Part shown: positions 1-64,000 of the stretch, piece after piece
Numbering within the stretch: position 1 is the stretch's first letter
Layout: each line of letters opens with the position of its first letter
DNA from: Aquipluma nitroreducens
GTDB lineage: Bacteria; Bacteroidota; Bacteroidia; Bacteroidales; Prolixibacteraceae
NCBI RefSeq assembly: GCF_009689585.1
Contig: NZ_AP018694.1
Location: forward strand, 5,137,501-5,201,500
Direction: 5' to 3'
Length of the DNA stretch: 64,000 bases
Made by a program: the position numbers and the translations under genes
The notes under the pieces: model-generated
What the model saw: only the letters and a program-made list of their open reading frames with translations
Databases searched by the model: none
What the model was told of the DNA's origin: nothing

Positions 1-1
1 A

Positions 2-46
2 CCAAATTGGCACAATCGAATAGCTTATGTTCCTGTCCAGGACTAG
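2..46 (+). CDS. C-terminal tail of a gene starting left of the window (partial)
   Basis: An open frame from the left edge reads PNWHNRIAYVPVQD and then stops. It ends 57 bases before the GH43 start and has protein-like composition, so it may be the tail of the previous gene of the same locus. It is too short to assign a family, and chance cannot be excluded. Confidence 0.25.
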   Translation, partial: PNWHNRIAYVPVQD

Positions 47-103
47 TTCCGGTATAAAATTTCAATTTGGATTTTTAAATAACACCATTAATTTTTAATA
101 ACA

Positions 104-1060
104 ATGAAGACGATTAGAATTTTTTTTGCTTTGATGCTCACCCTGTTTTCTGTTGGATGTTTTGCTCAGAGCAACCCTTTTGTGACTGATATTTACACTG
201 CCGACCCATCGGCCCACGTGTGGAAAGATGGTCGTTTGTATGTTTACCCTTCACATGATGTTTCTCCGCCACGCGGATGTGATTTAATGGACCAATACCA
301 TGTGTACTCTACCAAAGACATGGTTCACTGGAAAGATCATGGTGTCATTCTGAGTTCGAAAGATGTCGAATGGGGTCGCAAGGAAGGTGGTTTTATGTGG
401 GCACCTGACTGTGCTTACAAGAATGGGAAATACTATTATTATTTTCCTCATCCAAGTGATACACGGTGGAATAATTCGTGGAAAATCGGTGTGGCAGTGA
501 GCAAACACCCGGCCAAAGACTTCAACGTAGTGGGCTATATTAAAGGATTGAAATCGATGATTGACCCATGTGTGTTTGTAGATGACAATGGGCAGGCGTA
601 TTTATTTTACGGTGGCGGCGGTAAATGCGAAGGTGGCAAACTGAAAGACAACATGATCGAAGTTGATGGCGAAATGAAGCCGATGGAAGGGTTGGTCGAT
701 TTCCATGAAGCCTCATGGGTACACAAGAGCAATGGCGTTTATTACCTGTCGTATTCCGACAACCATGATGAGGGCGATGACAAGGAAGGGGTAAAAGGAG
801 ACAACCGGATGAGGTATGCCACAAGTAACTGCCCGCTGGGGCCATGGAAATACCAGGGGATCTACATGGATCCGACCGACAGCTACACCAATCATGGTTC
901 AATTGTTGAATATAAGGGGCAGTCGTACGCTTTTTACCATAATAGTAAATTGTCAAGTGATAATGGGAAGTTTAATGATTGGCAAAGATCGATTTGCGTA
1001 GATAAACTTTTTTATAATCCGGATGGAACAATTCAAAAAGTGATTAAGACCAATAAATAA
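104..1060 (+). CDS. Secreted glycoside hydrolase family 43 (arabinofuranosidase/xylosidase type)
   Basis: A 318-residue secreted enzyme. Residues 1-21 form a signal peptide ending at FAQ. The rest is one five-bladed beta-propeller typical of GH43. The three expected acidic residues are visible: Asp34 in TADPSAHVWKDG (general base), Asp154 in MIDPCVF (pKa modulator) and Glu202 in FHEASWVHK (general acid). The family removes arabinofuranosyl or xylosyl units, so a periplasmic or surface role in trimming plant-type glycan side chains fits. The ATG is preceded by an AT-rich leader. There is no accessory carbohydrate-binding module. The exact linkage cannot be told from sequence. Confidence 0.88.
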   Translation: MKTIRIFFALMLTLFSVGCFAQSNPFVTDIYTADPSAHVWKDGRLYVYPSHDVSPPRGCDLMDQYHVYSTKDMVHWKDHGVILSSKDVEWGRKEGGFMWAPDCAYKNGKYYYYFPHPSDTRWNNSWKIGVAVSKHPAKDFNVVGYIKGLKSMIDPCVFVDDNGQAYLFYGGGGKCEGGKLKDNMIEVDGEMKPMEGLVDFHEASWVHKSNGVYYLSYSDNHDEGDDKEGVKGDNRMRYATSNCPLGPWKYQGIYMDPTDSYTNHGSIVEYKGQSYAFYHNSKLSSDNGKFNDWQRSICVDKLFYNPDGTIQKVIKTNK

Positions 1061-1090
1061 ATTTGGGTGATGGGTTACTTGATTTTGTTG

Positions 1091-1383
1091 ACCTCTGATA
1101 CAACCTTTTAAAACATCGCTTGGTTTGCTTCTCACCGCCATATTGATTATCCTTCAAAAATGATGCCTACCAGTATTGTTACATCTATAAATATGAAGTG
1201 AATATTCCCAAAGGTGCTCAGAAAGTAACGCTTCCGAATAACCGCAGAATCATAGTTTTTTCGCTGACAGTTGCCGAGAATAATAGTGATGGTGGTAAAG
1301 TTCTTCAACCTTTGTATGACTACTTTGATAATGCAAAAGATTTCGAGTTAGGGCAAGATAAAACCCCTGTACCCACTCTTTGA
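1091..1383 (+). pseudogene. C-terminal remnant of a GH38-like alpha-mannosidase
   Basis: Two short stretches in different frames look like the end of a secreted alpha-mannosidase: NIAWFASHRHIDYPS near 1112-1156, then DAYQYCYIYKYEVNIPKG and LPNNRRIIVFSLTVAENN up to the stop at 1381-1383. The first stretch is preceded by an in-frame TAA (TTF-stop-NIAW), and a run of A at about 1156-1160 shifts the frame between the two. No catalytic domain or start is present. The piece lies between GH43 and GH3, so the mannosidase was probably once part of this locus. The family assignment rests on the WFASHRH-type and LPNNRRI-type motifs and is moderately sure. Confidence 0.6.
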
Positions 1384-1444
1384 AAATAGAAAAATGAAGC
1401 TTCCGGGTTCTGGACAAAAACACAACTGATAAAACAATTCAAAG

Positions 1445-4071
1445 ATGAAATTTCAAAAGAAAAGTATTTATTTAATTGTCACGATTGCTATCATCAGCAT
1501 GATCTCCTGTCAGAACAAATATAAATTTCCATTTCAGGATCCGGCTTTATCCATCGAAAAACGGGTCGACGATTTGGTGTCGAGGATGACGCTTGAGGAG
1601 AAAATTGGTCAGGTGGTGAGTGATGCCGATTCAGTTTCGCGTTTGGGAATTCCAAAATACAACTGGTGGAATGAATGTTTGCATGGCGTTGCCCGTGCCG
1701 GTAATGCAACTGTTTTCCCTCAATCGATCGGTATGGCGGCTACATGGGACACTGCTCTAATTCATAAACTGGGTAATGCCATCTCTGATGAAGCAAGGGC
1801 AAAACACCATAATTATAAAAATCAGGAGCAGTTCAGATTTTTCAGGGGCTTACTTTCTGGAGTCCCAATATTAATATCTTTCGCGATCCCCGTTGGGGAA
1901 GAGGTATGGAAACCTATGGCGAGGACCCGTTTCTAACAGGTAGCATTGGCGTTCAATTTATTAAGGGATTACAAGGGAATGATCCCAAGTACTTCAAAGT
2001 AATAGCAACATCAAAGCATTATGTGGTTCACAGTGGCCCAGAGATCGGCCGACATTCTTTTGATGCTGTTGTAACCGATCGTGATATGCTGGAAACTTAC
2101 ACGCCTGCATTCCTGATGACAGTAAAGGAAGCCAATGTTCAGTCGGTTATGTGCGCTTACAACCGTACCAATGAACAGGTATGTTGCGGAAGCAACCATT
2201 TGTTAACCGAGCTGTTACGGGATTCAATGGGTTTCAAAGGCTACATTGTTTCGGATTGCGATGCCATCGAAGATTTTTATACCGGGCATAAAATTGTTAA
2301 TACGAAACCTGAAGCTGCTGCGATGGGAGTAAAAGCCGGAAACGACCTAAATTGCGGGAGGACCTATAAGGGATTGCTTGAAGCTGTTAAAACCGGTCTG
2401 CTTACTGAAGCCGAAATTGATGTATCCTTAAAACGATTGATGAAGGCACGTTTTGAACTTGGTATGTTTGATCCTGACGAAATGGTTCCTTACGCGAAGA
2501 TTCCTTTATCAGTTGTCGAATCTGACGAACATGTTAAGATTGCAGAAGAGGCTGCCAGAGAATCTATGGTATTGCTGAAAAATTCGAACAACCTCCTTCC
2601 TTTGGATAAAGCTGTAAAAACTTTAGCGGTGATAGGACCAAATGCAAATGATGTAGAAGTGATGTATGCCAACTACAATGGTTATTCCAGGAATCCGGTT
2701 ACCCCGCTTGACGGGATCAAAAAGAAATTGCCCAATACGAAAGTACTGTATGCCCGTGGCTGTAACCTTGCTGAAAACTTGCCTGCCCTGGAGATTATAC
2801 CCAACGAAATGCTTTTCACTGCATCGGACATGAAAAAGCATGGGCTAAAAGGTGAATATTTCCCGAACCGTAATTTTAAGGGTCAACCCCAAATGAGACG
2901 CGTGGACGATAAAATTGAATTTAACTGGTGGGACGGTACTCCTGGCAAAGGCTTCGATGACAACAATTTTAGCGTACATTGGAGTGGATTTATAAAGGCA
3001 CCAAAAACCGGTGAATATTACATTGGCGGAGAAGGTGGACATAAGTATCGGATGGAATTTAATGGGGAGCGGATTGTCAAATTCTTTACCCCTGACAATC
3101 CTTCAAAAGTTTATAGAAAGAAAACACTTGAAGCCGGAAAATGTTACCCTGTAGATATCTACTTTACCGATACTTGCAGAATGGCATCCATGAATCTTTT
3201 ATGGCAAGTGCCTGGTGCAGATCTGAAAAAAGAGGCCATGGATATTGCAACAAAAGCCGATGTAATTGTGATGTTTATGGGATTATCACCAAGACTCGAA
3301 GGTGAAGAAATGGATGTTGAAGTGAAAGGTTTTAAAGGAGGTGACCGTATTAGTCTCGGTCTTCCTGATGTTCAGTCAGATCTTATCAAATCGATTCAAT
3401 CTCTCGGCAAACCTGTTGTTTTAGTATTACTAAATGGCAGCGCTGTTTCCATCAACTGGGAAAAAGAAAATATTCCGGCCATACTAGAAGCATGGTACCC
3501 GGGGCAGGCTGGTGGTACTGCTATTGCTGACATCCTTTTTGGCGATTACAACCCTTCGGGACGTTTGCCAATCACCTTTTATAAATCGGCTGACGACCTG
3601 CCCGATTTTAGCAATTACAACATGGAGGGGAAAACCTACCGCTATTTCAGGAAAGAACCGCTATTTGAATTTGGTCATGGATTAAGCTACACGACTTTTA
3701 CATACAGCAATTTGAATGCGCCGAAAACCATATGTGCAGGAGAATCGGTTAAAGTTTCTGTAACAGTAACAAATTCCGGGAAAACAGATGGAAATGAAAT
3801 CGTTCAGTTATATATATCCAACCGAACGGCTACTGTTCCGATTCCCATTCGAACTTTAAAGGGATTTGCTAAAATATTTCTAAAAGCCGGAGAAGCTAAG
3901 GTTGTTGAAATGATCCTCAAGCCAGAAGACTTCTCAATCATCAACGAATCGGGGAAAAGAATTATCCAGTCCGGTCAATTTCTGTTATCAATGGGTGGTT
4001 GCCAACCAAGTGAATCTTCTTTGACTTCCAAGAAGGTGTTAACAGCAGAGTTAAGTTTAAAAAAGGAATAG
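1445..4071 (+). pseudogene. GH3 beta-glycosidase with PA14 insert, broken by a one-base frameshift
   Basis: The gene would encode about 875 residues. Residues 1-22 end in a lipobox (SMISC), so the product would be a lipoprotein. The N-terminal frame carries VDDLVSRMTLEEKIGQ and NECLHGVARAG. At the T run 1838-1842 it must shift to continue as FQGLTFWSPNINIFRDPRWGRG. The downstream frame has the GH3 nucleophile Asp (SDCDAI, codon at 2254), a PA14 domain (roughly 2830-3210, GLKGEYFPNRNFKG), the GH3 C-domain and a fibronectin III-like end (GLSYTTFTYSNL). Five Ts stand where six would keep the frame. This is either a real inactivating deletion or a sequencing error. GH3/PA14 enzymes are usually beta-glucosidases or beta-xylosidases. 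Confidence 0.85.
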
Positions 4072-4148
4072 CATATCGGAATCGTCAAAATGAAAACCGC
4101 GTTAAATGCGGCATTGAGTTGATACGAAACAAAAAATAATAAATAAAA

Positions 4149-5720
4149 ATGAAAAAGAATGAATCAACATTAAACAGGAATAATTTTCAGTCAAAGATGA
4201 AATGTAATGCTGCATTAATTTTTATTGCATGTATTGCTTTTATTCTTGGAATTGCACCGGTATCTGCACAAAATTCAGGGTTCGGTTCTGAAAAAACTTC
4301 CTGGCATGGATATGACCGGTACGATTTTGTGATGGACGAGCAAACTCTGGAAATAACCCCAATCAAAGCGCCGGAAGGTGAAAAAAATGGTGTTGGGGCT
4401 CCGGAAAAGGGACAGCGACGTTGTATTGTGATCGTTCCAAAGATTGCAGCGCCAGGCAATCCATGGTCGTGGCAAGCCTGCTATTGGGATCACCGGCCCC
4501 AGGCCGAGGTGGAACTGCTCGGGCGTGGTTTTCACATTGCTTTCATCACCCCCGACCCGGGCAAGCAGTGGGACGCATGGTACACTTTCCTGACGGAGAA
4601 GCATGGGTTGTCGAATAAACCGGCGTTCGACGGCATGAGCAAGGGCGGCGTAAATGCTTATCAATGGGCCACTGCCAATCCTGACAAGGTTTCTGCGATT
4701 TACGCCGACAACCCCGCTATTAGGCAAGAAGATATTTCGAAGATGGTAGAACTCGCCAGGCGCGACGTGCCGTTGCTGAACGTTTGTGGCAGCCTCGATT
4801 TTGTCCTGGGTTGTACAAAGGCCGTCGAGAACGTTTATCACCAAGCGGGAGGCCGGATCACCATCATGATCAAGGAAGGCGCCGCCCATCATCCGCACAG
4901 TTTGCAGGATCCCAAGATAATCGCCGACTTCATCGAACAGGCTCAGGCCGCTCCGGCCGCCCAGCCTGCTTTCCTTGACGACTCCTACGTCAAGTCCTCT
5001 TATTACAGCGTCGGGAATTCCTACATCTACCTCCCAAAGGAGGATACTTACGCCACTTGCCGGGGACCGCAGTTCTCCCCGTGCTATGACCGTTATGACA
5101 AGACCATCCGGTCGTGGGGAAACACTGGTCTGGCAGTGCTCGTGCCGAAAAATCCGGCCCCCGGGAAGTTGTGGGTTATGCGCGCAGATCGCATCGACCG
5201 TACTACTTCGGAGATTGATCTGGCTTTGCTCGCCAAGGGGTATTATATCGTCGCCCCGCCGCTGCTTGCACAGCGAGGCCCGCAGCGTGAGGATTGGAAT
5301 GCTGTTTATAAACTCATGACCGACGCTGGTTTCTCCAAAAAGCCGGCACTGGAAGGCATCGGCGCGAGCGCCGGGGAGGCATACGCCTGGGCTGTCGAAA
5401 ATGCGGACAAGGTTTCGTGCATCTACGGCGAGAACCCCGTCTTGCGCGGCACAATGGTCACGAAGGGAAATCCTGACGAAGACGCAAAAGTGCCGCACAT
5501 TGATGATCTTTCGCCGCTCGCCAAAGCTGGAGCGTCGATCTTGCATGTTTGCGGCAGCCTCGATCCATGGCTCGGCCGCGAAACACGGGTGGCGGAGAAG
5601 AAATACAAGAAACTTGGCGGAAACTTTAAGGTGATCATCCACAAGGGTGATGGCCATTTTGCAATTGGATCGGAGGATCCGAAACCAGTAGTGGATTTCA
5701 TCGTGGACAAAACACAGTAA
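4149..5720 (+). CDS. Secreted tandem alpha/beta-hydrolase (two esterase-like domains)
   Basis: A 523-residue protein with two homologous alpha/beta-hydrolase halves, about residues 45-265 and 285-520. Each half has a nucleophile elbow (GMSKGG, Ser164; GASAGEA, Ser407), an Asp after VCGSLD (Asp217 in the first half) and a late His (AAHHPH; GDGHFAIG), so both triads look complete. The hydrophobic export signal begins at the second Met (codon at 4197) and ends near VSAQ. The first 16 residues may be untranslated. Base composition from about 4440 to 5700 is clearly GC-richer than the neighbours, which suggests transfer from another lineage. A carbohydrate esterase role is inferred from the context. 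Confidence 0.7.
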   Translation: MKKNESTLNRNNFQSKMKCNAALIFIACIAFILGIAPVSAQNSGFGSEKTSWHGYDRYDFVMDEQTLEITPIKAPEGEKNGVGAPEKGQRRCIVIVPKIAAPGNPWSWQACYWDHRPQAEVELLGRGFHIAFITPDPGKQWDAWYTFLTEKHGLSNKPAFDGMSKGGVNAYQWATANPDKVSAIYADNPAIRQEDISKMVELARRDVPLLNVCGSLDFVLGCTKAVENVYHQAGGRITIMIKEGAAHHPHSLQDPKIIADFIEQAQAAPAAQPAFLDDSYVKSSYYSVGNSYIYLPKEDTYATCRGPQFSPCYDRYDKTIRSWGNTGLAVLVPKNPAPGKLWVMRADRIDRTTSEIDLALLAKGYYIVAPPLLAQRGPQREDWNAVYKLMTDAGFSKKPALEGIGASAGEAYAWAVENADKVSCIYGENPVLRGTMVTKGNPDEDAKVPHIDDLSPLAKAGASILHVCGSLDPWLGRETRVAEKKYKKLGGNFKVIIHKGDGHFAIGSEDPKPVVDFIVDKTQ

Positions 5721-5932
5721 TCTGTGGAGTAGGGTGGGTATTAAAGATAGGTATAGATAACACACTGATCAGTGATCACGTCTTGTTTTTATAATTCGAA
5801 GGAATGTTCATGCCATTGCTTTTGGTTGACAGGGCAGGCCGAAGGGATGCTAAATAAAAAGATTCTATTAACAATGGAAACTTCCATGATAAAAAAAATC
5901 AAATCCTATTTATAATCTAAACATCAAACAAA

Positions 5933-6076
5933 ATGAAAATCAAGAGTCTTTTTTCTATACTTGTTGGAGTGTTGCTGCTTTTTATCTGTGCATCAGTACA
6001 AACTAGCAAGAAAACTCCGCTCGACTACGTAAACCCTAATATTGGAGGGGTAGGTTATCTGCTGGTCGCAACATGA
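5933..6076 (+). pseudogene. 5' fragment of a GH92-like gene, truncated
   Basis: A normal-looking start (ATG 5933) is followed by a signal peptide and PLDYVNPNIGGVGYLLVAT, then a stop at 6074-6076. The segment DYVNPNIGG followed by a short hydrophobic turn matches the beginning of secreted GH92-type alpha-mannosidases, which are normally over 700 residues long. Everything after about codon 47 is missing and replaced by integrase remnants. No other part of the gene is found in the window. The breakpoint lies at or just before 6076. Confidence 0.6.
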
Positions 6077-6604
6077 ATTCGATTTCTTGCGATCGTTACA
6101 GTTCATTCAAAGTTTCCCGTAATGAAACTCACTGCGATTGCCTAACAATTCAGGAACTGGGGCAAATCAGAAATAAGGAGATCGGTAAATTCAGAATGGA
6201 GACCATTCGCGACATATTCATTTTTGCGTGTTATACCGGATTGGGCTATGCAGAACTAAAAAAGTTGAACAGTACACATATCCATCAAGGAAATGATGAC
6301 GGAGAATGGCTCATTATTGACCGGACCAAGACAGATATCCGGTGTAGAGTTCCTTCTATTACCTCAAGCCAAAGCCATATTGCCGAAATATGAAAATTTC
6401 CCCGTAATCCAGAACAGAGGGAAATTGCTTCCTGTGCGCTCAAACCAAAAAATGAATGAATATCTCAAAGAACTAGCAGGCATATGTGGAATCAAAAAGA
6501 ATTTATCTATGCATGTAGCCCGTCATACATTTGCCACATCAGTAACCCTGTCGAACGGTGTTCCGATAGAAACCCTTTCAAAGATGTTGGGACTACTTCA
6601 TTAA
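6077..6604 (+). pseudogene. Decayed tyrosine recombinase (C-terminal catalytic part)
   Basis: Two overlapping frames together resemble the catalytic half of a Bacteroidota phage/transposon integrase: FKVSRNETHCDCLTIQEL, then ACYTGLGYAEL, a frameshift near 6300-6350, then MHVARHTFATSVTLSNGVP and ETLSKMLG. The His-x-x-Arg motif is present as HVARHTF. The first catalytic Arg, expected in TGLR-type motifs, is Tyr or missing (TGLGYAE). The N-terminal SAM-like domain and the C-terminal Tyr region are lost, because the frame stops directly after MLGLLH. The fragment abuts the truncated GH92 gene, so an old mobile element probably broke that gene. Confidence 0.75.
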
Positions 6605-6766
6605 AGAAAAGATTCAAATAAACCTATAAACCTAAAGAAGCAGAAATAAACATTTCTGATTTAAATAAGTATGGTATGGAACCTAATCTGAATTTGTTAC
6701 AACGAAATAGAACCTCGTACAATTAATCCTTTTTGCATGAATTCTCATAATATTGAATTCATTTTT

Positions 6767-6774
6767 TAGATTTG
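6767..6774 (+). promoter_or_regulatory. Possible Bacteroidota -7 element of the sigma-factor gene
   Basis: TAGATTTG matches the Bacteroidota -7 consensus TAnnTTTG and lies 40 bases before the ECF sigma start. I could not find a well-spaced -33 TTTG box, so this is only a suggestion. Confidence 0.3.
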
Positions 6775-6814
6775 TCAGGTGAAAATATAAATCAGCACTC
6801 TCTCACAGAAACTA

Positions 6815-7393
6815 ATGATACCTATAGAGTCCAAAATATTGAAGGAATTAAAGAAGGGGGATCATTTCGCTTTTGAAAAAATATTTGAACGATATAGTAA
6901 GCAATTGTTTCAATTCTCATTGAGCTACTTAAAGTCAGAAGAAGCGGCTGAAGATATTGTACAGGAAGTTTTTATTAAAATCTGGAACAATAGAAAAGAA
7001 CTAAAAACGGATACGTCTTTCCAATCTTACCTGTTTACAATAGCGCTTAACTCAATCCGTAAATATTTTAATCAACTTTCAAGGTTAAACGAATTAAAGC
7101 ATGATATTTTATTTGATTCATCTGGACTCAAATCTGATTTCGATGACCGTTCCGATTATCAGGCAATGTTGGATAAACTGGAGGAATTGATTAAACAGAT
7201 GCCTGAAAAACGCAAGGAAGTTTTCATCAAAAAGAAGATCGAAGAGAAATCGCTGAAAGAAATTTCTGAAGAATTAAATATTAGCACGAAAACGGTGGAA
7301 TACCATATTACTGAAGCCATGCGATTTTTAAAGAGTGAGTTTGATAAACTACAGATTCAAGGTTTAATATTCTTTCATCTTTTTATTGGTTAA
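6815..7393 (+). CDS. ECF-type RNA polymerase sigma factor
   Basis: A 192-residue ECF sigma factor of the Bacteroidota polysaccharide-locus type. Region 2 lies at about residues 18-85 (AFEKIFERYSKQLFQFS, EDIVQEVFIKIW). Region 4 lies at about 125-178 (LKEISEELNISTKTVEYH), with a helix-turn-helix that reads the -35-like element. It is followed by a FecR-type anti-sigma factor and a SusC with an STN domain. This is the classic set in which the outer-membrane receptor signals substrate binding to release the sigma factor. Its target is most likely the susC promoter downstream. Confidence 0.92.
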   Translation: MIPIESKILKELKKGDHFAFEKIFERYSKQLFQFSLSYLKSEEAAEDIVQEVFIKIWNNRKELKTDTSFQSYLFTIALNSIRKYFNQLSRLNELKHDILFDSSGLKSDFDDRSDYQAMLDKLEELIKQMPEKRKEVFIKKKIEEKSLKEISEELNISTKTVEYHITEAMRFLKSEFDKLQIQGLIFFHLFIG

Positions 7394-7542
7394 TCCGCGA
7401 TCCTCTGCCGTCAATCCCAATTGTTGTAAACAATTGAATTGCCTTATAAGCTTTTGATTTTCTGAAAACCCGGCCTTATTCTTACTACGTATTTCATTTT
7501 ACTATATCTGTATGTTGCAATACTACAGTATCTTAATAATGC

Positions 7543-7550
7543 TAGATTTG
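7543..7550 (+). promoter_or_regulatory. Possible -7 element before the anti-sigma gene
   Basis: TAGATTTG occurs a second time, 114 bases before the fecR-like start, identical to the copy before the sigma gene. A hairpin (AGTGAA 7575-7580 / TTCACT 7594-7599) lies between it and the gene. The -33 spacing is again not convincing. Confidence 0.25.
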
Positions 7551-7663
7551 TTTTTTTTTAGGAATATCAAAAAAAGTGAAGAAAGATTATTTTTTCACTA
7601 GGGATATCCATTGTTTCAGGATATAATGACAGAAGTTTGATTTAAAGGTTTAGATATAAAACC

Positions 7664-8689
7664 ATGGAAAATAAAATCAACTATAAAACACTACTCGATT
7701 TTTCAAAAGGGAAATACTCGTATAACGAGTATTTGGATATAAAACATTGGTTTACCAATGTCAGAAATGATATAGAGGTCGAAGAACAATTGTTTAACCA
7801 ATGGCAAGGATTTTCCGACAGCGCAAATACCAAGTCCCTTCATTCTATTTTTGAGAAAATACAGTATAATATATTACTTGAAGAGAAAAAAAATGAGAAG
7901 GGAAAGAGTATCTGGCAATATTATCGGCAGGTGGCTGCTATTTTAATTCCGTTAATCGCAATTTCTGCTTCATTGTATTTTTTCACCAAACCGAGCCAAA
8001 CAACTGCACAGGCATGGCTAGAAATTAATGTTCCTGAAGGTGCTAGGATCGAATTTTTGCTTCCCGACAGCACTTCAGGTTGGTTGAACAGCGGAGCAAA
8101 ACTAAAATATCCGGTTGAATTTACCAGTCATCGAAAAGTTGAACTCATGGGTGAAGCATTTTTTAATGTTAAGCATAGGGAGCATTCTGATTTTACTGTT
8201 GGAGTGAAGGATATGAATATAAAAGTTTTAGGAACGAAGTTTAATGTGTCTGCCTATGCCAACGAAGCTGTTACCGAGATTGTTTTGAAAGAAGGGAAAG
8301 TTGAGGTAAAAGGCAAAACAGCAACATTTAATCAAGTTCTTCATCCTGGTGAAAAAATATCATATAATCACGAAAAAAACTCTCTTGATAAATTGGCTGT
8401 TGACCCGAATATTTATTCAGCATGGACAAGTGGGTATTTGGTAATTGATAATGAACCTTTGGAGCAAGCAGCAAAAAAACTTGAACGATGGTATGGTGTT
8501 GAGATTTCAATTCAGGATGAGTCACTGAAAAAATTCAGGTTTAAGGCAACCTTTAAGGAGGAGTCACTTGATGAAGTTTTACGGTTTATTGCTATGACAA
8601 CACCAATAACCTACAAAATAGAAACCCGGGGTCAAGACTCGAACGGAATTCTAAAAAAGAAACAAGTAATAATAAAACTTAAACGATAA
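7664..8689 (+). CDS. FecR-family anti-sigma factor
   Basis: A 341-residue inner-membrane regulator. Residues 1-85 form the cytoplasmic anti-sigma part, one transmembrane helix lies at about 88-106 (AAILIPLIAISASLYFF), and the periplasmic FecR domain follows at about 117-215 (VPEGARIEFLLPDSTSGWLN). A C-terminal DUF4974-type secretin-like domain covers about 253-320 (YLVIDNEPLEQAAKKLERWY). It holds the upstream ECF sigma factor inactive until the SusC N-terminal signalling domain contacts it. The gene sits between its partners, 270 bases after the sigma gene and 91 bases before susC. Confidence 0.92.
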   Translation: MENKINYKTLLDFSKGKYSYNEYLDIKHWFTNVRNDIEVEEQLFNQWQGFSDSANTKSLHSIFEKIQYNILLEEKKNEKGKSIWQYYRQVAAILIPLIAISASLYFFTKPSQTTAQAWLEINVPEGARIEFLLPDSTSGWLNSGAKLKYPVEFTSHRKVELMGEAFFNVKHREHSDFTVGVKDMNIKVLGTKFNVSAYANEAVTEIVLKEGKVEVKGKTATFNQVLHPGEKISYNHEKNSLDKLAVDPNIYSAWTSGYLVIDNEPLEQAAKKLERWYGVEISIQDESLKKFRFKATFKEESLDEVLRFIAMTTPITYKIETRGQDSNGILKKKQVIIKLKR

Positions 8690-8698
8690 AATGCAAAA

Positions 8699-8725
8699 CA
8701 GGAAAGTGTTTGCAGCACTTTCCTG
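8699..8725 (+). terminator. Perfect 10-bp hairpin between anti-sigma and susC genes
   Basis: CAGGAAAGTG (8699-8708) and CACTTTCCTG (8716-8725) form a perfect stem with a seven-base loop, ten bases after the fecR stop. No T run follows, so it is not a textbook terminator. It may be a weak terminator or mRNA stabiliser that separates the regulatory pair from the strongly induced susC transcript. Confidence 0.5.
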
Positions 8726-8780
8726 AAAGGTTGCAGAGCGAAGAACAACAAATTTTAATCACTCTAACAAATGTAAATTT

Positions 8781-11700
8781 ATGGAAAAATTTCGAGAACC
8801 AAGGGCATCGATAACCTTTTCCGCAAGGAAAGGTTCTGCCTTAAAAAAAATGTTCAGAATGGTACGATTTACTTTATTCTGTTTTTTCCTTAGCCTCATT
8901 CAGGTTATGGCTTTGGATTCCTACTCTCAACAGACGCGGATTTCATTAAACCAGCACGATCAACGACTGGAAGAAGTATTAAAAACAATTGAGGACAAGT
9001 CTGAGTTTTTCTTTCTGTACAACAGAGATTTGATCAATGTCAATCAGAAGGTGAACATTAATGCATCAAATCAGACGATTAACAGAATCCTAGATGAATT
9101 GCTTAAAGGGACGGATATTAGTTACTCAGTTGTTAATCGGCAAATAATCCTTTCAAATCTGGAAGGTATATCTGGATTGACTGCCCAGCAGCAAAAATCC
9201 ATTTCTGGAAAAGTTACGGATTCCTCGGGTGGCTCTTTGCCAGGGGTTTCAGTAGTTGTAAAAGGAACTACTACAGGCACCATCACTGATTCCAATGGAA
9301 ATTATTTACTTGCCAATGTTCCTGGAAATGCCACTTTGCAGTTTTCATTTGTGGGAATGAAAACACAGGAAATAGTAATTGGTGGAAAAGCAACTATCAA
9401 TATTACTCTTGCAGATGAAACTATTGGTTTAGATGAAGTTGTTGCCGTTGGTTATGCAACGCAGAGAAAGGAAGATCTGACTGGTGCAGTTTCTGTAGTG
9501 AATATGAAAGAGTTGGCGCAACAACCGATTGGAACTGTTACAAGTCAACTCCAAGGAAGAGCTTCAGGTGTTACTATTTTAGGCGGCGGGCAGCCTGGAG
9601 AAACTCCCCAAATCCGCATTCGTGGTATTAATACCTTTGGAAATAACACTCCTTTATTTGTTGTCGATGGGATGCCAACTACAAATATCAACAATCTGAA
9701 CCCAGATGATATTTTAACTATGCAAGTACTAAAGGATGCCTCGGCTTCCATTTATGGTTCGCGTGCCGCTAATGGAGTTATTATCCTTACCACAAAGGCA
9801 GGTAGTGGAAAAATTAAAGTGCAATATGATGCTTACTATGGAATTCAAACCGTTGAACAAGGCAATGTCTGGGATTTGAATTCTCCGCAAGAATTAGCAG
9901 ACCTTAAATGGAGTGCAATGAAAAACAGCAATCCCGGTGTCGCAATTAATGATCCTCTTTATGGGAATGGTGCCAAACCCGTGTTACCTGATTATATTTA
10001 CCCAATTGGGCTTCTTGAAGGAGATCCTCGTGTAAACCCTTCTTTATATAATGTGAATCCATTTTATACAAATGTCGCTGATATCCAAAATTTTTATAGA
10101 ATAACCAAGGCAAATAAATTAGGAACGGATTGGTTTCATGAAATATTTTCAGCAGCTCCAACCATGAAGCATAATCTGGAAGTCAGCGGAGGAAATGAAA
10201 ATGCAAAATATCTATTCTCCATGAATTATCTGAATCAAGAGGGTACATTAATCAATACTTATCTTAAGCGCTATATCCTAAGAGCAAATATCCAATTTAA
10301 TGTTACTAAGCGTATTCGTGTTGGAGAAAATATTGCATTCTCTGTAAGGAGCAATCCACAAGTTAACGCTCTCTACGAAGGTAGTCCAATAGGTTATGCC
10401 ATTCGGGAACAATCTATTATTCCTGTTCATGATATTATGGGAAATTATGGAGGAGCTTATGGGGGAATTTTGGGAGATGCGAAAAATCCGGTTGCAATGT
10501 TAGAACGCAACAAAAATAATAAGCAAATGGAAAGTAGTTTGTTTGGAAATGTATTTGGTGAATTTGATGTTATTGATGATCTTACACTACGAACTAGTTT
10601 TGGAGGTGCAATATCGAATGGACAGTATCGATCATTTAATTTTCCGGAGTATGAAAATGGGGAAAACAATCCAGCTAACTACTATTCAGAAAGTGCAAAT
10701 AATAACTATAATTGGACATGGACCAATACACTTCAATACAAAAAAGTATTAAATGATATTCATAAACTAACTTTAATTGCAGGAACTGAAGCATATCAAA
10801 ACTCAGGTGGCACTGTAGGGGGTACTACTTATGACTATTTCTCATTTGATCCTAATTTTACCACTTTAAGTACCGGGTCTGGTACTCAGACAAATTATAG
10901 TTCCAAATATGTCGATGCTTTATTCTCATATATTGGGCGTTTAGATTATATTTATAATGATAAATATCTTTTGGGAGCAACTATTCGTCGGGATGGCTCC
11001 TCTCGTTTCTTAAATAAACAATATGGATGGTTTCCTGCTGTGAGCGCTGCTTGGCGAATTTCAAAAGAAAGCTTCATGCAAGGTGCCAATCTTGAGTGGA
11101 TTGATGATTTGAAGTTGCGAACTGGGTATGGCATAATGGGAAATCAATTAAATGTAGATGCAGCGAATGCTTTTACCACATATGGAAGTGATCGTGTACT
11201 ATCGTCTTATGATATAACAGGGTCAGGAAACTCTTTAATTGAAGGGTTTAAGAAAAATAGGGTCGGAAATCCAGATGCGGAATGGGAGAAAAATATCAAT
11301 TTAAATATTGGACTAGATGCAACCCTATTTAAAGGGAAATTAAATTTAACAATCGATTACTATCGTAAGGATATTAAAGATATGCTTTATAATCCTGATT
11401 TAATCGGAACTGCGGGACTGGCTTCAAAACCATTTGTAAATGTAGCAGCAATGAGAAATAAAGGAATTGATTTATCAGCCTCTACATTTTTTAATATTAC
11501 AAAAGACTTAAAATTAGATGCAAGCCTGACTTTTACAAGCTTTAATAATAAAATTTTAAATGTTTCCAATTTAGCCAGTTATTTCGACATAGATAGCCGA
11601 CGCTTCAGCGGCAGTACAATTGTACGTAATGCCGTAGGGCATTCTGTGGGACAATTCTATGGGTTTAAAACTGATGGGTTCTGGAATTCACAAGAAGAAA

Positions 11701-12350
11701 TTGATGCAGCCAATGCAAGTGTAAGAAATACTGAAGATCCGAATGCTGTTTATCAAAGTGATGTAAAAGTTGGAAGGTTTCGATATGCTGATACCAATGG
11801 AGATGGAAAAATCACATTTGATGATCGTACATTCTTAGGAAATCCAAATCCTGATTTTAGTTATGGATTAAATCTCGGGTTAAATTATAAGAATTTTGAT
11901 TTCGGTATTTTCTTTTATGGAGTCTCAGGCAATGACATCTGGAATAATGTACTTTGGTGGACGGATTTTTATAGCAATTTGAAAGGTCCCAAAAGTCATA
12001 CTGCATTGAATAATTCTTGGACGCCACAAAACCACAATGCAAAAGCACCTATTCAAGAAGAGTTGGGATCTTTCTCTAGTTCGAGTGTTCCTAATTCATA
12101 TTTCGTAGAAAATGGATCGTATTTAAGAGCCAAAAATATACAAATCGGTTATACTTTTTCTCCAAAACTGTTAGAATTGGTAAAGATCGATAAACTTCGT
12201 ATATATTTTCAAGCAGAAAATCTATTTACCATCACGAAGTATTCAGGTTTAGATCCTGAAGTTTCAGGAAACTCAGTAAATTTCGGCATTGATGAAGGAA
12301 GCTACCCTACTCCGAAACAGTTTTTAATGGGGGTAAATCTTACATTCTAA
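8781..12350 (+). CDS. SusC-like TonB-dependent outer-membrane receptor with STN domain
   Basis: A 1,189-residue outer-membrane glycan importer. After a signal peptide (ends near DSYSQ, residue 49) come a Secretin/TonB N-terminal signalling domain (about 52-115, LEEVLKTIEDKSEFFFLYN), a carboxypeptidase-regulatory-like domain (about 142-220, ISGKVTDSSGGSLPGVSV), the plug (GYATQRKEDLTGAVSVVN onward) and a large beta-barrel. It ends in an aromatic residue (LMGVNLTF), as expected for barrel insertion. The STN domain explains the sigma/anti-sigma pair upstream. It acts with the SusD lipoprotein encoded 31 bases downstream. Confidence 0.95.
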   Translation: MEKFREPRASITFSARKGSALKKMFRMVRFTLFCFFLSLIQVMALDSYSQQTRISLNQHDQRLEEVLKTIEDKSEFFFLYNRDLINVNQKVNINASNQTINRILDELLKGTDISYSVVNRQIILSNLEGISGLTAQQQKSISGKVTDSSGGSLPGVSVVVKGTTTGTITDSNGNYLLANVPGNATLQFSFVGMKTQEIVIGGKATINITLADETIGLDEVVAVGYATQRKEDLTGAVSVVNMKELAQQPIGTVTSQLQGRASGVTILGGGQPGETPQIRIRGINTFGNNTPLFVVDGMPTTNINNLNPDDILTMQVLKDASASIYGSRAANGVIILTTKAGSGKIKVQYDAYYGIQTVEQGNVWDLNSPQELADLKWSAMKNSNPGVAINDPLYGNGAKPVLPDYIYPIGLLEGDPRVNPSLYNVNPFYTNVADIQNFYRITKANKLGTDWFHEIFSAAPTMKHNLEVSGGNENAKYLFSMNYLNQEGTLINTYLKRYILRANIQFNVTKRIRVGENIAFSVRSNPQVNALYEGSPIGYAIREQSIIPVHDIMGNYGGAYGGILGDAKNPVAMLERNKNNKQMESSLFGNVFGEFDVIDDLTLRTSFGGAISNGQYRSFNFPEYENGENNPANYYSESANNNYNWTWTNTLQYKKVLNDIHKLTLIAGTEAYQNSGGTVGGTTYDYFSFDPNFTTLSTGSGTQTNYSSKYVDALFSYIGRLDYIYNDKYLLGATIRRDGSSRFLNKQYGWFPAVSAAWRISKESFMQGANLEWIDDLKLRTGYGIMGNQLNVDAANAFTTYGSDRVLSSYDITGSGNSLIEGFKKNRVGNPDAEWEKNINLNIGLDATLFKGKLNLTIDYYRKDIKDMLYNPDLIGTAGLASKPFVNVAAMRNKGIDLSASTFFNITKDLKLDASLTFTSFNNKILNVSNLASYFDIDSRRFSGSTIVRNAVGHSVGQFYGFKTDGFWNSQEEIDAANASVRNTEDPNAVYQSDVKVGRFRYADTNGDGKITFDDRTFLGNPNPDFSYGLNLGLNYKNFDFGIFFYGVSGNDIWNNVLWWTDFYSNLKGPKSHTALNNSWTPQNHNAKAPIQEELGSFSSSSVPNSYFVENGSYLRAKNIQIGYTFSPKLLELVKIDKLRIYFQAENLFTITKYSGLDPEVSGNSVNFGIDEGSYPTPKQFLMGVNLTF

Positions 12351-12381
12351 TGTCAATTTTAAACTAAAAAGAATCAGTAAT

Positions 12382-14151
12382 ATGAAAAAGTTAAAAAATA
12401 TATTTGTACTATCCGGAGTCATATTATTTTCGGCATTTATTTCTTGTAATGAAGAATTTCTTCAAAAACCTGTTCAAGGAGCTCTGGGCGATGAGGTATT
12501 GGCAAATAAGGCAGGAGTTGAAAAACTACTTGTTGGTGCGTATGCATTAATGGATGGTATTGGAGCTGGAAATGGATGGGAAGGTGCTCCCGATAACTGG
12601 ATTTATGGTAGTATCGCTGGAGGTGATGCTCATAAAGGGAGTTTCGGTGGTGATCTGCCAGCGATTGATCCCATTGTAAAGTTTATTGCAGATGGCAGTA
12701 ATAATTTTTTTAATATTAAATGGAAAGTATTATATAATGGAGTGACTGCTTCGAATTCCGTCTTGATCGAATTACCGCTTGCAAAAAATATTTTGGAGGC
12801 TGATAGAAAGAATATAGAGGCTCAGGCGCGATTCCTTCGCGGTCATTTTTATTTCGAACTAAAAAAAATGTTCAATATGGTTCCTTGGATTGATGAAGCC
12901 ACAACTGATTTTAACCAACCAAACGATGTGGATATCTGGCCGAAGATTGAAGCGGATTTCAAATTCGCATTCGATAATTTGCCTCCTATACAAGCACAAG
13001 TTGGACGAGCAAATAAATGGGCTGCAGGATCTTATTTGGGAAAAACTTATTTATATCAAAAAAAATATTCTGAAGCTATAGCCATATTTGATCAGGTGAT
13101 TTCTGAAGGTCAAACTTCCAATGGACTAAAATATGGGTTGGTTGAAAAATTTGAGGATAATTTTGATGCAGCGACAAAAAACAATAAAGAATCAGTATTT
13201 GCCATTCAGATGACCGCTAATAATGGGACAAACTCTGTAGGGAACTCAAATCAAGGAGGGATGATCTGTTTTCCTGGTGGGAATGCTCCATTCCGTCGTA
13301 GTGGCGGTTATCACCAGCCAAGCCAAGAACTGGTTAATTCATACCGTACAGACGCATCAGGCTTACCATTGGTAGATGCCTATAATCAGGCGGCCGTAAA
13401 AAACGACATGGGATTACTTTCTAGTGAAGAATTTACTCCTGATGGCGGAAATCTTGATCCGCGCTTAGATTGGACTGTGGGACGTCGCGGAATACCGTTT
13501 CACGACTGGGGATATTATCCTGGTGCATCTTGGGTACTCACTCAATCCTATAGTGGACCTTATGGCCCAAAGAAAAATGTCTATTGGCAAGCCACTCAAG
13601 ATATTTATGCCGACCAAAGTTCATGGGCTCCAGGAACTGCTATTAATGTATTGGTTATTCGTTTTGCTGATGTATTATTAATGGCTGCAGAGGCACACGC
13701 CAATGCTGGTTCATTAGTTAAAGCCCAGGAATATGTTAATTTGGTTAGAGCAAGAGCTGCAAATAAAGTTTGCTGGTTAAATGATTATAAAGATCCAAAA
13801 AAACCTTTGGATGGATTCTCCAATTTGCCAGCTGCTAATTATGTTATCTCGATTTATCCAGCGGGATACTTTGACGGAATAGGAAAAGATAGGGCACTTA
13901 AAGCCATCTATTTTGAGAGAAAACTTGAGCTTGCGATGGAAGGACATCGTTTCTTTGATCTTGTACGTTGGGGAATTGCTGAAACAGCTTTGAATAATTA
14001 TTTTAACTACGAAGGTACTATCGTTACAGATATTAGAGGCGGAAAGTTTATGAAAGGAAGAAGTGAATATTATCCTATTCCTAATTCGCAAATTGATTTA
14101 AGCAAAACACCAAATGGTTTTTTGTTAAAACAGAACCCAGGATATAATTAA
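12382..14151 (+). CDS. SusD/RagB-like surface glycan-binding lipoprotein
   Basis: A 589-residue lipoprotein whose lipobox ends in Cys22 (SAFISCN). It has the SusD N-terminal helical repeats (about 95-240, ARFLRGHFYFELKKMFNMV) and the RagB/SusD C-terminal part (VIRFADVLLMAAEAHA; RKLELAMEGHRFFDLVRWG). It caps the SusC barrel and delivers oligosaccharides. The genes are co-transcribed with a short gap. The binding specificity cannot be predicted from sequence alone. Confidence 0.95.
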   Translation: MKKLKNIFVLSGVILFSAFISCNEEFLQKPVQGALGDEVLANKAGVEKLLVGAYALMDGIGAGNGWEGAPDNWIYGSIAGGDAHKGSFGGDLPAIDPIVKFIADGSNNFFNIKWKVLYNGVTASNSVLIELPLAKNILEADRKNIEAQARFLRGHFYFELKKMFNMVPWIDEATTDFNQPNDVDIWPKIEADFKFAFDNLPPIQAQVGRANKWAAGSYLGKTYLYQKKYSEAIAIFDQVISEGQTSNGLKYGLVEKFEDNFDAATKNNKESVFAIQMTANNGTNSVGNSNQGGMICFPGGNAPFRRSGGYHQPSQELVNSYRTDASGLPLVDAYNQAAVKNDMGLLSSEEFTPDGGNLDPRLDWTVGRRGIPFHDWGYYPGASWVLTQSYSGPYGPKKNVYWQATQDIYADQSSWAPGTAINVLVIRFADVLLMAAEAHANAGSLVKAQEYVNLVRARAANKVCWLNDYKDPKKPLDGFSNLPAANYVISIYPAGYFDGIGKDRALKAIYFERKLELAMEGHRFFDLVRWGIAETALNNYFNYEGTIVTDIRGGKFMKGRSEYYPIPNSQIDLSKTPNGFLLKQNPGYN

Positions 14152-15079
14152 ATTTCTTTTAACTAGACAAAGGATTTTGGTTAACCGTTTATTTGAAAAT
14201 TAAAAAAGGAAGATTCATATTTAAAGACATGAATAAACAATATGAATTGGGTGTAATTTGTAGTTACCTAAAATCCTTATAATAATACTTCTAAGAGTTG
14301 TCATAACATTGTGCAAAATATTAATGCACAATGTTTGGCAACTGTAAAATTCCTATGTTTTAGGACAAAAACGACATCTTTAAAGTTGCTTATAAGTGAC
14401 TCTGAAAAATTCCGCATGATCTATCACCTTTAAAAACAGGCATGTAGCCGTTTTGCTGACTTTATTTAGGATATAAAAAGAGTGTCATTTTCTACATGAA
14501 GGACTGGTGAAATTATTTAATTCTACTTGGATTGTCAGGCTAAACTATTTCTGGGAAGGTTTCCAATTGATAATTACTGGAGATATATGTACCCTTTCCC
14601 GAAAATTGGGATCAAATGGAAAATCCGTGGACTAAATGAATTATGCACATATTTTAAGAATCGTTAAAATAAGAAATTGACATTTATGACTCCTCTGAAT
14701 TAGACTTTGAAATCTTTAGATTTTAACAAGAGATGTTCAGTAATGGCATTTAAGATTCTGTTTTACAGGGCAATTTGCTTGGATTGCATTTAGAAAATAG
14801 CTGAATAATTTAGTCAGAAATTTATATTCTGTTATGCAATAAAGCATTCTTCGTAGCTTATGTTTTCTCATAGAATAATCATTTTACACGCACTAGTTAA
14901 AGCTGCATTTTCATATTGGAACGATTAAACTTGAAAGTCATAAAATTTATTGACAGTAAATAACAGTTTGTATCAAAGCGTTGGAAACGACCATCAGAAT
15001 GGCTAGTTGTCATAAACAAGTTATGAATATATAGTGTCTATCTATAAACATCAAATTATTGATAACTAATTATATATCA
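14152..15079. other. 928-base gene-free stretch after susD
   Basis: No open frame here looks coding in either direction. The DNA is AT-rich with frequent stops in all frames. The one clear structure is the inverted repeat at 14297-14342. No gene remnant could be recognised. Confidence 0.5.
14297..14342. repeat. Long inverted repeat (17-bp stem) downstream of susD
   Basis: AACATTGTGC (14305-14314) and GCACAATGTT (14326-14335) are perfectly complementary around an AT-rich 11-base loop. The pairing extends outward through GTTGTCA and TGGCAAC with one G-T pair and one bulge. It lies 145 bases after the susD stop. No T run follows, so it may be an mRNA-stabilising hairpin, a factor-dependent terminator or a protein-binding site. 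Confidence 0.6.
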
Positions 15080-16501
15080 ATGAATAATAGTGAATTTCGA
15101 ATCGAGAGTAAAGATGGCAGCATGTTTTATCTTATTCTGTGCAGCTTCGCATCTGCTATGGGTGGATTGCTTTTTGGATATGATATGTTTGTCATTTCTG
15201 GGGCTAAAGACCTTGTTGTTAATCATTTCCAGTTGTCTATTTTGATGGAAGGATGGTTTGTTAGTTCAGCAATGGTTGGTGCCATGATTGGGTGCTTAAT
15301 TGCCGGAACGGTAAGCGACAGGTTTGGACGCAAAAAAGTGCTTGTTATTTCTTCTATATTTCTATTAGTATGTTCTATAGGCTGCGGCTTGGCATGGTCA
15401 ACCGCATCTTTAATCTTTTTTCGTTGGATAGGTGGCGTTGGTGTTGGCATAGCATCAATGGTTTGTCCACTGTATATATCAGAAATATCTCCTGCCCGAA
15501 TTAGAGGAAGAATGGTAACATTATTTCAATTAGCAATATGTGTTGGTATTGTTATGGCAATAATGGTAAATACAGGATTGTTTTCATGGCATGATTCCAT
15601 TAAAAACAGCAACACAGGTAGACTGTCAAGTTCAATATTCGTTAAAGACATCTGGAGAAGCATGTTGGGAATGGAATCTTTGCCTTCGATATTATTTTTT
15701 ATATCATGTTTATTTATTGCAGAAAGTCCTCGTTGGCTTGCTGGGAAAGGGAGAAAAGACGAGGCAATGAAAGTGCTTGAACGCATTAATGGAATAGAAG
15801 TCGCTACTGAACAAATGAAGCAAATTACTACAACTTTTGAAGCAGAAAATGGGTCGATAAAAGAATTGCTTAAACCAGGGTTGCGGTTGGTTTTGTTTAT
15901 GACACTTTTTCTTGCCGTAATTTCAGAGTTCAGCGGCATAACGACTATCTGGAATTTTGGACCAGAGATTATTCGAGGGCAAGGTATTCAACTTACCAAT
16001 GAGATGACCGGAATGATTGTAATTGCATCATCTCTTTCTGCTTTTACGTTATTGGCTGTTTGGTTAATGGATATTGCCGGACGTAGAACACTTTTATTTT
16101 GGGGCAGTTTGGGATGTTTTATCTCACTTGTTTCACTTGGATTTTTATTAGGCAACGAAAATTCTTCAAGCATATTAAAAGTTGCGGTAATTACCATGTA
16201 TGTTGCATGCTTTGCCTTTTCGATGGGACCAATTAAATGGGTTTTTATTTCTGAAATATTTCCAACAAGGATTAGGGGCCGGGCAGTAGCTATCAGCACT
16301 ATGGCTGTATGGACTGCAGATGCTATCTTAAATCAGTTGTTTCCGGTTCTAAGAGATAATTTAGGTAAAAGTATGACATTCTATTTTTTCGCAATAATTC
16401 TGATTCCTCAATTTTTCTTTATATGGAAAATAATGCCGGAAACGAAAGGCAAATCGCTTGAGGAAATAGAGCATTTATTACATAAAAAAAATACGAAATA
16501 G
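15080..16501 (+). CDS. MFS sugar porter (sugar:proton symporter)
   Basis: A 12-helix major facilitator of the sugar porter subfamily, about 473 residues from the ATG at 15080; an upstream TTG at 15059 is less likely. Family signatures are visible: LLFGYDMFVISGA in helix 1, DRFGRKK between helices 2 and 3, AESPRWLAGKGR after helix 6, DIAGRRTLLF between helices 8 and 9, and PETKGKSLEEIE at the C-terminus. It would import a monosaccharide released by the surrounding hydrolases across the inner membrane. The isomerase/dehydrogenase fusion encoded next could act on that sugar. Confidence 0.9.
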   Translation: MNNSEFRIESKDGSMFYLILCSFASAMGGLLFGYDMFVISGAKDLVVNHFQLSILMEGWFVSSAMVGAMIGCLIAGTVSDRFGRKKVLVISSIFLLVCSIGCGLAWSTASLIFFRWIGGVGVGIASMVCPLYISEISPARIRGRMVTLFQLAICVGIVMAIMVNTGLFSWHDSIKNSNTGRLSSSIFVKDIWRSMLGMESLPSILFFISCLFIAESPRWLAGKGRKDEAMKVLERINGIEVATEQMKQITTTFEAENGSIKELLKPGLRLVLFMTLFLAVISEFSGITTIWNFGPEIIRGQGIQLTNEMTGMIVIASSLSAFTLLAVWLMDIAGRRTLLFWGSLGCFISLVSLGFLLGNENSSSILKVAVITMYVACFAFSMGPIKWVFISEIFPTRIRGRAVAISTMAVWTADAILNQLFPVLRDNLGKSMTFYFFAIILIPQFFFIWKIMPETKGKSLEEIEHLLHKKNTK

Positions 16502-16545
16502 AATTGTGTACAGTACCATGTATTTTTTGGTAAAGCTGCACAATT
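16502..16545 (+). terminator. Hairpin after the MFS gene
   Basis: AATTGTG (16502-16508) pairs with CACAATT (16539-16545), and TACCA (16514-16518) pairs with TGGTA (16528-16532) inside it. It starts right after the stop codon. It is interrupted by unpaired bases and has no strong T run outside the loop, so a terminator role is only likely. Confidence 0.4.
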
Positions 16546-16679
16546 GAACCGTCGTACCAAAATTAACTTAACACTAGTTGTTCAGGCGCTATGAATTGTG
16601 TAGTGAATATTTGCTGAATTTGAGAAATGAGAAGTAGCTCTAATAATTTAATGAAACAAATGAACTTTTAACATCAGAT

Positions 16680-18722
16680 ATGGAATATAAATATGGGGTA
16701 CATCAATTTTTATGGAAAGCCCATTGGACAGATAATGACCTGCCCATATTGGATTCTGCAAGTCAAATGGGGTGTACCCTTTTTGAATTGTCGCTTGGAG
16801 ACGATGTCAAATTTAATAGGAACCGACTTCGTAAACATGCCGAATCACTTGGAATGGAACTAACCGTTGGTCCCGGAAACCTCTGGCCGGAAAACTGCAA
16901 TATATCGGATGATGATCCTAAGCGTCGAGAATATGGACTAACATGGCACAAGAAGATTATAGACCAAGCTGCTGAGTTGGGAGCAGTTGCTTATTGTGGC
17001 GCTATATATGGGCATCCGGGTCATGTGTGCAAACGACGCCCACCGGCTGATGAATTGTTACGAACAGCTGAGAACCTAAGAAAACTTGCAGAATATGCTC
17101 ATAACTTAGACGTAAAATTAGTCATCGAACCGATGAGTAAATTTCGTAATCACTTGATTAATACGGCTGAACAGGCAATGCGATTGATCGATTTATCCAG
17201 CCATTCAAATATTCTGGTGAATTTAGATACCTACCACATGATTACCGAAGAACGTGATTATGGTAAGGCCATTGAATTGGTGTTGCCCGTTTTATGGGGG
17301 ATTCATGCATGCGAAAACGACCGAGGTGTGCCTGGAGGTGGTCTTGTTCCATGGCATACTGTTTTTGACGCTCTTGCGAATACGGAGAATTGTGTAAGGT
17401 TGATGTTGGAAACATACAACACTGGTGACTCTGGCTTGGGTTATACTCATGGTATCTTTCAAAATCTCTGTCCTGATCCCGAAGAATTTGTAAGAAAAGG
17501 GTTGCTTTTTTTAAAAGGGTCAGAATATAAAGAAGGGAAGATAGCTTCCTCCGGATCACAATCTAAATCATTTGTTGGGTTTGGTTTTGGGGCTATCCAA
17601 TCCGGATTGTTCTTGTATGAGGCAATGTGTAGTAACAATTTTAAAAGTTTTGTCATTGCTGAAATTGATCCTGCATTAGTGAATGCAGTTAGAAATTCAG
17701 GGGGATTTTGTCAAATTAACGTAGCTCATACGAATGGAATCTCAACTGAACGAATTGGGCCCATTCAGATATTTAATCCCAATGTAGCCGAAGACCGTCT
17801 TTTATTAATCAATGCAGTGGCTGAGGCGGATGAGCTGGCAACGGCTTTGCCTAGTGTTTCTTTTTTTGATAAAGGAGGAGAAGCATCAGTTGTTAATATA
17901 TTGTCCGAAGGCTTTAAGAAAGCTGACACTGACTGCAGAAAAATAATCTATGTGGCAGAAAACCATAACCAAGCAGCAGAGATTCTGCAAGCCGCGGTAG
18001 TAAAGGCATTAGGCACAGAAGTATCCTCTAATATTCAATTCCTTAATACTGTTATAGGAAAGATGTCAGGGATTGTGACTGATGAAGAAGAACAAAAACG
18101 ATTGGGAATCATAACCATGACGCCTGAAATTCCAAAAGCAATACTAGTTGAAGAATTTAACCGAATTCTGTTATCAAAAATTAATTTGCCTGGTTTTGAA
18201 AGAGGCATTAAAGTATTTGAAGAAAAGTCTGATTTATTGCCGTTTGAAGAGGCAAAGCTATATGGTCATAATGCCATTCATGCTTTGATCGGATATCTGG
18301 CTTATAAACGTGGCTATAAGTACATGGTTGAAGCAGGAAATGATATCGAACTAATGAAAATAGCCAAAGATGCATTTTTACTTGAGGCTGGTGCCGGTCT
18401 GATTTATAAATATAAAGGAGTTGATGAATTGTTTACAGTGGTAGGATTTATGAGGTATGCCGACAATTTATTAGTTCGAATGGTAAATCCTTTTTTGTTA
18501 GATGCAGTTTCTCGTGTTATTCGCGACTCAAAAAGAAAATTAGGATGGGATGATCGTTTGATTGGAGCTATGCGATTATCATTAGCCGCCGGTGTTCCAC
18601 CCAAACGATTAGCGAAAAGTGTATCGATCGCGTTATTGTACAGCTTAAGAGAAAGTTGGTCAATAAGTGCACTTGATAACAATGAAGCTAGTAGTGTATT
18701 AAATACATTAATTCAAGAGTGA
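16680..18722 (+). CDS. Fused sugar isomerase/epimerase - mannitol-dehydrogenase-like protein
   Basis: A single 680-residue frame joins two enzymes. Residues 1-280 form an AP-endonuclease-2-type TIM barrel of the sugar isomerase/epimerase family, with metal-ligand-type motifs LVIEPMSKF, LVNLDTYHM, WGIHACEND and MLETYNTGD. Residues 295-680 resemble a polyol-specific long-chain dehydrogenase. A Rossmann start FVGFGFGAIQSGLF is followed by the catalytic K-x4-N-x2-H signature KLYGHNAIH (Lys526, Asn531, His534). The protein would be cytoplasmic, beside the sugar porter. A sequential epimerisation and NAD(P)-dependent oxidoreduction of one sugar is inferred. The substrate is unknown. Confidence 0.75.
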   Translation: MEYKYGVHQFLWKAHWTDNDLPILDSASQMGCTLFELSLGDDVKFNRNRLRKHAESLGMELTVGPGNLWPENCNISDDDPKRREYGLTWHKKIIDQAAELGAVAYCGAIYGHPGHVCKRRPPADELLRTAENLRKLAEYAHNLDVKLVIEPMSKFRNHLINTAEQAMRLIDLSSHSNILVNLDTYHMITEERDYGKAIELVLPVLWGIHACENDRGVPGGGLVPWHTVFDALANTENCVRLMLETYNTGDSGLGYTHGIFQNLCPDPEEFVRKGLLFLKGSEYKEGKIASSGSQSKSFVGFGFGAIQSGLFLYEAMCSNNFKSFVIAEIDPALVNAVRNSGGFCQINVAHTNGISTERIGPIQIFNPNVAEDRLLLINAVAEADELATALPSVSFFDKGGEASVVNILSEGFKKADTDCRKIIYVAENHNQAAEILQAAVVKALGTEVSSNIQFLNTVIGKMSGIVTDEEEQKRLGIITMTPEIPKAILVEEFNRILLSKINLPGFERGIKVFEEKSDLLPFEEAKLYGHNAIHALIGYLAYKRGYKYMVEAGNDIELMKIAKDAFLLEAGAGLIYKYKGVDELFTVVGFMRYADNLLVRMVNPFLLDAVSRVIRDSKRKLGWDDRLIGAMRLSLAAGVPPKRLAKSVSIALLYSLRESWSISALDNNEASSVLNTLIQE

Positions 18723-19070
18723 AATATAAAATGAATCCTTTACTGTCCATTTGTATTGCATATCATTATTATTCACATTATCAAATATTTAAATCTGTGT
18801 TTTATCTAAACACTATGTGATAAAATTGAGTAAGCACTTTAAAATGCTTTTACTTTTCTTCGGTTTGACGTGAAACGAAACAAATAAAGTTGTCAAAGTT
18901 TAGATATTGAATATGTGTTTTTGGTGGATTTGGTGACTTGGAGATTTTGTAGCATTATATGTTTTGATATTTTTTTTGGAAGACCTCAATAATGGAAATA
19001 CGACATTTTACCATTATTATTGCTTGGAACATAATATAAATTAAATATTCACTTTAAAGTAGGTATATAA
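18723..19070. other. 348-base AT-rich gap
   Basis: No coding potential or clear inverted repeat stands out. It probably holds the promoter of the GH95 gene, but no well-spaced -33/-7 pair was found. Confidence 0.4.
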
Positions 19071-21515
19071 ATGAAAACAATATTGGTGAAGTTAATATTG
19101 ATTTTGACATTAGGATTAGTGTTAAATAATATATCCGCTCAGGAAAGAGATAAGCCACAAAGGTTCGGCTTTTCTTACAGTTTCCCAGAAACTTACCGCG
19201 ATTGGCCGAATGCTTTTATGGCAGGTAATGGAAAAATGGGGATCATCGTTTTTTGTAACCCGTTGAATGAAACGGTTATTTTTAATGACCGGGGCTTTTT
19301 TATGGCTTCAACTTCTGAACGAAAATTTAACCAGGTTAGCAAAGAAGATTTAAATACCATCAGGGATTATTGCATTAACGGAGATTACAAAATGGCAAAT
19401 ACCTTGGCTGTGAAAGCAGCCGGATGGGTCGGCGGCGGCGAACAGGATAAACATCCCGGATTCGAAATGTTGATTTCCACTCCTGAAGATGGAGAAATTC
19501 GGAATTACTCACGCATTTGTAATTATCGCACAGGCGAAATCGTGGTTAAATGGACCGATAACCGTGGCGACTGGGAGCGAAAGTCATTTGTGTCCCGGGC
19601 TGATGATGTAATTGTCCAATATTTAACTCCACCGAAAGGAAAAACAGTAACTTGTTCAATTCAGTTGGGTACCGATCCCGGAATGCACTTTCCTTCAGGA
19701 ATGACATTCACCAATGCATCTGATGTTGATAATCTGAATATGCGGGTTAATTATCCTTCAGGAACCAATGGGGCTGGTTACGAAGGCGTGGTAAGGGTAA
19801 TTGTTTCCGGAGGAAAAAAGAGTTTGATCAATAATACGTTAAAGGTGTCGGATGCGAATTCAATTATACTGATGACCCGTACAAAAAAATATTACAGTGA
19901 TTGTGAGAAACAATGGGAACAAGAAAATATCCAATTCGAGTTGAAAACGATGTCTTCAGACTATAACACACTGCTAAAAGGACAAATTAGTACACATCAG
20001 GCAATCTACGACAGGGTTAAGTTTGATTTGAATGCGGGTAAAGCAGACCGCACCCGATCAAATGAAGAATTATTGGATATGCAAAAAAAATCCACCATGC
20101 CGGTTAAGGCCCTTTGGGAGAGAATTTTTGATTCCGGACGTTACTATTACCTTTCATCCAGTAGTACCCAATCTCCTCCTGACTTGCTTGGCCTCTGGAC
20201 TGGTGACTGCAAGGTTGGCTGGAAAGGGTGGTATCATTTGGACGCGAACCTGAATTTACAGATAGCTGGAGGCAACATCGGAAATATGCCTGAAGCCATG
20301 GAAGGCTATTTTACTTTGATAGAAAGATTAGCCCCAGGATTTGAAACTAACGCCACTAAATTATTGGGATGCCGGGGTATGTTATCTGCCGGAAATACTG
20401 CCGGACTGAATGGGTTGAGAGCTGATGTCAATACATATTACCCCTATTCGTATTGTACTGGCGAAATGGGCTGGCTGCTTTACCCTTTCTGGGAACACTA
20501 TTTAATTTCCGGAGATACCACATTTCTTCGCAATCGTATTTATCCTTTATTTAAAAAGATGGGATATTTCTATGAAGATTTTCTGAAAGTTACCGACAGC
20601 AACGGCAACTATATTTTTGCAGGATCTATTTCTCCTGAAAACCAACCTAAAGGATTAGGTATTTCGCTGGTAAATAATTCAACGTATGATATTTCGGGAG
20701 CCAAGTTCTGTTTGACGGCACTGATAAAAACCTGTAATATTTTAGGCCTTGATCAAGGCTCAGGGCAGAGTGTCGAAAAATGGACTTCAATATTAAATAA
20801 ACTGCCTCCATACCTAATCAACGATGATGGTGCATTGATGGAGTGGTCATGGAAAGGACTCAATGATAATTATAGTCATAGGCATTCAAGTCACCTTATT
20901 ACGGTTTGGCCTTTCAGGGAGATTACCCCGGAGAATAATCCTACACTTTTTACTGCGGTCAGACAGACTTTAATGCAGAAAGATGCCTTCAATTATGAAA
21001 ATGCAGGACATGGATTATTGCACAGTGCACTAATTGCAGCCAACTTAAAAAATTGGGAATCGCTCAATTCGAAAATGATGCGGCTAGTAAGCGAAGATTA
21101 TTATTATGGCAACTTGATTTCGTCGCATTACAACGGTCATAACGTTTTTTGTACCGATGTCTGTAATGCAGTACCTGCGGTATTAATGGAAATGCTGATT
21201 TCTTCAGAGCCCGGAGTTCTGGAACTATTACCTGCTTTACCTCAATCGCTTGAAAAAGGTTCAATTGAAGGCATTAAAGGTAGAAACAGAATAACTGTAC
21301 AAAAGCTAACTTGGAATATGCGAAACAAAACGTTGAAATGTACTTTGATATCGGATGTTAATCAGGATATTTCGCTGATTATCAGGAACGGGATTAACCA
21401 TATAAATTGCAGCTCGAAAATTATTGAGTCGCCCCTAGGTGATATTGCAAAGATTATTTCCTTATCGAAAGGGATCAGTACAGAGATTAATATAAGACTA
21501 GGTGAAATGCGTTAG
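19071..21515 (+). CDS. Secreted GH95-type glycoside hydrolase (alpha-L-fucosidase/galactosidase family)
   Basis: An 814-residue secreted enzyme. The signal peptide ends near NISAQ (residue 24). The GH95 N-terminal beta-domain is marked by NAFMAGNGKMGIIVF. The (alpha/alpha)6 barrel carries the expected inverting-site residues: Asn393/Asn395 in HLDANLNLQ, Glu523 in ISPENQP (general acid position) and Asp696 in CTDVCNAVPA. The C-terminal beta-sheet domain follows ELLPALPQS. GH95 enzymes remove alpha-1,2-linked L-fucose or L-galactose. The GH29 gene downstream supports a fucosylated target. It is somewhat divergent, since the usual QMNYW is replaced by LNLQIAGG. Confidence 0.82.
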   Translation: MKTILVKLILILTLGLVLNNISAQERDKPQRFGFSYSFPETYRDWPNAFMAGNGKMGIIVFCNPLNETVIFNDRGFFMASTSERKFNQVSKEDLNTIRDYCINGDYKMANTLAVKAAGWVGGGEQDKHPGFEMLISTPEDGEIRNYSRICNYRTGEIVVKWTDNRGDWERKSFVSRADDVIVQYLTPPKGKTVTCSIQLGTDPGMHFPSGMTFTNASDVDNLNMRVNYPSGTNGAGYEGVVRVIVSGGKKSLINNTLKVSDANSIILMTRTKKYYSDCEKQWEQENIQFELKTMSSDYNTLLKGQISTHQAIYDRVKFDLNAGKADRTRSNEELLDMQKKSTMPVKALWERIFDSGRYYYLSSSSTQSPPDLLGLWTGDCKVGWKGWYHLDANLNLQIAGGNIGNMPEAMEGYFTLIERLAPGFETNATKLLGCRGMLSAGNTAGLNGLRADVNTYYPYSYCTGEMGWLLYPFWEHYLISGDTTFLRNRIYPLFKKMGYFYEDFLKVTDSNGNYIFAGSISPENQPKGLGISLVNNSTYDISGAKFCLTALIKTCNILGLDQGSGQSVEKWTSILNKLPPYLINDDGALMEWSWKGLNDNYSHRHSSHLITVWPFREITPENNPTLFTAVRQTLMQKDAFNYENAGHGLLHSALIAANLKNWESLNSKMMRLVSEDYYYGNLISSHYNGHNVFCTDVCNAVPAVLMEMLISSEPGVLELLPALPQSLEKGSIEGIKGRNRITVQKLTWNMRNKTLKCTLISDVNQDISLIIRNGINHINCSSKIIESPLGDIAKIISLSKGISTEINIRLGEMR

Positions 21516-22109
21516 AATTAAAAAAGAAAAAAAGTGAACATTTTATTAAATCATGTCATGTGGCATGATAATATTCAAATTATAATTTGAAATAAATAGC
21601 AATCAAATTAGCATCAAACTTATTGAATAATAATACTTGTAATAAAAATATGAAAACAAGAAAGTTGAATACAAAAATTGCATCAGAGCAATGATGCGAT
21701 AAATCAGATATAAATCAAATCAACAGAGACATCTCAGATTTAATGATTGGTTAAAACAGTGTATGGTAAAATAATCATAAATGACTACCAAATTAAATTT
21801 AAAAAGATTGATTAATTTATTCAATAAATACGGGGTCGCTTTATAAGCTCATCAAAGTGGTATAAAAAATAAGAAAAGGGGAAAAAGAGGGAAACATGAA
21901 AACTATCATGAATTTAATTTGGAATTGTATGCCTCCATAGCTTTTAATTAAGCAAACAGAGGGTCAAATACACCCAAGAACCATAATATACAAAAGATTC
22001 ATATTGCGGAGTTAAACTAATTTGGCCGCAATTAAATAGCTTTTACTCATATACCAATTATCTTACGTTTAAAAAAATCAAATTAGATATTTAAGTTAAA
22101 ACTAAAGTT
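21516..22109. other. 594-base gene-free stretch with two palindromes
   Basis: No coding frame is convincing. A hairpin ATCATG/CATGAT (21550-21555 with 21564-21569) follows the GH95 stop and could terminate transcription. A perfect 18-base palindrome, TTCAAATTATAATTTGAA, sits at 21574-21591. The rest is AT-rich with nothing recognised. Confidence 0.45.
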
Positions 22110-23498
22110 ATGCATTTAAAAATTCTTTTCATTGTTTGTTTATTGAATGTCTCCTTTATTATGTCGAATGTAATAGCGCAAGTGCCTTATAAACCAACTT
22201 GGGAATCGCTTGACTCTCATAAAATGCCGCAATGGTATAATGATGCCAAAATAGGACTGAGCATGCACTGGGGTGTTTATTCTGTACCTGCATGGGCTCC
22301 ACGTGAAAAAGGAATCTCATATGCCGAATGGTATGGTTTCAGAATGAATGAAACAGGGAATCCTACCTTTGCTTACCACAAGGAAAACTACGGTGAAAAT
22401 TTTACTTATGATGATTTTATCTCCAAATGGAAAGCTGAAAACTATAAACCGGACAATTGGGCGAAATTCGCAAAAAAAATGGGTGCAAATTATATTTTTA
22501 TTACCTCAAAGCACCATGACGGTTTCTGTTTGTGGCCTACGAAATATACCGATCGTAATGCAATGAAAATGGGTCCGAGAAAAGATTTGCTCGGGCAGTT
22601 TTTCGAAGCTGGACACAAGGAAAATTTGAAAGTTGGATTGTATTATTCACTCATGGAGTGGTATAATCCTTTGTATACGGGCAAAGACGTTCCGTATACC
22701 GGATTGAAAAAGGTGAATAATTATGTGGACGATTATGTCGTATTACAGATTAAGGAACTGATTGATTTATACCACCCAGACTTTTTCTTCTTTGATGGCG
22801 AGTGGGATCATTCCGAAGCGTTCTGGAAAATGAAAGAAGTTGTGGCTTATTATTATAACGAAGCGGCTAAGCGAAATCAGGAAGTTTTTGTTAACGATCG
22901 GTTTGGTCAGGGTGAACGAGGTAAGCACGGGGACTTGTACAATGTGGAACACGATTTTGGGAAAGAAAATGCAGGTTTACTCTCTCATAAATGGTCATAC
23001 TGGGAGGGTATCGCGAAAACCTATGGATACAATCAGGATACTGATTTGGAAGATTGTATGTCACCAAAGCAGTTTGTCGATAAGATCATTAAGGCGGTCA
23101 GCAAAAATGGAAATTTTGATATCAACGTTGGTCCTACGGCTGCTGGATTGATTCCTAACTACGAGCAATACCCATTGTTGCAACTGGGTGAGTGGCTTAA
23201 GACCAATGGTGAGGCCATCTATGGAACTCGTTTTTGGAAAGTTCAGGAGGAAGGTGACGCCTGCTTTACTTCAAAAGATGATAATGTATATGCAATCTTT
23301 CTGAAATGGCAGGGCGAAGAATTCAAATTGAAAACGGTAAAACCGGTTGATGGTTCAAAAATAACAATGCTTGGTGTTCCAGGTAATCTAAAATGGGAAT
23401 GGGACAAGACTAATGGATTAACTATCAAATATCCGCAACAGAAAGCTCGACCTACTTCGTGCAGTTATGCCTGGGCATTTAAAATAAAAGTTAAATAA
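22110..23498 (+). CDS. Secreted GH29 alpha-L-fucosidase
   Basis: A 462-residue secreted enzyme. The signal peptide ends near NVIAQ (residue 24). The GH29 barrel shows KIGLSMHWGVYSVPAW, ITSKHHDGFCLW and the nucleophile Asp229 in FFFFDGEWD. The usual acid/base is provided by a less conserved Glu that I could not assign with certainty. A short C-terminal beta-sandwich ends the protein. The retaining mechanism releases alpha-linked L-fucose, complementing the GH95 enzyme. It is the last PUL gene before the conjugative element. Confidence 0.9.
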   Translation: MHLKILFIVCLLNVSFIMSNVIAQVPYKPTWESLDSHKMPQWYNDAKIGLSMHWGVYSVPAWAPREKGISYAEWYGFRMNETGNPTFAYHKENYGENFTYDDFISKWKAENYKPDNWAKFAKKMGANYIFITSKHHDGFCLWPTKYTDRNAMKMGPRKDLLGQFFEAGHKENLKVGLYYSLMEWYNPLYTGKDVPYTGLKKVNNYVDDYVVLQIKELIDLYHPDFFFFDGEWDHSEAFWKMKEVVAYYYNEAAKRNQEVFVNDRFGQGERGKHGDLYNVEHDFGKENAGLLSHKWSYWEGIAKTYGYNQDTDLEDCMSPKQFVDKIIKAVSKNGNFDINVGPTAAGLIPNYEQYPLLQLGEWLKTNGEAIYGTRFWKVQEEGDACFTSKDDNVYAIFLKWQGEEFKLKTVKPVDGSKITMLGVPGNLKWEWDKTNGLTIKYPQQKARPTSCSYAWAFKIKVK

Positions 23499-23860
23499 TT
23501 ATAGCCCAGTTTGAGAAATTAGAAAATAAAACCGTCCTCATTAGTGTGGTTAATTACTTTATAGTTTCTCATTGGTTGTTTTTCTGAGTTGGTCAACTAT
23601 TTATAAATGGAATTAGATGTATATAATTTACATTATATATATACTATCTTTTAAAATTTATACATTTAGTTTTTAAAGAGTTAAATGTCCATATATAAAT
23701 TCATTCATACTTTTTAACTGACCAATTCCTTCAAAATATGTGAAGAAAAGAAAATAATAATTTGAGATCAATGCTTTGATTGTCTAAAATTAGAGAAAAC
23801 AAAACTAGTTCAGTTATCCGGGATGATCGTGGTTGAATAGAAGATATTGTTAGTTTAGTT
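23499..23860. other. AT-rich junction between PUL and conjugative element
   Basis: No gene is seen here. The left end of the element may lie in this interval, but no attachment-site repeat can be proved without the other end. Confidence 0.35.
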
Positions 23861-24096
23861 TTTGTTTGGTTTAGTAAGTCTTTCTTGGTTCATGAGAAGA
23901 GGAAGGTTTCCCGGGGGCATAATGCTCTCGGGTTTTAACTCAAGTTGCTTTTATTCACAGATTTTTAGATTAGGCAAGCAATTATGATATAGGAGCGTAA
24001 AGAGAGAAATTGAACTGTTATAGAATTTCGTTGGTGGATGGAATTTATCAAAGAGCTTTTATAGAGGCTCAAATATTAACAGTTTAAATTTTAACT
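23861..24096 (+). repeat. Diverged copy of the rteC leader
   Basis: It aligns with 24677-24917. Shared blocks include GAAGAGGAAGGT, the ATGCTCTC block, AACTGTTA (24013-24020), GGTGGATGG and ATTAACAGTTTAAATTTT just before the ATG. The stem GAGCTT (24053-24058) / AGGCTC (24065-24070) occupies the place of GGGTCT/AGACCC in the other copy. Confidence 0.7.
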
Positions 24097-24330
24097 ATGG
24101 AAGCATTTTGTGAAATCATTATGGATTTGGAGAATGAACTGTCCCGGATGGAAGGAGGTACGGAAAATAGACCGGAATAAATGAAGTATGCTATTGGTCG
24201 ATGCAAGATTGCATTGGATTGAATGGGAGAAGTGTTGATGTTGGGGGATTTCAGAAGAATCATGCAGTCAAAGATGTACTGGAAAGCTGTTGAAAATAGA
24301 GATTTGGGATGGTCAAGGGAAAAGATTTAA
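24097..24330 (+). pseudogene. Decayed rteC copy
   Basis: The stretch from ATG 24097 translates to MEAFCEIIMDLENELSRME, closely matching the start of the intact RteC at 24918, but in-frame stops follow within about 30 codons (TAA at 24178). DNA similarity continues to about 24330 with many substitutions. Its upstream leader (from about 23861) is also a diverged copy of the leader of the intact gene (from about 24677). The pair therefore arose by tandem duplication, or by insertion of a second element next to an old one. Confidence 0.75.
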
Positions 24331-24676
24331 ACTGATTGATTTATAGTATTCAAACTTTTATTCGTTGGTACAATATGAAGCAAAAAAGATAGGGCTCTCT
24401 TTAATTTGTAAATATTTTATTGATTGATGTAAAATTCTATCATATGGATTTAGAAAATAATCTCTAGTTTAGCCAATGGGTGCCCATACATCGAAAGGAG
24501 AGAAATTGCCCTTTTATACAGATAGATCAGTTCTCGTTTAAGGAAAAAGTAGAATGATTGATGGTATGAGTGAAGACAAGAAAAAATCAATTTACGAGAG
24601 CCACTTGATTTGTAATATAATCGGAGAAAATAAAAGGAGTGAAACTCATAGAGATGATACAAGATGAATAAAATAT
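24331..24676. other. 346-base stretch between the two rteC copies
   Basis: No coding frame or clear repeat was recognised. It is probably degenerate rteC body plus neutral sequence. Confidence 0.35.
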
Positions 24677-24833
24677 TTTGTTTTGGTTTAATTAGGACTC
24701 CTTGGGTTTAAAGAAGAGGAAGGTGCCCCGGCGGCGTTTCGATGCTCTCTAGATTAAACTTGAAACTTGAATTATTAAAAAATATATGCTTAGGTTTTGT
24801 GTTATAAAATGTGATTTTTAATAGAAAATATTG

Positions 24834-24905
24834 AACTGTTATGGAGTCTGGTGGATGGACGAAACCATTAAAGGGTCTTAAAATGAGACCCAAATATTAA
24901 CAGTT
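24834..24905 (+). promoter_or_regulatory. Structured leader of rteC (nested stems)
   Basis: AACTGTTA (24834-24841) can pair with TAACAGTT (24898-24905). Inside it, GGGTCT (24873-24878) pairs with AGACCC (24886-24891) around a seven-base loop. The structure ends 12 bases before the start codon. Both stems are kept in the decayed upstream copy although the inner stem sequence changed on both sides. It may be an attenuator-like leader or a protein operator. Confidence 0.5.
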
Positions 24906-24917
24906 TAAATTTTTGCT

Positions 24918-25757
24918 ATGGAAACATGTTGTGCAATCATTCTGGACCTTGAAAACGACTTGTCCAGAATGAAAGAAGTTTCGGAAAATATACCGGAACA
25001 ATTGGAGTATGCTGTCGGACAGTGCAAGGTCGCACTGGACCGGATGCGTAAATTGGTGGTTAGTGAAGGTTTTCCCGACCAGAAGTCGGAAATCTATTTT
25101 TTCAAGAAGATCAAACCGGCAGTATATAGCAAACTATTATATTACCGGGCTGTCTTTGAAATTGAGTCCAACCGTAATGAAATCGACAATGACGGGTTGA
25201 AGAGATATTTTCAACAGCAAATGGACAAAATCAAGGAGTACATGGACCAGCACCAGGTAAAAGTCCAGTATTACAAATGTGGCTTTAAATATTTGGACGA
25301 GAAGTATTTCATACGTGAGAACAATGAAATTCCACTTGAAATTCGTGGAGATCATCATCTGCTTGACGAGGACTTCTTTACCTGGCATGACCATACTTTC
25401 TCGATGATCAGGGCCAACGAAATGCTGATGGACTATATCCGGAAAGAGTTGGAAAAGCTAGACGACCGAGACGTGGAACCTGCGGAATGTTACCGGTCAA
25501 CCATGCGTTGGACGGTAAATAAGGTTGACTTCGCGGAAATACTGTATGCCTTCCAGCTTTCTGGTGCTGTCAACCATGGCAAAATAACCGTCAAGGAGTT
25601 AGCCGAGGGTATGGGTTACATTTTTAACCTGGATATAACGAAAGACTTATACACGTATTACGGTGAAATCAAACAACGAAAGATCGAGAAAGCCAAGTTT
25701 CTGGAACTCCTGAAAAAGGCGCTGAAACGCAGAATCGATGACGACGACAGTAAATAA
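24918..25757 (+). CDS. rteC: RteC-family regulator of conjugative-element excision
   Basis: A 279-residue protein that matches the RteC family along its length (METCCAIILDLENDLSRM at the start; YRSTMRWTVNKVDFAEILYA near residue 195). In CTnDOT-type elements RteC activates the excision genes in response to the RteA/RteB cascade. RteA and RteB are not present here, so the regulatory input differs or lies elsewhere. It is the first intact gene of the element and is preceded by a structured leader and a decayed duplicate. Confidence 0.88.
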   Translation: METCCAIILDLENDLSRMKEVSENIPEQLEYAVGQCKVALDRMRKLVVSEGFPDQKSEIYFFKKIKPAVYSKLLYYRAVFEIESNRNEIDNDGLKRYFQQQMDKIKEYMDQHQVKVQYYKCGFKYLDEKYFIRENNEIPLEIRGDHHLLDEDFFTWHDHTFSMIRANEMLMDYIRKELEKLDDRDVEPAECYRSTMRWTVNKVDFAEILYAFQLSGAVNHGKITVKELAEGMGYIFNLDITKDLYTYYGEIKQRKIEKAKFLELLKKALKRRIDDDDSK

Positions 25758-25910
25758 ACATCTGGTATCCGGGAAAAGTACGGATAACCGAAACTCAATT
25801 ATTATAGTATGTTTTATATCTTTGCTGATGATAGATAAATGATCTGGAAAAACACATCAGAATAAGTTCTGATGATGTAAGAAAATAGAAAGCGTTGGCT
25901 TTTATTCTTG

Positions 25911-26020
25911 CTCTCAAAAACGCCAAATTTTAAGCATAACAAGAATAATAAGTATGACGCTCACGCTATGGCGTGGGCTGTGCTTATTTGTTATGCGGGT
26001 GATTGGCGTCACCTTGAGGG
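25911..26020. repeat. 110-nt imperfect palindrome (folded-hairpin element)
   Basis: Nested complementary blocks run inward: CTCAA (25913-25917) with TTGAG (26014-26018), ACGCCAA with TTGGCGT (ending 26009), GCATAACAA (25934-25942) with TTGTTATGC (25988-25996), AATAAG with CTTATT, and CACGC (25962-25966) with GCGTG (25971-25975) at the tip. One arm has extra unpaired bases. The design resembles a single-strand-folding site such as an integron attC or a REP-type element, but the attC core consensus is not met exactly. No integron integrase is in the window. Confidence 0.6.
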
Positions 26021-26076
26021 CAGTAAGTTATGGTTCACGCTTATTTTTTTTAATAACCCTTTAAAAACAAATTTCC

Positions 26077-26337
26077 ATGACAGACGCTTACACAGAAAAG
26101 CTCCTTAAATACGCCGATCTGGTTGTACCGGCCACCGGTTGTCAGTTTGGCGATCCGATTCCAAACTGCCCGTTTATCCTTTTTCACCAGATAGGCAATG
26201 AATCGGGCCAGATAGAACAAATCAGCATGTGCCCTTCCGAAGAGCTGGACAAAATGAGGGCCTTCCATAGGGATTGTATGCGAAAGTATATCAACAGAAA
26301 ATGGAACCCGGAAAACCCGAAAATGAAACTGCAATAA
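26077..26337 (+). CDS. Small hypothetical protein of the conjugative element
   Basis: An 86-residue, soluble protein with two or three Cys (ATGCQFGD, PNCPF, MCPSEEL) that could bind metal. It follows the large palindrome and precedes the excisionase-like gene. I do not recognise a family. Its codon use resembles the surrounding element genes and the ATG is the first possible start. Confidence 0.55.
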   Translation: MTDAYTEKLLKYADLVVPATGCQFGDPIPNCPFILFHQIGNESGQIEQISMCPSEELDKMRAFHRDCMRKYINRKWNPENPKMKLQ

Positions 26338-26406
26338 AACTATAGTTATATATAGAATGTTGAAAACCAGCGATTTTATTTTTTTTTTCACTATTCCTGA
26401 TTAAGG

Positions 26407-26426
26407 AAAAAACACCCCACCTGAAC
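26407..26426 (+). repeat. 20-nt direct repeat, copy 1
   Basis: AAAAAACACCCCACCTGAAC occurs here, 77 bases before the excisionase-like start, and again identically at 29442-29461 before the tra operon. Both copies are in leader positions and in the same orientation, which suggests a shared regulator or RNA target site. Confidence 0.6.
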
Positions 26427-26503
26427 CCGGATGTATAAAGAAGTATAACTGAATAATTCATATTTGGTGCAGTTCAAAATGTACCAATTTAAATTTATAA
26501 GTT

Positions 26504-26800
26504 ATGCCTTCAGAAATTATTACAACCAACGATCTCCGGGAATTCAAAACCGAATTACTTACCGAGTTCAGAAAGATGCTGAAAGAGCATCATGGTCAAC
26601 CATCAAAAAAGTGGCTCAAATCCTACGAAGTCAAGAAAATGCTCGGTATTTCTCCGGGAACCCTCCAGAACATGAGGATAAACGGAACCATTCCGTTTAC
26701 CAAAATGGGCGGAATCCTTTTCTATGATTCCGAAGACATCCGAAAAATACTGGAAGACAACAAAAATGTGCCCAGGTTCAGTTTCGACGGGAAACGATGA
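26504..26800 (+). CDS. Excisionase-like helix-turn-helix DNA-binding protein
   Basis: A 98-residue protein. Residues 40-90 form a winged MerR/excisionase-type helix-turn-helix (LKSYEVKKMLGISPGTLQNM, then a wing with GGILFYDSEDI). The N-terminal 35 residues are helical. Proteins of this type act as Xis factors or small repressors in Bacteroidota mobile elements. Its stop overlaps the start of the next gene (ATGA), so both are co-translated. Confidence 0.75.
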   Translation: MPSEIITTNDLREFKTELLTEFRKMLKEHHGQPSKKWLKSYEVKKMLGISPGTLQNMRINGTIPFTKMGGILFYDSEDIRKILEDNKNVPRFSFDGKR

Positions 26801-27849
26801 ACTACATCAGGCACCTGAGCGGATTCTTTATCCGGCTGGCAGAAGATCAACGGATGACACCTTATCACATTAGCCTGTATTTTGCATTGTTTCAGCAATG
26901 GAATGCGGAACGATTTGGGGATTGGTTTGTCATTTCCAGAAGTGAAATGATGCAACTTTCCCGGATCGGTTCAGCCAATACCTATGCCCGCTGCATAAAA
27001 GAACTGTCTGATTGGGGATATATCAGTTACACAGCTTCGTCCAACATCCACTCGGGCAGCCGGGTCTCCTGTATCAGATTCGATACTGCACCTGATATTG
27101 CAAGAAATACAGAAATCGATACCGGTATCAAAACTAATACTTCAACCGATACCGGTAATGATACCGGAAGAAATACCGGTATTTCAGGCAGTACCGAAAA
27201 CGATACAGGAAGGGATACAGCATGTGATACCAGTACTAAATCTGATACTGCATCTGATACAACAAATGATACAGGAAGGAATACCGGTACTTCCAGCAAT
27301 CCCAAAAGTGATACACGAAGCGATACTGCTAGTGATACCGGTATCACAGCCAATACCGAAACTGATACAGGAAGAAGTACCGTAAGTGAAAAAAAAGATG
27401 CTGCCAGTATCAAAACTGATACCGGATGTGATACAGGAAGTGATACACTTCTTATAAACAGTCTAAACAAAAACAAACAGGAAGAAAAGTCAGTCAGAGG
27501 AAATCAAAAATTAGATGTTGATGAAAACGGAAAAAAGCAAAAACGACTGCGAACGACAAATTCCAAAAATCTTCCGGATGAGAAATCTCCGGTTCCGGAT
27601 TTGTCCGAAGTCGAACAATTTTTTGAACAGAACCAGTTTCCGCGCAGCGAGGCGCAGAAGTTTTATGCCCACTACCAGTCGTCAGGCTGGAAGACGGGAG
27701 ATATGAAAAAAATAATTTCCTGGCAGGCCGTTGCCCGGAAATGGATGAACAATACCCAAAGTTTTAAAACAGATGAACGAGAATTCAATCAAGTCGGGAC
27801 CAGCAAACACAGTGTCACCGTCAACAAAAATTACGCTGAACCCTTATGA
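26797..27849 (+). CDS. Replication-initiator-like winged-helix protein with Asp/Thr repeats
   Basis: 350 residues. The N-terminal 95 residues look like a winged helix-turn-helix (HISLYFALFQQWNAERFG; MMQLSRIGSANTYARCIKEL). Residues 96-217 are a low-complexity array with the four-residue unit [DN]T[GAS]x. The C-terminal segment (274-318) carries the pattern FYAHYQSSGWKTGD ... WQAVARKW, known from phage and plasmid replication proteins related to DnaD/primosome components. It overlaps the DnaC-like gene by 77 bases. A role as origin-binding initiator of the element is inferred. A transcriptional regulator is the alternative. Confidence 0.6.
   Translation: MNYIRHLSGFFIRLAEDQRMTPYHISLYFALFQQWNAERFGDWFVISRSEMMQLSRIGSANTYARCIKELSDWGYISYTASSNIHSGSRVSCIRFDTAPDIARNTEIDTGIKTNTSTDTGNDTGRNTGISGSTENDTGRDTACDTSTKSDTASDTTNDTGRNTGTSSNPKSDTRSDTASDTGITANTETDTGRSTVSEKKDAASIKTDTGCDTGSDTLLINSLNKNKQEEKSVRGNQKLDVDENGKKQKRLRTTNSKNLPDEKSPVPDLSEVEQFFEQNQFPRSEAQKFYAHYQSSGWKTGDMKKIISWQAVARKWMNNTQSFKTDEREFNQVGTSKHSVTVNKNYAEPL
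27082..27447 (+). repeat. In-gene 12-bp tandem repeats (GATACC/GATACA units)
   Basis: The hexamer GATACN recurs mostly every 12 bases, often as GATACCGGT. It gives the Asp-Thr-Gly/Ala repeats of the encoded protein. Several copies contain the palindrome ACCGGT. The array could be simple coding slippage, or it could be iterons inside the initiator gene, as in the lambda O gene. Confidence 0.7.
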
Positions 27850-28501
27850 ACAGATAGCCGATTATCGCGGCGGAGTATTCAATTTCAATTTACAGACCTG
27901 TCTGCAGTGGATGGAAGAACGGGGCAAAATCCTGTTCGGGAACCACTTTTCGATAGTTCCAACGGATATAGAGCTGATCTACAAGCTGCTGGTTTATGCC
28001 ATCGGCGACCAGGGAAATGCAGAAAGGCACGGGATCAACTTGAGAAAAGGTATCCTCTTGTGCGGCCCAATTGGCTGTGGCAAGACCAGCTTATTAAAGC
28101 TCATTAGCTATTTTTGCCCTCGGGATACCCAGTTTTTGGTTAAGCCCACACGGGAGATTAGTTTTGAGTTTGAAAAAGATGGTTATTCCGTGGTTAACCA
28201 GTACAGCAAAGGATCGTTTGTCAGATATGCCAACATGCCTTTCATCCCCAAAGTGTATTGCTTTGATGATTTGGGATTGGAACAAACCCCGAAATATTAC
28301 GGCAATGAATGCAATGTAATGGCCGAAATATTGCTGAATCGCTATGATCTTTTTATTTCAAAACGGATGTTAACACACATCACCACAAACCTTTCTGCAT
28401 CAGAGTTGGAGGAGATCTACGGCAACCGAATCCGTAGCCGGATGCGCGAAATGTTTAATTTGGTGGCCTTTGACAGGGATACAAAGGACAAGCGGGCTTA
28501 G
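27773..28501 (+). CDS. DnaC-like AAA+ ATPase (helicase-loader type)
   Basis: A 242-residue AAA+ protein with Walker A GPIGCGKTS (98-106), Walker B VYCFDDLG (161-168), a sensor-1-like THITTNLS and an arginine-finger region RIRSRMREMF. Size and motif order fit the DnaC/IstB helicase-loader group. No transposase accompanies it, so it is not an IstB. With the upstream initiator-like gene it forms an O/P-like pair that could load the host DnaB helicase on the excised element. Confidence 0.75.
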   Translation: MNENSIKSGPANTVSPSTKITLNPYEQIADYRGGVFNFNLQTCLQWMEERGKILFGNHFSIVPTDIELIYKLLVYAIGDQGNAERHGINLRKGILLCGPIGCGKTSLLKLISYFCPRDTQFLVKPTREISFEFEKDGYSVVNQYSKGSFVRYANMPFIPKVYCFDDLGLEQTPKYYGNECNVMAEILLNRYDLFISKRMLTHITTNLSASELEEIYGNRIRSRMREMFNLVAFDRDTKDKRA

Positions 28502-28567
28502 GGTAAAAGCCATAAAAAGATAAACACCAAATCAGGTATTAGCCGGTGCTTGGTTAGTTGGTTCTGC

Positions 28568-28608
28568 GGCCTGTTCGCGCTTTGGCTCCGCCAGGGCGCG
28601 AACAAGCC
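28568..28608. repeat. GC-rich 13-bp inverted repeat
   Basis: GGCCTGTTCGCGC (28568-28580) pairs with GCGCGAACAAGCC (28596-28608) with one G-T pair. The loop itself contains TGGC/GCCA. It is 67 bases after the DnaC-like stop. No T run follows, so it is not a typical terminator. Confidence 0.65.
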
Positions 28609-29144
28609 TCGATTCAGCATGGAAGAGTGGCCTTGCGGTTCAAAGATCAATCCCTGTCATTTCATGCCTGGATTGACATTTCCCTTCCCGTCCACACTTC
28701 CCCGTTTTTTTCAGGTTTTAAATGAATTTTGAGATTTTAAACTCCTTTTAGCAGGTATTTCCCCTGTACCTCGGCACATTCGCTTCCCTCGCTTTGTCGC
28801 TCCCTTTTCCCCGTTCGTAACCTCACCGGGAACGGTCGCTCTGGTCAGCTCGTTCAGCTCATAAGCCGGGTTGTACCTTCGCGGCAAGAGTAGCCCGATT
28901 TATTCCATTGTGCTGATCCCTCCTCAACTCCATTTCGCCCGCCCGGTTTACTCACAGCCACTTCCCTCCACTACACAAAACCGGATGCGGGTCTCCATTC
29001 TGTCCTGACCGTCAGCTTCATTCCATTTCCGGGCCACACTTGCCTTTCGCCCGCCCACACTCAAAAATTTTGATCAGTCAAGTTTCGTCAAAATCAAAAA
29101 GGAAGCCTAATTTAGCCAGTCTCCCCATATTCCAACCCCGGAAC

Positions 29145-29240
29145 AAATGCAAGACCAAAGCAAGTGTCCCGCTCTTTTAATCATTTTGGTTTCTGTTTCA
29201 ACAAGAAGTTTTCCTGATTCAGCGGGACAGCCTTGCATTT
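29145..29240. repeat. Two-block cruciform-type inverted repeat
   Basis: AAATGCAAG (29145-29153) pairs with CTTGCATTT (29232-29240), and TGTCCCGCT (29165-29173) pairs with AGCGGGACA (29221-29229). The pairing extends outward with CGGA/TCCG. Two separate perfect 9-bp blocks at matched positions are unlikely by chance. The sequence may be a structured RNA or a replication/transfer site. Confidence 0.65.
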
Positions 29241-29441
29241 CCGCCCCAACCGGCTATTGATTGGCTTTCTTTTTCTTTTTTTGACTGTTTTTTCTTTCTC
29301 TTTTCGAAAATAATCTGGCTTTCAAATTAATTCAATTCCAAACAATCCAAATTATTTCCAATCCTAATGCCAATCCAAATTCGGCCAAATCAATTCAAGT
29401 TATATTTCAACTACTTGATTATTAATTAATTTATTAACACT

Positions 29442-29461
29442 AAAAAACACCCCACCTGAAC
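29442..29461 (+). repeat. 20-nt direct repeat, copy 2
   Basis: It is identical to 26407-26426. It lies 46 bases before the first gene of the tra operon, in the same orientation as the first copy, and may coordinate expression of the regulatory and transfer operons. Confidence 0.6.
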
Positions 29462-29506
29462 TCATCTATACAACTGGTTTGATTCCAATCCCTGAGATTT
29501 GCAGCG

Positions 29507-29938
29507 ATGATTTTGAAAATGGATTCCAAAATCCAATTCAAGCCCATCAGCAGTTATCAACTTATAAAACGAAAAAAGATGTTTGGAATCGATCAAATCA
29601 GTTGGGGGCAATTCGTTCAATTCATTGCAGGAGCCCTTATTTTATGGTACCTGTCAATTGTCCTTATTGCGCTTGTCAATAAAAAAAACAATCGGAAAAC
29701 TCTTTTTGAGGACGACCAATTTACTCCGGTTCTTTCAGAAGAGTTGCAACCCATTGCTGTCTCTGCCAAGGATTATCCTTCAGAGCTTATTCCAATCCGG
29801 TTGGCAGAAGCGATTCTCTTACCAGTTTCCTTGTACGAAGAAACCGGGATGGATGATGGATATCCCATCGAGTGCTTTACGAATCACAATCATCCGCAAT
29901 TGCCAAAAATCCTGGAGAACATCCAGTTTCAGTCATAA
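29507..29938 (+). CDS. Single-pass membrane protein at the head of the tra operon
   Basis: 143 residues from the first ATG. The start at 29579 (MFGIDQISWGQ) is more likely and gives 119. One transmembrane helix lies at FIAGALILWYLSIVLIALV, followed by a soluble acidic domain. It has no family I recognise. Its place directly before traE suggests a part of the transfer apparatus, comparable to the small membrane proteins that precede TraE in other Bacteroidota elements. Confidence 0.6.
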   Translation: MILKMDSKIQFKPISSYQLIKRKKMFGIDQISWGQFVQFIAGALILWYLSIVLIALVNKKNNRKTLFEDDQFTPVLSEELQPIAVSAKDYPSELIPIRLAEAILLPVSLYEETGMDDGYPIECFTNHNHPQLPKILENIQFQS

Positions 29939-29977
29939 ATCAATCTCAATTATTAATTCTTAAAAACTCAAAGTTTC

Positions 29978-30292
29978 ATGAAAACAAAAGTTCAGCATTT
30001 TTTCAAAAGGGCAGAAGCACTTGTTGCACTCCTTATCCTTTGTATTTACCAAACGATGGCCCAGTCCGCTGCCGGTATCGACCAGGCTACCGCCGAAGTC
30101 AGTTCTTACATTGACCCAATCTCCAACCTGATCATTGCCATTGGAGCAGTAGTCGGGCTGATTGGCGGAGTCCGTGTATATATTAAGTGGCAAAGTGGAG
30201 ACCAGGATACCCAGAAAGCCATCATGGGTTGGTTTGGCGCCTGTTTGTTCCTGATTTTAGTGGGAGTGGTGATCAAGGCATTCTTTGTCTGA
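29978..30292 (+). CDS. traE: TraE, DUF4134 conjugation membrane protein
   Basis: A 104-residue protein with a signal-like first helix (ending near TMAQS) and two further hydrophobic helices (LIIAIGAVVGLIGGVRVYI; GACLFLILVGVVIKAFFV). The middle sequence WQSGDQDTQKAIMGWFGAC is typical of the DUF4134/TraE family, a VirB2/pilin-like component of Bacteroidota type IV secretion. It overlaps traF by one base (TGATG). Confidence 0.9.
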   Translation: MKTKVQHFFKRAEALVALLILCIYQTMAQSAAGIDQATAEVSSYIDPISNLIIAIGAVVGLIGGVRVYIKWQSGDQDTQKAIMGWFGACLFLILVGVVIKAFFV

Positions 30293-30591
30293 TGCAAGGC
30301 TATCAAGTCAAAAAGGTGGACACCCGGTTGTATATCAAAGGGCTTTCCGGCCCTTTGGTATTCCAGGCACTGTATGGAATCATTGCTACCTTCTTTATGT
30401 TCTCCATACTCTACATTCTGGTCGGGGTTTTTCCTGCCGTTCTGATTGGAGTCCCGGCCTTTTTTGGTTATCTCTACCGGCTAAATACCATCCAGAAAAA
30501 GTACGGTCCGGAAGGATGGGGCAAAAAACAGACCGCCCGGAAACTGCCTCAATTCATTAGCTGCAAACGACGAATCCATCAAATTTCTTAA
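30292..30591 (+). CDS. traF: TraF, DUF4133 (VirB3-like)
   Basis: 99 residues from the ATG that overlaps the traE stop. An upstream start exists but would run inside traE. The product begins MQGYQVKKVDTRLYIKGL and has two adjacent hydrophobic helices at about 22-65. Small size, two helices and a place just before the VirB4-type ATPase are the VirB3 pattern. It is followed two bases later by traG. Confidence 0.88.
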   Translation: MQGYQVKKVDTRLYIKGLSGPLVFQALYGIIATFFMFSILYILVGVFPAVLIGVPAFFGYLYRLNTIQKKYGPEGWGKKQTARKLPQFISCKRRIHQIS

Positions 30592-30593
30592 AA

Positions 30594-33017
30594 ATGAAAA
30601 TCAAGAACCTTGAAAGTATACTTCCAATAATGGGATTTAATGGCGATGTTCAAGTCTCCAATAATCTTGATTTGACCATTGGGTTCCGGCTACAATTGCC
30701 GGAGGTTTTGTCATGCAGTACCGAACAACTGTATATGCTGCACGATACTTTTCAGCGGATGATCAACCTGCTGCCTGCCGGAAGTTTTATCCATAAACAG
30801 GACTTTTTCCTGATCCACGAATTTCATCCAACGGAATCGGAATCAGAAACAACTGGAGCAAGGAAAAGCCTGAATGAATCCTACCTGGAGCACTTTGACG
30901 GACGGCATTATCTCAAACACGACTGCTGTTTTTACATCAGTTTGCTGAATAAAGGTCTTCTGAAAAACTATCTGGAATCCGCTTTGATCTTTTCCCGAAA
31001 AGAACGAAACCTTGAAAAATTGCAGTACGACAAGATCAATGAACTGCGAAGTAACGTGGTGGCCATTTTTAACCAGAATGGAATCGGATGCGATCCTATC
31101 TCAAGAGAAGAAGCCATTGGGGATGACAAGTCATTGGGGCTGATTGAACGTTTTCTGAGCCTCAATTTTACTGAAAACCACCCGGCATTGGGAGGTATCG
31201 ATTTTCGTGACCGGCTGAAAGTGATGGATCAGTTTGTGGAAGTATTGTCCTTAAGTGATTACTCCCACATCCCGGCAGAACTTCGTCCGGCTTCGGAGCA
31301 TCCGCAGACCGGTCTTCCCGTATCGCTGGTTTATCCGGTAAGTTATCACCTGCCGTTTTCGCACATCACCAACCAGTTTATCTACATTCCCGATCAGCAG
31401 GAAATCAAAGGCTTTCTGGAAAGCAGCTACAAAAAGATCTTCAGTTTGTCCAAGTTCTCTTCTGAAAACAAGGTCAATGCCGGGCTGATTGAATCCTTCC
31501 TGGACCAGGTGCAAACTTCAGGAGAAAAGATCGTGAAAACCCATTTTAACGTGGTGCTTTTCGATTCAGCCCTAAAAGATTTGAAGCAACACAAAAGCGA
31601 AACCAGTTCCGCTTTTTCAATGATGAACTGCTTTCCGTATCAGCACACCCACGACCTGCCAATGCTGTTTTTTTCCTGTGTGCCTTTCTCAACACAGCTT
31701 CCGGAAACAGAGCTTTTTATTACCCAGGTTCCACAGGCTTGCTGCCTGACCAACTTCGAAGGGGAACTGAAAAACAGTCAATCGGATTTTACCATCCGGC
31801 TTTCAGACCGTCTGGAAGGCTGTCCGGTAAAGATCGACATCTCGGACGAGCCGATGCACAAGCATTTGATCCATAACCGCAATAAAATCATTATTGGTGG
31901 GTCAGGTTCCGGAAAATCTTTTTTTACCAATCATTTGCTGCGGCAATATTCTGAAAGTGGCAATTGCCACATTGTACTGTTGGACGTAGGTAGAAGTTAT
32001 GAGCTATTGACCATTTATCTGAACGAACGACTCAAAAACCTGGGTGGGGCTATGATGGTAGAGTTTACCACTGAAAACCCGATCTCATTCAATCCTTTTA
32101 TTTTGGAAGGAGAACTGGACATCGAACGCAAACAAACCATCCTGTCAGTGATCTATACCATTTACAAGGAAAACCTTTCAGAGATGGAGAAGGATGTGAT
32201 TGCCCATTCGTTGACAGCCTTTTTTGAATCTGACTCAAACGAACGGTCTTTCAATGGTTATTACGAATTCTGCCAAAACTACATTCCTAATCTTGTTAAA
32301 GAGCAGTCCATCCAGTTCAACAGCAATGAATTCTTTTTTATCCTGAGCAAGTATTTTCGGGGAGGGGAGTATGACTATTTGCTGAACAAGGAAATGGATA
32401 CCGATGTGTTTTTCCACTGCCCGTTTATTGTCTTCGAATTGGATAATATCAAGGATCATGCAACAATCTTTCCGGTTGCTACCCTGATTATCATCGACAT
32501 TTTTATGCAGAAAATGAGACGGTTAAAGGGTGTCCGGAAGGTTCTGTGCATTGAGGAGGCCTGGAAAGCAATTGCAACCCCGCAGATGGCCAGCTACATC
32601 AAATACTTCTACAAGACGATCAGAAAATTCTTTGGAGAAGCGATGGTAGTTACCCAGGAAGTGGACGATGTGATTTCCTCGCCAGTGATCCGCGATGCCA
32701 TCATCAACAACGCCGATACCCGAATATTGCTTGATATGAGCAAGTTCCGGAACAAGTTCCAGAGCATCAGCGACACCCTTGGATTGTCCGACTTCCAGAA
32801 GGACCAGATCCTTTCAATCAACAAAAATTTGCCATCAGGACGAAAGCTTAAGGAAGTCTTTATCGGCCTTGGAAGCTATTCCCAGGTATATGCACTGGAG
32901 GTCAGTAAACCGGAGTACTACTGCTACACCTCTGAACAAAGCGAAAAGGAAATGATCCTGAATAAACTCACTCAGGATCGGGATCAATCCTTTATCGAAA
33001 TTCTCAAATCCATGTAA
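30594..33017 (+). CDS. traG: TraG, VirB4-type conjugation ATPase
   Basis: An 807-residue ATPase that powers assembly of the transfer apparatus. Walker A is GGSGSGKS (435-442). Walker B is VLCIEEAWKAI, near residue 645, with the VirB4-type TQEVDDV following. The N-terminal 400 residues match the TraG N-terminal region (ESILPIMGFNGDVQV). The length fits Bacteroidota TraG. It acts at the inner membrane with TraF and TraE. Confidence 0.93.
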   Translation: MKIKNLESILPIMGFNGDVQVSNNLDLTIGFRLQLPEVLSCSTEQLYMLHDTFQRMINLLPAGSFIHKQDFFLIHEFHPTESESETTGARKSLNESYLEHFDGRHYLKHDCCFYISLLNKGLLKNYLESALIFSRKERNLEKLQYDKINELRSNVVAIFNQNGIGCDPISREEAIGDDKSLGLIERFLSLNFTENHPALGGIDFRDRLKVMDQFVEVLSLSDYSHIPAELRPASEHPQTGLPVSLVYPVSYHLPFSHITNQFIYIPDQQEIKGFLESSYKKIFSLSKFSSENKVNAGLIESFLDQVQTSGEKIVKTHFNVVLFDSALKDLKQHKSETSSAFSMMNCFPYQHTHDLPMLFFSCVPFSTQLPETELFITQVPQACCLTNFEGELKNSQSDFTIRLSDRLEGCPVKIDISDEPMHKHLIHNRNKIIIGGSGSGKSFFTNHLLRQYSESGNCHIVLLDVGRSYELLTIYLNERLKNLGGAMMVEFTTENPISFNPFILEGELDIERKQTILSVIYTIYKENLSEMEKDVIAHSLTAFFESDSNERSFNGYYEFCQNYIPNLVKEQSIQFNSNEFFFILSKYFRGGEYDYLLNKEMDTDVFFHCPFIVFELDNIKDHATIFPVATLIIIDIFMQKMRRLKGVRKVLCIEEAWKAIATPQMASYIKYFYKTIRKFFGEAMVVTQEVDDVISSPVIRDAIINNADTRILLDMSKFRNKFQSISDTLGLSDFQKDQILSINKNLPSGRKLKEVFIGLGSYSQVYALEVSKPEYYCYTSEQSEKEMILNKLTQDRDQSFIEILKSM

Positions 33018-33036
33018 AACATCAACAATTACAACA

Positions 33037-33711
33037 ATGAAAACAATTTTAACAACGAGAACAAAAGCATCATTTTTAATCGTACTGTTTATTGCTTTTT
33101 TCAGCATGGTCATGACTAACAACATCTTTGCCCAGGCCCCGGTGACCGATGTTGGGGCAGGCATTCAACGGGAAGCGCTTTGGGACCAGGAAAAAGGAAT
33201 CCTGTCTGAAATCAACTGGTACAATGTGCTGATCAAAGTGCTGAACGGTGACATCAAAGGGTTAACCTCCGAATTGGTCGGGATTGACCAAAAGAAGCTT
33301 GCAAGCCTTCAGAAAGTTTCCTACCTGATCAAAGATTACAAGCGAATCAGGCAGACCAAGGAGATGCTGGATAAGATTATCTACATCTACACCACCAAGT
33401 TACCTCTGCTGGTTCAGGATGAGAATTTCACAACGAGACAAGCTGCGGTGATTGTCGAATCTTTTGACCTGGTACTGGATGACAGCCGTCAACTGGTCAC
33501 CACCATTTTGAATACCATCGTGGAAGACGACCTGTTTATGATGGACGATAAACAGCGGTACGACACCATCAACGGGATATACAACGAAGTGAAAAAGCAT
33601 TACGGAACTATCTGTTACCTCTATAACAAACTGGCATGGGCTTCTTACCAACGCAGTTTTAATACTGGGCAGATCGAAAAATTCGCCTTTTACTACACGC
33701 TTTACGATTAG
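33037..33711 (+). CDS. traI: TraI-like periplasmic conjugation protein
   Basis: 224 residues. A signal peptide (ending near NIFAQA, residue 32) is followed by a helical soluble domain (SELVGIDQKKLASLQKVSYL). Position after traG and helical content resemble the DUF4141/TraI family, which is VirB5-like. Sequence similarity is recognised only loosely, so the symbol depends mainly on gene order. Confidence 0.65.
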   Translation: MKTILTTRTKASFLIVLFIAFFSMVMTNNIFAQAPVTDVGAGIQREALWDQEKGILSEINWYNVLIKVLNGDIKGLTSELVGIDQKKLASLQKVSYLIKDYKRIRQTKEMLDKIIYIYTTKLPLLVQDENFTTRQAAVIVESFDLVLDDSRQLVTTILNTIVEDDLFMMDDKQRYDTINGIYNEVKKHYGTICYLYNKLAWASYQRSFNTGQIEKFAFYYTLYD

Positions 33712-33763
33712 TATTAAAACAACAATCGAAACAACAGGAACAATCGAAACAAAATTAAGACCC

Positions 33764-34477
33764 ATGAAAGCAATACTTTTCATACTTATCTTTCCCTTGG
33801 CAGCAATGCTGCCGGGGAAGGAACTGAAAGCCCAGGTTTTTGACATCAAGTCATGGAATGGCACTTATCCTGAAATGGAAGGAACCTATCCACTTTCCTT
33901 TATTGCCTTCAAAGGCAGCCTGATCCCCATCCCTCATGTTTTTATCCGCACCTGGCCTACCCACTATTATATAGAAGTAATAGCGGAACCGGTCTATGAT
34001 ACTGAAGGTTATGTTGGATTGCTGAAAGTCAACTTGCTGAAACTTGCTGAACGGTTATTTGAAAAGTCACAGATGAAAGGCAGGCACGAGGAGACGGAGC
34101 AAATCAAAAACAATACAGAAACCCAGCGGGACATTGAAAAGAAGATCTTCGATGCCAATTCCGATCAGTTGCCCGATGTGTACAGTATAGCTTCAGGTTT
34201 TATCCGGCTTTACATCAGCATTGACAACCTGGATAAACTGCCCAACTGCAAATGGCTAAGACAAACCTACCAGAAAGAGGCCGATGAACTGCTTACACGG
34301 TTTATTTCAGTCAACCTGTTTCTGACCGACCATGGCAAAAAGCTGGAAGCCTTTGACGAAATCCGTTGCGAACTAAACAAGCAAATCGGCGAGACGGACT
34401 ATACCTACCGAAAGGTACTACACCTTCAGGCATTCAACAACAATGTGCCTCCGTCCTATACTTTCCTGAAGGATTAA
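33764..34477 (+). CDS. Secreted hypothetical protein in the tra operon
   Basis: 237 residues. The signal peptide ends near ELKAQ (residue 22). The mature part has a helix-rich, charged stretch (about 85-135) and no motif I recognise. It stands between TraI and TraJ, where standard CTnDOT-type elements usually have no gene, so it is a lineage-specific addition to the transfer machine or a second VirB5-like subunit. Confidence 0.6.
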   Translation: MKAILFILIFPLAAMLPGKELKAQVFDIKSWNGTYPEMEGTYPLSFIAFKGSLIPIPHVFIRTWPTHYYIEVIAEPVYDTEGYVGLLKVNLLKLAERLFEKSQMKGRHEETEQIKNNTETQRDIEKKIFDANSDQLPDVYSIASGFIRLYISIDNLDKLPNCKWLRQTYQKEADELLTRFISVNLFLTDHGKKLEAFDEIRCELNKQIGETDYTYRKVLHLQAFNNNVPPSYTFLKD

Positions 34478-34516
34478 CAATTAATCCTTGAACATTAACC
34501 ATTTAAAACTTGATAC

Positions 34517-35467
34517 ATGCTTTTACAAGTAATGAGTACCCAAAGCTTTTTCCAATTTACCGATGTATTGGTTCGCGGGGGCCTGGACAATTCCCAGTTG
34601 CTGGTCAACATGGCTCGCGCCATTGGTGGTATTGCCGCCTTTCTGTATATCTCCAAACGCATCTATGAACAGTTGATTGCTGATAATCCTATCTCTCTTT
34701 TACCCTTGCTTCGGCCATTTGCCCTGGTGTTGGTGATTACCTTTTGGGCTCCCTTTGTTCAACTACTGATGGTTCCAACCAAAGGGCTGACCAAACTCTC
34801 CGAAGCCATCTATGCCGACAAAAAGCACATTGTTGCAGCCAAACTCGAAGAAAAGCAGGATGCGATCCTGGCGGTCGATTTACCTTCCTTTCAGGAAAAC
34901 GAGGAGAAAGAAGCCTCCTTGTGGGATAAAGGCGTCAATCTGCTTTTGACTACTTACAACATCGTTTCCGGAAGGGCATTGCAGCACCAGATCAACTTCT
35001 ACTTCATGGATAGTGTCAGGCAGCTTTTGGAATCTTTTTTTGAGGCGCTGGTTTACCTGATCGCTTTCCTGCGAACCGTCTTTTGTGTGCTGCTGATCAT
35101 CTTCGGACCGCTGGTGTTTGCCGTCTCCATATTCGATGGCTTTCAGGAGAACTACCTGCAATGGATTGCCCGGTTCGTCAATGTGAACCTGTATCTGCCC
35201 ATTGCATTGATTGTCCTTTCCTTGGTTCAGGAAGTGCTGATTTATGTACTTGATGCCGAGATTGCTGCCACCAAAGCCTCGTTGATCTACCAGCCTTCGC
35301 TGTACTACGTTTCCAACATGGTTGTGCCGGTGTGTGGCATTGTGGGATTGGTAATGGTACCCAAAATCGCTTCATGGATTGTCAGCGCATCGGGCACCGG
35401 AAGTGGCGGAGGACGGATGGTGAAAACTGCGGCCATGATGATGATCACCAAGGGGGCCATGAAATAA
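34517..35467 (+). CDS. traJ: TraJ, VirB6-like polytopic membrane protein
   Basis: 316 residues with at least five hydrophobic segments (FALVLVITFWAPFVQLLMV; LRTVFCVLLIIFGPLVFAV; VNLYLPIALIVLSLVQEVL; MVVPVCGIVGLVMV). The C-terminus is Gly- and Met-rich (SGTGSGGGRMVK). This is the Bacteroidota TraJ pattern, a VirB6-type inner-membrane channel component. Confidence 0.88.
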   Translation: MLLQVMSTQSFFQFTDVLVRGGLDNSQLLVNMARAIGGIAAFLYISKRIYEQLIADNPISLLPLLRPFALVLVITFWAPFVQLLMVPTKGLTKLSEAIYADKKHIVAAKLEEKQDAILAVDLPSFQENEEKEASLWDKGVNLLLTTYNIVSGRALQHQINFYFMDSVRQLLESFFEALVYLIAFLRTVFCVLLIIFGPLVFAVSIFDGFQENYLQWIARFVNVNLYLPIALIVLSLVQEVLIYVLDAEIAATKASLIYQPSLYYVSNMVVPVCGIVGLVMVPKIASWIVSASGTGSGGGRMVKTAAMMMITKGAMK

Positions 35468-35533
35468 TCCGATGGAAATATCAATAATGAATCTCCAATC
35501 ATCAGTAATCAATTATAAATAATCAATCAAAAG

Positions 35534-36160
35534 ATGAATAAGATTTTTGATATCCAGCGTAAATTCCGGTTTACTGTTTATATCCTTTTGGCCGTCAGCC
35601 TGCTGATGACCGGATTCAGCACCTTTGTTTTCACCCGTTCCATCGGGCTGGTTGAGCGTTCCCGTCAGAAAATCTATGTTCTGGACAACGGCAAATCCCT
35701 TTTACTGGCCCTTCGTGCCGACATCACAAACAACCGGCCTTCCGAAGCCAAAGACCATGTAAAGCGCTTTCATGAGCTGTTTTTTACGATGGAGCCCGAC
35801 AAGCAGTACATAGAAAACAATGCCCGGGAAGCACTCTATCTGGCTGACGGTTCGGCCATGAAACAGTACCAGTCCTACAAGGAGAACAACGTCTATAACC
35901 AGATCATTGCTTCCGATATCAGCATGACACTTACAACCGATTCGGTGCAGATCGACTTTTCGGCCTACCCTTACCAGTTCCGGTTTTTCGGACGCCAGAA
36001 GATTGTCCGCAAATCCAATATCACCATCCGCAACCTGGAAACATCCGGGCGGTTAAGGAACATCTCCCGGACTGACAATAACCCGCACGGGTTTATGATC
36101 GAAGATTGGCTGATAACCGACAACAAAGATTTGGAAACGATGAAGCGCAAGTCCTTTTAA
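35534..36160 (+). CDS. traK: TraK, VirB8-like
   Basis: 208 residues: a short cytoplasmic start (MNKIFDIQRKFRFTVYIL), one transmembrane helix (about 15-36) and a periplasmic domain ending in EDWLITDNKDLETMKRKS. This matches TraK of Bacteroidota transfer systems, a VirB8-type assembly factor. It is followed by traL with a gap of 18 bases. Confidence 0.88.
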   Translation: MNKIFDIQRKFRFTVYILLAVSLLMTGFSTFVFTRSIGLVERSRQKIYVLDNGKSLLLALRADITNNRPSEAKDHVKRFHELFFTMEPDKQYIENNAREALYLADGSAMKQYQSYKENNVYNQIIASDISMTLTTDSVQIDFSAYPYQFRFFGRQKIVRKSNITIRNLETSGRLRNISRTDNNPHGFMIEDWLITDNKDLETMKRKSF

Positions 36161-36178
36161 TTCTAAAAAACAACGATT

Positions 36179-36532
36179 ATGAATACAGAAAATAAACACT
36201 CCAAAAACCTTGTGACCCGAATCAATGAAGCCATCCGGTTTAATGAATGGATCAACCGGCTGGACCAGAAGGATCAAAAACTCGATCCGGCCAAACGGAA
36301 GAAAAAGTGGACCATCATCTTGGGTGCATCATTCCTGTTGTATCTGATTTCGTTCTTTGTTTTCCCAAAACCGGCAATCACCTATGAACCCATTCAACCG
36401 GTCAGTGAAGGAAACCCGGATATAGCGAATACATTGAAACGCAAAAAATCCCTCTCCTTCGAAATGCCCGTTGACTCGTTTGAAACCATTCTAAAACAAG
36501 AAATACATGAAAGCATACCTGAAAAGAAATAA
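36179..36532 (+). CDS. traL: TraL, DUF3989 membrane protein
   Basis: 117 residues. A basic N-terminus (LDPAKRKKKW) precedes one helix (TIILGASFLLYLISFFVF), then a short periplasmic tail. Size, topology and place between traK and traM fit DUF3989/TraL. It overlaps traM by 26 bases. Confidence 0.82.
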   Translation: MNTENKHSKNLVTRINEAIRFNEWINRLDQKDQKLDPAKRKKKWTIILGASFLLYLISFFVFPKPAITYEPIQPVSEGNPDIANTLKRKKSLSFEMPVDSFETILKQEIHESIPEKK

Positions 36533-37694
36533 GCCACTGTTATTCCTTCCATTGGTTTTGATCCCTTTTATTGTCCTGATATTCTATGTATTGGGAGGGG
36601 GAGAAAAGAAGGAAAAGGAAGAACAAAAGCAAAAAGAGCAGCAAGCGGTAAAGGGAGCCAATTACACCCTTCCTGATGCTGATAAAAGCGTCGCGATTTA
36701 CGATAAAATGGACAACTATTCCTCAAAAAAAGAAGTCACCAGCAGTCACGATTATAACATTGCAGGGGAGACTAATTCCACCAACGAGGAAAACCTGGAA
36801 GAGGAAACTCTCACCGAAGAACAGCTACTTTCCGGAAAGAAGAATCTGTATAAGAACGATCCGGTTCCTGAACTGAATGCCGATGTTTCCACAGATCTAT
36901 TGGCTCATATCCGGCAAAAGGAAAGGACAGTCAGGGAAGATCTGGAAAATAGTCAGGCTGAAGCAAAATCACAAAATGAGGATGCCGACTCAAATCAGTC
37001 AGAGAAGGACAAAAGGAATTCCAATGATCAAAAAGCATCAGCTTCAATTGCTCCAACCGGTATTGAAGAACTGGACAAGGTTTTCCGGCAAAACAGCAGA
37101 CTGGCCAAGCAGAATGATTCCCTGAACATCCGGTTAAAGGAAACTTCAGCACAAAAAGAGAGGTTGGAAGCTGAAAAGAACAAACACTTTACCCTGGAGA
37201 AAAGCGGGAAGTCAGGTTTTAAGCCTAAAGAAACTGCTATTCCTGTGATCGAAGCCGAAGTTTATGAAACCGCCACGGTATTAACTGGCAACCGTGTAAA
37301 GCTTCGGCTATTGGAAGAAGCCTGGTTGAACGGGGTTAAAATACCGGCCAACACTTTTTTGTATGGCATCTGTGAAGTGACCAATGAGCGCCTTCAGATC
37401 GAAGTGATGCAAATACCGGTGGGAGAAAAGTTCGTCCCGGTTGAAGTATCTGTTTGCGATCTGGACGGACTGCCCGGCCTGTATGTACCGGACAATACCT
37501 CCCGAAAAGTTGCCAAAGAGGTTGGCAGCAGCGCCAACACTTCCTCTATGTTCGGTGTAAGCAATAATCCACTGACTTATATGGGAATACAGGCAGCCGA
37601 CCGGACAGCCCAATCCCTGCTAAAAATGATCCGAATCAAAAAAGTCACCATCAAGAAAAATACCCTCGTTTATTTAATCAACAAAAGCAAATAA
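36507..37694 (+). CDS. traM: TraM, VirB10-like
   Basis: 395 residues. One transmembrane helix lies at about 9-30 (LLFLPLVLIPFIVLIFYVLG). A long polar, Glu/Lys-rich linker follows. A coiled-coil stretch (about 190-225, SRLAKQNDSLNIRLKETSA) leads to the conserved C-terminal TraM domain (TATVLTGNRVKLRLLEEAWL; NTLVYLINKSK). It bridges the inner and outer membranes in the transfer apparatus. Confidence 0.9.
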   Translation: MKAYLKRNKPLLFLPLVLIPFIVLIFYVLGGGEKKEKEEQKQKEQQAVKGANYTLPDADKSVAIYDKMDNYSSKKEVTSSHDYNIAGETNSTNEENLEEETLTEEQLLSGKKNLYKNDPVPELNADVSTDLLAHIRQKERTVREDLENSQAEAKSQNEDADSNQSEKDKRNSNDQKASASIAPTGIEELDKVFRQNSRLAKQNDSLNIRLKETSAQKERLEAEKNKHFTLEKSGKSGFKPKETAIPVIEAEVYETATVLTGNRVKLRLLEEAWLNGVKIPANTFLYGICEVTNERLQIEVMQIPVGEKFVPVEVSVCDLDGLPGLYVPDNTSRKVAKEVGSSANTSSMFGVSNNPLTYMGIQAADRTAQSLLKMIRIKKVTIKKNTLVYLINKSK

Positions 37695-37696
37695 CC

Positions 37697-38500
37697 ATGA
37701 AAATCTTTTTAATCCTAATTATTTGCGCACTGATTCAGATTTCAGTAAGCGCACAAAATATCTTAAAAATATCCGATACCAAAACCAGTCATTTGGTTTG
37801 TCCCGATAAAGTCCAGTATGTACAGGCCGGCGATTATTCGATAGTTCAGGCCGAAGTTGTTCCCGAACTGGCAAACCTGATCCGGGTGAAAGCAGTGCAG
37901 CCTTTTGATAAATCAACCTCCCTGACCGTGGTTTGTGCCGACAGGATTTATTCTTTCGAATTACAGTATGGAAATGATGCCCTAATCACATACCCGATTG
38001 AAACTTTTGATTCGCAAAAAGCCATGACTTTTTCCGGAAAAATGATGCCAGATTACCTCCTGAAAGACCTTTGTGATCAGGTTCTGGACAAACGCAAAGT
38101 TCAGTTCCGCAAGCGCAAATCAGAAAAAGACGGGATTAAAGTTCGTCTGAACTCGATCAGCCTGAAAAATGATGCACTATTTTTTGAGATCCAGATCACG
38201 AACAAGACCAACATGGCTTACGATTTGGAAAGTTTTAACTTCTGGATCACCGATAAGAAAAAGGCCAAAGCAACCAATGTTCAGGAATACCAGGTTTTTC
38301 CACAGTACCATCAGAACAAGGTGCAGCGCATTCCGGGCGAAGTTACTGTTCGGGAAGTATTTGTGATCGAAAAGATGACTATTCCGGATCAGCGAATCCT
38401 GAAGATAGAGCTTAACGAAAAAGCCCTGGGCAACACCGGACGTAAGCTCAGCTTCAACCTGAAGAACAAGGACATCCTCAAAGCCAGATCCCTGAAATAA
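37697..38500 (+). CDS. traN: TraN, DUF4138 (VirB9-like)
   Basis: 267 residues. The signal peptide ends near ISVSAQ (residue 19). The DUF4138 beta-rich domain includes SFNFWITDKKKAKATNVQEY. It starts two bases after the traM stop, as in other Bacteroidota elements, and would be the VirB9-type outer-membrane complex partner of TraM. It is the last gene before a terminator hairpin. Confidence 0.88.
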   Translation: MKIFLILIICALIQISVSAQNILKISDTKTSHLVCPDKVQYVQAGDYSIVQAEVVPELANLIRVKAVQPFDKSTSLTVVCADRIYSFELQYGNDALITYPIETFDSQKAMTFSGKMMPDYLLKDLCDQVLDKRKVQFRKRKSEKDGIKVRLNSISLKNDALFFEIQITNKTNMAYDLESFNFWITDKKKAKATNVQEYQVFPQYHQNKVQRIPGEVTVREVFVIEKMTIPDQRILKIELNEKALGNTGRKLSFNLKNKDILKARSLK

Positions 38501-38555
38501 ATCAAGTGAGAGGAAAATTCCATCATAAACCACACACATTTCTTTATCCTGCTTA

Positions 38556-38592
38556 CCTGCGTTTCCCCGGAAGGGGACGCAGGGGCTTTTTA
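38556..38592 (+). terminator. Rho-independent terminator just upstream of the coupling-protein gene
   Basis: CCTGCGT (38556-38562) pairs with ACGCAGG (38577-38583), and the CCCC/GGGG block extends the stem around a GGAA loop. GGCTTTTTA follows. It ends only about eight bases before the mobC start codon. It closes the traE-N transcript and could also modulate read-through or translation of mobC. Confidence 0.8.
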
Positions 38593-38600
38593 TCCTGAAA

Positions 38601-40544
38601 ATGGAACACGAATCTCACGAACTGGTTAAACTGCATGAAGGCTTTCGTTTCTTCAGCTACGTACTTCTGTTTTTGTCGATGTACCTGACCCAGCTGAATT
38701 ATTTTGTTCTGAAGGGAATACAAATACCTGCTTTTCATTCTTTGATTGAAAAGATGCAGAATCTGAAGTTCCTGGCAAGCCTGTATCCATCCAAGGTGGT
38801 TTGTTTGGTTTTTCTGGCGATCACCTGTATTGGTACCAAAGCCCATAAAGACCGGGAATTACTGGTTTCAACCATTGTTGGACAGACAATAGCCGGGTTA
38901 ATCCTTTACTGGGGAAGCCTTATAGTTTTCAAATCGTTTCCGGCAGTTTATCTGGGTTTGACTTTCTTTGGTTTTGTACTTCTGAACATTGGTTTTGACA
39001 ACATCTCCAAGCTGATCAACGTCAATTTGATGAAAGACCGGTTTAACGAGGAGAATGAAAGTTTTCCGCAGGAAGAAGTTTTAAGGAAGAACGAATACTC
39101 GATCAACCTGCGGACCGTTTACCAGCATAAAGGCAACGAGCACAATGGTTGGATCAATATTGTCAACCCGTTTCGGGCAACGATGGTAATCGGGACACCG
39201 GGCTCAGGCAAATCCTTTTCGGTGGTATTGCCTTTTATCCGACAACACCTGAAAAAAGGTTTTTCGATGTGCGTCTATGATTTTAAGTACCCGGACTTAT
39301 CGCTGGTTGCCTATAATCATTTTCTGAGAGCAAGGAAAACCGGAAAGCTGCCTGAATCAAGTAGGTTTTATGTGATCAATTTCGAGAACATTCAAAAATC
39401 TTTTCGCTGCAACCCGTTGGCGCCGGAGTGGATGGAAAGCCCCATCGATGCCTTTGAATCTTCCAGGACAGTCCTGTATAACCTGAACAGGGAATGGATA
39501 CGCCAACAGGGGGAGTTTTTCTCCGAATCAGCCGTTTCCTTTTTTGCGGCCGTAATCTGGTTTTTGAAAAAGTACAGGGATGGCCGGTTTTGTACTTTGC
39601 CCCATGCTATTGAATTGCTCCAGATGGATTACGATGATCTGTTTGCGGTAATGGAGCAGGAAATAGATGTGGCCAATATCATCAACCCTTTCATCAATGC
39701 GCACAAACGCGGGGCCAGGGAGCAACTTGAGGGACAATTGGGAAGCCTGAAGATAGCCATTTCAAAGATCATAAGCCCGGAGATTTACTGGATCTGTTCG
39801 GGAAATGATTTCTCACTGGACATCAACAATCCCGAATCACCCAAAATCCTTTGCCTGGCTAACGATCCGCTTCGGGTGGAGATGTACGGCGCTGTTCTGT
39901 CTCTTTACATCACTCGGATGTTGAAGGTTATTAATAAGAAAGGGCAAAGGCCATCCTCGCTGATCTTTGACGAACTGCCCACTATATACTTCCGGGGGCT
40001 GGATACGCTGATCGCCACGGCACGGAGCAACCGGATTTCCTCTTTGCTGGGGGTTCAGACCATTGATCAGTTGATCCGCGATTACGGGAAAGAACAGGCC
40101 AACGCTATCACCAGCAACATCGGCAATGTGTTTTGCGGGCAGGCTGCCGGTGAGACTGCCAAGTTTATCCAGAACCGGATGGGCAAAATCCTTCAGGAAA
40201 GGCAGTCGGTCAACATCAACAGGAATACACAATCCTCTACTTTTTCTACACAACTGGACTTTCTGGTTCCTGAAGGCAAGATTGCGACTCTGCCACAGGG
40301 CTATATGGTGGGACAGGTGGCTGACAACTTTGGGGAAGAAATCGCACAGAAGAACTTCAACGGCCTGGTTCATGTCGATGTGAAAGCACAGCAGTGGGAG
40401 GAAGGCCGGTTTATTCCCATCCCTGACTTTTATCAGTTCGACAACGTGCCGGAAGTGCTGGAACGCAACCGCACAAAGATACAGAACGATATCCGGTCGA
40501 TAACTTATTCAGAAAACAACAATTCCAAAATCAAAAAACAATGA
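38601..40544 (+). CDS. mobC: Type IV coupling protein (MobC/VirD4 type)
   Basis: 647 residues. Three or four N-terminal transmembrane helices (to about residue 130) precede a VirD4/TraD-type ATPase with Walker A GTPGSGKS (198-205) and Walker B SLIFDELPTIYF (about 452-463). The motif RSNRISSLLGVQTIDQL follows. It brings the relaxase-DNA complex to the secretion channel. The stop overlaps the next start (ATGA). Confidence 0.92.
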   Translation: MEHESHELVKLHEGFRFFSYVLLFLSMYLTQLNYFVLKGIQIPAFHSLIEKMQNLKFLASLYPSKVVCLVFLAITCIGTKAHKDRELLVSTIVGQTIAGLILYWGSLIVFKSFPAVYLGLTFFGFVLLNIGFDNISKLINVNLMKDRFNEENESFPQEEVLRKNEYSINLRTVYQHKGNEHNGWINIVNPFRATMVIGTPGSGKSFSVVLPFIRQHLKKGFSMCVYDFKYPDLSLVAYNHFLRARKTGKLPESSRFYVINFENIQKSFRCNPLAPEWMESPIDAFESSRTVLYNLNREWIRQQGEFFSESAVSFFAAVIWFLKKYRDGRFCTLPHAIELLQMDYDDLFAVMEQEIDVANIINPFINAHKRGAREQLEGQLGSLKIAISKIISPEIYWICSGNDFSLDINNPESPKILCLANDPLRVEMYGAVLSLYITRMLKVINKKGQRPSSLIFDELPTIYFRGLDTLIATARSNRISSLLGVQTIDQLIRDYGKEQANAITSNIGNVFCGQAAGETAKFIQNRMGKILQERQSVNINRNTQSSTFSTQLDFLVPEGKIATLPQGYMVGQVADNFGEEIAQKNFNGLVHVDVKAQQWEEGRFIPIPDFYQFDNVPEVLERNRTKIQNDIRSITYSENNNSKIKKQ

Positions 40545-41056
40545 TTGAACAAACTATCTATTTTAAATGCAGGCCATCCCAACTCCTTAACCTGGAAAAT
40601 TTTCTGCTGACCCTTTTATTCATCCCGGTAGTCATCCTGATGGACAGGATGCTGATGGAACACGAGTTGGCATTCTTCCTTCCGGCAAAGCTGGCGTTTT
40701 ATGCAAACAGGCTCCCGGAGTACCTTTCAGTTCTGGTCCTGCTGAACCTGACCTGGCAAATCCTGAAAGTCTATTGCACCCGCTATGAAATCGATCCCGG
40801 AGAACTAAGGCATTATTCAGGAATACTTAGTCGAAAGCACGAGTATATCGAATTGTATCGGATCAAAGATTTCGAAGTCAGAAGACCCTTCATTTACCGC
40901 CTGTTTGGATTGGGAAACCTGGTCCTTTACACATCGGATAAAACCACTCCGGTACTTCACCTGTACGCCATTCCCAACCCGGAAGAGAAATACACCATCC
41001 TGCGAGGCCTGGTAGAACTCAACCGAAAAGAGAAACATGTATTTGAGGTTGATTAA
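40541..41056 (+). CDS. Membrane protein with bacterial PH domain
   Basis: 171 residues. Two hydrophobic segments (about 18-35 and 58-78) are followed by a bPH2/YdbS-type pleckstrin-homology-like domain (YEIDPGELRHYSGILSRKHE; IKDFEVRRPFIYRLFGLGNL). It is translationally coupled to mobC. The role is unknown. Coupling suggests it assists the coupling protein or anchors it. Confidence 0.7.
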   Translation: MIEQTIYFKCRPSQLLNLENFLLTLLFIPVVILMDRMLMEHELAFFLPAKLAFYANRLPEYLSVLVLLNLTWQILKVYCTRYEIDPGELRHYSGILSRKHEYIELYRIKDFEVRRPFIYRLFGLGNLVLYTSDKTTPVLHLYAIPNPEEKYTILRGLVELNRKEKHVFEVD

Positions 41057-41087
41057 TCCAATTATATAACAACAAAAATTAGAAATT

Positions 41088-41771
41088 ATGGAACAACAGA
41101 AAACACGCATGAGCATGGACCAGATTCCGTTTGACAAGCTTGAAAAGGTTGGTATTAAACCTGATCTGATTAAACAAATGGAAAAACGGGAAATGACCGA
41201 TTTTCTGAACGGTTTTCGTTCGGACAAACTCTACACTGTCAACGCCAAAATCAATGGCGAAGATTACAGGATTCCGGCTAAAATCCGACTACAAAGTAAA
41301 GATGACGGATCGGTGGATATTAAGGTGCACCCGATTCAGCGGCTCAACGTCCCGGATGAATACATGGGCCATAAGTTTACCAAAGAGGAAAAGGGAGCTT
41401 TGCTCAATGACAAAAACCTGGGCAAAACAATAGAACTGACCGGGCGGGATGGAAAGAAAGACAACTATTATCTGAGTATCGATTCCAAGACGAATGAGCT
41501 CATTCCATTGCGTTCCAGCTACATTCAGGTGCCGGACAAGATCAAAGGAGCTAACCTTTCTTCCGAGCAAAAAGAGAAACTGGCAGCGGGTGAAAAAGTA
41601 ACCGTGGACGGAATGACTGGCAAGAATGACAAGAAGTTTTCAGCAACCCTTCAGGTGGATGCTGCTAACCGGAACATTAGCTTTTCTCAGTTTAAGCAGG
41701 AAAAGTCAGAAGACTTAAAATCGGATGCCAAACAATCGGAAAAACAAGGGGCCAGGCAAAAGGTCCATTGA
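41088..41771 (+). CDS. DUF4099/DUF3945-type protein of conjugative elements
   Basis: 227 residues. The N-terminal part (MDQIPFDKLEKVGI) matches DUF4099. The rest (PAKIRLQSKDDGSVDIKVHP; TGRDGKKDNYYLSIDSKTNE) carries DUF3945-type repeats of about 50 residues. The C-terminus is Lys/Gln-rich. Such proteins are common beside mobilisation genes in Bacteroidota elements, with no defined biochemical role. A terminator follows directly. Confidence 0.72.
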   Translation: MEQQKTRMSMDQIPFDKLEKVGIKPDLIKQMEKREMTDFLNGFRSDKLYTVNAKINGEDYRIPAKIRLQSKDDGSVDIKVHPIQRLNVPDEYMGHKFTKEEKGALLNDKNLGKTIELTGRDGKKDNYYLSIDSKTNELIPLRSSYIQVPDKIKGANLSSEQKEKLAAGEKVTVDGMTGKNDKKFSATLQVDAANRNISFSQFKQEKSEDLKSDAKQSEKQGARQKVH

Positions 41772-41800
41772 TTCAATAACAGGTCTCGTTTTCAAAACCG

Positions 41801-41839
41801 GAAGGGGAAATTCTGAGTAGCAGGTTTCCCTTTCTTTTT
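41801..41839 (+). terminator. Rho-independent terminator
   Basis: AAGGGGAAA (41802-41810) pairs with TTTCCCTT (41825-41832) with one bulge and is followed by TTCTTTTT. It separates the mobC operon from the oriT/relaxase segment. Confidence 0.65.
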
Positions 41840-41907
41840 GGAAAGAAATGAAAAAATGAAGACGAAAGTTCAAAGAGAAAAAGCAAAAAATCGAAGGGTA
41901 AATCTAA

Positions 41908-42018
41908 TTCAAAGAGGGGAATGCAAGATGTGTTTTTGTATGCACAAAAACCGTTTCACCTTGTCTGGCAGGAGCCAACCCATATTCCCCTCGACTATGA
42001 ATGATTCCCCTCTTTGAA
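41908..42018. other. oriT: Candidate origin of transfer (nested inverted repeats)
   Basis: TTCAAAGAGGGGAAT (41908-41922) is perfectly inverted at 42004-42018 (ATTCCCCTCTTTGAA). A further ATTCCCCTC at 41984-41992 is an alternative partner for the left arm. Inside them, GTTTTTGT (41932-41939) and ACAAAAAC (41944-41951) form an 8-bp hairpin with a four-base loop. The array lies 29 bases before the relaxosome gene and upstream of the relaxase, the usual place of oriT. The nick position is not identified. Confidence 0.65.
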
Positions 42019-42046
42019 CCGTTGAAATAGGAACAGAAAACAAACC

Positions 42047-42415
42047 ATGCGACCCAAATTGCCAGATACCGATAAGCGAAATGCCAAGCTCATTATCCGA
42101 GTTTCGAAGAATGAGAAGCTCAGGTTACAAAGCCTGACTAAGAGGGGAAAGTATGGCTGCATGAGTGACCTGATCCGGTCCAAGGTTTTTAATGAGTCAA
42201 ACCGAAAAGTCATTTCGCTGGACGAGGAAGCCAACACGCAGCTTAAAAATCTGGATTACGAACTAAACAAGATCGGGGTCAACCTGAACCAACTTTCCAA
42301 GCGGATAAATTCATTTGCAGGTTACAATGTTGGAGACAATGATCGGCAATTGCTCCGTCAGGCTTTTGAAATGATGCGAAACTGCCTGATCATCCTTCAG
42401 AAATTGCTGCACTAA
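42047..42415 (+). CDS. mobA: Relaxosome accessory protein (MobA/MobC-type ribbon-helix-helix)
   Basis: 122 residues. The N-terminal half (KLIIRVSKNEKLRLQSLTKR; MSDLIRSKVF) has a ribbon-helix-helix-like DNA-binding pattern. The C-terminal half (LDYELNKIGVNLNQLSKRIN) matches the bacterial mobilisation accessory family. It would bind oriT just upstream and load the relaxase. The relaxase gene follows after 34 bases. Confidence 0.85.
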   Translation: MRPKLPDTDKRNAKLIIRVSKNEKLRLQSLTKRGKYGCMSDLIRSKVFNESNRKVISLDEEANTQLKNLDYELNKIGVNLNQLSKRINSFAGYNVGDNDRQLLRQAFEMMRNCLIILQKLLH

Positions 42416-42449
42416 TTTTCTTTCACTGAACCACCAAAGCCTCAAATCA

Positions 42450-43376
42450 ATGGTTATTAAAATCCACCAGGCATGTAGTACACAAAACGCTTTGTTTTAC
42501 AATGAGCGGAAGGTTTTTCAGCACAAAGCTACTTTTTACCACAGCCGGAATACTCCTGAAATCAATCCTTTCCTGGGAGATAAGAATGCCCGTCACAGGA
42601 TTTTTAAGGATATTGAAGATCGCAACACCCGGGTACAAAAGAAAGGGTTGCATATTTCAGTGAACCCTACTGTTGGGGATTTGGTTCGATTGGGTGATGC
42701 TGGGATCAGAACTGAGATTGATAACCTGATGAAACATCTGGGTTATGGGAATCAGCCTTACATGGTATATAAACACGCCGATCTGGAACGTGTGCATTTT
42801 CATATTGTTTCGACAAGGATTGACTGTGAAACCGGCAAGAAAATCAAAGACAATTACGAAAAAGAAAAAACACAGCGGTTTATCAAAGGACTGGAAGAAA
42901 AGTATCAGTTAACGAAAGATGATAATCCGGAGAAACTAAACTTCCGTTTTTCAAATTCAAGCAAAGACCTGAAGCAAAACCTTGAAAACCTATTTGGACA
43001 ATTGAACCGGATGGAATTTATCACCTCCAACGAAATGTATGATCAGGCTTTGAGATTGTTCCAGGTAGAGGTTCGAAAAGCAGGAAGAGGGCATTTGGTT
43101 TTTGTAACTGATGATAATGGAAATCCAATCCGGCATCCAGTTAAGATGTCTGATTTTCAGGAACGACCGAAGTTTTATTTGTCTGAGCAGCAGACTTTAG
43201 GTCAACATTCCAGGAAGTATCCTGATTCGAATCTAATTGGGCAGAATAGTGACGTTTTGAAATCGTTGGTTTTGAAAGAATTGATCAGGCAGATATATAT
43301 CAAAAACAATAATAATTACACAAATAAAAGGAATAAGTTGTCACAAATAAAAAATAAAGGGAAAGGATATCGGTGA
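42450..43376 (+). CDS. mobB: Relaxase/mobilisation nuclease
   Basis: 308 residues. The catalytic Tyr is probably Tyr17 (NALFYNE). The metal-binding motif is HADLERVHFH (His109, His116, His118) followed by IVSTRID. This is the relaxase domain common to Bacteroidota MobB proteins. It nicks oriT and leads the strand into the recipient. The C-terminus is Lys/Asn-rich. It is the last conjugation gene in the window, and defence genes begin right behind it. Confidence 0.9.
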   Translation: MVIKIHQACSTQNALFYNERKVFQHKATFYHSRNTPEINPFLGDKNARHRIFKDIEDRNTRVQKKGLHISVNPTVGDLVRLGDAGIRTEIDNLMKHLGYGNQPYMVYKHADLERVHFHIVSTRIDCETGKKIKDNYEKEKTQRFIKGLEEKYQLTKDDNPEKLNFRFSNSSKDLKQNLENLFGQLNRMEFITSNEMYDQALRLFQVEVRKAGRGHLVFVTDDNGNPIRHPVKMSDFQERPKFYLSEQQTLGQHSRKYPDSNLIGQNSDVLKSLVLKELIRQIYIKNNNNYTNKRNKLSQIKNKGKGYR

Positions 43377-43416
43377 GATTGTTATATTCCTTTCATTTCA
43401 CAAAATGTCTTTTTTA

Positions 43417-44424
43417 TCAAACTTCATAATTTCGACATGCGATCTTAAGTATGTTATAAACTTCTTCTCGAACAAATTCCGGACTTACTATTTTAATTGA
43501 TGAACCAAAACTTAGAATAGTAGAGTAAAATTCATAATTTGGTATGATTCTCAATGAAATAGTAATCTCATTCTCGTTTTCCTCTATCACTTTCTGAGAA
43601 TCATGTATAGGTTTAGTTATAATATATGGTGCTTGGCTTGATGTTATTGATGCAATTATCTCAACAGAAATTTTACCTGTTTCCAATGTTACTCCAATGA
43701 CATCCTTAAAATGTTCTGAATGATTTATATTTAAGCTGTTATCATATTTGATTGCTGGCAGAGGATTAACCTTTGTAATGCGGTCAAGGCTGTAAGTGCC
43801 TACATTTGTGAATCTTTCGCTTAAAGCAACAAGATACCAGCGGTGATTGTATTGTTTCAGAAAATACGGGTGTAAAACAAACTTTTTATGCACTTGTGAT
43901 TTAAATGACTGATAACCAATTTCAATTACCATATTTTCCTTGATATGCTGATAAAGTGGAGTCAAAAATTCGATTCCTTTAACAGCTTTATATTCCAATT
44001 CAATGATCGGCTGGCTTTCTGTATTAGTAAATACTTGTCCTGTGACTTTGTCTTTTACCAATGAAAGTTGCGAGTGAATTGGTAACTGCTTAAAATGACT
44101 TAATAATTCAACCGCATTATTAATGCTCTCAATATCCATTTCACTTAAAGGGACGCTGTCGATAGAGTATGCCGGATCTTCGTATTTATAATACCCATCC
44201 TTTACAACAATTGGTGCATCAAACCCTCTGGGAGGAAGACTTCTCATTAATTCAATATCATAATGAAAGGTCCTTTTGCTAATCCCTTTATCAATCCCAA
44301 AACTCTCGTATAACTGTTTGTCTATTTCATCATTAAGGTCAATACGTGTCCATTTACGTGCGCTGTTTTTCAAACAATTATTAATGACCCGATATCTAAA
44401 ACTGGCAAGTTTATTTTTTGGCAT
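43417..44424 (-). CDS. capW: WYL-domain transcription regulator (CapW/BrxR-like)
   Basis: 335 residues from MPKNKLASF. A longer frame to 44505 would add a hydrophobic, unlikely N-terminus and cover the operator. The N-terminal winged helix (about 1-75) is followed by a WYL domain (about 160-240, KKFVLHPYFLKQYNHRWYLV, SLDRI) and the WCX extension. It is divergent from the CBASS operon. CapW repressors in this arrangement control CBASS, and the homologous BrxR controls BREX. Both systems follow here, so either or both may be targets. The symbol is assigned from context. Confidence 0.82.
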   Translation of the reverse strand: MPKNKLASFRYRVINNCLKNSARKWTRIDLNDEIDKQLYESFGIDKGISKRTFHYDIELMRSLPPRGFDAPIVVKDGYYKYEDPAYSIDSVPLSEMDIESINNAVELLSHFKQLPIHSQLSLVKDKVTGQVFTNTESQPIIELEYKAVKGIEFLTPLYQHIKENMVIEIGYQSFKSQVHKKFVLHPYFLKQYNHRWYLVALSERFTNVGTYSLDRITKVNPLPAIKYDNSLNINHSEHFKDVIGVTLETGKISVEIIASITSSQAPYIITKPIHDSQKVIEENENEITISLRIIPNYEFYSTILSFGSSIKIVSPEFVREEVYNILKIACRNYEV

Positions 44425-44463
44425 TTGATCTTTTTTTACAAAATAAAACAAAATAAATAATAG

Positions 44464-44482
44464 AGTGCAAAAACATTGCACT
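44464..44482. promoter_or_regulatory. Palindromic operator between capW-like gene and CBASS
   Basis: AGTGCAA (44464-44470) and TTGCACT (44476-44482) are perfect inverted half-sites with a five-base spacer, and a third GTGCA follows at about 44485. The site is in the divergent intergenic region, 40 bases from the regulator start and 44 from the CBASS start, as expected for a dimeric WYL repressor. Confidence 0.6.
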
Positions 44483-44525
44483 AGGTGCATGAAACTTTGC
44501 TTCATTAATTCAAAAATAGTTTCAT

Positions 44526-45341
44526 ATGGAAGAGCGTCATACCCGGTTTTTGAATTTTTTCATATTAGTTAGTTTGCTCTTGGCAACGATAAACTCTAAG
44601 GGAAAACCTTACAATGCATCCCTATTAGGAGCGACAGTTGGCACAGCCATTAGTCTCATTTTGGCAACTGGAGGATGGATATTGAGCCACAGGAGTAATC
44701 TAAGGACAATTTTTACTGCAATATTCATTTGTAATCTAAGGTTATCGTGCAGCTATCTATATCGGATAAAAGTGGATGATCAGTATTTGCTAATTAAGAG
44801 CAGGAAACATGGGAAGTATCAACCTGTAGGTGGCAATTTTAAAAGGAATAAGTTCTCTCATGACACTTTACAAAAACTTGAAGTTAGAGACGATGATAAA
44901 TTCACCAATGGTCATCGTTCTAGTGATGATCTTCGCCTTTACATTCGGGGATACAGGCTTCCTCAATTCTTAAAATGGTATAATTCACCAAACAAAAAAC
45001 GTGAAGTAAGCTATGACCGCGAATTTTATGAAGAATTAGTTGAACCAGGTCACTTTTCTTCTGAGTTATTTAAGTATCCGATATTCAATTTTATAAAACA
45101 GGTTATTACTCCGGTTCGCTATTCAACGTACCTGAAATGTTATGAGGTTCACATTTATGATATAGTTGAATTAAATCCATCCCGCGATCAGCTTACTTTT
45201 CTTAAAGAGTTAATGCAAAAAGGTGATTGCAAAGAATTCAAATGGGCTACCAGCAATCTGATTCAAACTCAAGGTTATCAATCGCATACCCAGGATACAC
45301 CTTACGAAATTACTGATCATTCCATCGAAATTTTATCTTAA
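44526..45341 (+). CDS. CBASS effector: membrane protein with SMODS-associated NUDIX domain (Cap16-like)
   Basis: 271 residues. Two to three hydrophobic helices occupy the first 75 residues (FLNFFILVSLLLATI; SLLGATVGTAISLILATGGW). A NUDIX-like sensor domain follows, with YLLIKSRKHGKYQPVGGNFK as its characteristic start. In CBASS, TM-NUDIX effectors are thought to bind the cyclic nucleotide signal and damage the inner membrane to stop phage. The gene is first in the operon, 16 bases before the CD-NTase gene. Family assignment comes from the motif and the neighbouring genes. Confidence 0.8.
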   Translation: MEERHTRFLNFFILVSLLLATINSKGKPYNASLLGATVGTAISLILATGGWILSHRSNLRTIFTAIFICNLRLSCSYLYRIKVDDQYLLIKSRKHGKYQPVGGNFKRNKFSHDTLQKLEVRDDDKFTNGHRSSDDLRLYIRGYRLPQFLKWYNSPNKKREVSYDREFYEELVEPGHFSSELFKYPIFNFIKQVITPVRYSTYLKCYEVHIYDIVELNPSRDQLTFLKELMQKGDCKEFKWATSNLIQTQGYQSHTQDTPYEITDHSIEILS

Positions 45342-45357
45342 ATAAATATCAAAAATC

Positions 45358-46521
45358 ATGAAAAAATTAATCACAGAAGACAAGAAAGCTTTTTTGGATG
45401 ATATGTTGAAACGTATTACCGAAGCTTTACAGTTAAATGAAACCAGAAGAAAACTGGTAGAAGACCGTTATAAATCGGTCAGTATCTTCATTGAAGGGAC
45501 TCCTGGTTTATTCTTTGATGCAAAGATTTACTCCCAAGGTTCTTATCGGTTGGGAACAACGGTGAAACCGAGACAGGGAGAAGAATATGACCTGGATTTT
45601 GTTGTGCAGATTCATAAAAATTGGAAAACCTTGTCGTTTTCTGAAGTGTACAACTCGTTCAAAGATTTAATTGAATCGGATGATCGTTGGAAGGATTTAG
45701 TGATTGAGAAACCAAGGTGTATCAGGTTAAACTATGCGGATGAGTTTCACATGGATATTATTTCTACCTGTACAGAAAATATACAAGGAGATATTAACAG
45801 GATAATGGTACCTGATAGAGCTGAACATCGCTGGGGTATCAGCAATCCGGAAGGATACGCTTTGTGGTTTGAGAAAAAGTACATTGCTCAACGTAACATC
45901 TATTTGAGTGATTTTTATCCGGGAATGGAGTTTCGAGCAGCTCTGGATTTACCCAAAGATGATCCAAATTACCTAAAACAACCATTGCAACATGCTGTCC
46001 AATTGATCAAGCGGTATCGGGATGTTTATTTTGAAAAGCAAATGGAAATGGCCCCGTCAAGCATTGTTCTTACTACATTGGTTGCTAAAATGTATGAAGG
46101 CGAAAACTCAATTTATGAGACCATTCAAAAAGTAGTTGAACGATTTAGAATGGCTGTTGAAACTGATAAATTGTATTATCGGCAATTCCACGTTTCAAAT
46201 CCGGTTTTGCCGGATGAAATTTTTACCAAAGAATGGGATAAAAATCCGAGACTCTTCGATGCTTTTGTTCTATTTATGAAGTCCCTTTATGAGTTTTGGG
46301 AAAAACTTCATACTTCAACAGGGCCCGATTTATTCAATCTTTTAAAGGACAATTTTGGAACTGGAGCTTTTGATTCTGCATATAAATCACAAGGCTTATT
46401 TATGCAATCATTAAGAGATAAGGGCTATACTGGTATTATTAAAGGAACTGGAATGGCAGGGATTGGAGCAGGCCATCAAATTCAAAAAGATAGACCAAAT
46501 ACTTTTCATTCCGATGAATAG
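45358..46521 (+). CDS. CBASS CD-NTase (cGAS/DncV-like nucleotidyltransferase, SMODS)
   Basis: 387 residues. The nucleotidyltransferase signature is complete: GSYRLGT (61-67), the metal-binding DLD (78-80) in EEYDLDFVVQ, and the third Asp133 in FHMDIIS. On sensing phage such enzymes make a cyclic di- or trinucleotide that activates the effector encoded upstream. The product and clade cannot be called by eye. The C-terminus overlaps the E2-like gene by eight bases. In this CBASS class an E2-like protein regulates the nucleotidyltransferase by acting near its C-terminus. Confidence 0.9.
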   Translation: MKKLITEDKKAFLDDMLKRITEALQLNETRRKLVEDRYKSVSIFIEGTPGLFFDAKIYSQGSYRLGTTVKPRQGEEYDLDFVVQIHKNWKTLSFSEVYNSFKDLIESDDRWKDLVIEKPRCIRLNYADEFHMDIISTCTENIQGDINRIMVPDRAEHRWGISNPEGYALWFEKKYIAQRNIYLSDFYPGMEFRAALDLPKDDPNYLKQPLQHAVQLIKRYRDVYFEKQMEMAPSSIVLTTLVAKMYEGENSIYETIQKVVERFRMAVETDKLYYRQFHVSNPVLPDEIFTKEWDKNPRLFDAFVLFMKSLYEFWEKLHTSTGPDLFNLLKDNFGTGAFDSAYKSQGLFMQSLRDKGYTGIIKGTGMAGIGAGHQIQKDRPNTFHSDE

Positions 46522-46927
46522 TGCAAATCTAATCTTACAGGAGCAGATGAAGTCCATTCGAGCCAATTGTCCTAATTGGAAATGTTGGATTCATAACAAA
46601 GATTCTCTGATTCTGGAAGGAGATATTCAGCCAACAATTGTAAGTCCACATTATAAGGCACGAATTTCTTATCAGCAAGGGCTAAATCCGGAAGTCAATA
46701 TTATTGAACCTGAATTAAAATTGTATCCGGGTAAAAATTCATTACCTCATGTTTATAGCAAGTCGGGAGCTCCCTTGTGCCTTTTCTTCTTTCATGAATA
46801 TGATACCAGAAAAGATCATTTGGCTGAGACTATAATTGTTTGGATAACCTGGTGGCTCTATTTTTATGAAATTTGGTCACAGACCGGCGAATGGGTTGCC
46901 ACAGGAACTCATCCCGGAAGGTGGTAA
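46514..46927 (+). CDS. CBASS E2-like (ubiquitin-conjugase fold) regulator
   Basis: 137 residues from the ATG overlapping the CD-NTase stop. The likely catalytic Cys is Cys89 in SGAPLCLF. The C-terminal block WWLYFYEIWSQTGEW and ATGTHPGRW is typical of the E2-like proteins of short type II CBASS operons, which lack the separate E1/JAB protein. No E1-like or JAB gene is found here. It is expected to act on the neighbouring CD-NTase. The operon ends with a strong terminator directly after it. Confidence 0.8.
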   Translation: MNSANLILQEQMKSIRANCPNWKCWIHNKDSLILEGDIQPTIVSPHYKARISYQQGLNPEVNIIEPELKLYPGKNSLPHVYSKSGAPLCLFFFHEYDTRKDHLAETIIVWITWWLYFYEIWSQTGEWVATGTHPGRW

Positions 46928-46932
46928 TATGG

Positions 46933-46966
46933 AAAGTGTAGTAGCAATACTGCACTTTTTTTATTT
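46933..46966 (+). terminator. Strong rho-independent terminator between CBASS and BREX
   Basis: AAAGTGTAGTA (46933-46943) pairs with TACTGCACTTT (46948-46958) with one G-T pair and a GCAA tetraloop, followed by a T-rich tail. It begins six bases after the E2-like stop codon. Confidence 0.85.
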
Positions 46967-47021
46967 TTCATACCTCACTTTATACGATTTGCTTTTGGGG
47001 AAGCCTCTCAATTTGAAATAT

Positions 47022-47048
47022 AAAACATCTCATATTGTGTGATGTTTT
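47022..47048. promoter_or_regulatory. Inverted repeat upstream of the BREX operon
   Basis: AAAACATC (47022-47029) and GATGTTTT (47041-47048) are perfectly inverted around 11 bases, 41 bases before the XRE regulator start. It is a likely operator of that regulator, or of the WYL protein, although its sequence differs from the palindrome at 44464. Confidence 0.5.
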
Positions 47049-47088
47049 TGCGGAAATAAACTACATTTAGGCTTCAATTGAATAATAA

Positions 47089-47298
47089 ATGAACAGAATC
47101 AAAGAAGTCCTTGAATTAAAAAGGATTAAGCAAATATGGTTGGCGGAGAAGCTTGGAAAAAGTTTCAACATGGTGAATGCTTATGTCCAAAATCGGAGGC
47201 AGCCAAGTATTGAAATTTTGTACCAGATTGCTGATATTTTAGAGGTAGATGTGAAAGAGCTATTGATTAGCCGGAATGAACCAAATATCAAGAAATGA
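47089..47298 (+). CDS. Small XRE-family regulator leading the BREX operon
   Basis: 69 residues, almost entirely a Cro/C1-type helix-turn-helix (IKQIWLAEKLGKSFNMVNAY; SIEILYQIADILEVDVKELL). Its stop overlaps the brxA start (ATGA), so it is the first gene of the BREX operon and probably autoregulates it. Many type 1 BREX loci use a WYL regulator in this place. Here the WYL protein is further upstream. Confidence 0.85.
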   Translation: MNRIKEVLELKRIKQIWLAEKLGKSFNMVNAYVQNRRQPSIEILYQIADILEVDVKELLISRNEPNIKK

Positions 47299-47897
47299 TC
47301 GGGAGAAACTTAAAATATAATGGCACATTTTCATCTAACGGAATCCTGTTTAATGAAACCATCAGTCTTGTCCAAATTTTGAAAAGCGACAATGTAGAGG
47401 AGTTTCTGGCCAAAGAAGTCAAAGAGAACAATCTGCTGCAAATTAATTCGGAAGCAACCAGAGGAAGGGCTGTACGTGAAATCAGGAAAAGAAACAAATA
47501 TACAGAAACCAGCTTTTGGGATCGTTTTGATCAAAGTACAGAACCCGAACAAAGGTTATTATTCTTCTACTTGTGCCTAAAAACTTACAGAATACTATTT
47601 GATCTCCATTTCCTGGTTACTGTCAAACGATTCTATATTGATTCTACACTGCCGGAAACTTTTTATTACAAAATGGCAGTTGATGAACTTGCATCCGAAA
47701 ATGAAAAAGTTGCAGCGTGGTCTGAAACAACATTAAAGAAAACACTTTCAAATTACCGGAGTTTATTACGGGTTTCAGGACTATTAAAAGGCGATATGCT
47801 TACCTCGCCCAATGTAGATGAATCCTTTTGGGATCAGTTTAAAACGAATTGCGAATTGTGGTTTTTGGAAGCTTGTTTTCAACCGATAAATAAATGA
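47295..47897 (+). CDS. brxA: BrxA (DUF1819 family)
   Basis: 200 residues, the normal BrxA size. It has the helical NusB-like pattern and the block TEPEQRLLFFYLCLKTYRIL. BrxA is a small DNA-binding component of type 1 BREX, and its place before brxB and brxC is canonical. It is translationally coupled to the XRE gene. Confidence 0.9.
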   Translation: MIGRNLKYNGTFSSNGILFNETISLVQILKSDNVEEFLAKEVKENNLLQINSEATRGRAVREIRKRNKYTETSFWDRFDQSTEPEQRLLFFYLCLKTYRILFDLHFLVTVKRFYIDSTLPETFYYKMAVDELASENEKVAAWSETTLKKTLSNYRSLLRVSGLLKGDMLTSPNVDESFWDQFKTNCELWFLEACFQPINK

Positions 47898-47901
47898 TGC
47901 A

Positions 47902-48495
47902 ATGACGATTACCGAGTTATACGAACGAATGAGCAATAAAGAGTTTCAGGATCCGGCAACAGGAAATCTGTTTTCAAATGCCTACATGTATCTTTATCCT
48001 CCAGAAAATGAGAATCAAATTCATGATGAGATTTTAGTAATCAAGGAACGGTTGAAAAGGCCTAATAATTATCTGGATGTGCTCATTCTGGATATATTCG
48101 ACTTGTTTTGCGCTTTTCTTAAGCAAAAGAAATTCGGACCAAAAACTTTGTTTGATTTCTTTCTGGAAAAAGAATTGCAGGCTCCCGGAAAGGTCAATGA
48201 ATCGTTGATCAGGGAAGCAAAAAGCGATGGATTCTTTGAGTTCATGAATGCAAACATCAAATTGCACTTTTCAGAAGGCGATACGGATAAAAAAGTCTAT
48301 GTGATCATCCATGGTTTTGGTTCAGTTTTTCCATACCTGAGGACCAGCAAGTTTTTAAGTAATTTCGAGAAATACTTTATCGGAGAAAAATATAAGTTAA
48401 TACTTTTTTACCCGGGCGAAGTGAAGGATTTTTATAGCCTCTTTAATCTGTTAAACGATGAAAATCCATATCGGGCAATCAAACTAATCAACTAA
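47902..48495 (+). CDS. brxB: BrxB (DUF1788 family)
   Basis: 197 residues. The conserved C-terminal part VIIHGFGSVFPYLRTS and KLILFYPGEVKDFYSLFNLL identifies DUF1788. The biochemical role is not settled. It is required for BREX and probably contacts BrxC or PglZ. Four bases separate it from brxA. Confidence 0.9.
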   Translation: MTITELYERMSNKEFQDPATGNLFSNAYMYLYPPENENQIHDEILVIKERLKRPNNYLDVLILDIFDLFCAFLKQKKFGPKTLFDFFLEKELQAPGKVNESLIREAKSDGFFEFMNANIKLHFSEGDTDKKVYVIIHGFGSVFPYLRTSKFLSNFEKYFIGEKYKLILFYPGEVKDFYSLFNLLNDENPYRAIKLIN

Positions 48496-48514
48496 CCTAC
48501 CTTATTATACCGAA

Positions 48515-51500
48515 ATGCAACTATCTGAAATCTTTGAACGGAAAATAGATCGAGTTATAAATTCCGCTGTTGTTGTCAGTAATCAGAAGGAAGCTACTGT
48601 ACAGGCCGAAATTACGGAATACGTTTTTACTTCTGACTTAATTGAAAAACTGTACTACTTTCTGGATACTGTTCTGAATAAAAAAGTAGGGAAAACAGGT
48701 ATCTGGATAAACGGATATTATGGGTCAGGTAAATCTCACTTTATTAAATATGCCCACTATTGTTTGGATTCAGCTAATTCGGCAAAGGCATTTGAACACT
48801 ATCGCCTCAATGTGGAAAAGCATCAAAAGGAAAATGATTTGAGTGAGGTAACTGTTTCTAATGTGTTACAACTGAAGCGAAAGATAGAACAAACGCACAT
48901 TGAAAACATCATCTTCAATGTGGAGGATGAAACGGATGATGGAAGCGGAGAACGATTGACGCGCATCTTTCTGAGCATGTTAAACCGGTTCAGAGGATAT
49001 AACTCAAGTGACATTCCACTGGCCATTCTATTTGAAAAATACCTTGACAAAAAAGGAGTCTTTGCGGAATTTAAAACCCGCCTTCAGGAAGAATCCGGGT
49101 ATAATTGGGAAACTCAGGCTGCTGATGTTGCTTCGTATGAATTAGATACCATCCTCAAACTGTCTAAATCATTGGTTCCTGAAATGGATACTGACTCTTT
49201 GCGTGTTAAGCTTTCCAATCCTGAGACCTTCCGGGTAACGATTAAAGATACCTTGATTCCTGAGTTAAAGGACTATTTGGCTGAAAAAGACAACAATTAC
49301 CGCCTGATCTTTCTGGTGGATGAAATCTCGCAGTACATTGGAAATAACAAAGAGCTTTTGCTGAATTTCCAAAATATCATTGAGCGGGTTAGTGAAGACT
49401 GCGACAACCAGGTATGGATTGCTTGTACTGCCCAGCAATCGTTGGATGAAGTTTCTGAAAATGTTGGTTCCATTGACGTAAATGATGAATTTGGAAAAAT
49501 CCTCGGTAGGTTCGATACCCGAATTTCGCTTGAAAGTGCGGATGCTTCGTACATTACCCAGGTCAGGGTTTTGGAGAAAAATTCGACCGGGATTAAAGAA
49601 CTATCGGAACTTTATCACAGTAATCAGGATGCCATCGAAAACCAGTTTAAACTTCATCATGATTTATACAAAGGCTACAATGAAATGGATGATTTCATCC
49701 TGGCCTACCCTTTTGTGCCCTATCAATTCAAATTAATCTCGCATGTCTTTGAATCATTTCAGGGCCTGAAGTTTGTAATAAAGGAAGTGAAGGACAATGA
49801 GCGTTCGATATTGAGCATTACCCATTATACTGCCAAAGCGCACAAGGACGAGGAAGTTGGCACCTTTATGCCATTTGACGCATTTTATAACGATCAATTC
49901 TCATCAAACCTAACCCAACGCGGACGAAGGGCCATCGAGAACGCTTTAAAACTTCCATCGGTAGAAAAAAATGGGTTTGCTACCCGGGTGGTAAAAAACC
50001 TGTTTATGATTTCCAATCTGAAAGATTCCATTCGTCTGACTTTTCCTTCAAATCTGGATAACCTGACGATTTTGATGATGACGAATCTGGACGAAAATAA
50101 ACTTCAGCTTCAGAACAAGATTAAAGCGGTATTGGACAAATTGCTGGAGGAAAGTATTATCCGGGAGGAACGGGGAAATTATTTCTTCTTCAATGAAGAT
50201 GAAATGGACCTGACCAATATCATCAAAGACACGATCCTGAACGGCGAGGACCGGCTAACCGAGGCAGACCGTTTTATTCGAAGTCTGTTGAAAATTGAAA
50301 GCAAGGAGCGATATGAATCGAACGATTTTAAGGTTGCTTATGAAATTGATAAGAAATTCTTTTTGCGCAATGGCGATGTCTCTGTGTCGGTTATCCTATT
50401 CGAAAGGCAAGCGGCAACGCAATTGGCGCTTGGCAACAGCATCAGCAATCTTTCCATCTGCATAAACGAATGGTTTACTGCCGATAAACAATTAATGAAA
50501 GATTTTGAGTGGTTCTGTAAGAATGTCAAATACTTCATGAATAACTCCGGATCAAGTACCGGCGAACGCCTGAAAACAATTGAAACATTTAAGCTGCGGA
50601 ACAAAGAGCTAAATGATAAGATCACAAAAAAGATTACCGATAAATTTGCTGAGACCAATTTTGTAAGCGGTCAAACTATTATTGAACCAGATGCAATTAA
50701 TGGCTCGAAACCCAATGAACGCTACAAAAATCTGATTGCCAAACACATTGGTATGGTGTACAAACACCACAAGTTAAGCAACGGATACGCATTAACAGCC
50801 AACGATCTACGGAAAGTGGTGCGCGATAAGCAAACAACCAACTTTAACGATTTGACACCGGCAGAACAGATGGTTGAAGATCACATTGCCAACATGGGTG
50901 GAATCTTGACTGTTGCCGACATTATTCAGAAGTTCGAAGGAATTCCGTTTGGCTGGAAAGATGTGGCAACCATTCACATGATTCTAGAGCTCAACCGGAA
51001 GAAAAAACGTGAACTGGAATACCGCAACCAACCACGTTACAAAGCCGTTGATTTTGTAGAAAAAGCATTGAATACCAACGAACGTACTGCGTGTGTGGTG
51101 CGCGATGGTGAAGAAATTTCGCAGGCTGTGATTGATGAAACCTTATTGTACTACCGGAATATATTTAATCAGGATTTGCCTGCCACAACCGATGGAAACC
51201 GGTTGTATGACAATATCAATGAGAGCCTTTCGAAAATATACGATACGTACAACGAGTTTCAGGAAACGTATTATGGCAGGTATCCGTTTGGAATTCATTT
51301 CAATTCACTGTGTCAGAAATTAGACAGTTGGATCAAAATAAGGGATCCAAAACGCCTGTTCGTAGTTTTAAAAGACGAGCAGGATGATTTAAAAAACCTA
51401 TACGATCAATGCAAATCGTTGGTCGAATTCATTGGCCGGGCAATGGATGCCTACAACAGCATCCAGGGTTTTTATACTGAAAATAAAGAAAATTTCAGCA

Positions 51501-52036
51501 GTCTTGAACCTGCAGAACAGGACAAAGCCGATTCGTTGGGAGAATTTTTCCGATCTGATGATCCTGCCCGAAGTTTCAGGCACATTCGGAAAGCTTACGA
51601 CGAGCTAAAAGCATCAATTCAGCAATTAAAAGACGCCCTATTGAATGAAACCGTGGCTGCTTACGAACAGATATTTGCCGAATTGGATAGTGAAGCTAGG
51701 AATCTAGGAGTTACCGAAAGTCATATTTACGGAGATAAAGAATATAACCTGACTCGTATCCGCAAGCTTAAATCAATCACTTCTATCCGGTATGAACTAT
51801 CGAATGCCGCATCGTTTAAAAGCGAACAGTTGCGCCTGATTATTGATTTTGCCTCCAAAAAGAAGCCCGATCAAAGCAAAGGTCAAGCATCTGCGGTTGG
51901 AGAGCCAAAGGAATATTACATTTCAAAGTTAGCCACGGTAATCCGCAACGAAAAAGAACTGGATGATTACCTGGCCAAAGCAAAGTTGGAAATGCTGGCT
52001 TTGTTGAAAGAGAAAAAAACAATCATTATCAAGTAG
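48515..52036 (+). CDS. brxC: BrxC ATPase
   Basis: 1,173 residues. Walker A is GYYGSGKSH (67-75) and Walker B is LIFLVDE (264-270). The long helical C-terminal part (about 850-1130) includes coiled-coil-like stretches. Length and motifs match the large P-loop protein BrxC of type 1 BREX, needed both for methylation and for phage blocking. It is intact, with no frameshift. Confidence 0.93.
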   Translation: MQLSEIFERKIDRVINSAVVVSNQKEATVQAEITEYVFTSDLIEKLYYFLDTVLNKKVGKTGIWINGYYGSGKSHFIKYAHYCLDSANSAKAFEHYRLNVEKHQKENDLSEVTVSNVLQLKRKIEQTHIENIIFNVEDETDDGSGERLTRIFLSMLNRFRGYNSSDIPLAILFEKYLDKKGVFAEFKTRLQEESGYNWETQAADVASYELDTILKLSKSLVPEMDTDSLRVKLSNPETFRVTIKDTLIPELKDYLAEKDNNYRLIFLVDEISQYIGNNKELLLNFQNIIERVSEDCDNQVWIACTAQQSLDEVSENVGSIDVNDEFGKILGRFDTRISLESADASYITQVRVLEKNSTGIKELSELYHSNQDAIENQFKLHHDLYKGYNEMDDFILAYPFVPYQFKLISHVFESFQGLKFVIKEVKDNERSILSITHYTAKAHKDEEVGTFMPFDAFYNDQFSSNLTQRGRRAIENALKLPSVEKNGFATRVVKNLFMISNLKDSIRLTFPSNLDNLTILMMTNLDENKLQLQNKIKAVLDKLLEESIIREERGNYFFFNEDEMDLTNIIKDTILNGEDRLTEADRFIRSLLKIESKERYESNDFKVAYEIDKKFFLRNGDVSVSVILFERQAATQLALGNSISNLSICINEWFTADKQLMKDFEWFCKNVKYFMNNSGSSTGERLKTIETFKLRNKELNDKITKKITDKFAETNFVSGQTIIEPDAINGSKPNERYKNLIAKHIGMVYKHHKLSNGYALTANDLRKVVRDKQTTNFNDLTPAEQMVEDHIANMGGILTVADIIQKFEGIPFGWKDVATIHMILELNRKKKRELEYRNQPRYKAVDFVEKALNTNERTACVVRDGEEISQAVIDETLLYYRNIFNQDLPATTDGNRLYDNINESLSKIYDTYNEFQETYYGRYPFGIHFNSLCQKLDSWIKIRDPKRLFVVLKDEQDDLKNLYDQCKSLVEFIGRAMDAYNSIQGFYTENKENFSSLEPAEQDKADSLGEFFRSDDPARSFRHIRKAYDELKASIQQLKDALLNETVAAYEQIFAELDSEARNLGVTESHIYGDKEYNLTRIRKLKSITSIRYELSNAASFKSEQLRLIIDFASKKKPDQSKGQASAVGEPKEYYISKLATVIRNEKELDDYLAKAKLEMLALLKEKKTIIIK

Positions 52037-52048
52037 AAAAATCTGTAA

Positions 52049-55000
52049 ATGAATACCAGTCAGCTAAAGACCTTTGCCCAAAAGGCACGAAATATCATTC
52101 GCGATGGAGTATCCCGACAACTGAAATACTGGGGTTTTGATGAAAAGGGAAATGTGGAATGCCGCCCCGAAAAAGTAGAAGGCGGCATTGTTCACCGCGA
52201 AGAAATCATTGATGACCCTTCGGTGATGAAACGTTGGGAAACCTTGAACCATGCGGTTAAGCATCAGGGATTCGATCAGGTGGTGGAAGAAGCAGCTTAT
52301 ACCTGGTTTAACCGGATGATGGCCATTCGTATTTTGTCGAAAAACGGTTACGATGTACCTCAATTGGAATATGGCGCCGATGGGGCACAAACACCGCTGA
52401 TTCTGCAACGGGCCCGTCGCGGACAGTTTGCCTTTTTGAACAAAGAAGAGCAAACCCGACTGAAACTGGTCTTGACGGATTACTCCAAAGACACCCAGGC
52501 CTTTGCTATTTTGCTCACTGGTTATTGCCATTCTCATTCGTTGCTCAACAGTATTTTTGGTCGCTTAGATGATTATACCGAATTGCTGCTTCCGGCAGAT
52601 ATGCTGAACGAAAACGGTTTTATTCATTTCCTGAATACCACATCAGCCATTTCAGACGACGATTACCGGCAAGTAGAATTGATTGGATGGTTGTACCAGT
52701 TTTATATTTCGGAGAAGAAAGATCAGGTATTTGCCCAGTTTAAAAAGAACCAGAAAGCTGAAGCCAAAGACATTCCGGCAGCTACCCAGATTTTTACTCC
52801 CAACTGGATTGTGAAATACATGGTGGAAAACACAGTGGGTAAGATTTGGCTCGATAAACATCCCGGCTCTCCATTGAAAGCCGGGTTGAAGTATTTGGTT
52901 GAAAGCCCTGACCAGCCGTTAGGTGACCCACTAATTAGCGAGATATCCCAATTGAAATTGCTGGATCCGGCTGCAGGCTCCGGCCATATTTTGGTGGAAG
53001 GCTTTGAGTTGTTATTCCAGATGTATTTGGAGGAGTATTACATGCCCGAAGAAGCGGTGGAAAGCATTTTGAAAAACAACCTGTTTGGTTTGGACATTGA
53101 CCTGCGTGCAGCCCAATTGGCCCGGTTTGCCATCTTGATGAAAGCTGCTTCGAAATACCCGGAGATCCTCCAAAAGAATATTTTACCTAAGGTGTACGCC
53201 ATGCCTGCACCTTGGAATTTTAGCCGACAGGAAATATTGGATTTTCTGGGCAGTGAAGGCAGACCCTATGAAGAAAAGCTAAGCGATGCCCTGCAATTGA
53301 TGCAACAGGCGCAGAACCTGGGTTCGGTAATGAAATTTGACTTTTTTGTAGATGAACGAAGTTTTATCGTGGCTCGTTTGGAAAACCTCAAAAATAAAGT
53401 CTTTCGCGATAATCTGGAAGAAGTGCTGCTGCAAAAAATTGCACCGTTTATAGAAGTGCTGGTGATTTTGACTGACCGCTATGAATCCATTGCAGCCAAT
53501 CCTCCTTACATGGGCAGTGGCAATATGAACGGGGAATTAAAACAGTATGTCAATTCAAACTACCCTCTCTCCAAAACCGACTTGATGACTGTTTTTATGG
53601 AGGTTACCTGTGATTTGATTAAAGATAATGGTCAGGTTGGAATGATTAACCTGCCATCCTGGATGTTTCTATCTTCATTTGAAAAAATGAGGCAAAAATT
53701 TGTTGAATCATTTCTAATTACAAGCCTAATCCAGCAAGGAAGAGGAATATTTGGGTCTGATTTTGGTTCAGTTTCATTCTGTTTTTCAAGAGAAAATCCT
53801 GATGGTAAGAAAGGTGTTTATCGAAGACTTTTTAAGGAACATGTTAAAGTTGATTCTGTTGCAGAAAAAGAAAAGCGGTTTTTAGATAAGTCGTATGGAC
53901 TTTTTATTTTTAAGCAATCAAACTTCTCAAAAATACCAGGAAGCCCGATTGCTTATTGGGTGACTGAGAAAGTTGGTGATTTGTTTTTTCAAGATAAAAT
54001 TAAAAAATATGGGATTTCAGATGGCCAAAATATAACTGGGGACAATGAAAAATATATAAAGTTCATCTGGGAAGTAAATGGAAAAAAAATTGGAAAAGGA
54101 TTTAAATGGGTTCCCGTTGCGAAAGGCGGTTCATTCAGAAGATGGTACGGGAATATTATAGATCTGATTGACTGGTCTGAAGAAGCTAGAAATTTCTATC
54201 GAAAAAATACAATCGCAAGGATTCAAGATAAATCATTATGGTTCAGGCCAGGTGTAACATGGAATTTGATAAGTAGTGGAGGAACTGGTTTTAGAATATT
54301 AGAAGAAAGTGTCCTTTTTAATAAAGCAGCACCGACAATTCTTTTTAATGAGAATAACATTGAAAAGTTAAATTTCGTTTTAGGCTTTCTAAATACAAAA
54401 TTAGTTAAGGATTTGCTTAAAATATTAAATCCAACTATCAATACCAATATTGCAGAAATACTAGTTTTGCCTTTAATTGAAAAACGATTAAATTTAATTG
54501 AGCAAAAGGTTAAAGATTGTATTTATATTTCTCAAAAAGACTGGAATAGCAGAGAGATTTCTCTTTGTTTTGAGGAAACACCACTTATTAATCAAGCCCA
54601 ATCTTTATCTCAAGCATTTCTAAAATGGCAAGAAGGGGTAAGAAACGTCTTTTTTCAATTACATTTCAATGAAGAAGAACTCAATCAGATATTCATTGAT
54701 ATTTACGGGCTTAACAACGAGCTTGATCCCATTGTGCCTCTAAAAGACATTACCATTTTACAGGACGAGTTGGATGAAAAAGGCTTGGAGAAAACAGACA
54801 AAGCTATACGCAAACGCCGACAATGGAAATTGGTGGAGGACAAATGGCTACTGTCTGTGGACGAAAGTAAACCTTTACCTGAATTACCCATAAAGCGCGA
54901 TGTGGTAATGAAACAACTGGTTTCGTATAGCATTGGTTGTATGATGGGCCGTTACCGGTTGGATCAGCCCGGGCTGCACATTGCCCATCCCAACCCAACA

Positions 55001-55609
55001 CACGAGGAGGTTTGCACCTACGACTTCAACGGACACGAATTTGAAATTGATGATGATGGTATTATCCCGTTAATGGGTTCCAACTGCACGTTCGCCGATG
55101 ATGCGGTCAATCGTTTTAACCATTTTCTGGAGATAGTTTGGGGAGCCGAAACACTCACCCAAAACAAAAACTTTCTGGTGGATTGTTTAAATCTGAAAAC
55201 TGAAAATCAGGAAATTGAAAAATACCTGGTGAAGGATTTCTGGAAAGACCATTGCCAAACCTACAAAAAGAAGCCCATCTACTGGCTCTTTGCGTCAGCG
55301 AAAGGCGCATTTCAGGTATTGGTGTATATGCACCGAATGAATCGCTTTACAGCAGAAAAGATTCGCTCCAAATACCTGCTGAAACACCTTCAGTATTTGC
55401 TACAGGAAATCGGCTTACTGGAAAGTATGAGCGGCCTCGCGCGCGAGGAACAAAAACGTCTAGATACCCTTCATACACATTACGATGAATGTGTGCCCTA
55501 CGAGCTGCTACTAAAAGATTGTGCCGACCGCCAAATTGAATTTAATATGGACGATGGTGTAACGGTTAATTATGAATTGTTTAAAGGGGTGGTTGCGCCA
55601 ATAAAATAA
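52049..55609 (+). CDS. pglX: PglX adenine-specific DNA methyltransferase
   Basis: 1,186 residues. S-adenosylmethionine motif I is LLDPAAGSGH (304-313) and catalytic motif IV is NPPY (484-487). The N-terminal helical region and the large C-terminal target-recognition part (from about 520) fit PglX. It methylates the BREX site on the host DNA and also takes part in defence. Base composition dips to AT-rich between about 53650 and 54650, over the presumed recognition region. That suggests domain exchange there, as is known for specificity regions. Confidence 0.94.
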   Translation: MNTSQLKTFAQKARNIIRDGVSRQLKYWGFDEKGNVECRPEKVEGGIVHREEIIDDPSVMKRWETLNHAVKHQGFDQVVEEAAYTWFNRMMAIRILSKNGYDVPQLEYGADGAQTPLILQRARRGQFAFLNKEEQTRLKLVLTDYSKDTQAFAILLTGYCHSHSLLNSIFGRLDDYTELLLPADMLNENGFIHFLNTTSAISDDDYRQVELIGWLYQFYISEKKDQVFAQFKKNQKAEAKDIPAATQIFTPNWIVKYMVENTVGKIWLDKHPGSPLKAGLKYLVESPDQPLGDPLISEISQLKLLDPAAGSGHILVEGFELLFQMYLEEYYMPEEAVESILKNNLFGLDIDLRAAQLARFAILMKAASKYPEILQKNILPKVYAMPAPWNFSRQEILDFLGSEGRPYEEKLSDALQLMQQAQNLGSVMKFDFFVDERSFIVARLENLKNKVFRDNLEEVLLQKIAPFIEVLVILTDRYESIAANPPYMGSGNMNGELKQYVNSNYPLSKTDLMTVFMEVTCDLIKDNGQVGMINLPSWMFLSSFEKMRQKFVESFLITSLIQQGRGIFGSDFGSVSFCFSRENPDGKKGVYRRLFKEHVKVDSVAEKEKRFLDKSYGLFIFKQSNFSKIPGSPIAYWVTEKVGDLFFQDKIKKYGISDGQNITGDNEKYIKFIWEVNGKKIGKGFKWVPVAKGGSFRRWYGNIIDLIDWSEEARNFYRKNTIARIQDKSLWFRPGVTWNLISSGGTGFRILEESVLFNKAAPTILFNENNIEKLNFVLGFLNTKLVKDLLKILNPTINTNIAEILVLPLIEKRLNLIEQKVKDCIYISQKDWNSREISLCFEETPLINQAQSLSQAFLKWQEGVRNVFFQLHFNEEELNQIFIDIYGLNNELDPIVPLKDITILQDELDEKGLEKTDKAIRKRRQWKLVEDKWLLSVDESKPLPELPIKRDVVMKQLVSYSIGCMMGRYRLDQPGLHIAHPNPTHEEVCTYDFNGHEFEIDDDGIIPLMGSNCTFADDAVNRFNHFLEIVWGAETLTQNKNFLVDCLNLKTENQEIEKYLVKDFWKDHCQTYKKKPIYWLFASAKGAFQVLVYMHRMNRFTAEKIRSKYLLKHLQYLLQEIGLLESMSGLAREEQKRLDTLHTHYDECVPYELLLKDCADRQIEFNMDDGVTVNYELFKGVVAPIK

Positions 55610-55617
55610 CAGAAGAA

Positions 55618-58152
55618 ATGCTAAAAGAACGAATAGAACAATATTTTCAGCAATACCCACAACTTCGGGTACTCTTCTTTTTTGACGAAGAAAAGGAGCA
55701 CGAGGAGGAATATCTCGCGATGGATTTGGAGGGAATCCGTAAAGTGACATTTGACAACCGGAACTTCTACCTGAAAGTGATGCTTCACGGAGAATGGTCG
55801 GCTGAGAGAGTCTTTCTTTACTTTCAGCAACCCATGCCCTCCACTCAGGATGAGTACCGGCATTTTCCTTTGCTCGATTTACTGGTTGCTAACAAGGTTT
55901 TGTACCTCGACAATGTAGCCGATTTTATGGATCAGTTTCAACTGGCACCCAACCAACGTTCATTAGCCAAACGATACATCAAAGAGTTAACGCGTACACC
56001 AATACAAAAGGTAGTCGCACCATTACTGACCCGAACCCGTTTCGAAGAATCGGAATTGGTAATTGGATTGATCTCTGCATTCCTGAGATTCACTAAAATT
56101 GAACGCTGGGAAACCATTCTGGCTAAAATTTTGTGCCTTGGTTTGCCCGGACAGGAGGAAAACAGGGATTATTTTTTCAGGAAAATCGATGCAAACATCC
56201 TTTATCCTTTCCTGGTTCAGCCTATCCGTGATTATTTCAATACTACTCTCGAAGAACTTAATCAACAAACCCTGATTGAACTTCAAAACCGCTTGAAATA
56301 CAACCTGATCACTTATACGTTGGATGAAAAACCAGATGATCCTTACAAAAACTTAAAAATTCAGGATGGGGTGGTATTGTCCATGCTCAGCAATTTGAGC
56401 GAGAGTGCCTTGAATAATCCGAAGTTGGCCGATCAATTTCTTCAACTGTTGGAATCAAACGACAGCCAAATCAAAGAAGAAACCCTACTTCAAATCTATG
56501 GCTCCGAATCAGAGTTTGGCTACCTGACCACCTTCATGAAATGGAAAATCTTAAGTTCAGGAATTCGTGAAATTGATTTCAAACCCCAAACCGCATTACA
56601 GGTATTCGAGCGGGTTTCCATGTTTCGTGAAAACACTGTCCAATTGTCAAATACAGTTCGGTTTTTAATCTATCTGGCCAATATCAATAGTCAACTGAAT
56701 GAAATCTCTGGTTACATCTACGATTCGCCTGACGAGTACATTGAAAAATACGCTCAGGATTTCTACCGGATTGATCAAAATTACCGCAAGGCCATTGATT
56801 TCTATCGGTCAGTTGATGTTTCAGAATTACCCGATTTTATTCAGTTGGATCCGTTGAAAGATTTGCTGGAGGACCGGTACGAAAGCTTCCTGGAGAAATT
56901 GAACCGGGAGTGGCTGAAATGTTTTTCGGAACAAGGGTTTAGCTATGCAAATCTCGCTACACCAAAGCAATACGATTTTATCAAACGTGAAATCGTGCCT
57001 TATGAGCTGAAGATAGTTGTGATCATCTCGGATGCCCTGCGTTACGAATCGGCCATGAGCTTGCTCTCCGAGCTTCATGGTGACAGCAAAAACGAAGCGG
57101 TCATTCGGCATCAATTGGCTTCAATTCCATCGACCACTCAATTCGGTATGGCCAATTTACTAACAACCAAAACGATCAATCTAAAAGATGCAGAATTGTT
57201 TATTGACGATGTCAGTACAGAGGGTTTGGCAAACCGGTCAAAAATATTGAAGAAGCACGTTCAGGACGCACAGGTTTTTGCTTACGCCGAGATTGAAGGT
57301 AACTCGCAACAAGCCAACCGTGATATTTTCAAGTCGTCGCTTGTCTATATTTATCACGATTGCATTGATGCCGTGGGTGATAAACGACCATCGGAACGCA
57401 ATTCATTTAAAGCGGTCGCCGATGGAATTGCTGAACTGGCAGCAATGGTGAAGAAATTACATTCGTCGTACAATGTGTCCCGTGTTATTATTACCGCCGA
57501 TCATGGTTTTATATACAACGACCGCACAATCAAAGAGGCAGACAAAGAACCGTTAAACGAAGAAGGTGCAATACTTACACACAATAGGTACGCAATAATC
57601 AAAAATGACCGGAAACAAGATTTAGGTTACAAAATACCATTAAAGCAAACCAATCGGATTGATTCTGATTTATTTGTACTCGTACCAAAGTCGGTCAACC
57701 GGTATAAAAAACAAGGAGTTGGACATCAGTTTGTACACGGTGGGGCCAGCTTGCAGGAATTGATTGTGCCGGTAATTGAAAGTACCCGTAAACGGACTGA
57801 GGTAATCAAAAAAGTGAAGCCCGTATTGATCAGCAAAAACCTTCGGGTGGTTTCAAATATTCTGCGCATTCAAATTCTTCAGGACCAACGAGTATCCAGG
57901 AATGAAAAAGAAAGGGAAATTCTGGTTGGGCTTTATCGTGATTTGGAATTGGTGTCGAATCAGGTAACCATTCAAATGAGTTCAACTTCTGAATTACCCA
58001 GTGAACGAAGCTATGGTTGTGAGTTGATGCTCCGGGGCGATATTGGGAATATTAGCATGTTGAAGCTGAAAATTTACGACAAGGACGATGAATTGAATCC
58101 GTTAATCATTCAGGAGGTAATCAATAACACCTTAATTGAGTCTGATTTTTGA
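55618..58152 (+). CDS. pglZ: PglZ (alkaline-phosphatase-superfamily BREX protein)
   Basis: 844 residues. The phosphatase-type metal site appears as VVIISDALRYES (Asp472) and IITADHGF (Asp628, His629). The N-terminal 400 residues are the helical PglZ extension. PglZ defines BREX and forms complexes with PglX and BrxB. It starts nine bases after pglX. Three cargo genes stand between it and brxL. Confidence 0.93.
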   Translation: MLKERIEQYFQQYPQLRVLFFFDEEKEHEEEYLAMDLEGIRKVTFDNRNFYLKVMLHGEWSAERVFLYFQQPMPSTQDEYRHFPLLDLLVANKVLYLDNVADFMDQFQLAPNQRSLAKRYIKELTRTPIQKVVAPLLTRTRFEESELVIGLISAFLRFTKIERWETILAKILCLGLPGQEENRDYFFRKIDANILYPFLVQPIRDYFNTTLEELNQQTLIELQNRLKYNLITYTLDEKPDDPYKNLKIQDGVVLSMLSNLSESALNNPKLADQFLQLLESNDSQIKEETLLQIYGSESEFGYLTTFMKWKILSSGIREIDFKPQTALQVFERVSMFRENTVQLSNTVRFLIYLANINSQLNEISGYIYDSPDEYIEKYAQDFYRIDQNYRKAIDFYRSVDVSELPDFIQLDPLKDLLEDRYESFLEKLNREWLKCFSEQGFSYANLATPKQYDFIKREIVPYELKIVVIISDALRYESAMSLLSELHGDSKNEAVIRHQLASIPSTTQFGMANLLTTKTINLKDAELFIDDVSTEGLANRSKILKKHVQDAQVFAYAEIEGNSQQANRDIFKSSLVYIYHDCIDAVGDKRPSERNSFKAVADGIAELAAMVKKLHSSYNVSRVIITADHGFIYNDRTIKEADKEPLNEEGAILTHNRYAIIKNDRKQDLGYKIPLKQTNRIDSDLFVLVPKSVNRYKKQGVGHQFVHGGASLQELIVPVIESTRKRTEVIKKVKPVLISKNLRVVSNILRIQILQDQRVSRNEKEREILVGLYRDLELVSNQVTIQMSSTSELPSERSYGCELMLRGDIGNISMLKLKIYDKDDELNPLIIQEVINNTLIESDF

Positions 58153-58199
58153 TTGAATGAGCATTAAATCAATATGAAAGATTTCGAATTACAGCAACT

Positions 58200-59378
58200 A
58201 TGATACTATCAGAACAAAAGTTAGTTATTGAATTACGAAAAGCATTTGATAATGCGAAATCACGTATTTGGATTGCTGTTCCGTTTATTGGTTCATGGAA
58301 TCTAGTTGAACGGATAACTGGTATAAGTTGGGTTGCCAAAAGGAATATTGATTTTAGATTATTGACGGATATTAGCAATGAACATTTCATTGATTCAAAA
58401 ACATATCAGAAATTCAAACAGCAGGCTGAATGCAAAACACTTGAAGGATTACACGCCAAGATTTATATTATTGATAACTTCATCTTATTAACGTCAGCAA
58501 ATCTTACTGGTACTGCATTCTCGAAAAGGTATGAAATTGGAATAACATTAAATAACGACCAGGATGTAGTTAGAACATTTCTCAAATGGTGGAATATAGC
58601 AAAGACTATTGATAAGGATTGGCTTCCATCGAAGAGTGATAATGGAGCAAAAAATGAAGAACCTGAGGCGTATAATATTTCAAAACTAAAGAAACTTTGG
58701 AAACTGCCTAAAAGTCCCCAAACCGGCAATGATTTCAAAGAATATTTCAACACACTTCGCTATTATAACAATTTCACCAGGCTGTATGAAGTACATGCAG
58801 AAAGGTTATTAGTCGATTTGCCAATATATCAGGAAGTTGATTCATTTCTTAATTATTTGTTTCATGAGCATCCTGATAAGCCATCAAGTGAATACCTCGA
58901 AAAAGGGAACAGAGAATTAACTGAAAAAGGAAGAATCTCCGAATTGAAGAAATACTTTACTCAGTACAAAAACTGGCTTTCTGATCATCCAACCTTTGAA
59001 AACCATAGAATTGATAATATTAAAACGATTCAGCTCAAATTATCAAAATCTAAGATTGACAAACTAAAACAAGAAGACATTGAATTAGTTATAAATAGTC
59101 TTCATTGCATGAAAAGTTTAGCACTTAATAGAGCAAAGTTTTTAAATCAACAAAACAACAAAATAGAGATCATAATTCAGAGCTGGAAAGATTTGTTGCA
59201 TAATGATGAGACTGACTTGCCTAAAAGAATGCAAACTTGTAAAAACAATCTTTACTCGTTCGGAAAATCATCGATTAGTGAATTGCTAGCATGGTATTAC
59301 CCGAATCAATATCCATTAATAAACAGGAATTCAAATAGTGGTATGAAATTCTTTGGATATGATATAGAAACATATTGA
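58200..59378 (+). CDS. Phospholipase-D-family protein with a single HKD motif, nested in BREX
   Basis: 392 residues. The N-terminal half has a PLD fold with one catalytic motif, LHAKIYIID (His85, Lys87, Asp92), and TSANLTG after it, so two subunits would make the active site, as in BfiI-like nucleases. The C-terminal 220 residues are helical, Lys-rich and not recognised. The gene is in line with pglZ (47 bases) and ahead of the AbiE pair. An accessory nuclease role, like other effectors found inside BREX loci, is inferred. Confidence 0.75.
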   Translation: MILSEQKLVIELRKAFDNAKSRIWIAVPFIGSWNLVERITGISWVAKRNIDFRLLTDISNEHFIDSKTYQKFKQQAECKTLEGLHAKIYIIDNFILLTSANLTGTAFSKRYEIGITLNNDQDVVRTFLKWWNIAKTIDKDWLPSKSDNGAKNEEPEAYNISKLKKLWKLPKSPQTGNDFKEYFNTLRYYNNFTRLYEVHAERLLVDLPIYQEVDSFLNYLFHEHPDKPSSEYLEKGNRELTEKGRISELKKYFTQYKNWLSDHPTFENHRIDNIKTIQLKLSKSKIDKLKQEDIELVINSLHCMKSLALNRAKFLNQQNNKIEIIIQSWKDLLHNDETDLPKRMQTCKNNLYSFGKSSISELLAWYYPNQYPLINRNSNSGMKFFGYDIETY

Positions 59379-59380
59379 AT

Positions 59381-59415
59381 TTTTGTAACAAATATTTGCT
59401 AAATTTGTTACAAAA
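59381..59415. promoter_or_regulatory. Palindromic operator of the AbiE pair
   Basis: TTTTGTAACAAAT (59381-59393) and ATTTGTTACAAAA (59403-59415) are perfect 13-bp inverted arms. Each arm is itself nearly palindromic (TTTGT-A-ACAAA). The site sits between the PLD gene stop and the AbiEi start. AbiEi antitoxins are known to bind inverted repeats in their promoters. Confidence 0.75.
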
Positions 59416-59431
59416 TAAAAACATAAAAACA

Positions 59432-60031
59432 ATGCAAAGCATTGAGAAACAAATAGAAGATAAGATAAAAGATGATGCTAAGGGTACATTGTTATTTCCG
59501 GAGGACTTTCAACAGCTGGGATCTTCAGAGGCTGTGCGTTTGGCTTTGCATCGCATTGAAAAAAGAGAAATCATTCGAAGAGTCGCTCATGGAATATATG
59601 TACGCCCAAAAGAAAGTTCATATATAGGAGAAGTTATGCCTACAGCAGAAGAAGTTGCTGAAGGTATTGCTAAAAGAGATAAAATAAGAATTGTTCCAAC
59701 GGGTGTATATGCATTGCATGCATTGGGCTTAAGCACACAGATACCATTAAAGCTAGTCTTTTTAACAGATGGGGCAGCACGTACTATAAAAGTCGGCAAA
59801 AGAACCATAAAACTGAAAAGGACTACACCCAAAAACCTGTTGGCTAAAGGTAAAATTAGTTCTTTAGTGATTCAGGCATTGCGCGAAATTGGTATAGACA
59901 AGGCAAGCCCAACTGAATTAAAGCAAATCCTTAAACTATTAAAAGAAGAGGACCTGCAACTATTAAAACATGATATTAAACTGGCACCGGAATGGATTAA
60001 GCAAATTATGAAAAAAGCAATTGATGGATAA
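59432..60031 (+). CDS. AbiEi-type antitoxin/regulator (DUF6088)
   Basis: 199 residues from ATG 59432. The earlier possible start at 59375 would translate through the operator. The N-terminal winged helix (about 18-70, AVRLALHRIEKREIIRRVAH, GIYVRPK) and the antitoxin C-terminal part (GVYALHALGLSTQIPLKLVF) fit the DUF6088/AbiEi group. It would repress its own promoter. The stop overlaps the toxin start by eight bases. Confidence 0.85.
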   Translation: MQSIEKQIEDKIKDDAKGTLLFPEDFQQLGSSEAVRLALHRIEKREIIRRVAHGIYVRPKESSYIGEVMPTAEEVAEGIAKRDKIRIVPTGVYALHALGLSTQIPLKLVFLTDGAARTIKVGKRTIKLKRTTPKNLLAKGKISSLVIQALREIGIDKASPTELKQILKLLKEEDLQLLKHDIKLAPEWIKQIMKKAIDG

Positions 60032-61031
60032 ATTTTACTATATACCTGACGATGCTAAAGCTGAAATTCTCCGGAATACTGGTGAAAAAACGAACCTCCC
60101 TGCCTATGCTGTCGAAAAAGACTGGTGGGTCGTTCAAACACTTTCTATTCTTTTTGAAACGGAAATCGGGAAACACATGGTGTTTAAAGGAGGTACATCA
60201 CTAAGCAAAGCCTGGGGTCTGATTGAACGATTTTCGGAAGATATTGATTTGGCTGTTGATCGTAGATTCTATGGGTTCGAGGGTGATTTAGGGAAAAAAC
60301 AACGGACAAATCTTCGGAAAAAAGCAAATACTTACATTACAGAACAGCTTTATCCGGAACTAAACTTCCGTTTTAAGGAAAAGGGAGTTGACGTTAAGCT
60401 TGAATTGGAAGAAATAACTACGAGTGATCAGGATCCGATAATCATACTTGTAAATTATCCCAATGTAATCGAATCGCCTGGTTACTTAAGACCAAGGGTT
60501 CAGGTAGAATTAGGATGCCGGTCGCTGATTGAGCCGTTTTCAATTCGCACTTTCAATTCATTTTTGGATGAAATGTATCCTGATGCTTCATTTGCAAAGC
60601 AGCCTATTCATATTCCAACTGTTGATCCCGAACGTACCCTCCTTGAAAAAATATTTCTTTTACACGAAGAGTTTCAGCGTCCAGATATTAAGGTTAGGGT
60701 GGACCGAATGAGCCGTCATCTTTTTGATATTTACAAATTGGCGGCTTCTCCATTTGCTGAAAAAGCTCTATTAAATCAAGAGCTTTATGCTGAAATTGTA
60801 TATCATCGTCAATTGTTTACCAAGCTTGGGGGTGTCGATTATAGGCGGCATAATCCAGGAACGATTAATCCAATTCCACCTGTTCATTTGCTGGATGCCT
60901 GGAAAAGAGATTATTCAATCATGCAGGAACAAATGATATATGCCGATTCGCCAAGTTTTGATACTATGCTTGAGGCAATTAAAAACTATATCTCAAAAAT
61001 AAACCAGCTAGACTGGCAAATCATTGAATAA
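60024..61031 (+). CDS. AbiEii-type nucleotidyltransferase toxin
   Basis: 335 residues from ATG 60024. The nucleotidyltransferase motifs are FKGGTSLSK (54-62) and SEDIDLAVD (71-79), as in the AbiEii family. AbiEii enzymes act as type IV toxins that nucleotidylate RNA targets and cause abortive infection. The pair has its own operator, so it may be a self-contained module inserted into the BREX operon. Confidence 0.88.
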   Translation: MDKFYYIPDDAKAEILRNTGEKTNLPAYAVEKDWWVVQTLSILFETEIGKHMVFKGGTSLSKAWGLIERFSEDIDLAVDRRFYGFEGDLGKKQRTNLRKKANTYITEQLYPELNFRFKEKGVDVKLELEEITTSDQDPIIILVNYPNVIESPGYLRPRVQVELGCRSLIEPFSIRTFNSFLDEMYPDASFAKQPIHIPTVDPERTLLEKIFLLHEEFQRPDIKVRVDRMSRHLFDIYKLAASPFAEKALLNQELYAEIVYHRQLFTKLGGVDYRRHNPGTINPIPPVHLLDAWKRDYSIMQEQMIYADSPSFDTMLEAIKNYISKINQLDWQIIE

Positions 61032-61057
61032 TACCCAATTCAAATAAAAGCCTTAAC

Positions 61058-63085
61058 ATGTCAACATTACAAGAGAAAATATTAACTCATTTTGAAGGGA
61101 AAGTTGTCAGGAAAGATTTAACCTCAAGGGTAAAAGGTAATGCGGTAGTTCCGGCATACGTGCTGGAATTTCTACTTGGTCAGTATTGCGCAATCAATGA
61201 CGAAGAAGTCATTAACAATGGGATTGAGAAAGTAAAAGATGTGATCAAAAACAACTTTGTCCATCGTGCTGAAGCTGAGTATGTAAAATCAACCATCAGG
61301 GAGAAAGGTTCTCATAAGATCATCGACAAGATATTTGTTACTCTGAATGATGATGACAATTTCTATGAGACTTCATTTGCCAATCTTGGAATTGACCATG
61401 TCGCTATTGCCGATTCAATTGTCAAAAAGCATAAAAAATTATTAAGTGGAGGAGGCGTCTGGTGTATTTTAACCATGGGTTATGATTCTTCCGATGGGAT
61501 CAAATCCAGATGGGTTATCGAAACCGTAAAACCTATTCAGGTTTCAGGAGTCGATTTGGAAGAAATAATCGAAAAACGACAGCATTTTGATACTGACGAA
61601 TGGATTGATTTACTAATGCATAGTATTGGATTAAATCCTGAATTCTTCAACCGGAGGGGAAAGCTAATTCAGTTATCAAGACTGATTACTCATGTTGAGA
61701 ATAACTATAACTTCATCGAACTTGGACCCAAAGGAACCGGTAAATCTCATGTGTTTTCAGAACTCTCGCCTCATGGAGTTTTAGTTTCAGGCGGCGATGT
61801 GACCAGTGCCAGGCTTTTTGTGAGCAATACTGGCAAAGGCAAAATCGGATTGGTTGGGTATTGGGATGTGATTTGCCTGGATGAATTTGAACAAGTGGTT
61901 GGCTCGAAACGTGCAGATGGCGACATGGTCAATATCATGCAAAATTACATGGCAAATAAATCATTCAACAGAGGAAAGGAAACCATTCAAGCCTATGCTT
62001 CAATGGCATTTGTGGGCAATACTAAGCACACTGTTCCTTTCATGCTTCGCGAGACACATCTTTTTGAATCCATCCCGGCAGCCTATATCAAAGGGGCTTT
62101 CCTCGATCGTATTCATCTTTATATTCCAGGATGGGAAGTCAATATCCTAAAGGAAAGTGTATTCTCTAAAGAGTTTGGGTTCATTGTTGATTATTTGGCT
62201 GAAATTCTGAAGCAGTTCCGGAAGTACGACTATACCAATCAGGTTGATCAGTATGTGGACTTTGATCCATCCTATACAGGCAGGGACAAATTGGCCATCC
62301 GGAAAACATTCTCAGGTCTGGTAAAGCTAATATACCCCAATAAGCATATGAGCGAAAAGGAAGCACTCGAACTGATTGATTTTGCAGTAGAAGGCAGGAA
62401 AAGAGTCAAGGATCAGCTTTACGTGATTGACGAAACCTTTAAAGATTCTCCTGTTGAATTCAGCTACAAAATCAATTCATCCAACAAAAAAATAAAGATA
62501 GAAACGCTTGAGAAGTTAAATGGAGAAATTTTTGATGGTGCTGCAGAAATCACTCCGACTGAAGATCCGGATAAATCAACAGTCAAGGCTGAAATAATTG
62601 CACCAGGACTTAAGGAGAAAGAAATCATTATCAGGGATAATCAAAAAGGAATCTCCTATAAAAAACTATTTGCCGAGTATCTTAAAGGTGCAACTGAAAT
62701 TACATTGACTGATCCATACATCAGACATCCACATCAATTCCGTAATTTGTTAGAATTCTGTTCGATCCTTATTCAAAATAAAAAGAAAGAGGAGGAAATC
62801 AGTTTGCACGTTGTCTCATGGAACGACGTAGAATATACGCCCATATCAACTGCCAACTTTGATGAAATTACGGAATCTTTGAGGGATTCAGGAATCATCT
62901 TCACCTACGAATTTCAGGATTTACATGATCGCAGCATTGTAGCCAATAATGGTTGGAAAATAAAACTTGGTCGCGGACTTGATATTTTCGAGAAGCCTGC
63001 CTTTCGTTTTGATATCTCGGAAGTGATGCAGGAACAACGGCAATGCCGAAATTGCGAGATAACGTATATTCGGCAAATTGACTGA
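61058..63085 (+). CDS. brxL: BrxL AAA+ protein with a MITD1-like (MIT_C) C-terminus
   Basis: 675 residues. Residues 1-460 are the BrxL core with Walker A ELGPKGTGKSH (221-231) and Walker B VICLDEFEQV (271-280). Instead of the Lon-protease region expected in the long BrxL form, residues about 540-672 read TEITLTDPYIRHPHQFRNLL, SLRDSGIIFTYEF, LHDRS and NNGWKIKLGRGLDIFEKP. That is close to the PLD-fold MIT_C domain of eukaryotic MITD1. No Ser-Lys protease dyad context was seen. It ends the BREX operon. The domain call is from motif memory and needs a profile search. Confidence 0.82.
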   Translation: MSTLQEKILTHFEGKVVRKDLTSRVKGNAVVPAYVLEFLLGQYCAINDEEVINNGIEKVKDVIKNNFVHRAEAEYVKSTIREKGSHKIIDKIFVTLNDDDNFYETSFANLGIDHVAIADSIVKKHKKLLSGGGVWCILTMGYDSSDGIKSRWVIETVKPIQVSGVDLEEIIEKRQHFDTDEWIDLLMHSIGLNPEFFNRRGKLIQLSRLITHVENNYNFIELGPKGTGKSHVFSELSPHGVLVSGGDVTSARLFVSNTGKGKIGLVGYWDVICLDEFEQVVGSKRADGDMVNIMQNYMANKSFNRGKETIQAYASMAFVGNTKHTVPFMLRETHLFESIPAAYIKGAFLDRIHLYIPGWEVNILKESVFSKEFGFIVDYLAEILKQFRKYDYTNQVDQYVDFDPSYTGRDKLAIRKTFSGLVKLIYPNKHMSEKEALELIDFAVEGRKRVKDQLYVIDETFKDSPVEFSYKINSSNKKIKIETLEKLNGEIFDGAAEITPTEDPDKSTVKAEIIAPGLKEKEIIIRDNQKGISYKKLFAEYLKGATEITLTDPYIRHPHQFRNLLEFCSILIQNKKKEEEISLHVVSWNDVEYTPISTANFDEITESLRDSGIIFTYEFQDLHDRSIVANNGWKIKLGRGLDIFEKPAFRFDISEVMQEQRQCRNCEITYIRQID

Positions 63086-63138
63086 GATCAAAAAAAGAAA
63101 AATTGTTAGCAATCCCCTATTATTATTGAATTGGACAG

Positions 63139-63687
63139 TTATTTATTGCCTCCATGATTTATCTTATGTTGAACAATAATAAACCCCATTAATATTAATA
63201 TTAATAAACCATATGACAATAGTTTTATCATATTAACCTCCTGCTTTATAAAAATTTGCTCAATAGTTTTTATAATTACATATGACAAAACAGATGTCAG
63301 AAAGATAATTTTTGAATTATTTAATAACTGCATAGTATCTTCTTCTTTTTCTTCTTTAACTGTTCCATCAAAATTACTTCTTATCGTTTTATAATAATAA
63401 TTAAAGAAACCCAAAACAATGAATAGTGGTAGTACAAATAGAAATATCTTTTCTGAAAAAACTAAAACACTACTTTCATTACCGAATTCATCGATGCCAT
63501 ATTTTTTTGCATTTAAAACGATGCCATAAATGCCATAAAAAATAGTTATAATGATAATGATATAAAAGAATACGAGTATCAAGATATTTAAACTATCGGA
63601 TCTTTCATAAATCCAAATTTTAAATTTGACCCATTTACCTTGATCATTTTTCACTTTTAAATTGGGGACGGATTCTTTTTTTGCCAT
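63139..63687 (-). CDS. Four-helix membrane protein of unknown function
   Basis: 182 residues. Four hydrophobic segments lie at about 33-55, 78-97, 125-142 and 153-172. A polar loop (YYKTIRSNFDGTVKEEKEED) lies in the middle and a basic start at MAKKESVPNLKVK. I recognise no family. It lies 16 bases downstream of the receiver-like gene on the same strand, so they form an operon pointing toward brxL. Confidence 0.65.
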   Translation of the reverse strand: MAKKESVPNLKVKNDQGKWVKFKIWIYERSDSLNILILVFFYIIIIITIFYGIYGIVLNAKKYGIDEFGNESSVLVFSEKIFLFVLPLFIVLGFFNYYYKTIRSNFDGTVKEEKEEDTMQLLNNSKIIFLTSVLSYVIIKTIEQIFIKQEVNMIKLLSYGLLILILMGFIIVQHKINHGGNK

Positions 63688-63703
63688 TATTATAGTTATT
63701 AAG

Positions 63704-64000
63704 TTATATTCTATATAATGTTTTAATTAATTTAAATATTCCTTCTCCAATGTCCTTGTTACTCCTAACACCTTTCGATAAAAACTTAACTTCTTCAACA
63801 GAATATTTTGAAAGATTGTAGTCCGTAATATCCCCATTAGACATTAAAATAAATTCGTATTTATTACTATTATATTTCTCATCTTCCAAAAACTTTAAAA
63901 ATTTAATACCTAACGACCCATTTTTAAATCTAATATCAACAATAAATAAATCAATAATGTCACCTTTAATTAAATCGCCAAATTTTTCATTCTCAATCTC
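63704..64000 (-). CDS. Receiver-like domain protein (partial, runs off the right edge)
   Basis: The frame is open to the window edge, so the start is missing. The visible 98 residues resemble the second half of a response-regulator receiver: DLFIVDIRFKNGSLGIKFL (candidate phospho-acceptor Asp), then FILMSNGD at the Thr/Ser position and VKFLSKGVRS around the conserved Lys. No output domain follows; the protein ends at LIKTLYRI. It may be a single-domain regulator partnered with the membrane protein encoded downstream. Confidence 0.6.
   Translation of the reverse strand, partial: EIENEKFGDLIKGDIIDLFIVDIRFKNGSLGIKFLKFLEDEKYNSNKYEFILMSNGDITDYNLSKYSVEEVKFLSKGVRSNKDIGEGIFKLIKTLYRI

Follow-up and report, generated by a model that had tools for sequence, protein, structure and literature searches.

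A BrxL of a Type-1 BREX operon with a MITD1-like MIT_C domain in place of the Lon-like tail

The BrxL proteins studied so far are AAA+ rings that bind DNA and load onto it in an ATP-dependent manner, and their Lon-like C-terminal domain, from which the protease residues are missing, joins two rings (PMC10164562). A second kind of tail has already been described. Of 2913 Type-1 BREX taxa with BrxL, 1030 have a protein whose Lon-like domain has given way to an "HKD-endoDNase", where Arg takes the place of Lys in what is then an HRD motif (Rakesh and Krishnan 2026, PMC12839542). The same study credits an earlier report for the HKD-type tail (its reference 74, the Menshen paper), and its nuclease assignment rests on sequence and structure analysis. 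A term search of its text returned no mention of MITD1, the human protein whose C-terminal domain, a membrane-binding PLD-like fold, must bind membranes for abscission to occur (PMC6015221). We describe here a BrxL with a MITD1-like tail.

The BREX operon and its BrxL

The analysed window, a stretch of 64,000 nucleotides of Aquipluma nitroreducens, holds a complete Type-1 BREX operon on the forward strand. It comprises brxA (47295-47897, PF08849 at 6.9e-23), brxB (47902-48495, PF08747 at 3.9e-19), brxC (48515-52036, NF033441 at 3.5e-200), the BREX-1 methyltransferase gene pglX (52049-55609, NF033452 with 1091 bits), a pglZ of BREX-1 type A (55618-58152, TIGR02687 with 335 bits for a cut-off of 270), a gene for an accessory PLD-domain protein, an AbiEi/AbiEii pair and brxL (61058-63085). 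The proteins by which Type-1 BREX is recognised, BrxA, BrxB, BrxC, PglX (BREX-1), PglZ type A and BrxL, are thus encoded in a single operon.

The 675-residue BrxL starts with a BrxL_N domain (residues 11-142, 61088-61483; PF20442 at 2.1e-45), followed by the AAA+ ATPase (residues 152-464, 61511-62449; PF13337 at 1.2e-121) with its Walker A motif GPKGTGKS at residue 223, and the normal BrxL core announced in the original prediction is indeed present. TIGR02688 gives 535 bits for a cut-off of 329, and the PADLOC model of BrxL (PDLC02508) spans residues 1-673 at 5.4e-270. The N-domain and ATPase are shared with Lon-type BrxLs: in a phmmer search of the PDB, the Acinetobacter structures 8emh and 8emc match at about 4e-127, with the alignment confined to residues 6-485. 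The two types differ in their C-terminal domain, an inactive Lon-like fold in the Acinetobacter protein and MIT_C in the window. The same search retrieved human MITD1 (2ymb, 4a5z) at about 1e-29.

The tail itself (residues 531-672, 62648-63073) matches the Pfam family MIT_C (PF16565) at 4.6e-43, with 147 bits for a cut-off of 25 and over profile positions 1-142 of 142; chance is excluded as the source of this match. The motifs from which the domain had been predicted are located at residues 552 (DPYIR), 607 (SLRDSG), 622 (LHDR) and 630 (NNGWKIKLGRGLDIF). Lon_C is absent from the Pfam matches of this BrxL at E <= 1. This absence is informative because the same profile method does find Lon_C, at 6e-16, in the Lon-like tail of a second BrxL of the same genome (L064 1033-3084, contig C1 near 3.06 Mb), which looks to adjoin another BREX locus.

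An AlphaFold2 model of the tail, generated with an alignment of 32 related sequences, is of high quality (pLDDT 94, pTM 0.90), and the predicted structure adopts the MITD1-like PLD fold, with a TM of about 0.86 and a Z of 22.4 over 151 residues against MITD1. The model of full-length BrxL is weaker (pLDDT 79), and residues 489-516 (62522-62605), with a pLDDT under 50, probably form a flexible linker between core and tail. Profile search and structure prediction thus agree with the original prediction that a MITD1-like MIT_C domain replaces the protease domain. We consider it close to certain that the gene encodes the BrxL of a Type-1 BREX operon, belonging to a known subtype in which a single MIT_C/PLD-fold tail takes the place of the inactive Lon-like domain.

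The likeness to the published Type-1 BrxLs with an "HKD-endoDNase" (PMC12839542; PDLC02508) covers the N-domain, the AAA+ core, the PLD-type H-x-R tail replacing the Lon-like one and the operon context; the window protein differs by an Asn at position 630, where most relatives have Asp. We infer that the published domain is MIT_C, because the H-x-R motif agrees and no other PLD-type tail was found.

Conserved site and possible roles of the tail

Canonical HKD enzymes carry the motifs HxKx4D and GSxN. The tail departs from this pattern, with HxRx4N and GRGLD instead, and its degenerate HKD motif (62921-62989, forward strand) reads L-H623-D-R625-SIVA-N630-NGWKIKL-GRGLD642-IF. In the predicted structure, H623 immediately precedes a beta-hairpin, an order that agrees with the HKD hairpin of PLD folds. 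Over 74 BrxL MIT_C domains, H623 and R625 are each kept in 73, and D642, Q560, R556 and R661 in all 74; at position 630, 62 of them have D and 11 have N, as does the window BrxL. Going beyond BrxL, the residues H623, R625, Q560, N563, R639, G640 and D642 are common to human MITD1 and to MIT_C domains fused to dynamin, IF2_N or Sel1 sequences, the dynamin-fused domain having an A at position 556. Nearly every family member examined has Arg where HxKx4D has Lys. Because H623, R625 and their companions are near-invariant, conservation says that the site, degenerate as its motif is, would be in use.

After MITD1, the structural matches of the tail are PLD-fold enzymes, with Z values of 8 to 10 at an identity of just 4-12%. 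They are headed by SauUSI, an ATP-dependent restriction endonuclease (Z 9.7), which is tied with phosphatidylserine synthase (9.5), and include NucT (8.6), the R-protein of NgoAVII (8.4), BfiI (8.2) and Nuc (8.1). Nuc, NucT, BfiI and SauUSI have in common with the tail the PLD fold and a histidine on the corresponding hairpin, and differ from it by HxK...GSxN, as known for their family, in place of HxR and GRGLD.

The near-invariance of H623 and R625 and the rank of PLD-fold enzymes directly after MITD1 in the structure list both support a nuclease, as do the published nuclease proposal (PMC12839542) and the DNA-loading ring of studied BrxLs (PMC10164562). The reading is weakened by the Lys-to-Arg change, by N630, by GRGLD standing for GSxN and by MITD1 being a membrane binder with the same residues. 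The net acidic character of the domain (-4) also counts against it; it is found in MITD1 and BrxL alike and by itself decides nothing. We rate the chances as about even that the tail is a PLD-type phosphodiesterase acting on DNA, and favour this role over a scaffold or a membrane anchor. Taken as a whole, a known BrxL subtype with its MIT_C tail as a DNA-acting phosphodiesterase is the best explanation, by a shade better than even chances.

With such a tail, the ATPase ring would load on unmodified phage DNA as the studied BrxLs do, the MIT_C/PLD domain presumably hanging on the flexible linker. Single-domain PLD enzymes pair up to build their active site. By analogy, each MIT_C domain could pair with one from another subunit or from a facing ring, and the resulting two-histidine phosphodiesterase site would nick or process phage DNA. 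With an active phosphodiesterase at this position, these BREX systems would have another nuclease in addition to PglZ.

A non-catalytic MIT_C is a serious contender to which we give somewhat less credit. The domain would join two BrxL rings or serve as a dock for a further BREX protein, and either a protein partner or a ligand that bears phosphate would bind at the invariant site. The studied BrxL offers a precedent, as its Lon-like tail has no activity either and brings the rings together as a dimer (PMC10164562). A structural role would also suit the degenerate HKD motif, the existence of tail-less BrxLs, the interchange of MIT_C and Lon-like tails among BrxL lineages and the identical residues of MITD1, known as a membrane binder (PMC6015221). 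However, the near-invariance of H623 and R625 in the 74 BrxL domains and in the dynamin, IF2_N and Sel1 fusions looks more like the mark of an active site than of a scaffold. The precedent also bears on the mode of action "rather than proteolysis" that had been proposed for this BrxL: the contrast is a false one, since the Lon-like tail of studied BrxLs is devoid of protease residues and serves to join rings (PMC10164562).

An improbable third role, drawn by analogy from MITD1, is the binding of membrane phospholipid, which would position BrxL at the membrane, for instance at the point of entry of phage DNA. It would fit with MITD1 binding membranes through MIT_C, as required for abscission (PMC6015221), with the identity of up to 51% between the human domain and BrxL MIT_C and with one bacterial MIT_C borne by a dynamin-family GTPase (L030). 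Against it, none of the partners encoded at the locus hints at a task at the membrane, BrxL is a ring that loads onto DNA, MIT_C is net acidic and the IF2_N and Sel1 fusions do not indicate membranes. Of the membrane-linked or nuclease-like action first proposed, the nuclease-like part is therefore plausible; the membrane-linked part finds no support in the locus and leans on the MITD1 analogy, with the MIT domain missing.

The RefSeq name of such proteins, "Lon protease-like", would suggest that the tail is a diverged Lon S16 protease domain wrongly assigned to MIT_C, but the name derives from the family and not from this tail. This reading is hardly conceivable: the missing Lon_C match at E <= 1, the positive L064 control and the MITD1 fold at Z 22.4 refute it.

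Kinship with human MITD1

Human MITD1 (2ymb, 4a5z) belongs to the same Pfam family as the window tail, has the same fold with a Z of 22.4, is about 40% identical to it and shares its H, R, N and GRGLD residues. The two proteins differ in their other parts: MITD1, an adaptor of ESCRT-III, has a MIT domain at its N-terminus and lacks an AAA+ motor, and the Pfam matches of the window BrxL include no such MIT domain.

The human domain is closer still to another group of BrxL tails, clade B, against which it reaches up to 144 bits, compared with about 105 for the window tail; it is 51% identical to one clade-B tail (L124). In a tree of the tails, unrooted and built on 158 columns with one eukaryotic sequence, MITD1 groups with clade B with a support of 100/94, or 100/100 once ten rows, mostly long-branched, are dropped. 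The placement of MITD1 with the clade of the window is rejected with a p-AU of 0.0066, or 0.0016 with the window pair, for groups that were named after the first tree had been seen. Examination of two clade-B loci showed that both are of the BREX type, with a PglZ of a different kind (PDLC02561) and a variant of PglX (PDLC02532).

This grouping suggests that genes were transferred between the lineages of BREX and of ESCRT. More specifically, the membrane-binding domain of MITD1 may have been acquired from the BrxL tail of a bacterial BREX system, or may have a close ancestor in common with it, with both proteins using H-x-R/GRGLD for one phosphate chemistry or ligand; we advance this scenario tentatively and hold it to be somewhat short of even chances. 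In a literature search on a bacterial origin of MITD1, none of the hits listed appeared to make this connection. If true, the kinship would connect an anti-phage motor with how an ESCRT-III cofactor arose, and whether MITD1 has an enzymatic site would have to be asked anew. It is the sole lead of more than routine interest for this gene.

Distribution of the tail and surroundings of the operon

The original prediction implied that the tail was an oddity, and counted a C-terminus shared with typical BrxLs as an argument against it. In 395 sampled Bacteroidota genomes, 25 BrxLs carry MIT_C, 14 are Lon-type and 8 are tail-less or truncated, and RefSeq calls some members "MIT C-terminal domain-containing protein". 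The BrxL core occurs in 320 plasmid records; the MIT_C tail was detected in 25, the match extending over most of the query in 24, and these records span Pseudomonadota, Actinomycetota and Bacteroidota and are nearly all BrxL. Searching IMG/VR with an alignment of the tails returned 32 loci, 31 of them in BrxL; an earlier scan of viral contigs with a single tail domain as query gave no match, nor did annotated phage records.

Together with the 1030 of 2913 taxa already published (PMC12839542), these counts lead us to reject rarity: the BrxL-MIT_C architecture is known and common, and the gene is ordinary. MIT_C tails are thus typical of BrxL in part, forming the majority in the Bacteroidota sample and about a third among Type-1 taxa overall. 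A literature search found no experiment on a BrxL with MIT_C, and the experimentally studied BrxLs that were found carry Lon-like tails, so that for roughly a third of the family the function of the tail is a predicted one.

A tree of the BrxL core (64 rows, unrooted) places MIT_C in a large clade, in a second clade (L032, L038, L083, L085 and L087) and on the long-branched L088. The tail label needs four changes on this tree, at least three of them forced by well-supported branches; one involves the long branch of L088, which leaves some doubt about the third case. This count does not support a single origin of MIT_C BrxLs. MIT_C and Lon-like tails appear, from the sequences, to have been swapped between BrxL lineages more than once, in a direction that needs a root.

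Other proteins also carry MIT_C. On a Thiodictyon plasmid (L030 6628-9471) it forms the C-terminus of a dynamin-family GTPase, on a Paenarthrobacter plasmid (L031 8413-9462) it is fused to an IF2_N domain, and in a Bacteroidota sequence (L039 6098-9307) to a long Sel1 repeat array. One further reading frame (L123 2294-4231) combines part of PglZ with a MIT_C of the BrxL type and lacks the ATPase; it is either a fusion created by a deletion or an artefact of assembly.

Within the operon, the accessory PLD-domain protein (58200-59378, forward strand), encoded between pglZ and the AbiE pair, has weak DrmC-like matches. Its canonical HKD motif (HAKIYIIDNFILLTSAN) makes it a candidate HKD nuclease already present in the BREX operon. 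The AbiEi-like antitoxin (DUF6088, 59375-60031) and the AbiEii toxin-family nucleotidyltransferase (60021-61031), both on the forward strand, directly precede brxL, and the order AbiEi-AbiEii-brxL(MIT_C) recurs in another phylum, on a Rhodococcus opacus plasmid (L074 1-1393).

Upstream of brxA lies a WYL regulator (43417-44505, reverse strand), and between the two a CBASS cassette (44526-46927, forward strand) with a SMODS cyclase, a 2TM effector with a SMODS-associated NUDIX domain and an E2-like protein; the cassette apparently sits inside the BREX island. Adjoining this defence island, upstream of the WYL regulator and the CBASS cassette, are a MobC-like protein and a MobA/VirD2-like relaxase (42047-43376, forward strand). 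The pair suggests a mobilisable element, and the arrangement would fit a defence island that is mobile.
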